A stretch of 64,000 nucleotides of DNA. Origin: Quercus robur. Lineage: Eukaryota > Streptophyta > Magnoliopsida > Fagales > Fagaceae. This document shows positions 1 to 64,000 of the stretch, in pieces. Within the stretch, counting starts at the first letter, position 1; each line of letters begins with the position of its first letter. Below the pieces are notes generated by a model, which saw only the letters and a program-made list of their open reading frames with translations, made no database searches and was not told the DNA's origin. Position numbers and translations under genes: made by a program. The DNA is taken from positions 29,035,530-29,099,529 of the forward strand of contig NC_065543.1 of assembly GCF_932294415.1 (NCBI RefSeq). Direction: 5' to 3'.

Positions 1-934
1 GGCATTCAAGGAGCCGGTGCACAAGATCGTAGATCGAATTAAGAACGAACCGTACTTTAGATGGCCGAACAAAATGGGGGAAGACCCATCTCGGAGGAAC
101 CAGAACTTGTACTGCACTTATCACAGAGATAAGGGGCATACCACCGAGCAGTGCCGGGTATTAAAAGATCATCTAGGATAGCTGATGAAAGCAGGGTATT
201 TGAAGGAGTTCGTGATGGATTTTGGGAACCAGGGTACTGGGCAAGGAGCCCAACAAAGAGGAAATCCTCTCCCACCACCACTGGGAGTGATTGAAGTCAT
301 CCATGCTGCACAGAGGAGTACAACAGTGATTAGAAAAAGGGTATTGGCTGTTGTACCCGTAGAAAATTACTCAAATTAGTAGCCCTTCAAAAAGAAAATA
401 AAATTTGGTCGAGAACCTCTTTTTTTCGACGATGACGACCTAGAAGGAACGATTCAGTCATACAATGATGCGTTGGTAGTAACGGCTCGAATAAGGGATT
501 TCTTAGTAAAGTGGGTGATGATATATCAGGGGAGCGAGGCTGACGTGATGTACCCCGACCTTTTCAAGGGGCTCGGGTTGAAAAAGGAGGACCTCTCAAG
601 GTATGATACGCCTCTGGTCGGGTTTGATGGTAGGGTGGTGATTCCCTAGGGGCAAATCTCCCTTCTCGTGAATATGGAAGGTAAGGAGGTAGTTGTAACG
701 TTTATAGTGGTAGCCTCACTTTCTCCTTATACAACGATTTTGGGAAGGCCATAGATTCATGCAATGGAGGCCGTTCCGTCCATCCTGCACGTGAAGATTA
801 AGTTTCGTACCAAGCAGGATGTTGTCGTGGTAAGAGGAAGCCTGCAAGTGGATAGACAGTGCTTAGTCGCGGCAATTGATTGGAAGAACGAGCAGACTTA
901 TCAAAAGGAAACCACCGAGGAGGTAACTTTATAG
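1..934 (+). pseudogene. gag-protease remnant of Gypsy copy A
   Basis: The frame open at position 1 encodes the C-terminal part of Gag, with a zinc knuckle C-x2-H-x4-H-x4-C (CTYHRDKGHTTEQC) at about 110-155. An in-frame TAG at 179-181 interrupts it, and the frame ends at 377-379. Protease follows at about 430-900, after frameshifts. Where the sister copy has the aspartyl-protease motif DQGSGA, this copy reads YQGSEA at about 525-540, so the catalytic Asp is lost. The region ends at a TAG (932-934) that lies at the same place as the gag-pro stop of the sister element. Confidence 0.85.
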
Positions 935-3900
935 CTATTATAGGGGCCCCGATAAGAAAGGGGGGCTAGTTGTGCCGAGGAACTAATGAGAGTTAAAATA
1001 TTACCGGATTTTGACAGATATTTCCAAATAGGAACAAGTATGAAGGACAAGGTATTTTGCCTGGAGCCCATATGAGGTGCTCGAAGTGGATCCCGAATTC
1101 ATAATTCACAGGCTTAATGTAGACTTGTCGTTTCCTCCTAAGAAGCAGAAGCCGAAGAGGTCAGCCAGGGAGCACGTCGAAGCAGTTAAATTGGAGGTTA
1201 AGAGGTTAAAAGAGGTTGGGGTGATAAAGGAAGTCTTCTTCCCCGGAGTGGCTGGCGAATACCGTGGTAGTCAGGAAAAAGAACGGCAAATGGAGGGTTT
1301 GTGTAGATTTCATGGATTTAAATCAAGCATGTCTAAAGGAACTGTTCCCTATGCCAAAAGTCGATCAGTTGGTGGATGCTACCTACGGGCACCCAAGGAT
1401 GAGTTTTTTGGACGCTTTTTAGGGCTATCATCAGATTGCCCTAGCTGTCGAGGACCAGGAAAAGACGGCATTCATCTATCCTGATGCCAATTACCACTAC
1501 ATCGTGATACCTTTCGGATTAAAGAATGTTAAGGCAACATATCAACGAATGATAATGAGGATGTTTCGAGACAAGATTGGGCATACGGTTGAAGTGTACA
1601 TTGATGACATGGTAGTGAAAAGCAAACAAGCAGTACGGCACATTGAGGATCTTCAGGGGCTATTTGAAGTACTTTGGCAACATAAGTTGCGCCTTAATGC
1701 AGAGATGTGCGCTTTTGGGGTAGAAGCTAGCAAGTTCTTAGGATATTTAATCACTTGTCGGGGAATCAAAGCCAATCCAGATCAGATTGAAGCCATGAAG
1801 CGTCTCAGGCCGCCAAGCAATCCAAAGGAGGTGCAAGTATTGACCGGAATGCTGGCCGCTCTTAACCGGTTCATTTCTAAATTTGCTGATCGCTGCCGTC
1901 CATTTTACCAACTTTTGAGGAAGTGGAGGGGATTTCAGTGGAACGAAGAGTGTGAAAAAGCTTTCCAAAACTTGAAGGAATATTTAATGCAGGCACCTAT
2001 GTTGATAGCCGGGGAGGACTTATTCATGTATCTTTCGGTGTCCGATCACGTTGTAAGTGTCGTGCTTCTGAGGGACCAAGGAGTGCAGCAACTCGTATAT
2101 TATATCAGCAAAACCTTGGTCGATGTCGAGACGAGGTATCTACCTTTGGAAAAGTTGGTGTTGGCACTAGTTTATGCACAAGAAAGCTTCCCCATTACTT
2201 TCAAGCTCATACCGTATACGTATTAATTGAATACCCTTTTGCAATCATTGTTGAAAAGATCTGACTTCACGGGACGGATAGCCAACTGGGGGACCCGGCT
2301 CGGAGCCTTTGACATAAGGTATAAGCCAAGGAGTTCGGTGAAGGGGTAGGTGTTGGTTCATTTTGTGGCAGAATTTTCTCCTAGGATCAAAGAAGAAATG
2401 GTTTTTCATGTGGAAAGCCATCCATGGAGGGTGTTTGTGGACGGTGCATCAAACGCCATGAGGGCTGGTACCAGGATTGTCATAATTACTCTAGAAGGAA
2501 TACAGCTGGAGCATTCTTTTAGATTGGGGTTTAGAGCCTCTAATAATGAGGCAGAGTACAAGGCCTTACTTTTTAGGTTGAGGGCCGTTTTAGATATGGG
2601 TGCCCGGGACGTGGAGATCTATTCAGATTCATAGCTGGTGGTTAGCCAGGTACAGGGTAGTTTTGAAGCCTGGGATTTTCGAATGAAAGAGTACTTACTG
2701 GTGGTAAAACAAGTTATGGGTAAGTTCTATACCACAAAGGTGACCCAAATGGCCCGGGAGCAAAATAGACACGCTAATTCCCTGGCTACACTAGCCTCAG
2801 CAATGATTGAGAATGTCCCTTGGTTAATCAAATTGTAGGTCATAATGGAACCGAGCATTAATACCGCGACTGATGTTGGTCTCGCTGAGGTTGGTGTTAC
2901 AGTGATTTCGACAACTAGGCCATGTTGGATAGACCCGATTATTGACTTCTTAGCCAAGGATAAGGTCCTAGATGACGAAAGAGAGACTAATAGGGTTCAC
3001 CGAATAGCCTTTTGATACTGGTTGTCGACAGATAGGAAGCTATATCAAAGGTCCTTTGGAGGGCCATATCTTTTATGCTTACACCTCGAGAAAATAAATG
3101 AACTCTTAGCCGAGCTACATGATGGGGTATGCGGCAGTCATGTGAGGGGACGCTCATTAGCTCACCGGGCAATGACTCAGGGATTTTGGTGGGACGCTAC
3201 TGAATATGTACTTGTGAGCGATGCCAAAAGCATGCCCCTTTGATCCACCAGCCAGTGGGACATCTGAATCCTATCAACAGCCCTTGGCCCTTTGCACAAT
3301 AGGGGCTGGATATTCTCGGCCCATTTCCCTGGGCGATGGGCAATCGAAGGTTTGTTTTAGTGGCTGTTGATTACTTTACCAAGTGGGTGAAGGCAGAAGA
3401 GTTAGCCAATATTCGGGACATGGATGTTAAGAAGTTCGTATGGAAGAATATAGTCACTAAATTTGGGTTGTTGGACTCTTTTATATCTGACAACGGGTTG
3501 TAGTTCGATAGCAGGGCCTTCTGCGAGTTTTGCAGTGATCTCAGCATCAGGAACAGATACTCTACCCCAGCGTATCCTCAAAGCAATGGACAGGCTGAAG
3601 CCGTTAACAAGACAATTGTGAATGGATTGAAGGAAAGGCTGTACGGTGTGAAGGGTAAGTGGGCCAAGGAATTGCCAATGTATTATGGGCATATCAAACA
3701 ACACCCAGGAGATCTACGAGAGAAACTCCGTTTTCTTTAACATATGGGGCAGAAGCCGTGATACCGGCCGAAGTAAACCTATGCAGTGCATGGGTCGAAG
3801 GATTTAATTCCCCCCAAAATGAAGGAATGATGGTGGAACGTTTGGATCTGCTGGAGGAGTACCGAGAGGCGGTGACCATATGGCTTGCCTAGTATTAACA

Positions 3901-4143
3901 GGAGCTTGCTCGGCGTTACAACTAGGATGTGAAGACAAGGGAATTTAGTGTTAGGGACTTAGTGCTACAAAAATCAGTAGGGAACATGCAAGATACAAAT
4001 CTAGGAAACTAGCTCCTACTTGGGAAGGGCCTTATAGGGTCATAGCTATCACGGATGCAGGAGCGTACTACTTGGAAGACCTAGATGAAAGGCCACTTCC
4101 CCGGCCGTGGAATGTCTATAAGTTGAAGAAGTTTTATCACTAA
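935..4143 (+). pseudogene. pol remnant (RT, RNase H, integrase) of Gypsy copy A
   Basis: The pieces are in order. RT lies at about 1077-2220, with the catalytic YIDDMVV preserved at about 1597-1617. A degenerate first RNase H lies at about 1990-2390. A second, archaeal-like RNase H starts at WRVFVDGAS (about 2425) and runs to about 2835. Integrase runs from about 3000, with a zinc-finger part damaged by a deletion near 3190-3240 and core residues recognisable at about 3300-3610. A C-terminal stretch ends at TAA 4141-4143. At least six stops or frameshifts separate the pieces (for example near 1250, 2224, 2632, 2836, 3016 and 3890). No functional polyprotein is possible. Confidence 0.9.
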
Positions 4144-4311
4144 TCGGTTGTACACAAGAGTGTAGATTCAATGTAATTTTGTACATATGCTTTAACTGAT
4201 ATGAAGTTGATGTTTATCCATACAGGTGCATTAAATTCCCTTCCTGTTAGTCCATCAGCCCCGGCTAGCAAAAATAGGAAGGTTAAGAGAACTAAGGTAG
4301 TTTGTTTTAAG

Positions 4312-4655
4312 CTAAGGACAGAAACCTGCTTCTCAGTTCAATTTTTATCACTGAGCAGGTGGAAACCTTAAACTAAACAATTCAAAGGACAGAAACCTAT
4401 TCTCAGTTTGATCATTATCACCAAGCAAGTAGAAACCTTACTGAAAACTAAGGACAGAAACCTGTTCTTGATTCGATTTTCATCACCGAACAGGTGAAAA
4501 CCTTAAACTAAACAATTCTAAGGATAGGAACCTATTCTCGAGTTGATTTTCATCACCGAGTAAGTGAAAACCTTAAATTGAACAATTCTAAGGACAGCAA
4601 CCTGTTTTCGGTTCAATTTCCATCACTGAGCAGGCGGGAACCTTTTTTCAAAAAC
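4312..4655 (+). repeat. Tandem array behind pol, about 5 units of about 66-70 bp (copy A)
   Basis: The unit begins near AAGGACAGAAACCTG and ends near CAGGTGGAAACCTTA. It recurs at about 4316, 4383, 4450, 4514 and 4583 with some divergence. The same array, inverted because the element is inverted, lies at 40480-40765 in the second Gypsy copy. Tandem repeats in the untranslated region between pol and the 3' LTR are typical of Tat/Ogre-type elements. Each unit contains a short imperfect inverted repeat around CGAG...CTCGG, so a hairpin is possible. The function is unknown. Confidence 0.85.
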
Positions 4656-5039
4656 CATCAACAAATATCGAATTTGATTATTACCATCGAGGAGCCAAGT
4701 CTTTCTAGGTACAAGTGACCCTGTCCATGCTGGTCTGGGCTATCATGAATGGCCGGCAACTGCTTGACCTCACGACTTGAGAAAGAGCATCAATCACGGG
4801 GTTAAATCACCCGGTCATTTGGAACACGTGCATATTTATAAAACAGGAAGATAATAAAAGAACATAACAGGAAAAATAGTAGAAAACATTGGTAAATATG
4901 ATTAAGCAAACAAGTAAAGGTTAAAATAGTGTTTTGTCACCATAGCTCGGTGACTTTGGGAAAATTAAATCTTGAAAAATGATTGTTCCCTCACCACAAC
5001 CCGGTGATGTAGGTGAGCTGAATAAAGAAATTAAACTAA

Positions 5040-7403
5040 AAAGGAATAAGAAGTAGAAACTGAGTCCGGGAATCAAGCTGATGGATCTGGGAACTAGAAC
5101 TGGGCGACGTCCTCTGAAGGCTATTAGGCTGCAAGAAATGGTTGGACGTCCTCGCTGGGCTGATCACCAACATACGGGTTGTTGGTGGCCTCCAAGTCAA
5201 TCGACTCCATGTGGGAGTCAATTGCCTCCACCAACTCCCTCATGCTCGCTGTCTCTTCCTCGTTAATGGCACCGGGAGGGTTTTAGGCAGTAGTAGAAGG
5301 GACCGGGAAAGGGATTTGGTTGGGATTTCTTAAAGGAGAGTCCTTAGGGACCCCCATGGCTTGCAGGGCAGCCAATCAACCTTCCTCAAAGGCCAGCTTC
5401 CGGACTTCATTTATAACGGGCTCTGCCAAGTTTTCCACGTCGGCGAACCCCTCATTATACCATTTATTTTTACAAGCCTCCAGAGCTGCCTTCAAGTCAA
5501 CCAACTCCTCTACCTGCTCTCTGTTCAGACTTGCAGCCTTTGCCAATTTCAGCTCGGTTTTCACCCAATTTGGTCTTTATCTCTGAGGACTTTTTTTTCG
5601 TTGACATCCGGGCCTTCTCTAACGCAGCAGCCTTCTTCTCTGCAGTCACGGCAGCCTTGGTTTTCTTTATAGCACTTGCCTCAACCACATCCTTGAGGGC
5701 TTTCTCCTGCTCGGCATCCTCGGCCAGCTCCTTCAACCGCCCATAAAGGACGTGAGTCAGTTGAACGGCCTAATAAAACAAATAATAAGTATAGCAAAAG
5801 GAAAATATAATAAGTACAACAAAAACTATGTAAAAGCTGAAAGAAAACTAAGAGACATGAGATTACTGCAATGGTGTGCCATTGCAACTGCCTGCCCAGT
5901 GACTCATCCATCCCATCCTCAAAAGCGTGCACGTCCTCGGGCAACAAGAGACCGCACACCAAACTTTGGGCAATGCGACCTTTTCCCACACATACGCTTG
6001 CGGTGGTAGGAAGTGGTTTGCCATCCAGTTGAAACGTAGGCTACCATCCCTGCACAAGTTGAGAGGTGGACACCACGTTTGTCCCCGGTTGGACTGTTGG
6101 CTCCCAAATGAAGATATTCCTTGATGGCCTAGGGGGAGTTCTAGTTAGCGCGTCACCCGAGTCGGTCGAGATCTATTCGGATGTGCATTGTCTCTTCCGG
6201 AAGTGGCCGAAAGGAGGAGGATAAGGAGGGGGGAGTTTGGCCATGGCCCAAAGGTGGTTGCTGCTGCGTGGCTGGCCGGGTGCTAGGAATAAAACGACTA
6301 ACCGTCATCGTCCTTCGCGTCACCATACTTTCACTTTGATCTGATTCGGTATCAGAGTCAATAGATTCGACGGCTGTTTCCTCAGCTTCCTGAATGATCG
6401 TTTTGGGTTCAACAAGATCCTCGGGTTCAATAAAGGCCTCGGGTTAGACGGGAGCTTCAGGCTGCACGAGCATGTGTGCTTGATCTCGGTGGCATTGAGA
6501 CATGCACTCAGCCGACTCGTCTGGTATGGGTGCAAGTTTGTCCGAACAAGTGTACCGCAGACCAAGGTCACAAGCTTCACCTACTGTGAGCCTCAGAGGA
6601 AGAAAATTTGCATGCCGTATGTCAATGTATGAAAGGAGGGGACTGTCAACTAACAAAGCTTGGCTGAATGCTTACCAAGTAGAATACACGGGATCAAAGC
6701 TGAGGATTAAGTGAGATGCTCAGAGCTGTCTGTCCCAATGTATGAAAATTTCTAACCTAAGCACAAAATTTAGGTCCTAAGATCCTTCTTAAACCTTTTG
6801 CTCTCTGCACGAAAGCAGCATAACAATTGATTAGTAATTACTTGATCGAATCAAAATTAATAAATTAACAAGATCAAATTAAGAAAGTATATATGGAACC
6901 GACCAACATCGCACAGTAAGTACGCGCAAGGGAGATCCCCGGCAAGCCAGTTGCCGCTACAAACTCTCCAACTAAGTTCCTATTTGAGTTAGGCAGGTAT
7001 GAAATAAGCCGTACCCTCATGTCTCTAGTTTTTAAGTAATAGTCTGAATTAATATTGCCGCACAAACTATACATGTAATTAATGTCATGATAGTTCAGTT
7101 GCAAGCCAAACAATTGGTTCAACCTACTGACGTAACTCACCATTCGGTAAAAGTTTAGGGGAGTTGGTCGGGATACAGACTGTAAAATCTAAGTGTACCT
7201 ATGATGAGGGGGTCAACGAGGAACCTAATCCCACCCTCAAGAATTGCCATTAAAGGGAAGAAAACTGTATTTGCCCCACGGTGCCTTTGGATGTCAATAT
7301 CACCCTCGTGATAGTTGGCAATATCAACATCCTCAGGGATGTTGTAGGCAACCCTAAAGGTAGCCAAAGAGGCTTCTAAGGAAAGGAGATATGAATAGCC
7401 CAT
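5040..7403 (-). pseudogene. Antisense gene of Gypsy copy A (Transposase_28-type protein), decayed
   Basis: This gene reads leftwards, against gag-pol. Exon 1 starts at ATG 7401-7403 (MGYSYLL...) and carries the conserved block VDPL..G.LRFYSLYPDQLP, interrupted by a 1-bp frameshift near 7155. It continues at 7143-6960 with NYMYSLCG. Exon 2 pieces lie at about 6690-5860 (LLVDSPLLSYID; LLLPEDVHAFEDG). Exon 3 at about 5740-5200 has an Ala/Lys/Glu-rich coiled coil and the motif KWYNEGFADVEN. The segments align exon by exon with the better copy at 37927-40219. The domain resembles the family annotated as putative gypsy type transposon (Pfam Transposase_28). Several stops show it is dead. Confidence 0.75.
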
Positions 7404-7608
7404 TCTCTAAGGTAAGATTCCTAGAACTACAATTATGATAGAACAAAAAGAAATAGAACAAGTAGAAGGAAAGGAAAAAGGAACTTACTGAGGGCTATAA
7501 GGAGGAAGAGTGTTTTGGGCTAGAAGACGAACGCACAGGGTGTATGCTTGGCAAAGTGAAAGTTTGGAGAATGAAGAATGCAAAAGTGAAGGAGAGATTC
7601 AAAAATGG

Positions 7609-7618
7609 CTATTTATAG
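7609..7618 (-). promoter_or_regulatory. TATA box of the antisense gene, copy A
   Basis: On the minus strand this reads CTATAAATAG, about 205 bp upstream of the ATG of the antisense gene. The identical decamer lies at the same place in the second copy (37657-37666). Conservation between two diverged copies supports a dedicated promoter for the antisense gene. Confidence 0.65.
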
Positions 7619-7639
7619 AGGCCGAAGGGTGAAATAAAT

Positions 7640-7975
7640 CATCTGCCGAACATCCCCTCTAAAGTGGGGAGCTAGTTCCAATGCCACCCTCACCACTCCC
7701 CACTCCCAACTAAACATCCACTTAACAGTAACGACATTGGACCTCCTGTACCACTAACCACAAGAGTAATCATGACTCCCCACTACTCATTGGGCTATAA
7801 ATATGAGAAGACAAGGGAGAAGAGGGGGTTGTTGAAAGGTGGGAGAGAAAATTGAGGATTGGGAGAGAGAGGGAGAAAAATTTGTTGAGTCTCTATGCCA
7901 AGAACAACCCAAAGTAGGAAACTCAAGCCCACGATACAAATAAATTGTGAGCCCGAGTATGGCCCAACCTAATAG
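7640..7975 (+). repeat. Partial 3' LTR of Gypsy copy A
   Basis: About 330 bp aligns with the second half of the 596-bp LTR at 36770-37365 in reverse orientation. Shared landmarks are GCCGAACAT, AACATCCACTT, the run around CCCACTA...GGGCTATAAAT, and CAAATAAATTGTGAGCCC. The first half of the LTR and the polypurine tract appear to be deleted: the sequence passes from the antisense-gene promoter straight into mid-LTR. No TSD can be checked because the left end is outside the window. Confidence 0.75.
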
Positions 7976-8152
7976 CCTCGTCTTTGGCGCGCATAAATGG
8001 CATAGGAATTTTTCAGTTAAGGAAGCCATAACCTGGTCCAGATCATTCCTCACAACAACTCCTATTCCAGATTCATCTGTCTCCGCAAAGCATGCGCCAT
8101 CATAGTTCACCTTATAAGTGTCTCGCATCAGTGGGTTCCAATGTTGAACCAT
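7966..8152 (-). pseudogene. LINE RNase H domain fragment
   Basis: The minus strand encodes MVQHWNPL...YKVNYDGACF...ESGIGVVVRNDLDQVMASLTEK. This is the start of the RNase H-like (RVT_3) domain found at the end of plant L1 ORF2, with the first catalytic Asp in YDGA. The domain breaks off at about 7970, where the LTR of Gypsy copy A begins. This suggests that the Gypsy element landed in, or was joined to, an older LINE. Confidence 0.65.
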
Positions 8153-8159
8153 TGCCTTT

Positions 8160-8469
8160 GTTTTCTTGGGTCTGATTTTGGGTTTTGCTTGGAATTCTAC
8201 TAAAGAAACTTCTACTGCATCGAGGAGCTTATTCGGTGGTAGGTTTGGCTATTGAAATGGCATTTGTTTCTTCTGCACCATACGAACCATGCCAAGACCG
8301 TGAACAGTTCAAGATTTTCCTCATGTTGAGATAGTGGAATTCAAATGCGGAGAAGCTAAAAAATTTAAAAGTTGTGAGTGATAGTTGAGTATTAAGGGAG
8401 ATAAACATGGGATAGTGGGAATTCAAATGTGTATTTGTATTTTTTTTTTTTTTTTTTGAGAAGGCAAAA

Positions 8470-8507
<38 letters not shown>

Positions 8508-9088
8508 AATGTTTATTAAATATATGAAGATCAATTTACTTATTTACCCTCACTTGTTTGTTGGTTTGAAATAATGTTTAATAATTATTAGGGGTGTATT
8601 AGAGAATTTAGAGACAGGTAACTAACTCTGGGTATCCTCTTAATATATAAAGAAGAGATAAGGATTTATTATATTCACACCATCCATTAGAATATATATA
8701 TATTTTTTACTTAATCCATTAGAATATTGTCATATCATATATTCTTTAAATGATATATTGACTTCATAAACAAGCATAATCACAATAAATACCTATTAAT
8801 AAGTATCATAATTATTAATTTTTATATTTAGAAAAAAAATCTAAAATATAAAGAATATTAGATTCAGATCTTCTAAATTTCCAAAGGAACACTATCACAT
8901 AGAGTTCTTAAAATCTTGACTTTTCATTTCTAATATAAAGGTTCAAATGATGCTATGTAAGCATTCCACTAATTAACCCATTAAAATAATAATTTTTTAA
9001 TAGAAAAATTAAAAATCGAGGCTTAACTGCTTAGCATCATTAACAATGATGTCTGCAAAGGGGAAAGACCTCTAACAAAAGAGAAAGG
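8160..9088. other. AT-rich intergenic DNA
   Basis: No gene is visible. It contains a T18 tract (8439-8457), a TA microsatellite (about 8474-8502) and generally AT-rich sequence. Short open frames here are low-complexity. Confidence 0.6.
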
Positions 9089-9262
9089 TTATGTTCAAAA
9101 TATTTTCACAACACTTTCACAAAAAATCCTAAATGACAAGTTGCTACTGGCTGTTATTGAATAGTAAAAAAGTAATTTAAGTGGTAGATTCAAATTAGAA
9201 TTAATAATAACTTTTCACCTATACTTTGTTATGAAATTGCTATGAAAATAGAGTTGATTCAT
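9089..9262. mobile_element. MITE, family with CATTTTCACAACAA-type TIRs (copy 1 of 3)
   Basis: The left end (TTCAAAATATTTTCACAACA) and the reverse complement of the right end form an imperfect inverted repeat. The interior (GGTAGATTCAAATTAGAA...TAATAA) matches the MITEs at 48636-48803 and 48944-49121. No clear TSD. Superfamily uncertain. Confidence 0.6.
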
Positions 9263-9454
9263 CGTTATGTATGTGTGATATGATGCATACATTCTTCTAC
9301 AAATCTATCATTGGTGATTCATGGAGGAATGCAGACCATGGGTTTAGGAAGGAGGGGAAAGACTTTTGGGTTTTTATTTTTATTTTTACTTTTTCCTCTA
9401 GAGATGTTTACGTCAACACTAGCAATTAGCTGAGTTTTTTTATTAAAAAAATTA

Positions 9455-9790
9455 GGGTAAAATATTATTTTGGTTTTTGAATTTTACCAAAAATTCGTTT
9501 TTCATCTCTAAACTTTAAAAAGGTTCTTTTTTCATCCCTAAACTTTGTAAAGAGTTTTTTCAGTAGTTTAGGGGGGGAAAAAAAGGAATGAAAGTAGAAC
9601 TTTTTTCAATAGTATATGGATGAAAACCAAATTTTTGGGAAAGTTTAAGGACATAAATAAAATATCTTCAATAGTTTAGGGACGAAAGATGAACTTTTCA
9701 ATAGTTTAAGGATGAAAAATGAACTTCTTAAAGTTTAAAGATGAAAAATAATTTATTTATAAAATTTAAGGACCAAAATAGTATTTTATT
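9455..9790. mobile_element. Mutator-like MITE with 9-bp TSD
   Basis: The left arm begins GGGTAAAATATTATTTTGG and the right arm, read inverted, begins AATAAAATACTATTTTGG. Both arms continue with the reiterated phrase CATC(C/T)(C/T)TAAACTTT, so most of the 336 bp is a long inverted repeat. The 9-bp sequence AAAAAATTA flanks it at 9446-9454 and 9791-9799. A 9-bp TSD with long TIRs fits a MULE-type non-autonomous element. Confidence 0.7.
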
Positions 9791-9806
9791 AAAAAATTAT
9801 TATTTT

Positions 9807-9819
9807 AATAGTTTACTCA
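9807..9819 (+). repeat. Left TSD of LINE 9820-15674
   Basis: AATAGTTTACTCA here is repeated exactly at 15673-15685, directly after the poly(A) tail of the LINE. Confidence 0.85.
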
Positions 9820-10031
9820 GTATGATCAAATTTTAGTTAAAGGTTTCTCTATAGCCACGGAAGTAGCCTCTAAAATTTCCTTGGCACGGTAGAATTGGAG
9901 AGTCCTTTCGTCGTCTGAAGGTGTTGTCTAGTTTTCCTTGGAGTAACAAGTTTATTCCAAGGCTAGTGGGGTTTTTTCCAGGGGTTAGGGAAACAGTGAT
10001 AAGGTTTGGAGGGTGAATAGGGTGGGGTGAA

Positions 10032-11165
10032 ATGGAAGACCTCACGCAGAGTTGGAGCCGTCTGACTCTAACTGATAGGGAGGGACCAGGATGTAGTCTA
10101 ACGGCTACTAACAGTTTAGAGGAATTTTCCATCCTAGCAAAGTTTTTCACGAAGAGAAATCTAAGCATTGATGCCATTGCACGAACCTTCAACCCAATAT
10201 GGAGGGCTCGCAATGGTTTCAAAATCCAGAATTATGGAGATCACATGGTTTTATTCACTTTCGATAATAAGAATGATGTTGATCGAATCATAGCAAGTGA
10301 GCCATGGAGTTTTGACAAACATTTGGTGGCGATGCAGAAATACGACAAAGAAACGCCAATAGATGAGGTTAAATTTGAAAGAGCAAGCTTTTGGGTTCAA
10401 CTACATGGTATACCACCAAAATACATGACAAAGGAAGCGGCTTTGAAAATCAGTGGAGTGATTGGGGAAGTGACCATTCCCAAAGATTTCAAGGAAATTG
10501 ATGGAGGGAATTTTCTTCGACTACGGGTGAACATAGATTTATCTTTACCTTTATGTCGAGGCAGACTCATTTCTTTAGAGAATGGGAGGCAAGTTTGGAT
10601 CAGTTTCAAGTATGAACGACTACCAAATGTGTGCTATTGGTACAGATGTCTTACATATGATGACAAGGAGTGTGGGATATGGATTGATAGTGAGGGAACC
10701 CTTAAGCCAGAGGACAGACAGTTCGGTCCAAGTTTATGAACTTCAGCTTTAACACCAACAAGGAAAATGGGACTGACAGTGCCGAGATATTATTCGTCAT
10801 GGAAGAAGGCTGAGACTACCACTGTCACTACACCTATGGAGGCCGAGGTGACTGCAAACCTGGAACAGCTGGTGATGATAATAACGGAAAATGCTCAGGC
10901 CGATGGTCGGAGTGAAATAGATGGAGTAACGCCCACCAAGGAGTTGAAGTGTAACGCATAAAGCAACAGTAATGGCGTGGCTGATTCAACGGTGCGATAT
11001 ATTAATTATGGACAGGAAAATAATCTTAAGACAAATATGAATGCTGAGCCGTTGCTTAATCCACAGTAGCATGAGTTTCAATTGCATTCAATTAACATCA
11101 ATACCTAATCAGACACTCAACCGAATTATGAGGAATTAAACACGAAATCAAAGGAGAATAATTGG
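10032..11165 (+). pseudogene. LINE-A ORF1 (DUF4283 plus zinc-knuckle protein), broken
   Basis: The reading frame from ATG 10032 gives 235 residues. A DUF4283-type domain spans about residues 20-110 (FFTKRNLSIDAIARTF...EPWSFDKHLVAM), then comes an RNA-binding linker and a zinc knuckle at about residue 200. The knuckle is degenerate: CYWYRCLTYDDKEC has Tyr in place of the second Cys and of the His, so zinc binding is probably lost. The frame stops at 10737-10739. The usual Ser/Asn-rich C-terminal tail continues in other frames to about 11165. In living elements this protein coats the RNA. Confidence 0.85.
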
Positions 11166-11529
11166 GCATTGAAAACACAAGTCAGCAGTAAGAAAATGGA
11201 CCTGTGCTCACGAGAATGGAATACACGTGCCACCAAAACAGAGATGTGCAATGAAAAATTAAGTGAATCTCACGTGACCATCCCAAGTCGGCTAGGGTTT
11301 CCAAACCAACTCCAAGCACAACTCGTATCCTCCCCACCTAGACACGAAAAAAACGGCCAATATCAAACAAAGCAGTCCCGGTCTCAAAGATTTGTCTGGG
11401 CAAAAAATGTGGAGTTCTTGAATCAAGTGCAGCATTCGATGGTCCTAACAAACGGCAACAGATTATTCAAGGTGGTAATGATGAAAAACTTGAATTGGCG
11501 GAGGCTGTTCATCAGCCCCGCCAGGGGCA

Positions 11530-14500
11530 ATGAATTGCATCAGTTGGAACTACCGTGGTTTGGGCCAATCACGGGCAGTTCATGAACTCACCGAATTGGT
11601 GAACAAACATTCGCCCACCATTCTCTTCCTCATGGAAACAAGAGTAAAGGATCACAAGCCAAAAACCCTTTGCTCGAAGCTCCACCTAGAGAATGTTTTC
11701 ATAGAGCCGTGGGTTAATACAGGAGGCGGATTGGCCCTATATTGGAATGATGGAATCAATCTCAAAGTTCTGGACTCAACAACAAGCTTCATTGATGCAG
11801 TAGTTAACCCAGGAATGGATGACGCCTGGCAATTGATGGGTTTCTACAGAAATCCAACAACAGCCAACTGGGAACATTCTTAGGCACTACTAAAACACCT
11901 TAGCCTAAAATTAGACTTACCATGGATGTGTGTGGGGGATTTTAACGAGATCACAGAAGCTGAAGAGAAGAAGGGGGGCCTCGAAAGACCAGAAAGACAA
12001 ATGAGAGAATTTAGAGAAGCATTGGACTTTTGTGGATTCCGGGACTTAGGTTTTGTCGGTACACCTTTCACTTGGTGTAATAATCAATTTGAGGGGGAGG
12101 TGACATGGATACGTTTGGATAGAGGGATGGCAACTCCAGACTAGATACAATTGTTCCCAACAGTCTGCATTCATCATATTGGAGGTAGCTTATCTGACCA
12201 TGTCCTTTGTGGTTATGTTCTGATGATGAAAATGTTAGATTTTATAAAAAAATCCAGGCCTTTTCGTTTTGAGGCGGTGTGGCTAAAAGATGAAGCATGT
12301 GAGGGAGTTATCAAGAAGGCATGGGATGGTCATAACTATGGAGAACCGGTTGGGAGGCTTATCGGCAAGGTTGAGGTATGCAGGTCAAGCTTGCAAAAAT
12401 GGAGTAGATTAAGTTTTGGGAATATTCGGCACAAGCTAAACCAAAAGAGGAAAAAGTTAGTCCAAGCCGAGTCCATGTCTATGGCTGGTACTAATCATGA
12501 ACAGGTCCGGGTCCTAAGAAGAGAAGTGTATGAGCTCATGGTGAAAGAAGAGTGCTTGTGGCACCAAAGATCAAGGTCGGAATGGTTGAAGAGTGGAGAC
12601 ATGAACACGAGCTACTTCCATAATCGAGTAACACAACGGAATAAAGGGAATTTTATTTCCAAGTTGATTTTGGAAGATGGAACAATGGTGACAGATGACA
12701 AACAAATTGGGGACAGATTGGTGGAACACTTCTAGCAAATACTCACATCTTCATCGCCCACTAACTTTGACTAGATCCTGCAAGGGATTGACACAAGGGT
12801 TACCCCAAGTATGAATTCTGAGTTGATAAGAAATTTCACAGCAGAGGAGGTCGAATTTACTCTAAAGCAGATGAAGCCTTTAACTGCTCCGTGCCCTGAT
12901 GGTATGTCTCCCATTTTTTTCAAATCCTGTTGGAAATTTGGTCAAGATGCCATTGATGCTTCTTTGGCTATTCTGAATTCGGGTAACATGTCTGCTAGCC
13001 TAAACCACACTTATATAGCACTTATACCTAAGACAAAATCACCAGAAAAGAAACTGATTTCCGTCCCATAAGCCTGTGCAATGTCTTATATAAAATTGTA
13101 TCCAAAACAATAGCCAACCGCCTAAAGAAAATCATGCCAAAATTGGTGTCAGAATCACAAAGTGCTTTTATGTCAGATAGATTAATCACAGACAACATCC
13201 TTGTAGCCCATGAAACACTCCACCACCTCAAAAAAAAAAAAAAAAAAAAAAAAAACCGGGAAAACGGGATACATGACCGTTAAACTGGGTATGAGTAAGG
13301 CATACGATAGAGTGGAGTGGGTGTTCCTTGAAAAAATAATGGAAAAAATGGGTTTTAACAATAGATGGATATCTCTCATTCAATCTTGCATTCAAACTGT
13401 CTCTTTCTCTATTCTGGTTAATGGTGAACCCCGAGGCAACTTCACCCCCAAAAGGGGTCTTCGCCAAGGGGACCCATTATCCCCTTATTTGCTTCTCTTG
13501 TGTGCAGAGGGGTTACATTCTCTTCTACAACAAGCTGAAAGCTCGGGTGCAATTAAAGGAGTCTCGCTGTGTAGTGCAGCCCCAAAAATTTCACACCTGT
13601 TCTTTGCCGATGACAGCTTACTGTTTTGTCGGGCAAATTCATAGGAGCACACATCTTGGACATTTTGAAGCAATATGAAGATGCTTCCGAGCAACAAATA
13701 AACCGAGGCAAAACACAACTCTTCTTCAGCCCCAATACTGAGCCAATTATGCAAGAAGAGATAAAAAACTTGCTAGGAGTGGTAGCCACAACGAACTATG
13801 AAAAATACCTTGGTTTACCCTCTTTTGTGGGAAGGGGAAAGAAACAAAGCTTCAGCTATATTAGAGAAAGGATTTAGCACAAAATGCAAGGTTGGAAGGA
13901 GAGACTATTGTCACAAGGTGGAAGAGAAGTCCTGATAAAAGCGGTTTTACAAGCCATGCCCACTTACACCATGGCATGTTTCAAACTCCCAAAAAGTCTA
14001 TGCAAGGATATTGAGTCCTTAATTAGAAAATTCTGGTGGGATTATAAAGGGGAAGCTCGGAAGGTACATTGGGTGGGATGGAAAAAATTATGTAAGCCGA
14101 AGTGTCAAGGAGGATTGGGTTTTAAGGACATAGAGAATTTCAATTTAGCCATGTTGGGAAAACAGATATGGCGGTTGCTCCACAACAAAGACCCACTGTT
14201 TTACAAAGTCTTTAAAGCGAGGTATTTTCCCAATTGCACAATACTAGAGGATAGGGTGAAAGAGAAAGGATCATACGCTTGGCGAAGTATTTTGCAAGCT
14301 AGAAAGGTGGTTCGTTTGGGCTCAAAATGGAGGATTGGGGATGGGAAATCAATTCAGATCCGAGGAGACAGCTGGCTGCTTGACTTGCATTCCAGCCGAG
14401 TCATATCTCCTCAGAAGAATTTTCCCAATAACAGCCAGGTCTGCCCCCTGATAGATGAGGACAACAAGTGTTGGCTTGAAGATATTATACATGATGAATT

Positions 14501-15633
14501 CCTTCCTCATGAAGCGGATGCAATCATAAGGCTCCCTTTGAGCCTAGAAGCTACAGATGACAAACTGATATGGGCTGAAACACAATCAGGACACTACACA
14601 ACCAAATCAACATACCGAGTCTTACTAAGAAAGGCTAAAGTATCTTGCCTTGGCACCTCCAACCCAATGGCCCACAAGCAATTCTGGAATGAGATTTGGT
14701 CCTTGAACATTCCAAATAAAATTCGCCATTTCATTTGGTGGGCAGCAAATGATTCACTCCCAACAAAAAAGAACTTGTAGAGGCGAAAAATAGTAACAGA
14801 CCTAACGTGTGATCAATGTGGAGAGGAAGCGGAAGATAGTTTACACGCTTTGTGGGGCTGCCAATCGGTGAAGCATATCTGGTGGGATTTTGAATGTTGC
14901 AGAAAATTCCTATCAGAAAGGTTTGTAAGTTTCCGAGATTTATTTCAAGGAATCCTTGCACAAAAAAACCAACACATGGCTGAACTGTTTGCCTATATGG
15001 GATGGAGTCTATGGTTCAACAGGAATGCAAAAAGGGTTGGGTCCACTTCCTTGCCAACGGAAAAAATTTTCAATGATGCTGTAGAACGGCTGCAAGAGTT
15101 CCATTCGGTGAAAGATTATTCAACACAAGAAGACGTGGTTGTACATTCAACCAAATGGTGGCCTCCCCCACATCCAATCTACAAAATAAATTTTGATGGA
15201 GCAACTTTCATAGATTCAGACTCGGCAGGTTTGGGTGTGGTTGCTGGTGACTCAGACGGCATGGTTATCGCCTCCCTTTCGGAATGCATTAGACTACCAC
15301 CAACGGTTGCTGACTTGGAAGCTCTGGCGTGCAGAAGGGCCATCTTATTTGCTCTCGAATTAGGACTCCAAGACGTGGTGTTTGAAGGAGATTCGGAGGT
15401 TATTATCAACCACCTGAAAGCAGGACAGCCCTGTTTGACATCTTTTGGGCACATAATAGAGGAAGCACGAAGCCTTTCAGCCAGGTTGAGACACAAGGCG
15501 CAAGGGAAACAAAGTAGCTGATAAGCTTGCAAAACTAGCAAAAAACTTGTATGAACCACAAGTGTGGATGGAGGATATTCATAGTAATGCTCTACAATAT
15601 GTATTCCTTGACAGAGGCGTAATGCCTGTTTAA
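11530..15633 (+). pseudogene. LINE-A ORF2 (endonuclease, reverse transcriptase, RNase H), broken
   Basis: ATG 11530 opens the AP-endonuclease (CISWNYRGLG, METR, GDFNE at about 11938, RLDRG, SDHV). A stop at about 11881 and another at about 12142 interrupt it. RT follows from about 12800 (KPLTAPCPDGMSP; YDRVEW; GLRQGDPLSPYL; catalytic FADD near 13610). Breaks lie near 13070, 13642 and 13877, and a 26-nt A run at 13230-13255 sits inside the coding region. A long open piece, 13884-14780, is the RT thumb and zf-RVT region. The RNase H domain is at 15180-15530 (KINFDGATF; EALACRRA; FEGDSEVI), and the frame ends near 15633. Confidence 0.9.
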
Positions 15634-15916
15634 TGAAAAGCTCTTTTTCGTTTTCTCAAAAAAAAAAAAAAAAATAGTTTACTCAATGAAATGCTGGCAT
15701 ATCATCATCTGGAATCTTATTAGTCTTATATTAGAAGGAAAATGTAAGGATGTTAAGGACTCTATGTGATAAAGTTCTTTAGGAAATCTAGAGGATCCAG
15801 ATCCCTTAGACACACGTGATGCATTTTAACAAAGAAATACTTTTAAATTGAAATTTAATGAAAATAAATCAAAATTGTATTTATTTACTTTTTTTTTTCT
15901 TTCTCTCTTTATCTAA

Positions 15917-16815
15917 GAGCATTAGCATCAGTATGTGTAAAGTTTTACAAAATAGAAAAAGTTGCTCATTTTACATATTTTGAGCAAAAAAACACCCACA
16001 TCAGTGGGTGTAAGATTGTGCATTTATGCACAATTATTATAGTAACAGTGCATATATGCATGGTTACTATAACTCTTACATCTATTATTTTATATTTTTT
16101 TCTCTCTCCTCTCCCTTGCCTTGTCAAACTCTCTCTCATCCACTCTTCAATGCCAAGCAGAAGAAGAAGCTAACCATCACAACTAACCAACCACCACCAC
16201 CACCACCACCACCACCACAACCAACCCATTACAACATCAATTTAATCCAAACACAATCAACCCAAAATTAATGAAAATCATCACAAACCCAACTTAAAAT
16301 CAACTCAAAATAAAACACAACAGAAAACTCATTTGACAAAATACAAATCAACCCAAAACCCAAGCTTGCCGCCGCCATGAGAGAGAGTGTGTGAGTGTAT
16401 TGAGCCATGGAAGCTTGGTAGAGAGATTTTTTTTCAAATTTGAAGAGAGCACTGATTTGATAGATAAAGAGAGGGGGAGAAAGAGAGAATTTTTTTTAGA
16501 AATGAAGAAGAAGAAGAAGAAGAAGAAAGAAAGAAAGAAAGAAGATGTTGAAGAAGAAAGAAGGAGAAGAAGAAAGAAGCAAGTAGAAAGAAGAAGGAGA
16601 AAAAGAAAGAGAGAGAATGTTTCAAAGAAGTGAGGTAAGCGTATGGGTAAGGGAAATAAATAAAAAATGTGAAAAAGTATTATTTTAATAATTGAGGGTG
16701 TATTATAGATAATCTGATGCGGGTGTTTTTGCAAATTGATCGTGTAAAATAGAAAAAAAGTAGGTTTTTATTGTAAAATAGAAGGAAACTTTTGCACATA
16801 CTGATGCTAATACTC
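15917..16815. mobile_element. Harbinger-type non-autonomous TIR element H-A, 899 bp
   Basis: The two ends are inverted copies of each other (GAGCATTAGCATCAGTATGT at the left, GAGTATTAGCATCAGTATGT read inverted at the right). They are flanked by the 3-bp duplication TAA (15914-15916 and 16816-16818), as expected for PIF/Harbinger. The interior has no transposase. It holds a (CCA)n block at about 16192-16220 and a GAA/GAAA block at about 16500-16620. The two inner blocks occur in the same order in the larger element at 33641-34738. Confidence 0.8.
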
Positions 16816-16818
16816 TAA

Positions 16819-17214
16819 GAGTTCCATTGTTGGGATATCTTTCTATGCAATTTGCAAAATTGTGAAATTTTGTGAACTATCAGAATTTACCATTTTAAAG
16901 GATTAAATAAAAGATCATAAAGAAAGGAAAAAAAAAGGATTGGTAGAATTTTCTAGAGAGAGGAAAAAAATAAATTAGTATAATTTAAAATGATTTTTTT
17001 TTTTAAATTAAGTTTCAGTTTAAAAGGATTGGTTTTATTATTCATTTAGAGGATTCATTCAATGAAAGCAAAAGGATCGATATGGGCATTTCTCAAAGTT
17101 TAAGAGCTTATAATTTTAAATTAAAAGCACATTGTTCAATTTGATTTTGACCCAAAGTTCGGAGTCTTTATTTTTTACTAAATTAAGGATAAGTTTAAAT
17201 AGAGAAAATATATG
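16819..17214. other. AT-rich intergenic DNA
   Basis: Nothing recognisable. A/T runs only, up to the start of the truncated LINE at about 17215. Confidence 0.5.
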
Positions 17215-18953
17215 TTGTTATAGGGTTTGGAAAGGGTGGAAGGGTAGGATGCTATCAAGGGCCGGAAAGGAAGCGCTTATAAAAGCAGTTGCCCAATCCA
17301 TACCAACATATACTATGGGGGTATTTCTATTACCGGTGAAACTATGTGATGAGTTGAATGCTATGTGTGCAAAATTTTGGTAGGGACAGGTTGGCTATGA
17401 GAGGAAAATACATTGGAAGAATTGGAGCTTTTTGTCTCGGCCAAAAAATGAAGGGTGGAGGTTGCTGAATGATCGAATCTCTCTCTTATTTCAATGCTTT
17501 GAGGCAAGGTACTTTCCTCAATGTAATTTTTTGGAAGCAACTGAGTCACCAAATTGTTCTTATGCATGGAAGAGTATGGTTACTACATTACCTATTCTTA
17601 AGAATGGATGTTGTTGGCGAGTGGGGAATGGTGAATCCATCAAAGCATACTTCGATAAATGGATACCTAAATGCCCAGCAAATAGGATTCTACAATGGGG
17701 ACAAGATGCTGATAGGGAGATGCTAGTTTTAGAGCTTATTGATGCTGAATTAAATTGGTGGAGACGTGATACATTAATTATGAAAAAATTTGTGCAGAAG
17801 AGGTTGCTACTATTTGCAAAATTCCATTGAGCCGAAGGAACATGGTTGATTTAGTGGTATGGATGCATACCAAGAATGGGAAGTACTCTGTTAAGTCCAA
17901 GTATCATCTGGCAAGGAAAGTGATGAGGAATGATGATGGGGTTGGAAACTTAGATCGTGTTGGTGGTCAGCAAATATGGAAGAAAATTTGGCAGCTACAT
18001 GTGCCAAGTAAAATTAAAATATTCGGGTGGAGAGCTTGCCAAGATATTCTGCCAACCCGAGTGAATCTTGTTCGATGGAAAATAATAACTGAGACAGGAT
18101 GCTAGTGCTGCATAGGGGTGCCTGAATCTGCAATACATGCAATTTAGGAGTGTGGGGTTGTGCAAGACGTGTGGGCTGGCTATGCTATCAGGTTGCAAAA
18201 GTGTACCACTGATTTCCATGACATTATGGCTTTGTTTGAGTATGTTTTGGACATGTTCCATGTTCAAGCCTGGTTTATTTGGAATCAGAGAAATGCAATT
18301 ATACATGGAGGACAGATGAGGGACCCGAAGTGGCTGAGTTAGAGAGCATTGGAGCATTTAGATGAGTATAGAAATGTTCAAACTCAGATGAATATTCCAC
18401 ACATAGCGCCACGAACCGAACAAAGATGGAAACCACCCCCTTCACTGTTGTACAAGCTTAACTTCGATGCCACGGTATTTGCTGGAATTCAGAGATCGGG
18501 AATTGGAGCAGTAATCCGAAATTCTGCAAGTGAAGTAATGGCGGAAATGTTTGTCAAAGGGCCCTCGGTCAGCTGTAGTGAAGAAGCGGAGGCGTTGGCG
18601 TGTCGAAAATCTCTTGAATTTGCTGTGGAGTCAGGTTTTACTGAGATGATAATAGAGGGTGACAATGTTGCTATCGTGAAAGCAGTAGCAAGCACTTCAG
18701 GCGATCTTTCGTTGCCGAGACATGTGTATGAGGACATCAAATGTAGCATTCATGGTTTGCAATTTGCTGATATAAGTTGTATTAGAAGAGGGGAAACCAG
18801 GTTGCCCATATTTTGGCAAAATACGCTAGAAATGTTGATAATGAATTGTATTGGATGGAGGATTCTCCTCCCCCGGTTATAGAAGCTTTGTATCAGGATT
18901 GTTTAAACATGTATGAATGAATATTTGATTTGCTTTCAAAAAAAAAAAAAAAA
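17215..18953 (+). mobile_element. 5'-truncated L1 LINE (LINE-B), ORF2 C-terminal part
   Basis: The coding remnant starts in the RT thumb region (MLSRAGKEALIKAVAQSIPTYTM). It continues through ARYFPQCNFLEA and a zf-RVT region (IWKKIWQLHVPSKIKIFGWRACQDILPTRVNL) to an RNase H domain at about 18440-18800 (KLNFDATVF; EALACRKSLEFA; IEGDNVAIV). It ends in A16 at 18938-18953. About 55-60 bp is missing internally near 17458, where RPKNEG is joined directly to WRLLNDR. Stops occur at about 17381, 18102 and 18342. I could not find a matching TSD. Confidence 0.85.
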
Positions 18954-18967
18954 TCCAAAAAATATTA

Positions 18968-19595
18968 GGGGCGATTTGGTAAGAGAATTTAAATATAGTT
19001 TTTTGTTTTACAATCCATAAAATGGTAGGTCTCACACTTGAATTTATTGTTTGGCTAATGTTTTCTAAATACAGTTTTCAAAAACTTGTATCATATTTTC
19101 CTAATTTAAAACAAAATTTTGAAAACGGTTTAAGGGGTGTTTTTAGGATACAGAAAATGTTTTTAAAGACATAGTTATAAATAAATTGAAAACAATGGAC
19201 CCCACATATTTGTTCAAACTCTTTTATCTCTTAAATTTAGGAGTTTATCTCTATCACAAAAAGAATTCTTACACTTCAAATTTGAAACTTATCATTAAAA
19301 ATAAAAAAAATGATGAGTTCTATTCCCTTCTCATTATCCACAAAAAAAAGTAATCTACAGATTCTATATGTTACTTTTTGTAAACATTTTTTTTTTTTAA
19401 ATCTCAAAAATAGAAATGGTCTCCCAAATAATTATTTTTATTTTTAGTATTTTGAAAATTGTTCTTAAAAGTGGGAGTTAAACACGTAAAATATAAAAAT
19501 TATTATTTGAAAACTAGTTTCAAGTTCAATTTTTTGAAAATTGTTTTTATACTATTTTGAAAATAAAAACAAAAATCTTCTTACCAATCAGGCCC
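18968..19595. mobile_element. Tourist/Harbinger-like element with TTA TSD, 628 bp
   Basis: The left end GGGGCGATTTGGTAAGAGAA and the inverted right end GGGCCTGATTGGTAAGAAGA form TIRs. The element is flanked by TTA at 18965-18967 and 19596-19598. The interior is AT-rich with further inverted segments (GAAAAC...GTTTTC) and no coding capacity. It sits 14 bp behind the poly(A) tail of LINE-B. Confidence 0.75.
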
Positions 19596-19853
19596 TTATT
19601 CTCTCTCCAAAAAAAAATTTTCAAAATTATAGTATACTATAATATTATAGTATGCGTCATGTTAACGGGTGTCTTAGGGCAATTATTAATCAATTAAGAT
19701 TAGAAAAATTTTGACATTATTTTCATGAGAAAATATAAAAAACTATCAAAAAAATTAATTTCTTTATCATTTTTTCATAAAAATATTTCTAAAAATAGTT
19801 TCTAAACCCATTATTCCATTAACATTTTTCTTATAGTATTTTTGGGGACTATA

Positions 19854-20042
19854 GCTCCGTTTGGCATGGATTATTTTTGCCAACTTATTTTACTATTCAG
19901 CTTATTTTTGTTACTATTCATAGGTCCCACTGTACTTTTAGGTACTATTCATGAGTTCCACTATACTATTTCAACTAATTTTTATCTTTAGTTACAGTAT
20001 TTTCAGCAAAAAATTTTCAGTTTCAACAAAATAAACGGATCC
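19854..20042. mobile_element. Small MITE with (C/A)TCCGTTT termini
   Basis: The left end GCTCCGTTTGGCATGGATTA and the inverted right end GGATCCGTTTATTTTGTTGA are imperfect inverted repeats. Inner phrases such as TTACTATTCA and CAGTATTTTCAGC are also partly inverted. No convincing TSD, so the superfamily is open. Confidence 0.5.
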
Positions 20043-20151
20043 TAAATAGAACCTACATGTCTTGATAGACGCAAACAAGGAGAATGCACGTGGAATGATA
20101 TCTTTGTATGAAAAATAAGAGTTTTATTTTTATTTTTTTAGTTTATTTATA

Positions 20152-20200
<49 letters not shown>
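20152..20200 (+). repeat. (ATT)n microsatellite
   Basis: About 15 uninterrupted ATT triplets. A TA dinucleotide tract follows at about 20222-20240. Confidence 0.9.
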
Positions 20201-20378
20201 TTTTGTATTGATTTGTGTGTGTATATATATATATATATATAAGGTGATTATTATTATCTAAATTATTTTAAATTGATTATATTTTTACATGTTTCTTGAT
20301 TTTTAAAACTATTATATACTCTAACTGTTTGATCTCTAATTTATTTAACAAAAAAATTTGATTTGAAATGTTTAAATT

Positions 20379-20747
20379 CTAATCAATATGATTTAAAAGA
20401 TAATTCGCAGTTTACAAATTGACTACATGTAGAAGAAAAAATAGTTTTTTACTAATATAAAGGTAAACTTTAATGTACATACTTTTGTTATATATAAATA
20501 ATAACATAAGTTAAATAGTATTGCAGATTACATATTTTATGTATGATTATATATGTAACTTGGTCCCGCTGACAAAATTTCTGATCAGTATGATTTAAAA
20601 GATAATTCATAGTTTACAAATTGACTAGATGTAGAAGAAAAAATAGTTGTTTTGACTAATATAAAGACAAACTTTAATGTACGTGCTTTTGTTATATATA
20701 AACAATAACATAAGTTAAATCATATTGCAGATTACATATTTTATGTA

Positions 20748-20782
<35 letters not shown>

Positions 20783-20810
20783 CTTGGTCTTGCTGACAAA
20801 AATTCTTAGC
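20379..20810 (+). repeat. Tandem direct duplication, about 202-bp unit
   Basis: Unit 1 (20379-20580) and unit 2 (20581 to about 20810) share nearly the whole sequence. Examples are ATGATTTAAAAGATAATTC, ACATGTAGAAGAAAAAATAG or its one-base variant, CAATAACATAAGTTAAAT, and the end AACTTGGTC(C/T)(C/T)GCTGACA. Unit 2 contains an expanded TA microsatellite at about 20753-20780 that is only TATATATG-like in unit 1. No coding content. Confidence 0.85.
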
Positions 20811-21440
20811 TCCGCTACTAAATGGAGAGTAGAGTGCAGGAAAGAGAGCAAATAATCTTGCAATTCTCTTCTTTTTTTTCTTTTTTCTTTTTTTTTTTCT
20901 TTCTTTATTGTTGAAAGAAACCAACCATATAAGCCCACGTTCCAAGAACTCAACCCATTTCAAAATTGACATGAAAAATCAGAATCCAACCGATATATAT
21001 AGTCAGATTAATAAGACATATTTCAAACCAAAGTCTATTTTTTTTATTTTTTCTTTTCCAAGTAAAAATAATGAATTTCCTGTCTCTTTGAATCAAGGAA
21101 GATAAACAATGTGAACGAACTAAAAGCAGCACTGAGTTTCTTTATATCATAGTTACAATTAGCATTAGTGGTAGAAATCTATGTAAATATATTTGCAGAA
21201 GTCCATGTCTCAATTTTAAGGATCCTCAGATTAACATTTGGTGTGTTTGTGCATGCACGAGAGCATGTGAACTGTGAACATACGCGAATTAGCATCCACA
21301 TTTGAGAGTGTTTTGACTCATCTTCTTCAAAAGTGCATAATAATTACATAATCAAGTATACAATACTCTCCAAAGGAACTAAATCTAGAACAATTAAAAA
21401 CAATAATTTTTTTGCCAACAGGCACAACCAAGTTAGAAAC
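20811..21440. other. Downstream region of the receptor kinase gene
   Basis: No gene seen. The first 100-200 bp left of 21441 would hold the 3' UTR of the minus-strand kinase gene. I see no strong poly(A) signal that I would rely on. Confidence 0.45.
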
Positions 21441-24400
21441 TTAAATAGGTTGTTTCTTTTTACTTTTTATGGGGGTACTGGCATCTAATAATTGTCTGAC
21501 AACGTCTCTCATTGTAGGTCTCTTGCTTGGCTCCTTTTCAGTGCATCTCAAAGCCACCACAAACACATCAATAACTTGTTCCATGATATCTGAATGCAAA
21601 AATTCCTCCATAAGGCTTGAATCAACAATCTTTTCAATTTCTCCTGTATTGCTCCAGACGGACCTGACCCAACTCACAATATCCATTTCCTCCATGAATG
21701 ATGGATCCAATGCCTTCTTTCGGGTTAACAGCTCGAGCAAAACAACCCCGTAACTATACACATCAGACTCCTTACCCTTTGTTGTTGTGTATGCATTTTC
21801 TGTAAAAGCCATGGTACACAAATCATTCAATTTAAAAATCTAAAAATAGAAATAGGCTAAACAACAATAAATGCAGAAGAATTACCTGGTGCAATATAAC
21901 CAAATGTACCCACAACTGAGATGGATGGGGTTGAAGCAGAGGACTGATCCAGAAGCTTGGCGATACCAAAATCAGCAATATGAGGCTCCATCTCTGAGTC
22001 TAAAAGTATGTTATTTGGCTTGATATCACGGTGTACTATAGGAGGATCACAGTCAAAATGGAGATATGTCAATCCATGTGCTGTTCCAACTGCTATTTTG
22101 TAGCGGACACCCCACTCTAGTGTTGGTGGTGGATTCACTTCATGTAAAACATCATGAAGGCTCCCATTTTGCATGTACTTATACAAGATTAAACCATAGT
22201 CCTTTCGTAACCAAAAGTCTTCCAGTCTCACCAAATTCCGGTGCCTAATCTTCCCAACAGTTTGAATTTCTCTAGCCATACTTAGGTTTCCTCCTTTATT
22301 CCCAGAAAATGCAAGCTTCTTCACAGCAAAAACTTTGTCTGGGCTCAATGAGGCCTTGTAAACAGCTCCATGGGCTCCTCGCCCAATTAAATACCGGTCA
22401 TCTAGATTTGCTGTGGCCTCCATTAGTTTTTTAAGCAGGGAAGATGATCCCTCTTGAGCAGAGGTGTCAGCTTCCTGCTTTGGTCTTCTGCTGAAAAGAA
22501 ACACAAGAACCAATCCGAGAAGCATAAAAACAAGAGCTAGTGAGGATCCAAGGGATATCATTGCGACTTCTAATCTACTAAGACCCTTTTTATTGCTTGA
22601 TTGAAGGTCACAAGGCTTGAAATTGCTGTTTCCGGTGCAGGTTAATCCACCAGATGGAAGACAACTGACACAAAGGCTGGGGTTGCCTAAGAATGATGAT
22701 GGAGATGAGTTCAGAAACTTCATTAGTGTTTGTGGAACAGGACCTGTGAAGTGATTGTATGAAATATTGACCTCAACTAATGACTGCATTTCCTCTAGAG
22801 CTATCAAAGTTCCTGTCAAATTGTTATGAGACACATCCAGCTGCAGAAGCCTGTTCAATTTTCCAAGCTCTAAAGGAACTTCACCTGTCAACACATTACT
22901 GCTGAGATTCAATGCATAGAATAGATCCTGCAGTGCCCCAATAAACGAAGGAATCTCTCCTCCAAAAAAATTTCCACCAAGTTGTAGCTCTGAGAGCTTT
23001 TTAAATTCTGACAAGAACGATGGGACACCCCCAATAAAACGATTCTCTCTCAAAATCAATGCGGATAAACCTGTCCAGCTCCTCAAACTAGATGGAATTG
23101 AGCCATTCAATAGATTGAAACCCACATCAAATCTCTCTAATTTGACACAATTTGATAGCTGAGATGGCAAAGGACCTTCCAATTTGTTTTCAGCCAAACT
23201 CAATGTCTGCAGATTCACGAGGTTTCCTAGCTCTGGGGGTATAAACCCTGTAAACATATTCTTGGACAAAATAATGGAAGTGAGGTTGGTGCAATTTCCC
23301 AGGCTTGATGGAATTGCTCCACCAATATTATTTTCACTGATGTCCATGAATAAAAGCTTTGTATTTTTGTCAAATTCTGGAAGAACCCCTGTGAAGTTGT
23401 TTTTTTTGAGGATTAATCTTCGCAGAGTTGAACAGCTTCCTACATCAGAAGGTATGCTACCTTGAAGTTGATTTTGACCCATATTCAGCACACTTAATTG
23501 CTTTCCAAAGCAAAGATTTGGAGGAATTTTACCAGTGAACTTATTATTCGTAAAGTCCAACTGTATTAAGCTGCTGTTAATCCCCAAACTTTCAGGTATA
23601 ACTCCAGAGAATTGGTTGTCATACAATGAAATGTTTTTAAGTTGTTTGAGCTCAGTCATCTCCAGAGGTAGTTCCCCGGAAAGGCTGTTATTATACACAT
23701 GAAGATACTGGAGACTTGGAATCTTCCAAATGCTAATGGGAATTTCACCCATTAAACGGTTGTTAAACAATTCAATGTCCTGCAATTCAGTCAGCATCCC
23801 TAATTCACTGGGAATTTCCCCCTCAAGTTGGTTTGTATACAATAGTAGGCCTTCCAAGGACTTGCACTTGCCAAGTTCAGGCGGTATTTTTCCAGACAAA
23901 TGGTTTTCAGGAAGGTGAAGTAGTAAAAGCTTATATAGTAGACCAAAGGAAGATGGGATATTGCCCATTAAGTTGCTACTCACAGCAACGAAGTATGCTA
24001 AGTCACTACAATTGCCCAAGCCTGGTGGAATACCTCCACTAAAACCATTGAACGATAAATCCAAGGAGCATAAACTCTTGCAATTGCCCAAACCCAAAGG
24101 AATTCTACCCTCAAGACTATTTTGGCTGACTGATAAATAAGCAAGGTTCTCAAGATTGTTTAGACTCTCAGGCAAAATACCCACCAGTTGGTTCTGATTC
24201 AAATAAAGTTCCTCCAGTTTACTACAATTTCCAATAGATGAAGGAATCATCCCTGATAACTGATTACCAAATAACCGTAGACTCAAAACCGCACTCATGT
24301 TTCCAACATTTGCAGGAATTGAGCCATTGAAATTGTTATTGTTTAGATACACATATTCCAAGTGTGGAATCCGAAACACGGATTCGGGTATTTCACCAAT

Positions 24401-24862
24401 CAGCATATTTTCATAGAGGCTCAATGACAGTAAACTCTGCAAGTTTTCAAATCTATCAGGTATTTCTCCACTAAAGTTGTTTACAGACAGGTCCAATTGC
24501 TCAAGAACACTACAGTTGCCTAACTCTTTAGGTATGACACCAAAGAAATTGTTATAACTCAAAACAAGGATTTGCAATTGACTAAGGTGCCCAATTTCAG
24601 GTCCTAACCGACCTGAAATTGCCTGACTAGAGAGGTTAAGGGACATCACATTGTGAGCATTGTCACACTCCACTCCTGCCCATGAGCAAGGAGAGGAATC
24701 AGAAGCATCCCAGCTTGAGGTTATGGAAGGAGGCACAGATGTCCAGTGCCTCAGGAGTGCCAACAAAGTTATCCCATCAGAGTTGAGACCAGAGACAGTA
24801 TAACCATATATGGATGCAGTGAAGCATAAAAACAGCAATAAATGGTTCAAAACAAGCTGCAT
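21441..24862 (-). CDS. PEPR-like: LRR receptor-like kinase, PEPR1/PEPR2-like (LRR subfamily XI)
   Basis: Two coding exons. Exon 1 is 24862-21886 and exon 2 is 21799-21441. An 86-bp GT-AG intron (21885-21800) splits the Glu codon of the APE motif. The product is 1111 residues. It has a signal peptide (residues 1 to about 22), an LRR N-cap with C-S-W-A-G-V-E-C, and about 26 tandem LRRs of the G-x-I-P type (about 75-720). A paired-Cys juxtamembrane region (LCVSCLPSGGLTC) and a membrane helix (about 766-791) follow. The kinase starts at GRGAHG (about 827), with Lys in FAVKK (about 848), HRD (about 944, an RD kinase) and DFG (about 964). All catalytic motifs are present. Layout and sequence are closest, from memory, to plant PEPR receptors. 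These sit in the plasma membrane, bind Pep danger peptides and signal with BAK1-type co-receptors. The ligand is inferred, not shown. Confidence 0.88.
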
Positions 24863-24889
24863 GGTAATTCAAATTTAATGGTGTAGATT

Positions 24890-24984
24890 CTGCAGAAGAG
24901 CAAACTATAAAGAAAGACAGACCAACTCACTAAAGATGGTAAAAAAGAATGTTCAGCTTAGAGTGAGTGATGGTACTCACCTAC
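24890..24984 (-). other. Putative 5'-UTR intron of the PEPR-like gene
   Basis: On the minus strand CTCCAG is followed by GTAGGTGAGT (donor at 24984) and the segment ends in GCTCTTCTGCAG (acceptor at 24890), 27 bp before the ATG. This gives a 95-bp intron wholly inside the leader. Both sites match plant consensus well. It needs a transcript to confirm. Confidence 0.55.
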
Positions 24985-25085
24985 CTGGAGCTTGAAGCAA
25001 GACCCAGCATTGATTTGGAATTTAGAGAGAGGAACAAAGTTCAAATCTTGAGAATGAGAGAAAGAGTATGTGTGAAAGTGGTTAT

Positions 25086-25105
25086 GTATAGTATATATAT
25101 ATCTA
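25086..25105 (-). promoter_or_regulatory. Possible TATA region of the PEPR-like gene
   Basis: A TATAGATATATATATAC stretch on the minus strand lies about 225-245 bp upstream of the ATG and about 100-120 bp upstream of the putative leader intron. The position suits a core promoter, but AT-rich sequence is common here, so the call is weak. Confidence 0.35.
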
Positions 25106-25276
25106 TAGTTTATTGTTGTATCAGAAAGACAGATAGTGCAATGTTGTCAGTAAGAATTAAATATGTTGCATGGTTTTTAAGGCCATATCAGTGAGCCATC
25201 TGCTAGTGTCTAACATGACAACGCGGTTTCTGGCCACCGCTAGATAAGACGCTGGACCTTTTTGACAATTTGACTT

Positions 25277-25391
25277 GCTTTGGACATTGTCTGTTTTTTT
25301 TTTTTTTTTTTTTGGATGAGAAATATGTGAATTTCATTCAACTGAAATTGAAATACAACAGAGAGACTTTGCGCTTTGGACATTGTCTGTT
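25277..25391 (-). mobile_element. 77-bp LINE 3' tail with 19-bp TSD, upstream of the PEPR-like gene
   Basis: GCTTTGGACATTGTCTGTT occurs at 25277-25295 and again at 25373-25391. Between them is an insert that starts with a T run of about 20 (25294-25313). Read on the minus strand it is a short LINE 3' UTR piece (TTTCAATTTCAGTTGAATG) followed by poly(A). This is a textbook, extremely 5'-truncated target-primed insertion. It lies about 415 bp upstream of the kinase start codon. Confidence 0.85.
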
Positions 25392-26013
25392 ACTCAGTTG
25401 TTGTCTTTACCGACAAATATCTTATCTTTTTCTAGTAAAAAAAAAAAAGTGGCTGAATAGAACAGGAATAGGTGTGAACTTCACAGTTGCCACTACTTGA
25501 GTCCAAAATGAACCGCCCATTTTTAAACTAAAAAACTAAATTCATCTGCTTCTAGAAGCATTACTCAGGAGAGAATAATTTGGAAGAAATGGTTTGTTTA
25601 TTTGTTGGGACTAGAATTTCGTTGAGAGTGAGTCAGTGAATAAGATGGATTTAGCACCATTTGTATTAAAAAAAATGAGGTCAGATATATTATTAAGCAA
25701 TAATTTTTGTTTTTCTCATATCAAATTTTAAATAGGAAAACGTAGCCCAGGTCACATTTTCTTGTGTTTATAAAATGAAGTTGTAGAAGATTCGTTCCCA
25801 CCAACAAAAAAGAATACATCAACGCGCGTGTTACCTTATATTAAAAAAAATAATTTTTAATGTTTTAGCTATGTTGAATTATTTTTGTGAAAAAGTGTAG
25901 CTGTTGGAGAAGGTCCCTTTTTTTTTTTCTTTTTTCTTTATTAGTTAAAGGTGCATTATATGAGTATCAGAGGATAAAATTTGGAATTAAAAAAATAAAG
26001 GTGAGGATGGAGC
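25392..26013. other. Intergenic DNA
   Basis: No gene or TIR pair recognised. It includes A12 near 25438-25449 and T-rich runs near 25918-25938. Confidence 0.5.
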
Positions 26014-26029
26014 TTTTTTTTTTTTGGAG

Positions 26030-29000
26030 AAACCAGACATCAAGTTTGGGCTTCTATTGAATAAGAAAGCAACATCAATGAACATCGAACAAAACCAGGG
26101 GATAAACAGGTCATCCAACCAAACCCGAACCCCCACCAAATCCTTAGCCTTTTTGGCTAACATATTAGCTAGCACATTACAGACTCTTTTAAGTTTTAAC
26201 ATGACTAAACTCACACAACTGAAAGTCATTAGCAAGGACTAAGATGTCATTAATGACATTCCCATATGAGGAGAGACAGCTAGGCCCTTGTGCGAGGGCG
26301 TTGATCACCCCAGCGAATCGCCTTCGATAACCACTTTCTGTAGACCCAGCTCTTTAGCAAACTGAACTGCTTTTCGGCACGCAATTGCCTCCATTTCGTT
26401 CACTGTTTGGGAAAGGGATATGGGCATGGACAGGGCTCTAAGCACAGCTCCATTCCAGTCTCTAGCAATAACACCAATGCCTGCCATATTCAGTGAGTTG
26501 AACACCGTTGCGTCGAAGTTCAACTTGACATGCTCGGGCTCTAGAGGTCGCCACTGCTGCACCAAGGGATGAGGGGAGGGGATTGGTTCAAGCTCCTGGG
26601 TAGCGAGGTACTCCTGCAGCAAGTCTCCCGCCACGGAACAAAGATGTCCGAAAGGATGCACAAGTCGGCCAAAATGTTGAGCGTTTCTTCGATTCCATAA
26701 TAACCAAGCTGTGATAGAGAAAATTTTAGCGTTGAACTCATCTTGTACCTGCAAAAATCTAGAAAGCAAGTCAGTGAAATCAGATGGGGGGGAGGTGACC
26801 ACTTGATGGAACCATGTAAGTGAGTTCCAAATGCAGGCAATCTCCCCACAGGACCATATGGCATGCAGCGTGTCTTCCTCATGATTTTTACACAGTGCAC
26901 ACACAGCTGAATCGGTAATTTGGCGGCACCAAAGATTGGACATAGTGGGTATTGCGTTGTGGCAAGCTCTCCATATGAAGAGCTGAATTTTCATAGGAAC
27001 TTGGAGCTGCCAAATACTTCTCCAGAACTTCCTGGTTGGGGCTGGGTTGAAGCTGCCTGCACGCTCATTCAAAGCACACGCAGCCAGCATTTTGTAAGCA
27101 CTGCTTGTGGAGAACTGACCTGATGGGGTAAGAGACCAAGTGATGCGGTCAGGGGGGGCTCTTTCACTTAAAGGGATGCTTAGGATGGCAGCCGCTTCGT
27201 GTGGTAGAAAGTTTGCCTGGACAATTTCAGTCTTCCATTCTCCAATTTCATGGTTTATTAGACTACTAACTGTAGCATCTGGGGGCAGGTATGGTAGAGC
27301 AAAAATGGGGGTTCTACTAGGTTGATTAGGTAGCCATTGATCTTGTTTAATTCTCACCGAATTCCCATTCCAATACAACACACCATACCCTTTCAAATCA
27401 CATCACGAGCATTATACTTTTCCAAGCATAGGAGCCACAGGTAGAGTCCCTTGCCTCAAGGATTGAGCTATCCGGAAAAAAAAAAAAAAAAAAAAAAAAT
27501 CTTGCTTTTAACTCCCAATGACAGAGGGAGTCTGGATTATTAATCATACGCCACACTTGTTTGGCAAGTAATAAGGTGTTTGGTTTGTGTTTTTAAATTA
27601 CCATTTTCAGTTTTTAAACAACATTTCACGCATTTCAACGCACTTTTTCACCCACACGTATTTCTACAAATGTTTTCAAATAATAATTTTCAGTTTTTAA
27701 ACACATATACCAAATGGGCCCTAAAGCATCGTTGAATTTTTCAATTTCCTTAAACCCCAGTCCTCCCACCTCCTTGGCCTCACAAAGTTTGTCCCATTTA
27801 ACCCAATGCACCTTTCTATTGTCTCTACTATATTCCCACCAGAATTTTCGTATAAGAATTTCCAATTCCTTAATCAACCCTTTAGGAAGTTTAAAGCAAC
27901 TCATGGTATAAGTTGAAATGGCTTGGATTACTGACTTGATTAGCACTTGTCTATCCGCTTGCGAAAATAACTTCTCTTTCTAACCTTGAAGCTTCCTCCA
28001 CACTCTCTTTTGATGTAAATAAAGGATTTTTTTTTTAGCTCGACCCACTAAGGCTAGCAACTCCATATATTTCTCATACTAGCATATGGCTGGAACCCCT
28101 AATAGCTGCTGGATACTTGTCTGAATCTGGGGAGAGGTATTTGAGCTAAAAAAATAAATTTGTCTTTTCCCTATTTATTTTTGCCCCAAACCACACTCAT
28201 AGATAGCTAAAATATCAAGAATCTTTTGGCACTCCCCTTTAGTGGCTTGACAAAACAAAACACTGTCATCTGCAAAAAATAAGTGGAAAATTCTGGGCCC
28301 ATTACGACATATAGCTATCCCTTTTATATCTCCACTCGCCTCAACTTTTTGAATCAAGCATTGCAAACCCATGGCACATAACAAAAATAAGTAAGGAGAT
28401 AATGGGTCATCCTGGTGAAGCCCTCTACCTGGATGAATATTTCCTACAACTTGTCCATTAAGCAAAACAAAATAGGATACAAATTGCACACAAGACATAA
28501 TAATTTTAATCAACCTCTCCTCAAGACCCAATTGATGCATCACTTTCTCCAAGAAAACCCATTCCACCTGGTCATAGGTTTTACTCATATCCAACTTAAG
28601 AGCCATTAGGCCCACCTTCCCTTGTGTTTTTCTTTTAAGGTAATGAAGTGTTTCAAAGGCCACTAACACATTATCAGTGATGAGCCTACCCGACAGGAAG
28701 GCACTTTGAGAATCAGGGATAGTGAGAGCTAAGAACTTCTTCAAATGATTAACCACAACCTTAGCAATTAATTTGTAAATCACATTGCAAAGGCTAATAG
28801 GCCTAAAATCTGAAACTTTCTTCAGATTTTTTATCTTAGGAATTTGGCATATGAAGGTGGTATTTATGGCTTCAGGAATAATACCAGTATTTAAAGCATT
28901 AAGCACAACAGTTACATCCTCACCCACAATATTCCAGTAAGTTTTATAAAAGATAGGAGACATACCATTAGGGCCAGGTGTGGTGAGAGGAGCCATTTGC

Positions 29001-30337
29001 TTGAGGGCAGTGAGGACTTCCTCAGCTTGAAAGTCACGGCCTAACCTCAAGGGAGAAGCATCAAATGTGGCAGGTTGCATTCCTTCTAAAATCTCATCAA
29101 ACCCTGAAGGATTTGAGCTAGTAAACATGCTTTCAAAGTAGTCTTGTACCACCCTACCCATTTGGCCTTCATCTTTCACCTAATTACCAGTCTCATCTTC
29201 CAATCCCAATATGAGATTGCACTGGTTTCTCTAATTTGCTTTGCAATGGAAATATCTAGTGTTTCTATCTCCCTCCTTCAACCACATATTATGAGATCTT
29301 TGCTTCCACATCAGCTCCTCTCTAGTCTTGAGTTTTTGAATTTCATCCCTCAATACATAGATTTGGCTTGGGTTGGTTCTATAGCAATCCAATTCTTCTG
29401 CATTTTGCAATTCCCTGAGTTTCTTGGCAAGGGTATTATGGACATGTCCAAAAGTGGTGTGGTTCCAAAGCTTAAGATTTTCTTGACAAGCGGAGATTTT
29501 GCTAGAAAAATCCCAAACTGAAGGAAAAGCCGGACTTGTGCCCCAAGAATCTTTTATGATCCCCTCACAAGAATTATACTTTATCCACATAGCCTCAAAC
29601 CCGAATGGATGCCCTTTTTTATAGAAACATTTGAACTCAGAATCTGTGCATAACAATATGGGCTTATGGTCTAAATGGAAGGCTTCCAAATGATGAATCT
29701 GGGATGAAGGGAATTTTAAAATCCATTCCACCAATGCCACTCCCCTATCAAGACGAATCCATACATCTTGGTCCCCTGGTCTTCTGTTGCACCAAGTAAA
29801 AGGATACCTGTTAAAACCCAAGTCCCTCAACCTGCAGTAATCCAAAGCCTCCCTAAACCCTTGCATTTGCCTTTCCAGACAGTCCAGCCAACCCTATTTC
29901 TTATCAGCTAGTAAAATTTCATTAAAATCACCTATACACAACCAAGGCAAATTAAACCGATTATGGAGAATTCTAAGCAAGGACCAGGAGTTTTCCCGGC
30001 TGGCGGTATTAAGGTCACCATAGAAACCCATGAACTTGCAGGCGTCATTAACTCCATGGTCAATAATAGCATCAATATGACAATCAGAAAAAGACTACAC
30101 ATCCACATTAGAATTAGTTTTCCAAAATAAAGCAAGACCGCCACCTGTATTATGACGTGGGACAACAAATAAATTAAAATATTGAATTTTCCTACCAATA
30201 CGATCCAAGACATATTTTTCAACCTTTGTTTCCATTAAAAAAACCAACATAGGATCTTTGTTGTTAATAAGTGGAACGAGCTCATCTTCTGTCTGTGGGT
30301 TCCCAAGCCCACGACAGTTCCAGTTAAGGCAACTCAT
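26030..30337 (-). pseudogene. LINE-C ORF2 (endonuclease, reverse transcriptase, RNase H), broken
   Basis: ATG 30337 gives CLNWNCRGLG, METK and, after a stop near 30095, GDFNE (about 29930), WIRLDRG and LDHKPI, i.e. the AP-endonuclease. RT lies in the open piece 29179-28175 (APLTTPGPNGMSP; TYDQVEWVFLEKV; catalytic FADD at about 28270). The thumb region continues at 27946, is split by the MITE at 27721-27575, then runs through a 25-nt T tract (minus strand; 27500-27476) into the open piece 27396-26305 (zf-RVT and RNase H: KLNFDATVF, EAIACRKA, IEGDS). The RNase H end, with CNVLANMLAKKAKD, lies at 26190-26120 after a frameshift. Confidence 0.88.
27575..27721. mobile_element. Tourist-like MITE nested in LINE-C, 147 bp
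   Basis: The left end GGTGTTTGGTTTGTGTTTTT and the inverted right end GGGCCCATTTGGTATATGTG are imperfect TIRs. Flanking TAA occurs at 27572-27574 and 27722-27724. The LINE reading frame resumes with a local gain of Leu codons (FNDAL then LAKQVWRM), which confirms both the insertion and the 3-bp duplication. The 3-bp TWA target points to PIF/Harbinger. Confidence 0.8.
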
Positions 30338-30499
30338 GGTGACCGATGGTGCTGGAAACTAGCTACCACCTCACAATTTTCCTTATCATCTGAATTACAA
30401 AATCCCACACACTACTTTTTTGTACCACACAAGTCTATCAGGTCTAAAGAGGGGCGACGATCACCTAGAGGCTCAAAGGGAGCTGTGATAGTTGGCTCA

Positions 30500-31675
30500 T
30501 TAACACGTTCCACTCTTTTCCACCTTTTTTGTAGTAGTAGTAAGGGTAGAATCAGTGTTACTTACATTGGTGATATTAGCAAGGGGAGTTGAGTGGGAGG
30601 AAACCTCACCATTAGCTATCTTTAGACTCACCACCTCATGCTCCAAACCACGTGCATGTTCCTTCTTCTTAATCTGATTTGTAGACCACTGCCCATTGCT
30701 GTCATGAACCTGACCAAAACAGCCCATAGCGTGCTTAAGAGGCATCCTCACATTCAAACTATCAACCTCTACCAAATTCTCATCCAACTCCACTGCCGTG
30801 GCTAACCCCTAGCCATTCTCATCCTGACGTTGAGCAGGGGCTGAGTTTTCAGCATGGTTACATGGCTTTTTCATCATACCAAACTGCTTCCTCCACCATG
30901 GTGCTTGGCTCCGAGATGCACCCGAAATGACAGCAACAGATTTTCGGGTGTGTCGAACCATGTCCGCCCTTAACCACTCCCCGTGCTGATCTTCTTTCCT
31001 CAGTTTTCCTTTACCTTGAAGCCACACAGGACAATCCCTCTCCCCATGAGTCACACGTCCACACCAGTAATAAAAATTCGGCAACCGTTCATACTTTATT
31101 CCCACCCAAGCAATCTGTTTACCCTCAGCCCAAAGTTTACTACATCGGGCTAGGGGTTTTGTAATATCCATGGAAACCTGGACTCGAAGAAACTCTCCAC
31201 CACAACCATCATCTTCCGGGTCAGCCACTTGCACCACGGTCCCAAGCGTCTTTCCAATCGCTTCCTCAGTTTCCTGTGTCAATTAATTTTCGGGCACATT
31301 GTGTAGTTGAATCTAGAAAGTTGTGCTAGAGAATTCTAGGAAAGGGGCAGATTCAGCATCCTAAGCCTGCTGAAATATCACCAGATTCTTGTCATAGGAC
31401 CAGGGTTCATGCTCCAGAACACGTTTAAGATCAAGATTATCTTCAAATTCAAACAGCAACGTGTGTTCACCAACATCTCGGATTTTAAGTTCCCCACTCG
31501 ATTTCCACAACAGTTTGAAAGTTTGAGCCACCGCATCAACGTTTAGAACTCTCTTTGTGATGAAGCGGCTAGCGAGTCGGTGAATCGTCGCTACCTTCTG
31601 CTGTGAAACATCAACACCTCTCTCCTCTTCTTCAGCTAGGGAGAAACGGGACCACAACTCATCCAAGCTAGCCAT
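30500..31675 (-). pseudogene. LINE-C ORF1 (DUF4283 plus zinc knuckle), broken
   Basis: The likely start is ATG 31675-31673 (MASLDELWSRFSL). A DUF4283-type domain follows (FITKRVLNVDAVAQTF...EPWSYDKNLVIF), ending at a stop near 31361. A second piece, 31282-30809, contains the RNA-binding linker and the knuckle YYWCGRVTHGERDC, in which the first Cys has become Tyr. A third open piece (30793-30500) is the tail, shifted at a stop near 30809. LINE-A also has a damaged knuckle, but at other positions. Confidence 0.8.
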
Positions 31676-31860
31676 AAGGACGTGCCAAAGATAAAGCAGT
31701 GCCCTAACCAAATGAACAAACAAACTGCAACAGGAACAAACACACCGTCCTATCAGATCCCCTAAAGGCTGAAGGGAAAAGAAAACCTAAACAAGTTAGG
31801 TACAAAATTCTACAAGCGGCTAGGGTTTTGGGAGAGAAAAACCCTAATGGCTAGAAAAAT

Positions 31861-33055
31861 AGAAAAAAAAAATATTGTTGAATTTTACATATTTAAGCCT
31901 TAAAATCAGTCACATTAGTCAAACTAAAGAAGTATAAATTTACATATTATTCACTTTGCATTTATTTTTTTATTCTTTTTTTATGTATTCCAAAAATAAA
32001 GAAAGAGTAGATTGATGTGTGAAAAGAAAAATAAACAATTAAAAAAGTCAAGAAAAAAATGATATTTTAATAAAATGTAGTGTAAAATAAATAATACGAT
32101 GTGAGAAGTTTTATAAAGTAAGTATGTAAAATAGAAAAGGTAAATTTCTATACTAAAATAGATAAAAAAATTTATATTTTACATAAAAAGATATGAACTG
32201 CTCTCGGTAATTTAAAATGTTGTACAAAAATAAGCAGCAATTAGAAAATTTTGTAAGAATAAAATGGGGAGTCACTGTTGTCCTATTTTATTGTTTCCAC
32301 ATTGAAAAATCTCTTCTTTATTCTTTCATCTATACACACTACCCAAATCTTTTTCTTTTATTTTATTGTTTCCACAACACACTACCCAAATTTTTTTCTT
32401 TTATTTTATTGTTTCCACAGATGAAAGTTTTGTGATATTTTGCCTTATTTTCAAAGGGGAAAAGTTTTGCATTTGTTCACATGATGTTCACACATCATCT
32501 GGCAATTTTTAACATTTGTTGCACCACCAACGTATCGGAAGTGTTGTACATGCGTGAGCAGAATGCACATTGATGGGTCAACAACGCATCTCGATGAATG
32601 TGGGCATGATAGACACTTGTGAAATGAGTCAAATGACACTCTTGGTATATGCTCTAGGAGCCCCGTGCATATGTTTGCATCGCCCTGGACTTGGACATAC
32701 ACAAGAGAGCCACATTATCAACAATTCCTTATCCAACCCATCACACGCCTTCATGGATTGGATGCTCCCATTATTCAAGAACTCACACTCATGGTTTTAA
32801 AAACCAAAACCGTCAAATAATCAAAATATGGTTTTGTTTCCTTTTTAACAGTTGAACCATTGATTCAAGTTGGACTTAGGATTTCAAACTATAGGGCCAA
32901 AGTATAAGAAGAAGAAAAATTCCAAATAGGTATTCATATAGAACTAGCAAACTATCAACCAAGATCAATACACAAAATCATTGTTTCTTAATACATTAAG
33001 ATACAATCATTTATCAACAAAGACAAAAGAAATATAAAATAATATTGTTTCTTAA
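31861..33055. other. Unassigned AT-rich and possibly transposon-derived DNA
   Basis: 31870-32215 is AT-rich with TTTTACATA/TATGTAAAA phrases in both orientations, possibly a decayed TIR element without clear ends. 32270-32420 contains a thrice-repeated TTTTATTTTATTGTTTCCAC-like phrase. 32460-32800 is less AT-rich and has a short open frame on the minus strand with several Cys and His residues (32702-32451), which I do not recognise. Nothing supports a real gene. Confidence 0.4.
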
Positions 33056-33209
33056 GAGCACCAACTATTGCGAAAAATATTTATTTTCACAAACCAAAAC
33101 TTACTTTTGTTACTTTAATATAGCATTTGAAATGTCTTGTACAGTAGTGTTTTTGGTATTTGGTGTTTTAAATACTAAATATTTACTATTTAGAACACCT
33201 AATATACTC
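33056..33209. mobile_element. Small Harbinger-type MITE H-C, 154 bp
   Basis: It starts GAGCACCAACTATTG and, read inverted from the right, GAGTATATTAGGTGTT. TAA is found on both sides (33053-33055 and 33210-33212). The interior phrase AAATATTTA is inverted. The TIRs are weak, so this rests mainly on ends plus TSD. Confidence 0.5.
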
Positions 33210-33640
33210 TAATACTGGGCTAACTGAGATTTTTTATTTTTTAATTTAAAATTTTTTATTTTGTTGAGTTTTTGAGTTGAGTAGTTGCTAGTTGGGCTAG
33301 ACAAATTAAAAGGGAGGGACTCTAAGTTTTTGGAAGAATGAGGCACAACTCTACAAATAATATATATATATATAATCAATAATAAAAAAAATTCTTTTTC
33401 TTTTTCTTTGGGCTAGTGGGGGCCAATTTTTTTTTCCTTTTTTTTCTTTGGCCAAGGGGGGCCCAGGCCCCCTTATGGGTCTGTCCTTGCATCGATTTTG
33501 GCTGATTTACCTGATCAATTTAGGATCTAGATTTTGGTTAAACTAGCTGGGTCCAATCTGATTTTTAAAACCATACATACACCAATAGGTGAAGGATGCA
33601 TGACATATGAGTAGTATCTTGACATGCATCACCACCTTTA
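33210..33640. other. Intergenic DNA
   Basis: Low-complexity T- and GGCC-rich sequence around 33390-33480 resembles degraded LTR or MITE ends, but no boundaries are clear. The piece 33560-33640 continues beyond the Harbinger element at 34742. Confidence 0.4.
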
Positions 33641-33979
33641 GAGCATTCTCATCAAGGATTTCAAAAAATTTAGCATTTAGTGTCTCAAAAACCCACTATC
33701 AATTTTAACAACTCACTTTACAATACACCCAATATCAAAGATTTTATATTTTTTACCACTTCATTAAAAATTTTATTTTTTATTTTTTATTCTCAATCTC
33801 ATCTCTTCCACTACCAACAAACTCACTGCCATTGCCAACACCACCACCGCCACCACCACCCACAGCCGCAACCACCGCCACCACCCACAACCTCAACCCC
33901 TAATCACCAATAAAAAAAAACAAAACCAAAACCAAAACACAATCCCAAAACTCCTGCAACCGGCCACCACCACTAGGGG

Positions 33980-34011
<32 letters not shown>

Positions 34012-34738
34012 CCACAAACCGGAACTACCAAAAACCCACAAATTGGAACTTTCACCAGCCACTAGCCACGTTCACCACCACCAGCACCACTGTGGCAGCC
34101 ACAACCCACTGCAAAAATCCCAAAACAACCACCATTAGCCCCCACCACTACCATTGTGGCAGCCACAACTCACGGCAAAAAAACCCAAAACAAAACCACC
34201 ACCACAACAACCATCGTCATCAAAAACCCACCACAAAACCCATTAAAAAATACCAACACCACCAGCCAAGACAACCACCATTAGAATCACAAGTTACCTC
34301 CCAAAAAAAAAAACCACCAAGACCACCACCACCGAGAGAGGAAAAAAAAAAACCCCTTAAAACTTCAAAACCACCACCACTACCACCTTGATTTTTCAAT
34401 TGTTGAAGCCAGTGAAAGAAGAAAAGAGAGAAGAAGTAAGACCGGTGAGAGAAAAAGAAAGAAAAAAAGAGAGAAGAAAAGAAAGAAGAAGTTAGACCTA
34501 TGAGAGAAAAAGAAAGAAGAGAATAGTGAGAGAGATCAGAGAAGGAATAAAATTTTTTTTTTTTTGTTTACAATCCAGCTACAATGAACTATTATCAATA
34601 ACAGATTACTGTCGTTGAATGCTAAAATATTTAGCATTTAGCACCTTTATTGTAAATATGTTTTTATGATTTGAGGTGTTAAAAATGATTAAAAAAAAAT
34701 AGCATTTAACATTTTTAACACTTTTGATGAAAATGCTC
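33641..34738. mobile_element. Harbinger-type non-autonomous TIR element H-B, 1098 bp
   Basis: It starts GAGCATTCTCATCAAG; read inverted from the right, GAGCATTTTCATCAAA. It is flanked by TTA (33638-33640 and 34739-34741). Subterminal TTTAGCATTTAG-type phrases are inverted at the other end. The core has CCA/CCG-rich triplet blocks (about 33830-34380) broken by an A33 tract at about 33977-34009, then a GAGAGAAAAAGAAAG block (34400-34540). The proline/histidine-rich open frames are products of the triplets. Same layout as H-A (15917-16815). Confidence 0.8.
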
Positions 34739-34741
34739 TTA

Positions 34742-36432
34742 CATACGCATTTATAGCATTCGTGCCAATTTCACATTCACCTTTTGGACATGCCTAGCTA
34801 CGAAAGGTATATGCCACTCCATGAGCATAAATACATCTTTTGGACATGCCTAGTTACCACAATGATAGTGTGGGACCTTTGGGATGAGGCATCTTATCAT
34901 ACATAATTAGGTCCACATGCATTCTTAGTTACACTAGTTGCCTGTCATGCATGTGTATGTTTTCCTTCTTATCAAGAACCAAGTTGATCAAGGACATTCT
35001 CCACTGCATCAGCCTGGATCCATCTTTTGGATTGTAACAAGCTATTATGGGAAGTCGTAGATGACAATGCTAATAACACACACCAAAAAAAAAAAAAAAA
35101 AAAAGGTTTAGGGAGAGGGATTATAACACTAAATAATTATATTTGGAAATTACTTACCTGTACTACGTGCAAGAAGAATTTTGGAAAAACGTTTCAAGAG
35201 GAAAAGATGGGAAAAAAACGAGTATATCTAGATTGGAGAAACTTTCCAAAACCGATAATGGGGGCTTACTAATTTACAACTGAATATTAACGTCAATTGG
35301 AATTGCGATTGAAAATTAAGAAAAAAAACTAATGGGACTTACTTTTTAATCATTTTTATACATATTGTAAATAAAGAAAAAAAAAACATTTTTTTTATAA
35401 TTATTGTAATTACTTTAAACACAACTAAATGACATCTCATGTACTTAAGATTAGTTTTCTAGCTATCATCTATTTGTATGGTTTGTTTTGGTGACAAATT
35501 CTTACCAATAAAAAAAAAAGAAATAAAATTCTATAAGAATGTAGTATAAACCCCAAGTTTTACCCTTCCAATTTCAACATGTCACATTATCATATTACAT
35601 AATAAAAAATATGCACACTCATACTCAATTAATTTTAATACCCATTTGTAAATCCAACTTAACTGTAAATTTATTGAGATGTTATTATATGTTGTAGGAT
35701 CTATTAAGTTTTAAGTCAAAAAAAATGATAGGATGATCTTCAATTAGATAGTGTAAAATATGAGTCTTTCATCTCGTCTTTTCCGAATTCGGACTCATAA
35801 AAAAAAATGAAAAAAAGGCACCATACATAGTGCAAGTTTAAGACTAGTATATAGCGACAGGCCATTCCCCCCACCCCCAAAAGAAATCCCTTGACCATTG
35901 CTTTTACTCCAAGGGGCTTGCTCCCTCTTGTAGGTTAAAAACGTTGCCGTCTTCACTGCTGTTTAAAAGACATTTTTATGTTCCAAGTCTAAAGAGGTGA
36001 AAGTAGGTTAATTACTTTATTTAGCTTCACTAAGATTAAAGGGGATTTTATTCTCTCTGATAAATGAACCTCGAGGGAAGTCTAATTATGCTATGTAGAT
36101 TTTTTTTTTTTTTTTTTTTTTTTATAAATTTAATAGTTGGGGGAAGGGAATATAAATCATAAATATCTCTTATTAAAAATATTAGAAGGTGTCAATTACT
36201 TGAATCATAAAACTTTTCACATGCTATGAAGATTAAAAATTGTGTTCTTTGAAGCTTTTTTGTTTTTCGTGAAGGATCCAAATTCATTTTCGTTCGTTTT
36301 CGTTTGTTCTTTTCTTTTCAGCGGCATATATGAACATTCTGGGTAATTTCCTATGAAGTCCCCAGACTCCCCACCATTATGGTTCAATAAAAGCCATTCG
36401 TCTTTTTGTACGGTGATCTTCACTTCATCAAT
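34742..36432. other. Intergenic DNA
   Basis: 34742-35030 contains two copies of CTTTTGGACATGCCTAG about 60 bp apart (about 34780 and 34838). The rest is AT-rich with A21 (35084-35104) and T26 (36098-36123) tracts. No gene recognised. Confidence 0.45.
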
Positions 36433-36434
36433 TA

Positions 36435-36694
36435 CTCCCTTGTCCCATTTTGTTTGTCCTCTATTTCATTTTGGGATGTCCCAAAATAATGTTCTGTTTT
36501 TAAAAATAAAAGTCATTAATTTACTAATGTTTCTATTATACTCCTATTAATTTACTAATTTAATTTTTTGATAAATTTATTTAAGGGTAGTTTTGGAAAC
36601 TTATACATTTTTAAAAGGTAGACAAAACAATAAATGATGTTCCCTTAAAAAGTTTGACTTTTCAAACAGGACAAACAAAGTGAGACGGAGAGAG
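36435..36694. mobile_element. Stowaway-type MITE (Tc1/mariner), 260 bp
   Basis: It begins CTCCCTTGTCCCATTTTGTT and, inverted from the right, CTCTCTCCGTCTCACTTTGT. TA dinucleotides lie directly outside (36433-36434 and 36695-36696). The CTCCCTCCGTCCCA-like terminus and TA target are hallmarks of plant Stowaway elements. It lies 75 bp from the left LTR of the Gypsy element. Confidence 0.85.
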
Positions 36695-36764
36695 TACTAA
36701 TTAGGAGATATGATCATATGACTCAACCATTAATTAATTATGATTGTGGAATTAAATAGTTATT

Positions 36765-36769
36765 CCCTT
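36765..36769 (+). repeat. TSD of Gypsy copy B, left
   Basis: CCCTT directly before the LTR, identical to 46887-46891 directly behind the other LTR. Confidence 0.9.
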
Positions 36770-37365
36770 TGTAAGAACCAAGTACGAGACTTCTGGGCCT
36801 TAGATTACTTGGGCTCACAATTTATTTGTAGTGAGTTTGAGGATTTCCTACTTTGGGTCGTTCTCAGCAGAGAGACTCAAAGCAACACTCAGTTATTCTT
36901 TCTCACTTGATGGTTTTCTCTCAATTTTTCTGAACCCCTTCTTCTCCCCAATTTCTTCTATTTATAGCCAAGGTTAGTGGGGAGATTATGATCACAGCCA
37001 CCGTTAGTGCTACTAAGGGTCCAATATTATCTGGTTAAAGTGGATGTTTAGGTGAGAGGGCGGTGCAGCATTTATGACCTTGGAACTTGGTTCCGGCTTG
37101 ATGGATTATGTTCGGCAACTCAGCTTCCCGTGCATATCATGAGTTTCCCGTGCATGTCATGACTTTCCCGGACACGGCCAATTCACTTGCCCGGGAAGGT
37201 TAAACTGATCGTCGGTTGGAACTCTGACCCCAAAGCTTGTTTTCACGTTAAGGTAGTTTCAAGAAGGGCGTAGGGTAACTGGACCTTTCCGCTGGGCCTG
37301 CATCCAAAACCAGTATGGGCCTGGGCCCAAGACCTGTATGGGCTTTGGGGTCTCGGTGCCGTACA
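36770..37365 (-). repeat. 3' LTR of Gypsy copy B (left in window)
   Basis: 596 bp, TG...CA in window orientation, nearly identical to 46290-46886. It contains an internal near-repeat CTTCCCGTGCAT / TTTCCCGTGCAT and a CTATTTATAG-type box near 36959, which on the minus strand can serve as the element TATA (CTATAAATAG). Confidence 0.95.
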
Positions 37366-37379
37366 TTAGCCCCCCCTTG
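37366..37379 (-). promoter_or_regulatory. Polypurine tract of Gypsy copy B
   Basis: On the minus strand TCAAGGGGGGGCTAA directly precedes the 3' LTR start (TGTACGG). This is the plus-strand primer position and fixes the orientation of the element. Confidence 0.85.
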
Positions 37380-37656
37380 ATTCATACTCGGTCGTCGAGA
37401 AGAATCAAGGAGTTGTCTGGGACTTTTAACCTCGGGAATCTTATAGCCTGGGACTCGTGACTACGGCTTCTCATTAATATTTATCTCAAAAGACGCGCCG
37501 TTTCGCGGCGCCAGATGCAGTCGCCATTATTGCCTGTTGGTTCGCGAACCGAAGCGACGCGCGAATCACTTACGTTTGGCATTCGATGGGCCGCTCGTAA
37601 ATCGTGCTCATTTATTGCTTGATTAAACGTTTCTTCTCCCGCCTTTCCTTTTGGCT

Positions 37657-37666
37657 CTATAAATAG
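37657..37666 (+). promoter_or_regulatory. TATA box of the antisense gene, copy B
   Basis: CTATAAATAG lies about 290 bp inside the left LTR and about 260 bp before the first codon of the antisense gene. It is the same decamer as in copy A (7609-7618). It is followed by a CT-rich leader that contains a tandem 62-bp duplication. Confidence 0.7.
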
Positions 37667-37708
37667 TCCCTCTCTGAACATCATTTCATTTTTCCTTCGC
37701 CTCAGATT

Positions 37709-37832
37709 TCTTGCGCTTACTCTCTGCCGACCAAATCACTGTGCGCTTACTCGCTTGCCCAGTGTTCCTTTCTTGCGCTTACTCTCTGCCGACCAAATCA
37801 CTGTGCGCTTACTCGCTTGCCCAGTGTTCCTT
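37709..37832 (+). repeat. 62-bp tandem duplication in the leader of the antisense gene
   Basis: TCTTGCGCTTACTCTCTGCC starts at 37709 and again at 37771, and the two 62-bp units appear identical. Each unit itself contains two TGCGCTTACTC motifs. It is not evident in copy A. Confidence 0.85.
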
Positions 37833-37926
37833 TCCTCCTTAGAACCCAAAGTAAGTTTTTCTTCCCCTTCCTGTTCCTTCAGCTTTATTTCTTCAAGTTC
37901 CCCTTTTGTAGTTTTAGTCACTGTAG

Positions 37927-40219
37927 ATAGGTTACTCTTACCTTCTAGAATCCCCGGCTGCTTTAGCCACCTTTAGGAGTAAGTTTAATGTTCCCGATGA
38001 CGTGGATGTGGCCTACTGCCATGAGAGTGATATTGAACTCCACCGAGGGCGGGGTACAGCCTTTTTCCCTTTGATGTCAATTTTAGAAGGAGGGGTTAGG
38101 TTCCCCGTGGATCCCCTCTTGATAAACGCACTTACATACTATGGGCTGTGTCCCGACCAGCTTCCCCCCAACTTTTACCGGGTAGTTAGCTGTGTCAGTA
38201 AGTTGAACCATACCTTTAACTTACAGTTAAACCATCATGATATTAACCACATGTATAGCCTCTGTGGGAACAAGTCCACCAACTATTACTTAAAGACAAG
38301 AGATAATCGGGTACGGCTGATATCCTGCCTACTTGACTCGAACAGGAACTCCGCCGGGGAGTTTGTAAGGGTGCGCGGCAATTGGTTTGCCGGGGACGTC
38401 CCCTGCCCCCTTTCACGGCGTGAAGTGGGTTCGTACTATTCCCTTGATTTAATTGCTTTCCTCTGCTTCTCTTTTTCTTCTTATTATTAGATACTAATGT
38501 GATACTTGCTCTTTTGCAGACGGCAAGGTGTTCGTTCCGGACCTCAGACCCGTCCACGTCAAGGATCTGAACTTCGTCCTCCGTTCCGAGATATACGTTC
38601 ATTGGGACGGACAACTCCGGGCCTCGCACTTGATCCTCGAGATAGAGCCAGTTTACTCTACTTGGCAGACCTTCAAGCAGGCATTACTAGTTGACAGCCC
38701 CTTGCTATCATATATAGACGTCCGGTACGTAAACTTTTTGCCTCCGAAACTTACAATCGGGGAGGCAAAGGAATTTGGTCGGCGTTTCACTGCCTCGGAC
38801 GAACTAGCTCCCTTGTGAGACGAGTCCGCAGAACGGGTATCTCAGCGCCTTAGAGAGATAGCCCACGAAGCCATACAGCAAGGTGACCAAGCCCAAGAGC
38901 AGCCCAATCCCGAGAATCCACCCGCCAAGCCTCAACAGCAAGTGGTAGAAGCGGCTACCTTGCTAGCTGAAGCTATCCAACCCGGTGCAAGGATGGTGGC
39001 TAGAAGAGTCATGACCATCGACCGGTTTGTGCCCGGTGCCTGGCAGCCCAATCAGCCCCCGCCTATGTAGGGTCGGGGTCAAGTGTCTCAGCCTCCACCC
39101 CCTTCGCAGTCCGGACGGGCCCGTAAGAAGCAGAAGGTGACCGATCAACCTTCCACGGGTCCGGGGGATGCCACAGCCCAGACTCCTCCTCGACCAACAG
39201 GAGGAATTGTTATCCGTGAGCCAACGGCTGAAGCTGGCACGGGGGTTGCGTCCTCCTCTCAGGTGGCTCCAGCATGGAAGCCAAAGTTTCTACTGGACGG
39301 CAAACCACTGCCCTCAACCGCCTGTGTTCGGATGTGGGAGAAGGGAGAGGGCGGCCGTATTGCCCAAACTTTGGCTGAAGGTCTCCTTCTTCCCGAGGAT
39401 GTGCATGCCTTTGAGGAGGGATCCGAGGAGTCTATGGGGCGTCGGTTAGAGTGGCACGCCATTGCGGTAATTACTTAGCTTTTTGTTATCTTTCCATGCA
39501 CCTTTTTCTGCCCCTTTATTAATTTTTGGGCTTGCCAGGCTGCCCAACTGGCTCACATAGTTGCCAGCCGGACACGGGATTTGGCCGAGGAAGTAGAGCG
39601 CGAGAAGGGGGCGCGGGAGTCGGTAGCCAAAACGGCGAAGGAAAAGCTTAAAGCTGCCGAGTCTGCCGAGAAGAAGGCTGCTGCTGCTGAAAAGAACCGG
39701 GCATTGGCCGAGAAAAGATGTGCCGAGATCCTGGCGAAGCAGAACGAGACGGAGGTTAAGTTAGCCGAAGCCATCAGCCTTAACACCGCCTACGCCGATG
39801 ACATAGCCGATCTCAGGGCAGCTTTGGAGGCCGCGGAGCAGAAGTGGTACAACGAGGGCTTCGCTGATGCCGAAAATTCAGCAGAGCCGGTAGTGGCTCG
39901 GGCTCGGCATATGGGTTTTGAGGCCGGGTGGTTCGCCGCTCTCCAAGCAATGGGAGCTCCTGAAGATTCGCATCTGAGGGACCCCGGCCAGATTCCGTTT
40001 CCGAGCCCTGTCCCTCCCGTCCAGGAAGCCCCGGCCGCTGTTGACGAGGAGGAAACGGCCAGTATGAGGGAGCTCGTTGAACAAATTGATGCTCATGCTA
40101 AGCCCGAGGAAGTGGAAGTCACCAGCATCCCGACTGTGCAGGAGCTTCTTGGTGAAGTCCCGCCTTTCCCCCTGACCGTCCAAGCAGAAGTGACTGATCC
40201 TACCCGACCTTCCAACTGA
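37927..40219 (+). pseudogene. Spliced antisense gene of Gypsy copy B (Transposase_28-type, coiled coil)
   Basis: It lies on the strand opposite gag-pol, between pol and the 3' LTR. Exon 1 is 37927-38428, exon 2 is 38520-39466 and exon 3 is 39539-40219. The introns are 38429-38519 (91 bp, GT-AG, phase 1) and 39467-39538 (72 bp, GT-AG, phase 0). Exon 1 has the block FPLMSILEGGVRFPVDPLL and MYSLCG. Exon 2 has LLVDSPLLSYIDVRYVNFLP and LLLPEDVHAFEEG. Exon 3 has a long Ala/Glu/Lys coiled coil, then KWYNEGFADAEN and an acidic Pro-rich end. Relative to copy A the start ATG is ATA (37927-37929), and exon 2 has in-frame TGA (38816-38818) and TAG (39068-39070). It is dead here. The domain resembles Pfam Transposase_28; its function is unknown. 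Confidence 0.8.
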
Positions 40220-40479
40220 TTTCCTTTACAGCTTTTTTGTATTTTTACTTTGTCTTTATTAATTTTCTAATTTCAAAGGTTTGTTTGCCTAAGGCACCGG
40301 GATGTGGTGCATGAATAGTAATTTTATCTATTTGACGAGTAACATGCTTTCCGTTTGACTTCTATTTTAATCAGTTGCATGAATTTTTGTCAATTGTTTT
40401 GTTTCACGGGAATTATGCCAGTGCTTTGGGTCATTTAGTTTACCCGGGAGTCGTGTTTTAGTCCTTTGTGTTTTTAGTT

Positions 40480-40765
40480 ATAAGGTCTAAACCCGTTTGT
40501 TGGTTCTAATCGAGCCGAGTACCGGGTTTTTGTCCTTAAAGATTTTTAGCTGTAAGGTTTCCACCTGCTCGGCGAATATGATCGAGCCGAGGGTCAGGTT
40601 TCTGTCCTTAGATTTATTTGTAAGGTTTCCACCTGCTCGGCGAATGTGATCGAGCCGAGGGTCAGGTTTCTGTCCTTAGAGATTCATTTGTAAGGTTTCC
40701 ACCTGCTCGGCGAATATGATCGAGCCGAGGGTCAGGTTTCTGTCCTTAGAGATTCATTTGTAATT
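40480..40765 (+). repeat. Tandem array behind pol, 4 units of about 70 bp (copy B)
   Basis: Units start at about 40480, 40552, 40621 and 40691 with TAAGGT(T/C)T. The last three are almost identical. Each holds CTCGGCGAATATGATCGAGC, whose CTCGG and CCGAG ends could pair. It is homologous to the array at 4312-4655 in copy A. Confidence 0.9.
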
Positions 40766-40853
40766 CTCTTGGTACATAGTTGCGAAAACGGCATAAATAA
40801 GTTCGTCATAATCTTGATTTTAACGAAATACAAGTTGTGGCTTACACGGGTAA

Positions 40854-43800
40854 TTATGCGTAGAATTTCTTTAAGTTGTTGGCGTTCCATGGCCAGGGAA
40901 GCGGCCTCTCGTCGAGGTCTTCCAAGTAGTAGGCCCCTGCCCCCGCAATGGCTGTAACTCTGTATGGTCCCTCCCAAGTCTGAGCAAGCTTCCCTGCAAC
41001 TATATCTTGCATGTTTCCCACCACCTTCCTTAATACTAGCTCCCCGGCGCTGAATTCCCTCCCCTTTACATTTCGGTTGTATCTTTAAGCCAATTTCTGT
41101 TGATACTCGACGAGCCGTATGGACGCGGCCTCTCTGCATTCTTCTATCCAATCCAAACGCTCCATCATCAGGTCGGTGTTCTGGACGGGGTCAAATCCGG
41201 CGACCCTTGCGCTGCATAAGCTCACCTCGGTCGGTATCACTGCTTCCGCTCCGTACGTCAGAGAAAATGGGGTTTCCCCTGTGGATCTCCTGGGGGTCGT
41301 GCGGTAAGCCCATAATACACTGGGTAGTTCATCTGCCCATCTTCCTTTCGCCCCGTCCAACCTCCTCTTGAGCCCGTTCAGAATAGTCTTGTTTACTACC
41401 TCCGCTTGACCGTTGCTTTGTGGGTAAGCCGGGGTTGAATATTTGTTCCTGATGCCGAGTTCGCTGTAGAAGGTCCGAAAGGCTTTGCTGTCGAACTGTA
41501 GCCCGTTGTCCGTTACTAGCGCATCTGGCACCCCAAACCTGGTAATAATGTTTTTCCACACGAACTTTTTCACGTCAGTATCCCGGATATTGACCAGGGC
41601 CTCGGCTTCCGCCCACTTCGTGAAGTAATCTATTGCCACCAATACGAAACGACGGTTCCCCGTTGTTCGGGGGAACGGTCCGAGAATGTCAAGCCCCCAC
41701 TGTGCGAACGGCCAAGGGCTGCTGACAGGATTCAGACGCCCTGTAGGCTGATGGATCAGAGGGGCGTGCTTTTGACACTGTTCGCAGCTCCGAACATATT
41801 CAGCGTCATCCTTCTGCATCTGAGGCCACCAAAACCCTTGGGTCATCGCTCTGTGTGCCAAAGATCGTCCCCCAATGTGTCCGCCGCATACCCCCTCATG
41901 TAGCTCAGTCAGAAGCTCCTTGACTTTCTCGGGATGCAAGCACAAAAGGTAAGGGCCAACAAAGGACCTTCGGTTCAATTTGCGGTCCGAGGACAGCCAG
42001 TACCGAGGAGTAACCCGACGAATCTTCTTGGCCTCTTCTTCATCCTCTGGAACTACATCCTCGGCAAGAAAATCTATGATCGGCTTCATCCAACACGGAT
42101 TAGTCACTGCTGCCTGCGCAACCTCTACTCTGGTTTGGCCGGGGACACTCTTCACACTGATACTTGGCTCCCTTATAAGTTCTATTGTGACTAACCGAGG
42201 CGTGTCCTCCGTAGCCGATGAGGCTAGCGTGGCAAGGGAATCGGCGTGCTTATTTTGCGACCGAGCTACCTGGGATACTTTTACTGTTCCGAATTGGCCG
42301 ATGATCTGCTTGGCCATACTCAGATAAGCCTTCATTCGAGAGTCCCGAGCCTCGAAGTCTCCTGTGATCTGATAAACAACCAGCCTAGAGTCCGAGTAAA
42401 CTTCTACATCTTTTGCACCCAAATGCAATACGGCCCTCAAGCCAGCCAGTAGGGTCTCATACTCGGCTTCATTGTTTGAGGCTTTGAATCCCAACCTGAA
42501 GGAGTGTTCCAATCGTATGCCATCAGGGGTAATTACGACAATGCCAGCTCCGGCCCCCATAGCATTTGATGCGCCGTCCACAAATACCCTCCACGGGCGA
42601 ATTTCTGCGCTACAAATTACTTTGCCATCGTTCTTAGGTGTGAATTCTGCGATGAAATCTGCGAGGACTTGTCCCTTCACCGAGCTCCTAGGTCGGTATC
42701 TTGTGTCAAACGATCCCAACCGAGTCCCCCATTTGGCAATTCGGCTCGTCAAATCAGATCTCTTCAACAGCGACTGTAAAGGATACTCGGTGAGAACGAA
42801 CACCGTGTGAGCCTGGAAGTAATGTGGCAACTTCCTCGTGGCATGCACCAGGGCCAAAACTAACTTCTCCAGAGGCAAGTACCTTGTCTCAGCATCTACC
42901 AAGGTTTTGCTTACGTAATACACTGGCATTTGTACTCCTTGGTCCCTTAGCAATACAGCACTTACGGCATGCTCGGTAACTGAGAGGTACATAAACAAAT
43001 CCTCTCCGGGCTCTAGGGCTGTCAACCTCGGCGCCTTTGCCAAGTATTCCTTCAGCTCTCGGAAAGCCTCGTCACATCCTTCGTCCCAACGAAACCCCTG
43101 CCACTTCTTCAGAAGTTGATAGAATGGTCGGTAGCAATCGGCAAACTTGGAGATGAATCGGTTCAGGGCGGCTAACATCCCAGTGAGCACTTGCACCTTC
43201 TTAGGATTGCTCGGTGGTTTGAGGCGATTGACGGCCTCTATTTGGTCGGGGTTAGCCTCTATTCCCAGAGTGGAGATCAGATAACCTAGGGACTTGCCAG
43301 CCCCCACTCCGAAAGTGCACTTTTCAGCATTCAGGCGCAGTTTGTGCCGTCGTAGTATCTCGAATACTCCCCGAAGGTCTTCAGTATGCTGCAACTCTTT
43401 TCTACTTTTTACCACCATGTCGTCGATATAAACTTCAACTGTGCATCCAATTTTTTCTCGGAACATCCTTGTCATCATACGCTGGTAGGTGGCCTTGGCA
43501 TTCTTTAATCCAAACGGCATGACCTCGTAGTGATAGTTTGCGTTCGAGGATATAAATGCTGTCTTTTCTCGGTCCTCGGGCGCCAAGGCAATCTGGTGGT
43601 AGCCTTGGAAGGCGTCAAGGAAGCTCATCCTCGGGTGCCCGTACGTGGCATCTACTAGCTGATCAATCTTGGGCATCGGGAATGGGTCCTTGGGACACGC
43701 TCTGTTCAAATCTGTGAAGTCCACACAAACTCTCCATTTACCGTTCTTCTTCTTCACTACGACAGTGTTTGCTAGCCATCTCGGGAAGAATATTTCTTTT

Positions 43801-44132
43801 ATGGCCCCGGCTTCCTTTAGCCGCTGGACCTCCAGGTTTACTGCATCGACGTGTTCCTTTGATGCTCTTCTCGGTTTCTGCTTCTTCGGGGGAAATGATG
43901 GGTCCACGTTGAGTTTATGGACAATGAACTCGGGGTCTACGCCGGGCACGTCGTACGGGTTCCACGCGAAAACATCTACGTTCTGCAAAAGGAACAACAA
44001 CATCTCCACCCTTTCCCGGTCATTCATGCTTGTGCCTATCTGAAAATACTTGTCAGTATCTGGAAGAATCCTAACCTTCAATACCTCTTCGGCCACATCC
44101 GCCCCCGCTTCCCCTCGGGGCCTCTGTAATTG
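40854..44132 (-). pseudogene. pol of Gypsy copy B: RT, RNase H, aRNH, integrase; one stop near the end
   Basis: One long frame, with Met at 44096, runs 1003 codons to TAA 41087-41085 and continues in frame to TAA 40856-40854. RT is at about residues 95-280, with catalytic YIDD at about 223. A degenerate Ty3 RNase H is at about 350-470. An archaeal-like RNase H starts at WRVFVDGAS (about 510), with EAEYE and YSDS. Integrase has H/C zinc-binding residues (HEGVCGGH...CEQC) and core residues in ILGPF, VTDNG and QSNGQAE. The TAA at 41085 replaces a CAA-type codon and removes the last 76 residues or so of the integrase tail (LEDLDERPLP). The frame joins gag-pro in the same phase through the TAG at 44135-44133. 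Confidence 0.9.
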
Positions 44133-44135
44133 CTA
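44127..44135 (-). promoter_or_regulatory. Candidate stop-codon readthrough signal between gag-pro and pol
   Basis: On the minus strand the junction reads TCA TAG CAA TTA CAG. Both reading frames are in phase across the TAG. TAG CAA TTA fits the known type I leaky-stop consensus UAG CAR YYA, first described for the tobacco mosaic virus replicase. Copy A keeps a TAG at the same place (932-934), followed by CTA TTA. The inference is that ribosomes read through at low rate to make Gag-Pro-Pol. Confidence 0.65.
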
Positions 44136-46226
44136 TGAAGTCTCTTTATCGGCCTGCTCAGCTTGTCCGGGTTGTTCACTTTTCCATGTGGCAGCGGTGA
44201 TAAGGCACTGCCTCGCCACTTGTTGGTTCCTCCTCACCTCGGCAATTCCGTGCTCGGTAGGAAATTTTACTTTCACGTGGAGGGTGGACGGGACAGCCTC
44301 CATGGCGTGAATCCATGGCCTCCCCAGGATTGCGGTGTACGGCGAGAATGATCGGACTACTATGAAGGTAACTATAACCCCCTTGCCTTCCATATCCACC
44401 GGGAGAGAGATTTGTCCCTCGGGAATTACGACTCTCCCGTCAAATGAGACCAGCGGCGTGTCATACTTCGCCAAATCTTGGGTCCTTAATCCGAGCCCTT
44501 CGAAGAGGTCTGGGTACATAACGTTAGCCCCGCTCCCCTGATCAATCATTACCCTCTTCACCAGGAACCCGCCTATCCGGGCCGTGACCACCAAAGCGTC
44601 GTCATGTGGTTGGACCGTTCCTTCCAAATCGTCTTCCCCGAACGATATGTTAAGCCGTCCAACTTTCTTCTTCTTCTCGGCTGATCCTCCTCCCGTGCAA
44701 GCCACTGTCAATACCCTTTTTGCTGCTGCTGTTCCTCTTGGTGCAGCGTGGATGACTTCGATTACCCCCAGTGGAGGCGGGAGGGGGTTCCTTTTCTGTT
44801 GAACGCCCCGTCCGGCTTCTTGGTGAGTGGCGTCTGCAATGAACTCTTTTAGGTACCCTGCCTTTACCAGCTGCCCGAGGTGATCCTTTAGTACCCGACA
44901 CTGCTCGGTGGTGTGCCCCTTGTCTCTGTGGTAGGTGCAGTACAGGTTTTGGTTCCTCCGAGATGGGTCGCCCCCCATTTTGTTTGGCCATCTGAAAAAT
45001 GACTCGTTCTTGATTCGCTCCAAGATTTTGTGCACGGGCTCCTTAAATGCCACATTTACCCCTTCGATATGTACCTCTGGTTCTTGCATTCTGAAGTCTT
45101 TCTTTGGTTTTGTGGGCAAAACGCCTTGCCGAGATCTCCCAATTAATGGGGCTTTCCCCTTGCTCTGCAGCCGGTCGTCCTCCAGGCGTTTGTACTCCTC
45201 TATGCGCCTCATCAGTTGCCTCATATCCTCGGGAGGTCTTTTCGTCAACGACTCCCGTAACTCAGAGTCTTCGGAGAGCCCCATCCTGAAGGTGCTCGCC
45301 GCAATTTTCTCATTCCCTCCACCAATCTCGTTGTAGAGTTCCCAGTATCATATGGCATAACTCCGAAGGGTTTCCCCGACCCTCATCTTCATGGAAAGTA
45401 GCGCGTCAACCGGCTGTTGCACTCGGCTACATGTAACAAATCTACTGCCGAATTCTTGAATCAGCTCGGCAAAGCTGTGTATGGAGCCCTTCCGTAACCC
45501 ATTAAACCACCTCAGGGCCGTTGAGCCGAGGCTAGAGGGGAATACCTTACACATCAGTGCATCGTTGTGCGCATGTAAAGACATCATGTGGATGTAAGGA
45601 CTGACATGCTCCACGGGGTCTGTCCTCCCCTCATAGGAATTGAATGGTGGTCGCGTGAATCTGCTCGGCATGGGTGCCCGTTCAATCTCATCGGAGAATG
45701 GAGACCGGGTTGCCATCCGTAAGACTCTGCTCATGGCGTCCATTGCGGCGTTGTGGTGCCGCCGCTCCTCTGGCGACTCCGATCCTCGGTCATGATATCC
45801 ATGCGATCGGGAACGATCCCGTCAATGACGTGTCTCCCGGGAGTGTCGATGTGACTCTTGAGAGCGTGATCGGTCTCGGTGTTGTTGCATAACAGATCGG
45901 CTGGAACCCTCCTCGCCCCGGTTTCTCCTTGGTTGGGGGTTGCGGTTCCTTTCGTGGCGCCGACCCCTCGCTTCCAGCTCCAAGTCCATTACCAATCTAC
46001 GTAACCGCTCCAGCTCTCGGTCTCTATCATCATATTGCCGATGTGCTGAGACGCCTGAAATCGTCCGGTGTGTCTGGGCCGATCCTTCTCCCAAGCTGGA
46101 CCTTTCCTCTCCTCTTGGATGCTCCCTATCCTCCCGCCGTTTCTGCCTTCTCTCCCTCCACGTCGATCCCCGAGAAGATCCTATGGAATTGCTCGGAGCA
46201 TGCCCTCCTGAACGCTCCTCAGACAT
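44133..46226 (-). pseudogene. gag-protease of Gypsy copy B with two in-frame stops
   Basis: The best start is ATG 46226-46224 (MSEERSGGH), shortly behind the primer-binding region. One frame of 698 codons runs to TAG 44135-44133, broken by TGA at 45824-45822 and 45350-45348. Order: an Arg/Glu-rich N-terminal region with a coiled coil (about 46020-45930), a Retrotrans_gag domain at about 45640-45420 (ALRWFNGLRKGSIHSF), a zinc knuckle CTYHRDKGHTTEQC near 44940-44900, and an aspartyl protease with DQGSGA near 44560-44540. Both TGA codons stand where Arg CGA is expected, i.e. C-to-T changes at CpG. Protease ends before the TAG. Confidence 0.88.
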
Positions 46227-46267
46227 CTCCCTTGTTTGAGTCTCACTCGAACCACAGCTTCGTAGGA

Positions 46268-46289
46268 GAGCCCCACGGTGGGCGCCAAT
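46268..46289 (-). promoter_or_regulatory. Primer-binding region of Gypsy copy B
   Basis: Directly inside the right LTR the minus strand reads TTGGCGCCCACCGTGGGG. The position and the TGGCGCC core fit a tRNA primer-binding site. I cannot assign the tRNA without a search. Confidence 0.6.
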
Positions 46290-46886
46290 TGTAAGAACCA
46301 AGTACGAGACTTCTGGGCCTTAGATTACTTGGGCTCACAATTTATTTGTAGTGGGTTTGAGGATTTCCTACTTTGGGTCGTTCTCGGCAGAGAGACTCAA
46401 AGCAACACTCAGTTTATTCTTTCTCGCTTGATGGTTTTCTCTCAATTTTTCTGAACCCCTTCTTCTCCCCAATTTCTTCTATTTATAGCCAAGGTTAGTG
46501 GGGAGATTATGATTACAGCCACCGTTAGTGCTACTAAGGGTCCAATATTATCTGGTTAAAGTGGATGTTTAGGTGAGAGGGCGGTGCAGCATTTATGACC
46601 TTGGAACTTGGTTCCGGCTTGATGGATTATGTTCGGCAACTCAGCTTCCCGTGCATATCATGAGTTTCCCGTGCATGTCATGACTTTCCCGGACACGGCC
46701 AATTCACTTGCCCGGGAAGGTTAAACTGATCGTCGGTTGGAACTCTGACCCCAAAGCTTGTTTTCACATTAAGGTAGTTTCAAGAAGGGCGTAGGGTAAC
46801 TGGACCTTTCCGCTGGCCCTGCATCCAAAACCGGTATGGGCCTGGGCCCAAGACCTGTATGGGCTTTGGGGTCTCGGTGCCGTACA
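46290..46886 (-). repeat. 5' LTR of Gypsy copy B (right in window)
   Basis: 597 bp, TG...CA. Compared with 36770-37365 I count seven base changes (six transitions, one transversion) and one extra T near 46412, about 1.2% divergence. It is followed by the TSD CCCTT at 46887-46891. Confidence 0.95.
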
Positions 46887-46891
46887 CCCTT
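46887..46891 (+). repeat. TSD of Gypsy copy B, right
   Basis: CCCTT, matching 36765-36769. Confidence 0.9.
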
Positions 46892-47436
46892 CCCTTTTGA
46901 CATGCACAAAATCTTGATAATATATAATTTTTAGGAACTTCAATATCGATTTCCACAATTTGTATTTCTCAATTATAGAATTGTATGTCCTAAAAATCAT
47001 GAAAGTCTAATTTTGATTGTGTATGTCCTGAAAACTGTGAGAAAATTCATTTATAGCATGGGTTTATGGAGAGGCAATAAAATTGAATATTCAAATGCAA
47101 AAGAAGAAAATGATAGAAAGCTGATATAAAAGTTCATATTAAAAAAAATAAAATGGATTTTTAACTACATATGTATATATATCTGAAAGGTTTTACTAAT
47201 GTATACCCTTAAAGTACACTTAGAAAATTATTTTAAGAAACTTTTTATGTAAAAATGAAAAAATAACCAACTTTTTTCTAATGGTTATTTAATTTTAAGT
47301 AATGTTTTAGTACCAAGTAATACATTTATAATGCAAAAGTCAAGATAACTGTATTTTTCAGAAAAAGTGGTACAGAAAATTTGAACTTCACCTAAATAAG
47401 GTCACCTCATTATCATTACTATTAATTGTTTCCTCA
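46892..47436. other. Intergenic DNA
   Basis: AT-rich, no gene or paired TIRs recognised. Confidence 0.5.
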
Positions 47437-47441
47437 CGTGT

Positions 47442-48233
47442 TGTAGGAGCCCAAAAATGCAAAGTCCACTTAGAATAGTGGAGTCAGATTCTTTAGGCTC
47501 AATGCAATTAATTTGTTAGAGTATGAGCTTACAAGGTCAACTTTAATGCGTAATTATGATCCAACTATAGGGTCAATGGAGCTAGGGCTTCAAAGATAAC
47601 AAAAGAAACACAACGGTAGAGAAGTAACACTTCCTCGGGTCTGTCCAAGGAGGTAATATACATTAAAAAAAAAAAAGGTTTAGGTGTTTAATACAAAGTC
47701 ATGTTCTTCAGTTTCTGTCATTTTCTTTCAGGTTTCATTTTCTTTCTTGGATTTATTCCTTTACTTTATATAGTCCTTAGGATTGCATCCTAGCCCTCTT
47801 CTTGTACAGTTAATGACCTTCAACTGGATGCTTGTCCCATCAAAGTTGTGCTGGAGGTAGTAAACTGTGTTGCAAGTTGTGAGACCACTGTTCAAGGGTC
47901 ACTCTTTCATTAATGTGGCCATCTAAGTTGGTAAAGTACATTAAATACGGAGGTGATGGCTACTTTATCTAGATATTTCCTTTCTTCTTTACTCCCTTGT
48001 CTCTTTCTCCTCTCTTGGTTTCTTGTCTTGTAGCACTGTCGGCTTGCTTGAGAATTCACGAGGGGTGCTTGCTTCTTGGGCTCCTTGGGGGGGGGGGGGG
48101 TCATCTTCTTTATCTTTCCTCCTCGGGCTCAGGCCTGCGGGTCGGGCTAGGATCTGATGTGCATGTGGCCCTTTTTTCCTCCTCGGGCTGGGCTCACGGT
48201 TCCTACTCCATACTCGGTTCCTCCCCTCCCACA
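47442..48233. mobile_element. Solo LTR, 792 bp, with 5-bp TSD
   Basis: It begins TGTAGGAGCCC and ends CCTCCCACA. CGTGT lies directly outside at 47437-47441 and 48234-48238. The interior has CTTTATATAG near 47763 (a TATA-like box), a G13 tract near 48086-48098 and a duplicated CCTCCTCGGGCT phrase. There is no gag or pol beside it, so it is the product of LTR-LTR recombination. The sequence differs from the LTRs of the Gypsy elements in this window. The assignment to a superfamily and the strand are open. Confidence 0.8.
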
Positions 48234-48238
48234 CGTGT

Positions 48239-48635
48239 TACAGCCTCTTTTTTTATTTATTTAAATGATCAACTCAATTATATTTATAGATGATTCTCAA
48301 CCAAAAAAAAGAGAGGAAGAAGAAGATTTATGGATAAATTATATGACAGGTTGCTTCGAGTAAGGATTCTCCTAAACAACAAGACGCATCAGATCCTTGT
48401 AGTTGTAAATGATCCCCATGATGTATGGTCAACTCCTCACCTCTGAACTTATTATATTCCAGCAACACTTCATGCTACAAGTCGTTAATTGAATATAGTC
48501 TTGAAATCTACGTGTCGTTTATTTAAGTTTGCTACTCTTTGTTAGTATTACTGGTCGTTAGTTTGTTACATTTCAGTTTGGATTCTGTTTTGAAGGCTTC
48601 ATAAATCTATTTCATCATCTTTAGATATTGAGAAG
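48239..48635. other. Intergenic DNA
   Basis: No gene recognised; AT-rich sequence between the solo LTR and the first of two MITEs. Confidence 0.5.
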
Positions 48636-48803
48636 TGCTACGTCTATAATATTTTTACAACATTTTCACAACAAGTTATATGTGTTAAGTTATTATCGGT
48701 TCTAATTTGAATCTACCACTAAAATTACTTTTTTACCCACTCAATAACAACCTACTACTTATGATTTGTTGTGAAAGTATTGTAAAAATGTCGTGGATCT
48801 AAC
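48636..48803. mobile_element. MITE, CATTTTCACAACAA family (copy 2 of 3)
   Basis: The left arm (CTATAATATTTTTACAACAT followed by TTTCACAACAA) pairs with the right arm (TTGTTGTGAAAGTATTGTAA followed by AAATGTCGTGG). The interior TAATTTGAATCTACCACTAA is the reverse of the interior of copies 1 and 3, so this copy is inverted relative to them. Confidence 0.7.
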
Positions 48804-48943
48804 GTTTTCCTTAGATATTCTTTCAAATATACTTTCGAGATTCATACCTCACAAAATCTTTTCATACCCTACGTTTCATTCCACACACACATGGCTTTGC
48901 TTATGCACATGGCATGTATGTGAATGTTTTTGCAAAGAGAAAT

Positions 48944-49121
48944 GATATATCTACAAAATTTTCATAACATTTTCACAACAAATTTTATGTGGCAAGTTGT
49001 TACAAGTTGTTATTAGTGGGGTAGAAAATTAATTTCAGTGGTAAGTTCAAATTAGAACTAATAACAACTAATTAATTGTGATTTGTTGTAAAAATGTTGT
49101 GAAAATATTGTAGACATAGCA
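48944..49121. mobile_element. MITE, CATTTTCACAACAA family (copy 3 of 3)
   Basis: The left arm (GATATATCTACAAAATTTTC) and the inverted right arm (GCTATGTCTACAATATTTTC) match over about 38 bp with few mismatches. The interior GTGGTAAGTTCAAATTAGAA matches copy 1. It lies 140 bp from copy 2. No clear TSD. Confidence 0.75.
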
Positions 49122-49376
49122 TCTCCAGTTTTTGTGTTCCTAGAAGGACAGAATAGTTAATAATTTGAAGTGGTGGCTTTTCTACTTATAATTGTTCTCT
49201 TTGGCATGCATTTATAGTGGTCTCTTGAGTCTTGACTGCCTTTTCTCTATGTAACAGCAATGTCCAAGCCATAACAAGTCCGTCTATATATACCATAAAT
49301 ATAACTTTCACAATTTTTTTATTTTATAATTATTAAGGTACAATAAATGCCATATAAATATGATAGTTGTACTTGA

Positions 49377-50940
49377 GAAGTTGAATCAAGCTTTTAGTTT
49401 CCAAATTGGGATGGTGGATGCTGTCAAAGAAAAATTGTTTTTGTGTGAAGCAATTGGCTGCTAAGTACAAGGTTAAAGCTGATTGGCTTAGAGCTCCAAA
49501 AGCCTCTAATGCATCTTGGGTTTGGAAGAGTATCAAAAGGGTGAAGGATATAATCAAGTTGAGAGCGTGTAAATTAGTAGGTTCTGGGAATACTATTTTA
49601 GTATAAGAAGATCCTTGGTTACCTGACAAGTCAGGTTTTATTCCAACACCAAGGGCTCAAGTAAATAATTCTTGTTTGGTAGTTTCCCAGCTTCTAAATT
49701 CTTCGGGTTCAGGTTGGAATGATATTTTGTTAAATGAATTGTTCGACCATGAGTCTATTGTAGCTATTAAAAACATCCCAATTTGGTATTTTGGTTTGGA
49801 AGATAGATGGACTTGGACCAAATCTGAAAATGGGTAGTTCTCGGTGAAGTCTTGTTATCGTCTTATTACTGAAGGAGGCAATTCATTTGGCAGTGTTTCT
49901 CTTACAAGGAGAATATGGAAGGCTAGCATTCATGAGAGACTAAAGATGCACCTTTGGAGAGTAGCATTCAATCTTCTTCCCACTAAGGACAAGTTGAGTA
50001 AGTTTTCACCTTCCTCTAACTAGCTGCCCTCTTTGTAATGTTGAGACAGAGTTAGCCCTGCACCTATTTACACATTGCCACATTGCTAGAGCTATATGGT
50101 TTGGCAATCGTTGGAACATTAGAATTGATAGATGGCTAGTTCAATCTCCGACCCATTTGATTGAGTTACTTATTGATCCTCCTACATCTCTCCAACTGGA
50201 TAAAGAGCAAAGAAATGAATTCCTGCTATTTGGTGTGCTAACTTTAGATATGATTTGGATGTGGAGAAGTAAAGCAATTAATGAGAGATTTCTTCCAGTG
50301 GAGGGTCAAGTTAATAGAAGCATTCAGAAGCTGTTTTTGGAGCATTGGCGGCCTAAAGTTCCAATGTTGACAAGTGTCCCAATTAGAAACAGTGCCAAGT
50401 GGTGTTGTCCAAGTCAAGGTATGCTAAAATTGAATTGTGATGTAGTAGTAGGTGGTCTATCATCATATCATCATGTATAGCTATTGTCGCCAGAGATTAG
50501 AGAGGGAAGTTGGTGTTTGTGATTTCAAAGAAAGTTAACACCAACATCCCTGTTCAAGTAGAGGCTAACACCATTCTATTGGCTGCCCACATTGCGTTGA
50601 ATTTCTCTTTTTGTAATTGCATTATAGAGAGTGATTGTAAAGTTTGTATAGATGCCATTAGTGCTGGTGGGAAGGTAATTCCTTGGAGACTTTTGAATTT
50701 TGTAGACTCAATTAAGAATGTAATTAGTGACTATGGCCATGTATTTTTTAACTGGGTTCATAGGGAGGCTAATTAGGCTACGCATATGCTAGCCAAGTGG
50801 TCACTTAGTTAGTCTTTTTTTGGTTCTTTCGATATGGGATTTGGCTCTCCAAGTTTTGTTAATGTTATCTTGGCTGAGGCATCCCAGGCTTTTGTAACTA
50901 ATGTAGTTCAATAAGATTTTTATTCAGCAAAAAAAAAAAA
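49377..50940 (+). mobile_element. 5'-truncated L1 LINE (LINE-D)
   Basis: The remnant starts in the ORF2 region LGWWMLSKKN...KQLAAKYK. It runs through EDPWLPDKSG, the zf-RVT-like stretch (RRIWKASIHERLKMHLWRVAFNLLPTKDKL), a Trp-rich linker and an RNase H domain at about 50415-50780 (KLNCDVVVGG; EANTILLAAHIALNF; IESDCKVCIDAI). It ends in A12 (50929-50940). Stops lie at about 49604, 49834, 50021, 50478 and 50774. Protein similarity to LINE-A, -B and -C is low, so it is a separate family. No TSD found. Confidence 0.8.
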
Positions 50941-51491
50941 TCTTAATCTGTCACCTAAGATAATATGAAGAAAAAAAAAATTGTGAAATTCATTGCTTCT
51001 ATAGCAGAGTTTAAAACCCTTTTCTATCAAAAAAAAAAAAAAGAGTTTAAAACCTTTTACAACTGGACATAATGGTCTGATGTTGTGGCGTCCCACCCGC
51101 TTTGTTCATTTTGGCATGCATTTATAATCGTTTTGACTTCTTTTTCTGTTGGGCAACAATGTCAAACTCAAGCGCAAATTAATGACATCATTTAAACAAA
51201 ACAGAATGTTTTAGATTCAGTTTTAATTGCTTTATTATCTCTATAATTAAAATAAATAAATTACAAATAGTCATTGTCCATCAATCATGCTAATCAAAAG
51301 AATCTAACTTGATGGTAGATACACTCCCTACTGGTTTGTATCATTTGAGTAAATACCATGTTAGTGTAAACAAACTAGGGTATGGTTCCCTTTCTTTAAA
51401 AATAATATTATTATTTGCGCACCTTAGTGTAATGGTCACTCTATAAATATAAGTGTTTGAGGTGTAAGAAGTAAGACCAATATTGCCACAA
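50941..51491. other. Intergenic DNA
   Basis: No gene recognised. A13 (51030-51042) is flanked on both sides by GAGTTTAAAACC-type sequence (about 51007-51020 and 51043-51055), which could be the scar of a tiny poly(A) insertion. Confidence 0.45.
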
Positions 51492-51501
51492 ATTTTTTTT
51501 A

Positions 51502-52794
51502 GGGATAATTACACTTTACTCACATGTGGTTTACCTCTAATTTGACTTGCCAATCCATAGTTTCAATTTTGACACTTACTTGTGATTCCCTCCATTACTG
51601 ATCCGTAACCCACCTCTCCTTTAGCTGTTACTCTAACACATAATATGTCAAAAACAAAAACCCAAATAAATCAAAACACTCTCACTCAAATCTTGAACAT
51701 GAAGAACATGAAGAACATACCAAAAAATCTAAAGAACATAATATGACTTGCGCTTTATCTTCTCCTATTTGTCTCTTGAGTTGGCTCACTAGAGCAAGCC
51801 TAGGCGTTTGTTCTTTTCTTTATATTTGTATATTTGTATACGGTTACCCTTTTACATTAATATAGTTCTGTCTATTATCTCAACAAAAAGAAAAAAAGAA
51901 AAAGAAAAAGTGAACCCATAATTTTTGAACATAAACCCAAACTAAAAACTAAACCCAGAAATCTTGAAAATTAACCAAAAATTAAACCTATAAATTTTGA
52001 ACATAACCCACAACCACTGCAACTAAAGATTAAAACCAAATCAAACACACCACATATTTCTTTTTCAATCTTTTCTATCCTCTTGACAGTTTTGTTTGGA
52101 TTCATAGGCTTGAGATTTGAGGATGTTCTTATGATCCCTACTATCGAACCAGTCAAACGACATCGGCATTGTCATGGATGACAACAACGACGTCGTTGGG
52201 AATTGGAGCTTGGCATCTTAACGTAAATGTTGCTGTGAAGGTCGAGGAAGATGGGTCCTCGGATTGGGGCTCTTAGGCATTGGCAATGGAAGTGAAGAGA
52301 CAAGTTTGGATTTGGGATTGGGATAAGAATGCTGTGATGGAGTTTAAGGTTTTGATAATTAGTGAATTTGCCATTGAATTGGGATTTTGTTTTCTGTGCT
52401 CTAGGTTTTGCTGGAAATGTGTTTGGGGTTTTGACTATTTTTACTTCCCAAAACCACTTTTGCATTTGTAGAGGAATTTTGCTCTTGGAAAAGCTTTGGG
52501 CTGGTTGGTCAGCTCAGGGTTTGGACTTGTGTTGGATATTGTTTTTGGGTTCAACTTCTTGTAATTTTTTAGATTTTTGAGTATGTTCTTCATGTTCAAG
52601 ATTTAAGTGAGAGTGTTTTGATCTGTTTGGGCTTTTGTTTTTAACATATTATGTGTTAGAGTAACGGCTGAAGGAGAGATGGGTTACGAATTAGTAACGA
52701 AGGAAATCACAGGTGGATGAAGTGTGAAAATTGAAACCACGGATAGGCAAGTCAAATTAGAGGCAAACCACAAGTGGGAAAAGTGTAATAACCC
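51502..52794. mobile_element. MULE-like non-autonomous element with TIRs of about 220 bp
   Basis: The left arm 51502 to about 51725 and the right arm about 52570-52794 are inverted copies (GGGATAATTACACTTTACTC against GGGTTATTACACTTTTCCCA). Long matches include TAATTTGACTTGCC, TTACTCTAACACATAATATG and ATCTTGAACATGAAGAACAT. Possible 10-bp TSD: ATTTTTTTTA (51492-51501) and ATTTTTTGTA (52795-52804). The interior has no transposase. It contains a LINE-like 3' tail (about 51745-51910, ending in AAAAAGAAAA runs) and a less AT-rich piece at about 52130-52330 that may be captured host sequence. Confidence 0.8.
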
Positions 52795-52804
52795 ATTTTT
52801 TGTA

Positions 52805-54539
52805 AAAAGTTATTTTATTCTTTCCCATTTTAATCTCAACGGGGAGGAGAACATGTAATACTTAGAAATTATAAAGGTAAAAAACAAGTCACATCAGTAC
52901 ATAATTTATTTATCTTTTTTACCTACACCTCTCAACAATCTCCCTTGAAAAAACCCACCATCCATACACCAATGCTCTTGGCTGCAGACATCAAGAAACC
53001 ATTAGGAAATTGTGTTGGAGATGCCATTAGAGCAGTTACAGCTCCATAAATTTTTTTTTAGGGGGTCATTTAGAAAATTAAATTAAATAAAATTTAATAA
53101 AAAGAAAACTTAAATATATTTAGTTATTGACAAAAAAAAAGTTGTAAATACATAAAATGTTACAATATTCTTCTATAAGTTTTCATATTTTGAAATTATC
53201 ACATGATAATTCATTATCAATCGTTATTATCTATTGTTAATGTGAATAAATATGACCATTTTATTTTATTAAGTTTGTATAACATTTTTATTTTTATGCA
53301 ATTGTCATTATCTATTTGTCATTGTTTTTATAAAAATATTTTAAACTAAATGACAAAACTCATCCCAATTACACAGTATGAATTATTGACTAACACAATC
53401 ATATACATCCATACATTAATAATACACTAAGTGTCTACTTAACTAATCAAATGCTTGAATCTCTCTCATGAATCTCTCTTCTCTATTTGACTATCTTGAT
53501 ATATTTGATTTTAAGAGTAAAGATTGAGTGTTTGCTACTTGTGCGTATGTGTCTGATCAGAAAATACAGAGGATTTAATACATGTATGTGTATTGTTATC
53601 ATATTATAATAATTTTTTGTTATAAAGTTAATATCATATGTGATCAAGGTGTGCAAGATTTAAGTCACGGTGTGCAAAAATATTTTTAATGATAGATTAA
53701 ACAGGTAAAAAAAATATTATATATATAATATTTACTTTTATAAAAAGTCGGGGTTCATTTGAACCCCTGAAATACATCTAGCACTGCCCATGCATTAGAG
53801 TCTGAGAAGCACCGTCGGCCCTATTAAATTCTAAAGTCACTTTGAAATGTTAGCAAATAAATAGATTTTTAGTTGTAGATATCCGCGGTGAATTTGACTT
53901 GTACACACTTTGATCTTAGGCACTTGAATAATAGTTACACTTACATACTCATTAATTATTACATTTTCATGTAATTTATAAATTTAAAACCTAGTGGCAT
54001 TTCTACTAACAAAACAGGGTAGCATGAATCATTTTTGAAGCTCTAAGGATCAAAATGGGGGTGAAAAATGTAACTTTGAAATTTTCACTCATTTGTATTA
54101 GATTTTGATCAAGCCTATTCTTAAGATTTTTTTTTTTTTAAAATTTTTTTTATTGGGTAATTACTTATATCTTTTCTGAGTAATACAAGATCTTGACATT
54201 GATTTGTATTTATAGACTTTGCATTTTCTAAAATAATTAATAAAAATTCATTTTATGGTGAATTGGGTTGTGATATAGTAAAATATTTTCATTTTATAGT
54301 GCATCAAACACCATAAAAGTTTTTCCAAAGCATTTTCATGAATGTAAGCGAACATCAAAATGTAAACATTTTAATTTCCTACAAAGGTAAAAACATTTTG
54401 TTATATAAAATGTTTTATAACGAAACAATAGAGCATAAAATTTAAAAATATTGCAATCATAGATACGTACACTTTCAAAAGTCAAAACAAGTGGTAAAAT
54501 ATAATCAACAACAAACATCCTGAAATTAGAGTTAAGTGC
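52805..54539. other. AT-rich intergenic DNA
   Basis: No gene found. Short open frames in this stretch are AT-rich and featureless. Confidence 0.5.
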
Positions 54540-54547
54540 AATACCTA

Positions 54548-55098
54548 CAGTACCGGCTCAATGAGTGAGCTAAATAGGCAACCGCCTAAGGCCCCCAATG
54601 AAAAAAGACCCCTAAATTTTTACCAATAGAGATATTCTTATACCAATAGAAGTATTAATTAAGCCCTAAATATTCACCAAAAAATAAAAGTAGTTGTTTT
54701 TTTATCAAAGAAAAACTATTTAAAGAAAATATTTTCATTGAATGGGTCAATCATTTAATCTCCCACACATAAATATTAAAAGAACTCATTAATCTTACAC
54801 TACTAAATAAATTTATACTCAAATTCTATTTAGAAATATCAAATATATAACTTTATTAAAATTTTCAAGCATAATTTTTTAGTATTTGGTTACTTAATTC
54901 AATGAATAGTATTTATTTTAGTTGTATAGTCATTGAATAATGCGATGGGTTCGTTTTAATTTGTAATTTTTTTTCTAAAAAAATAGATTTCAAATGAAAA
55001 AAAAAAGTTAAATAAATATTCTATTAATATTCAAAATATAAGAATATACCTCACTTAAAGTTGTTACTTTAAGCCCCACAATACCTTGAGCCGACCTG
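54548..55098. mobile_element. hAT-type non-autonomous element, 551 bp
   Basis: It starts CAGTACCGGCTCAA and, inverted from the right, CAGGTCGGCTCAAGG. A perfect 8-bp duplication AATACCTA flanks it (54540-54547 and 55099-55106). The CAG terminus and 8-bp TSD are diagnostic for hAT. The interior is AT-rich with no transposase. Confidence 0.88.
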
Positions 55099-55106
55099 AA
55101 TACCTA

Positions 55107-56062
55107 GAGATGAAAATACCCTCTCACCACTCACAAAATTTTTTCACCACTTCCACTTTTCACTTTATTTTTTATAATTTTATTTATTTATTAATTTTTT
55201 AATAACCATAATTTTATTTATTTAATGATTAAGAATAAAAGTTATTTTTTAAAAACTTTTCATCTCAGCCATTAAAGAGTATTGCACCAAATAATTGATC
55301 TCAATCCAACAACCACCATCTATTGGCAGTAAAGTACGATCCAAGAGGGCTCTGGTGCCACCAACTCCATCTTACATAGTACAGCTAGCTGCTTAAGCTA
55401 CTTTTGTTTTTTTTAAGAATAGACTTGTCCTACTTTTGTTTTTTGAGAATAAGACTAGGCCTACTTGGTGGCCCAAAAATTTGAGATTTAAAATTTATAC
55501 TTGAGTAAAAGTGAAGACACATAATTAACACAATTTTGTACCATAATTTGTGATGTGATAAGTTATAATTGAAAAAAGTGTGCTTATTAATCACAATTCA
55601 CCACATGAAAAATTATAGCACCAAATTAAATTAATTTAGAGTAAAATTTAAATATAGTATTTATGTGTTGTTCTTTAAATTTTTCTCTTAAAATTCTATC
55701 ATATAATTTTTTTTTGTAATATAAAAATGTATTTTTCAGTTAAATAACTATTTAACTAAATTTTTTTTAAAAATTTTAAAGAATCTATTAATTTATGTCC
55801 CCACCATTCATTTCTAATATTACCCCTTCACAAAACAATAGCAAAAGGAAGTTTCGTGACTTTGTTATGTTTTCCTTTTCATTGTGTTCTCTTCGTTCAT
55901 CGTGTCAGGATAAGGACAAAAAAAAAAAAAGGAAAGAGAGAAAAAGGAAACTTTCAAATTTCAATGATCCAAGATACAAGATACTTCTTTTGGATAGCAA
56001 TCTTTTGGGTAGCAATTCACCGTCAGCACCACGTATGCGCGGATTAACATAACAATTGTACA
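55107..56062. other. AT-rich intergenic DNA
   Basis: No gene recognised. An A12 tract lies near 55919-55930. The short open frames here are Lys/Ser-rich by composition. Confidence 0.5.
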
Positions 56063-56105
56063 TAGTCGCACTGATTCTTTTTTTTTTTTTTAGTCGCACT
56101 GATTC
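56063..56105. mobile_element. Poly(A)-only retroinsertion with 15-bp TSD
   Basis: TAGTCGCACTGATTC occurs at 56063-56077 and again at 56091-56105. Only 13 T (56078-56090) lie between. Read on the minus strand this is a poly(A) tail without any body, framed by a target-site duplication of LINE-typical length. Confidence 0.75.
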
Positions 56106-57890
56106 AGCACTGGCTGCAGCCTGCCTGTCACTGCTGTACTTGCGGGGAAGTACATTAATTAATAAGTGTATTTTACATTTTTCCTTTTTTTGAGAAACGT
56201 ATTTTACTATTCCTTTTTTTAAGAAAAATATTTTACTGTTCCTAGTGTAAGATTATAATATTATATTAAAAATTTATTAAAAAAGAATTCATAAAAACCA
56301 CATGCTCGTATAATAAAGAATTTATTAAAAATAATTTATAAATCGTATTAAAAATTAAAATCTTCTTGTCAATAACAGTATGCCAGTTTTAAATAAATAT
56401 AAATGGAGCTCTCCAATCAATGATAAGTATCTTAAATGCAAGGCTCATGTGGTACACGTATTATTATTCATTGTCGTCACGTGATGTGAGGTCGATGATT
56501 TCACACTGAAGATCCATTTTTTATTTAGCAAAAAAGAAAAAAATAAAAAAAAAGAGTATCTTAAATTTTGTGATTAGGATTAATAATGTGAGGATTTATG
56601 TGGTATATAAATCATTAAAGAATGTAATAAAATGGAGAAAAGCACTTTATTAACGTGTTTGAGAATTTATAAAAGGATGAATACAAGAGAAAGAAGTATC
56701 CAATTACTTAATATGTGATAACATTGACATTTTATCTCCATTTTCTTGAAGGAATAAATTTTCTTTCACTTCTGGGAGCAAAACTGTATTTCACTCCCAC
56801 TAAATCCTTGGAATAAATACAATATTTCTTAAAAGTTAAAACGTCTTTTAATTCCTTCCATTTTCTAGTTTCAAAAAAAAAAAAAAAAAAAAAAAAACTT
56901 CCTTTCATTTTCTTTTCCTCCATCTTTGACCATTTACTGTTGTTTGCTCCGTGGAGTCTTAAAAACTCTTTTGGAATGATGGATTTATTGAATAATGGAT
57001 TCTTGAAATTATATTTTCCTTTTCCTTTTGAGGATAATTCGAAAATCATAAGTAAGGAAAAGTGATTTGAATTTTGGTTCTCTTCAAAAAAAAAAAAAAA
57101 AAAGAAGACACAATAACACTAAAATACAAGATTTTGAGTTGAAATTAATACTGAAACTTGTTGTGTATTTAACAAATTAAATATAAGTCTAAGATTTTTA
57201 TCCAAAAAAAAAGTGTAAGATTATAATATTGACAACATTGATGAATCAAACAACCTATTGTAGTTTCTAAAAAAAAAAAAAAAAAAAAAAAATCTATTGT
57301 GAAATTCTAATATTATTTTATAGTGGGTTCCAGTTAACTCAATTAATAAAAATCTTTTGTATTCTAACATAAAATTATATATATATATATATATGTTCCT
57401 ATATTCATATCATATATTAGGTGATATACTAAAAGTTGGGTAATTATTAATGTCAATGGAAAAAGTGAAAAGGTTAATGCAAAAAGTAAAAAGTGAGTCT
57501 GTAGTTCTAATACTGTATCCACAAATTATCTTACCTATTATATTTTAGGTGATATGCTAGAAGTTGGTAATGATTAATGTAGAAAAATTGAAGCCCTCAC
57601 TGTTTATAAAAAAAAGCGAGTTTGGAATTTTAATGTTACCATCATAATTATTTTATAATATTTTTATAAATTATTATTATAATAAATTTTTATTAATTTT
57701 TATCTAAACACATTACCGCTGACGTTAATTTTTTTTTTACTTACAATAACTGCTCGGTTTGTAAAAAAAGTTGGTTACTTTTGCATTTTTATTTTTATTT
57801 TTAAATAGTCTCTACACTTTTTTAAAACGTGGTGTATATACAAAGTCCTGACTTTCGAGAGTAGACAAGTATCCGCAATTTTAAAACGTG
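56106..57890. other. AT-rich intergenic DNA
   Basis: No gene. It contains A24 (56875-56897), A18 (57086-57103) and A23 (57269-57291) tracts and a TA tract near 57377-57393. A diverged direct duplication of about 125 bp (units beginning TATTAGGTGATATACTA near 57416 and TTTAGGTGATATGCTAGAA near 57544) is the only structure. Confidence 0.5.
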
Positions 57891-58118
57891 GCTACCGGCG
57901 AATATTATGCTATATATGTACGTCCCCCATTTATTTATTTATTTATTTGTGGAGAAAGCTATACGTCTCCATTTGATTTATATATGTCTCTCTCACTCAG
58001 TCTATAATATAATCTTGAAAGTTGAGAGTTGAAATAGTTTCCATTTCTTGTAAAGGAAAGAAAGTAAAATCACAGACTGAAAAAAAAAAAAAAAACAGAG
58101 AGCTCTCTTTTTGCAACA
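57891..58118 (+). promoter_or_regulatory. Core promoter and leader of the dehydrogenase/aldolase gene
   Basis: TATATATG-type boxes lie near 57911-57918 and 57979-57986. They are followed by a CT-rich stretch (GTCTCTCTCACTCAGTC, 57986-58002), a common plant leader start, and an A-rich leader up to ATG 58119. The start site cannot be fixed from sequence. Confidence 0.4.
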
Positions 58119-58537
58119 ATGGCGTCTAATCATCAAGGAGTGGTTGGTTTCGTGAACTTGGACGACCTCAGCCTCGACTTGGCCGCTTCTCTTCTCCGCT
58201 CTGGCTACGCTGTCCAGGCATTCGAGGTTCTCTCTTTCTTTTGCTTTCTTTCTTGGTCGATGGATTAGTTGTCTGGAAAAAATGTTAGAGAAGTAAATTG
58301 AATTCTCTGGTTTCGTTCTTGAATTTATTCTATTTCTTGTTCTTCATTTCTGTGCCTAAGTGGTCAAAATGACCACACTGTTATTTGCTTTTTTTTTTTT
58401 TTGGTTTATTAATTATTATTTTTAGAAAATATATTGTTGTTTGTTAGAGCAATATTAGGCGCTCGAATTTTCTTTTTTGTTTTTATAACTTTTTATTTTA
58501 TGCGGTGAGTTATGATTGGAGCAATATGATTTTTATT

Positions 58538-58579
<42 letters not shown>

Positions 58580-61500
58580 TTTGACTTGGGAAAAATTATG
58601 TATAGGTAGATTTATTTTATTGTATTTGTTATGTTTCGTGATATATGCATAATGCATGGGTGATCAATAGCTGTCATTTCTTATTCCGTTGGAGAAAACC
58701 AGCCCACTTACGTGTATTTGAAGTGTCAACTATGTATATATATACACACACACACGATGATGATGATGATGATTAGGCAATTTATGTACAACTAAAACGG
58801 CCTATGCCCACGTGGTCGGCTCAATGGAAAAAAAAAAAACACAAAAATAATTTATCTATAATTACAATATGAAAATATAAGATTAATGGTTTTGGAAAAA
58901 AAAAAGTTATAAAGTTTGATTATTTGAAATGAACAAATATGATGATGATATTTGAATTGGTTCTCTCTGGTAAAGTAAAAAGTTGAATGGACTGGTTTAA
59001 TTTGCTTCAATTCTAAGAAACTTTAGAGGGTCAAATGGACTGAAAATGGCATTTGTTCAGTGTTGAACTGAATGAATTGGTCTGTTTCTAAACTATCGAT
59101 TTTGGTAGTTGTGTATCCCATGTAAAAAATTGTAACCAAATGGAAATATTTAATCCTCAAAATCTATGATATTACTCAATCGAGATTCTTAGTCTAGTTA
59201 TTTAGTTATGAACTCTTTTGTAAAAAAAGGAGGAAAGAAAATTTATATGTTATCGAACTACTAATTTGCTCTTACCAACTGGCCTTTACAATTTGCTAAC
59301 CTAAAGGGGGATGAGGGTTTCAACCAATTGCTATAACAATGATAAACAAAATAAAAAAAAAAAATTCTTCTTTGTTGGTTGTTTGTATGGGTTGCTTCAA
59401 GTTTCTATAAAGTGAGGAACAACTTAGAATGTGGTATTTCCCATGTAATTAACAAGTAAATGGCATCTAAACAGGATTATAAACAATCAATCGAACTAAC
59501 TTTTTGTATCTCAATGATTAGGTGTGGGAAACTTAAATTTATTGTTACTTTTTAATCAATAAAATATTAAATCCTTGCGTAAAACATCATAATGCGTTCA
59601 AGTGATTGATTTACGAAGCCTTGTTTTTTATATACTACTCCTTGTAGTTGATAGAGTAAGCCTTGGAGAGTTAGAACCCCACCCAGAGTTGCAAGTTGAT
59701 ATAGTAAGCCTCTTTTCACATGGACTACAACACTAAGGAAAATATTGGCAACAGGTAATTAGAGATTCAGGGAAACAGGAGTTGATGTTGGGTAGTTGCT
59801 ACTGTTTTGTTTGTTTGGTGTCACTTGAGTAATGCCCAATTCAGTAGATGCTACATTGGAATCTTGGAAGGGGAAGTTGAGTAATCTTAGGAGTGGGGAA
59901 GTTTGGATTATAGCTCCTTCATGCCTCATGTGGTGAATCACTGTACTTTTGAAGGAAAGGAGCAATCTTAAATTTCTCTTTCTAAAGATGCTATAAGAGT
60001 TGACTTCCAATTCCTATATTTTCTCCATGGCTACTTTCATGTAGTTTAGTCGCTAAGTTTTCTATCTCTGTTCTTTTTTTTTTTTTTTTTGGGTCTTTGC
60101 TATTCTTTTGTATACATCCTGTGTACTAGGATACCACTTTATTTTGCTCCTTTTAAATGAATTTCTATTACTAATAGAAAACAAACTGTTTAGCATGTTT
60201 GAATCATGAACAAGAACTCCAATTGAATATCTTAAACGATGAAAACATTAGATTGCAAGAACAAGGAAGTCTATATTTCAATTAGTGTTCTAGCAACAAA
60301 CGATTGAGCCCTTGATCCTTTCAGGCATTGAACAATGTGATGAGTGGTTAACTCACAGTAATAATTTGACTTGGTTATCAAATAAAATGAGTGTGGGTTA
60401 CATTCTTGAGAATTGCCACTTGATGCAAAATTGTTGATGGTTGGGACTGCAATAGATGTCACACCCTAGGCCCTTGGTTTCTCTGGGCCAACATGGGGTA
60501 ATGTTCTTTTAATAATGAGTAATAAAAATGGGCAAATGGACTGATAAATGTGCATTTTTCTTTTAGATAAAACTTGAAATTTCTGAGTCATGTATGTTAG
60601 TTAATTTTTAACTTTGTTAAGGCAAAATTTATTAAAAAAGTAATCTTAAGGCTAAAAGAAAAGGCTATCTAGTTTTTGTCTCTTTTTCATTATGCACTAT
60701 GTATGTACTTGGTAATCAGTTTGATATGTCATCCTGTGAAAAGATAATTTTATGTTGGGGTAATTAACTTAATGTTTCATTGCAATTTCTCCATTTGCAG
60801 ATATATGATCCTTTGATAACTGAGTTTTTGAAACTTGGGGGAATAAGATGTCCTAGTCCTATGGAGGCAGGGAGAGGTAAAACAATCTTATTAATGCATG
60901 TCTGTGATGATCTATGTTTGGCTAGATGCCTATTTTTTTTGTTGGGTAATTATAATCAACTGAGCTACACATGACTGACAATATCCGCAGTTAGTATATT
61001 CTGTATTTGTTTCTGTTTTCTGAACAGAGGATGATGGTGTCTTGATTCTACCTATGACTTGAAAGTCTTGTTTTACCTTGCCACTTGTCAGTTTCAATAT
61101 TTATAGTGAAATATTCTCATTTCCAACCTTGAATAATGGGATATGCTACATATGACGAGGGACAAAGTTCATTTATTATTGAACAGTAGCAAAAGTTCTT
61201 TATTATTTATTATCATTTTATGAGGAAACACACACACACAAACCTTTGCAGAGGTCAATTAAATTATGTTCTCGGTAAGAAAATCTTAAATTCTATTGAC
61301 GCCTACTAGGAAGTGGTAAAAGTAATTTTAAGTATGTTATAGGCAAAAATTACAAAACCTTTAGTGGTCAATTGGGAAATTTTTGATACAGTTCAAAGGA
61401 CCAATTTGAGAAGACAAGTGCTAGTTGTTAAAGATATTGGGTTTATGTTAATGTAATGGCCCAAGAGACCCAATATATTGTAAGGTTCATTGTAATTGAC

Positions 61501-63922
61501 AATTGAGAATGCAGTAAAGATGTTGCCCCTAGAGTTTTTATCTCATGGATGTAAGCCATCAAGCTAAATCACGTAACCCTTGCGTTCTTTCTCTTTCTTG
61601 CTTTCATTTCTCTAAATTATTTATTCTTGTCTTTCAGCATTAGTAAAGAAGGATGGTTTGAATAATAGTTAAATTTACAGATTCAAAACAACTTAAGCTT
61701 TTAGTGCTAGTGTTAATTTGTTATGGTATCAAAACAAGTGGTCTTACATTGAACCATGTCTTCACTCTAGCTACTATTGTAAAAAATCCCACATGTTGGG
61801 TAAGGTAGAGTCTACATGTTGGGGGGGGGGGGGGGGGAGTTATAATATTGGTTAATGATTGAATTTCACCTTTTCCTAATAGTTTAAACTTTTGGGACTA
61901 GTGGTAATTTATCAAGAATACTAAAACGAAAATTGACTGCTACCAAGTGATGATTGAATTTAACTTAGAACGTATAGAACAAATAATAAACCACATAAAA
62001 TTCTTGATGTGAAGGCACAAAGACAGGACTGATATTTAATAGGAAAAGCCTTATCTCTTGTCTGGTATTGCGTGGTTCTACTCTGCAAGAACTGACTGCT
62101 CTGCTAGAACTGGGAATTATTCTCTTGAAGCTCATCTTCTTCATCAGAAAATGATTTGCTTGCCCTAGAATGATGCAGCTCAATCAGGAAATCCCATTTC
62201 ATTGGGCCGTTTGATACAATCGAATAGAAAACCCAAGGGTGTCATATTCTAGGAGCTCAAACTATGTGATGAAATAAATCCTCTATCTGTTATGGGTTGA
62301 GGGCTCCTTGTTTCCCTTCTTCAAACTCTGATACTCCATGAACTTTAGATTAAGTATGATGGCATGTACCTTTTGCTCCAATTTGGTTTACCAGGTTATA
62401 CCTTGAGGGCTTCCTGTTAGAAGCCATCAATTGAACCAATAAGGTTATATCATGTGTTACTATCATCTGTAATTGTTTTTTTAAAATATCTTTATACCAC
62501 CAAAAGTTTCATGAATTTGACTATATTCCTATCAATTCTAAGTCTACAGATGAACCCAATCTCAGCATCACCATCGTTATTATACTTTGTTTAATGAGTT
62601 TTGAATCCTTGTCATATGGAAATTATGAAAATGTATGTCTCGTGTCTTAGAAATGTCTGCCTGATGCTTTTCCTGCTCAATTTTTCCTTGCAGGTGTTGC
62701 AGCTTTGATTGTGTTAATATCTCATGCAGATCAAATAAATGATGTAATTTTTGGTAACGAGGGCGCTTTGAAAGGTCTCTAGGAAGCTTCTCCACATAAT
62801 GTGTAATATAATCGCCAGTCGCTTGGTTGATATACAAAATATGTAACTTTATGTATATGCAGGGTTGCCCAAGGATGCTGTCATCATTCTCCACTCAACC
62901 ATATTACCTACCTATGTCCAGAACCTGGAAAAGCGCCTCACAGGCAATTTACACCTTGAAATTTTTTCCTTTATACTACTTTGGTTCTCTGGAAAATGCG
63001 CTCTTATGAGTAATATTTATGTTCAATTCGGTTGCAGAGAAGACACCATTATAAAATCTGAACTTTTGTTTCTTAAGTCAATATTACTGATGCTCATGTA
63101 AAGAACACATTATCTGCTATGGTAGAAAAGAAAGATATATAGTGGACTGTTTTTAAGAGTGGCAATCCATTAAAGAATCACCAGATGTGTGAACCTTATG
63201 ACATGTACACACAAGTAAACATTTGTTGTTTTTGTATATTTGACATATCGTACATTTGTTTATTTGGTTTGCAAATGAGGAACTCTCTCTGTCTCTCTCT
63301 CACACACACAGTAGATAATTTATCCTTTGTCAGCAATCAATGTGATTTTAGGTTTATGTTTCATGTGATTCATGCTCATATGTCAAAGGAATGTTCCATA
63401 ATTGGGAAATGGATGTCAGACTTCTATTCTTTACCTATGTAATTTCTTTCTGTTTAAAAATTTTATTTTCAATTAGTAAGAAATTAGGGGGTCACTCCTA
63501 ATTCCCAAGCATGAAACCAAGTTAGCTCAGGAACTGAAGGTTTCTATTATGTACCAATCTTCTTTTTATGATCTTGATGGTTGCTTTCCTTCTGGGACAT
63601 ATAGCACTGATATTGAAATTTTTGCTTGCATCTGCCTGTATATTTATCTTGCAGATGATTGTGAGACAGCTTATCTTGTAGATGTATATGTCTCTAGGGG
63701 AATGTCTGAGCTGTTAGATGGAAAAGTCATGGTAATGTTATGTCTGTCTTAACATTATATCTTCTTTTTTCCCATATTGATTATTTGTAAATGTAAAGAT
63801 CAATTTTTGTTTTTGTTATCAGCTAGTCCATAACAGCAAGGGTTCTGATGTTTTTTGAACTATTCAGATTACTTCATCAGGAAGGTCAGACGCCATTGCA
63901 AGGGCTCGGCCTTTTCTCTCTG
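58119..63922 (+). CDS. 6PGDH-like domain of At1g18270-type dehydrogenase/aldolase fusion protein (5' part, runs off window)
   Basis: Six exons are visible: 58119-58226, 60801-60876, 62694-62774, 62863-62943, 63655-63731 and 63868-63922. The phases (0,1,1,1,0,1) join into one uninterrupted frame of 159 codons. It reads MASNHQGVVGFVNLDDLSLD..., LITEFLKLGGIRCPSP, VAALIVLISHADQINDVIFG, VIILHSTILPTYVQNLEKRL, TAYLVDVYVSRGMSELLDGK and SSGRSDAIARARPFLS. This is the NAD-binding half of a beta-hydroxyacid dehydrogenase of the L-threonate / 3-hydroxyisobutyrate type. The glycine-rich loop is degenerate (GFVNLD instead of GxGxxG). From memory, the plant family continues with a second dehydrogenase, a DUF1537 kinase-like region and a class-II aldolase; these would lie beyond 64000. 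Intron 4 appears to be GC-AG. Confidence 0.85.
61426..61639 (+). mobile_element. Possible solo LTR or TRIM LTR in intron 2
   Basis: It begins TGTTAAAGATATTGGG and ends TTTCAGCA (214 bp). It is flanked by CTAGT (61421-61425) and TTAGT (61640-61644), a 4/5 match. The interior has the CCCAATATATTG box and a CTTTCTCTTTC-rich end typical of short plant LTRs. The imperfect TSD keeps confidence low. Confidence 0.4.
61665..61930 (+). repeat. LTR-like relic in intron 2 with primer-site-like motif and G17 tract
   Basis: TTATGGTATCAAAACAAG near 61711 resembles the TGGTATCAGAGC primer site of many plant retrotransposons. CTTAAGCTTTTAGTGCTAGTG (about 61693) and AACTTTTGGGACTAGTGGTA (about 61888) are diverged direct copies of one motif. 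ACATGTTGGG occurs twice (about 61791 and 61814), the second time followed by G17 (61821-61837). Confidence 0.4.
62944..63654 (+). other. Probable GC-AG intron (intron 4) of the dehydrogenase/aldolase gene
   Basis: Exon 4 must leave the frame in phase 1 to meet exon 5 (AT GAT TGT). ACAG followed by GCAATT at 62944 does this and matches the strong exon-side consensus seen at GC donors. No GT nearby gives a family-like protein. The acceptor is TTATCTTGCAG at 63654. Retention would add a TGNLHLEIF-type extension that soon stops. Confidence 0.65.
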
Positions 63923-64000
63923 GTAGATCCATTCTTGGTCTAATATGGTTGTATTAGAATATTGTTTTGTGAACCCTTATATATTTACCTTTTATTCTAA

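What the first reader, a model, noticed from the sequence alone, without database searches (positions are those of the whole stretch)
44127..44135. Retrotransposon gag-pro/pol junction with a tobamovirus-type leaky stop (TAG CAA TTA)
In Gypsy copy B, gag-pro and RT-RNH-INT share one reading frame and are separated by a single TAG. The following bases CAA TTA match the leaky-stop consensus UAG CAR YYA. The diverged copy A keeps a TAG at the same point (932-934), with CTA TTA after it. The other three stops in copy B look like random C-to-T damage, while this one is shared. Readthrough as the way to set the Gag to Pol ratio would be unusual for plant Gypsy elements, which commonly use one fused ORF. 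Related Ogre elements are known to use an intron at this point.
Basis: partly seen in the sequence, partly recalled or inferred. Interest (0 to 1): 0.8.

Follow-up and report, generated by a model that had tools for sequence, protein, structure and literature searches.

The report
Leaky stop in oak retrotransposons
A large group of jumping genes in the oak genome keeps a stop signal of the leaky type that tobacco mosaic virus uses, placed exactly between its structural and its enzyme genes, which suggests that occasional read-through sets how much enzyme is made.

Summary
In detail: TAG CAA TTA lies at 44135-44127 (minus strand), in one frame between the gag-pro and RT-RNaseH-INT reading frames of a young Retand-like Ty3/Gypsy element. 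Against distant groups, third codon positions are down to 26-48% identity, yet the motif stays; the YYA codon changes amino acid (TTA Leu, TCA Ser, CCA Pro) while keeping the nucleotide pattern. Of 87 gag-pro relatives that reach this end, 60 stop at or near the same point. A sister Retand-like family in this genome has one fused ORF in 27 of 27 scored matches, so the stop marks a subclade. Frame 0 is open on both sides; no start codon, strong splice donor or 3' stem is shared by all groups tested. Tobamovirus-type readthrough is the best explanation (0.85), but it was not measured; splicing is the main rival. No report of UAG-CARYYA at a plant Gypsy gag-pol junction turned up in my searches; two key 2003 papers are not held.

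The parts
44133..44135 (-). TAG between gag-pro and pol, in frame with both
   Evidence: Sequence and frame; TAG in 40 of 40 close copies and 138 of 140 junctions
44127..44132 (-). CAA TTA, the CAR YYA follow-on of the stop
   Evidence: consensus from PMC2754532 and PMC2194720 passages
44136..45347 (-). Open end of the gag-pro reading frame (404 codons, from the private TGA 45350 to the TAG)
   Evidence: The name gag-pro rests on homology to proteins with a Retrotrans_gag domain; no Pfam match in 44136-45284 itself
45351..45821 (-). gag piece with Pfam Retrotrans_gag
   Evidence: E 1.5e-6
41088..44132 (-). pol reading frame: RT, RNase H, second RNase H, integrase; ends at TAA 41087
   Evidence: relative P0001 aligns on to 40860, so the end is probably cut short in B
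36770..46886 (-). Element B, with target site duplication AAGGG at 36765-36769 and 46887-46891
   Evidence: ends placed by TG..CA and the duplication (BLAST ends 36769 and 46289 are one base further)
46290..46886 (-). 5' LTR
   Evidence: 98.7% identical to the 3' LTR, 7 mismatches and 1 gap in 598 columns
36770..37365 (-). 3' LTR
39581..40219 (+). Antisense ORF of 212 codons between pol and the 3' LTR
   Evidence: no Pfam match
932..940 (+). TAG CTA TTA at the same junction in the decayed copy A

Best explanation
The TAG with its CAR YYA follow-on is a programmed leaky stop of the tobamovirus type (type I). Most ribosomes would end at the UAG and release Gag-Pro; a minority would insert an amino acid and go on in the same frame to make Gag-Pro-Pol, which keeps structural protein in excess. 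Shown here: place, frame, conservation of the nine bases where neutral sites have drifted apart, an open frame on both sides, and single-ORF relatives in the same genome. Inferred: that readthrough happens in the plant, its rate, and its role in the Gag to Pol ratio.
For: TAG in 138 of 140 and exact TAG CAR YYA in 126 of 140 junctions of seven counting groups. Third-position identity of B to F2, F4, F6 and F7 copies is 0.26-0.48. Codon +2 outside the B group: TTA 69, TCA 26, CCA 2, other 3 of 100; Leu, Ser and Pro are exchanged but Y-Y-A is kept. Mean column entropy 0.30 bits in the 12-base block against 1.23 in the flanks, 80 copies (P 2.4e-7, which ignores relatedness). Frame 0 after the stop holds 31 stops in 4165 codons, the other frames 402 and 374 (119 copies). 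Reported open frames end or begin at the junction: 687-754 aa in 65 of 65 and 1104-1108 aa in 43 of 43. The same context, CAA UYA after UAG, gave 32% (TMV) and 11% (BNYVV) readthrough in a plant reporter, with Tyr inserted for TMV (PMC2754532 passages).
Against: No RNA, ribosome or protein data were available. Within the 40 close copies the motif is not significantly quieter than base-matched sites. 14 of 140 junctions miss the exact motif, 8 of them in the decayed copy A group F5. A donor-like GT at -102 is kept in F1, F3 and F5, in frame with the TAG as acceptor, and some database gene models appear to join exons across the stop. Six of the 87 gag-pro relatives run 23 or more residues past the point.
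Confidence: 0.85

Rival explanations
1. Ogre-like splicing: an intron that contains the TAG, or ends at it, is removed from some transcripts, joining gag-pro to pol; unspliced RNA gives Gag-Pro.
For: Ogre, a sister lineage, does this (PMC6317226 passage). In the B group a GT at -102 (40 of 40) pairs in frame with an AG ending at +153 (36 of 40) to give 255 nt, or with the TAG itself as acceptor to give 105 nt. A GT at -102 is also kept in F3 (14 of 14) and F5 (20 of 21). Gene models such as P0005 (Quercus suber) join the protease end directly to QLQ, as if the TAG were the acceptor.
Against: Copies with a good donor score at -115 to -60: 0 of 15 in F4, 1 of 12 in F6, 0 of 5 in F7, 4 of 21 in F5, 9 of 24 in F2 (score matrix recalled, not from a call). 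The TAG scores -3.7 to 0.1 as an acceptor, maximum 12.2. The 100 bases upstream hold only 12-20% T in F1-F5. An acceptor would not need CAR YYA behind it. The 255-nt version would remove codons conserved in related pol proteins.
Confidence: 0.08
2. Pol is started separately: ribosomes end at the TAG and a fraction restarts at a downstream AUG.
For: An in-frame ATG lies at codon 36 in 39 of 40 F1 copies (at codon 13 first in one) and at codon 9 in 24 of 24 F2 copies.
Against: No ATG within the stretch read after the stop in 18 of 19 F4 copies, and its place differs between groups. The frame is open right after the TAG, and residues before codon 36 are conserved in related pol proteins. It does not explain CAR YYA.
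Confidence: 0.04
3. A dead stop inherited from one source element and spread by helpers in trans.
For: B carries other stops, and one copy has TTG in place of the TAG with a reported open frame of 1713 aa (L087).
Against: A dead stop would not stay TAG CAR YYA while third positions drift to 26-48% identity and both frames stay open.
Confidence: 0.03

Closest known systems
Type I leaky UAG of tobamoviruses and benyviruses (TMV, BNYVV; PMC2754532 passages)
   Same: UAG followed by CAR YYA, one frame on both sides, no shared 3' structure found here
   Different: It sits in a retrotransposon between gag-pro and pol, not in a viral replicase or coat protein gene; the codon before the stop is mostly TTA, GCA or TCA
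Murine leukaemia virus gag-pol readthrough (PMC2194720 passage)
   Same: UAG between gag and pol in one frame in a retroelement
   Different: MLV needs a purine-rich spacer and a pseudoknot and has pro after the stop; here pro is before it and no structure is shared
SIRE1 (copia) stop suppression (cited in PMC2194720; original not held)
   Same: Plant LTR element with an in-frame stop thought to be read through
   Different: A copia element, with the stop at pol/env (recalled and from the cited title), not at gag-pro/pol of a Gypsy element
Ogre (Tat lineage; PMC6317226 passages)
   Same: Split at the same place, between protease and RT; same domain order
   Different: Ogre ORFs are separated by about 274 bp on average, shown to be an intron in pea and Medicago; here they abut at one codon
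Retand two-ORF clusters (PMC11963269 passages)
   Same: Lineage by domain order and long pol-3'LTR region; single ORF in 83% of eudicot clusters, so two ORFs in a minority
   Different: No stop context or readthrough in the passages read

Membership tests
Type I (CAR YYA) readthrough signal | UAG followed directly by CAR YYA | tested here: met
   Copy B; 126 of 140 junctions
Type I (CAR YYA) readthrough signal | Open reading frame continues in the same frame | tested here: met
   31 stops in 4165 codons in frame 0, 402 and 374 in the others
Type I (CAR YYA) readthrough signal | Measurable readthrough of the stop | not testable with these tools
   Needs a reporter or protein data
Retand (Tat, Ty3/Gypsy) | Second RNase H between RNase H and integrase | tested here: met
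   RVT_3 at 507-624 between RNase H (337-463) and H2C2/rve (722-892); feature from PMC6317226. Ogre shares it
Retand (Tat, Ty3/Gypsy) | Long pol-3'LTR region with antisense ORFs | tested here: met
   About 3.7 kb from 41087 to 37365 with antisense ORFs of 131 and 212 codons; range in PMC11963269 is 2,933-6,566 bp. Its ORF cut of 600 bp is met by the 212-codon ORF
Retand (Tat, Ty3/Gypsy) | Antisense ORF with the TRP28 domain (97% of clusters) | tested here: not met
   No Pfam family at 1e-3 in 39083-39478 or 39581-40219; shorter or broken ORFs were not scanned
Retand (Tat, Ty3/Gypsy) | Place in an RT tree with named Retand and Ogre references | not tested
   The tree holds no named reference element; so 'Retand-like' is used here
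Ogre | A stretch of a few hundred bases between gag-pro and pol, spliced out as an intron | tested here: not met
   The two frames abut at one codon. Splicing itself was not testable without RNA

The most novel reading that the evidence does not exclude
A whole Retand-like subclade, spread through oaks and chestnut and perhaps beech, uses a tobamovirus-type leaky UAG as its Gag-Pro/Pol switch where its relatives keep a single gag-pol ORF. The nine-base signal has been kept for so long that silent sites around it have lost most of their likeness, which makes this a very large natural set of type I readthrough signals in plant genomes.
Probability: 0.6. Interest if true: 0.78.

Novelty: new variant of a known kind. 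Interest (0 to 1): 0.72.

Why it matters
How plant LTR elements make more Gag than Pol is known for few of them; a 2025 review names frameshifting and splicing as the main routes (PMC12786077 passages). A conserved readthrough signal at the junction would be a third route that can be tested directly. The natural variants (TTA, TCA, CCA after CAA or CAG; TTA, GCA, TCA before the stop) are a ready-made set for learning which bases matter. It also warns annotators: several database gene models seem to bridge this stop with introns.

Tried and rejected
Without result: relatives in IMG/VR with the pol protein and with a pol alignment (2 and 43 pattern matches, no relative confirmed); solved structures by sequence for the gag-pro piece (none); paper search for Castanea elements (none); consensus RNA structure after the stop in 11 copies (no pairs; the alignment is gappy), and copy B alone folds only slightly better than shuffles (z -1.68). 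The P0056 and P0012 families could not be searched.

Considered and rejected: chance; frameshifting, because both frames are the same. The base-matched test within the 40 close copies is not significant and is not used as support. My first reading that no donor is shared by groups was too strong: F4 stretches had been too short upstream; with more sequence a GT at -102 is kept in F1, F3 and F5 but good donors are missing in F4 and F7 and nearly so in F6.

Papers: PMC6317226, PMC11963269, PMC1142308, PMC5009743, PMC2194720, PMC3441728, PMC10988972, PMC2754532, PMC3735527 and PMC12786077 were seen as passages returned by find; all others only as search listings. Gao 2003 and Havecker 2003 are not held: known from citations and recall. 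That the signal at a plant Gypsy gag-pol junction is not in print rests only.

Rows and selection: L073 was dropped (no RT downstream) before the count of 140. L092 was left out (119 junctions) because its frame is shifted later; one search counts it. Groups F1-F7 are counting groups by query and similarity, not clades. Places were picked from the listings before their junctions were read: 39 of 39 other places scored; 40 from the 176 matches, among them the two with unusually long open frames; 20 of 65; 20 of the 39 other places scored; 12 of 43; 8 of 80. These searches score only part of their candidates (40 of 635, 89 of 11424, 65 of 12293, 40 of 274, 43 of 20545, 80 of 11664).

Full report
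What was checked. The pol side carries RT, RNase H, a second RNase H and integrase, the order that PMC6317226 gives for Ogre and Retand. The element runs from 36770 to 46886 on the minus strand, with LTRs 98.7% identical, TG/CA ends and a 5-bp duplication AAGGG. It is a recent insertion, yet it carries other in-frame stops (TGA 45824, TGA 45350, TAA 41087). No TRP28 domain was found in its two antisense ORFs and no named reference was put in a tree, so I call it Retand-like.

Where it is. The window lies on contig C39 of a 785.7-Mb genome. Lengths of C39, C4 and C1 equal those of contigs that hold Quercus robur proteins, so I take the host as Quercus robur; this is an inference.

Close copies. 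A DNA search scored 40 places, B included, at 90% identity or more. All 40 read TCA TAG CAA TTA. The TGA at 45350 is present in 1 of 40. The 13-base run around the TAG is the longest invariant run in 1800 columns, but A and T vary less in this set and a base-matched test is not significant (P 0.10-0.23). So these copies show that the TAG is shared, not that the motif is selected.

Distant copies. Protein searches with gag-pro relatives and a pol relative, none of which includes the stop, and a DNA search with copy A gave further places. I read the junction in chosen copies. With B and A this makes 140 junctions: 138 TAG, 1 TAA, 1 TTG; 126 are exactly TAG CAR YYA. Exact by group: F1 40 of 40, F2 21 of 24, F3 14 of 15, F4 19 of 20, F5 13 of 21, F6 11 of 12, F7 8 of 8. 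The TTG copy (L087) has a reported open frame of 1713 aa. Linker length before the stop differs between groups, and L088 has a shortened linker yet keeps TAG CAA TTA.

Why this points to the nucleotides. B and F4 copies share 46-50% of residues and 33-37% of third positions over the RT start; for F2 copies third-position identity is 46-48%, for F6 and F7 copies 26-46% over short stretches, while F3 copies are closer (46-77%). Still the block from -3 to +8 has a mean entropy of 0.30 bits against 1.23 in the flanks (80 copies). In the 100 junctions outside the B group codon +2 is TTA 69, TCA 26, CCA 2, TCG 1, CAG 1, TAA 1: Leu, Ser and Pro are exchanged but the pattern Y-Y-A holds. Codon +1 is CAA in 89 and CAG once. 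The codon before the stop is TTA 84, GCA 10, TCA 3. A constraint on amino acids would not give this; the CAR YYA consensus of leaky plant-virus stops (PMC2754532, PMC2194720 passages) does.

Other species. In a search with the gag-pro piece (candidates up to about 707 aa, so fused proteins could not appear) 87 of the 120 listed reach the end; 60 end within -4 to +10 residues of our stop, 44 of these on Leu and 11 on Ser, against a background of 15.6% for both. Six of the 87 run 23 or more residues past it. They come from Quercus suber, Q. lobata, Q. robur, Castanea sativa and unnamed contigs. In the pol search (up to about 1776 aa) 120 of 3058 hits were listed; of the 27 known only from metagenome-type sources, 17 have at least 55% identity and none of these runs more than 9 residues past the junction upstream (several start well inside pol or are fragments), while 4 of the 10 with lower identity are fused across it (my notes said 18 and 9, a miscount). 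In an RT tree the 9 split rows and the 7 fused rows each lie on one side of a branch (100/99), 18 rows being unlabelled; the root is not known. Fagus models also cross the junction, probably by predicted introns, so beech is a guess.

Control family. A more distant Retand-like family in this genome has single ORFs: 27 of 27 scored matches run from gag to the end of pol in one frame of 1745-1812 aa, 23 with no stop inside and 4 with one (24401 candidates, 27 scored). The genome holds both designs. In contrast the reported open frames are 687-754 aa for gag-pro in 65 of 65 matches and 1104-1108 aa for pol in 43 of 43.

Mechanism. Frame 0 stays open after the stop: 31 stops in 4165 codons against 402 and 374 in the other frames (119 copies). 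The first in-frame ATG is at codon 36 in F1, codon 9 in F2, and absent from the stretch read in 18 of 19 F4 copies, which speaks against reinitiation. A donor-like GT at -102 is kept in F1, F3 and F5, but a good donor is missing in F4 (0 of 15) and F7 (0 of 5) and nearly so in F6 (1 of 12), and the TAG scores poorly as an acceptor in all seven groups; so splicing cannot serve all groups, but needs an RNA test. No 3' structure is shared. The best explanation is type I readthrough, giving Gag-Pro and a minority of Gag-Pro-Pol. Rate and product are inferred.

Novelty. Readthrough between gag and pol is known in MLV, and an in-frame stop between ORFs in SIRE1 (PMC2194720 passages). Plant Gypsy elements are described as mostly single-ORF or, in Ogre, spliced (PMC6317226 passages). 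Two-ORF Retand clusters have been counted, but the passages read do not speak of readthrough (PMC11963269). In the held library I found no report of UAG CAR YYA at a plant Gypsy gag-pol junction; the 2003 survey of recoding in LTR elements is not held. I file it as a new variant of a known kind.

Noticed in passing
21857-24862 (-): A 1001-codon ORF with leucine-rich repeats and a protein kinase domain, that is, a receptor-kinase-like gene.
   Followed up: no
26305-29179 (-): Reverse transcriptase and zf-RVT/RNase H pieces, probably a broken LINE-type element (the type is my reading).
   Followed up: no
40468-40750: Four copies of a repeat of about 70 bases just after pol, and a perfect 62-base repeat pair at 37707-37830; tandem arrays in this region are common in Retand elements (PMC11963269).
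   Followed up: no
G000:C3:49097849-49099342, L088: A copy with a reported open frame of 2183 aa that still has the TAG at the junction; the long frame must extend upstream of gag and is unexplained.
   Followed up: partly
L087 (G000:C38:29117696-29118316): The one copy of 140 with TTG in place of the TAG, and a reported open frame of 1713 aa; a natural comparison for the stop-bearing copies.
   Followed up: partly
P0005, P0013, P0034, P0035 (Quercus suber and Fagus sylvatica models): Gene models that appear to bridge the stop with introns, often resuming at QL or QS; probably annotation artefacts, but RNA support was not checked.
   Followed up: partly
P0010 (Castanea mollissima gag-pol): Begins MTPEALSQLKK, with QL at the place of our CAA TTA and no stop before it; whether it has a sense codon at the stop could not be seen without its DNA.
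   Followed up: no
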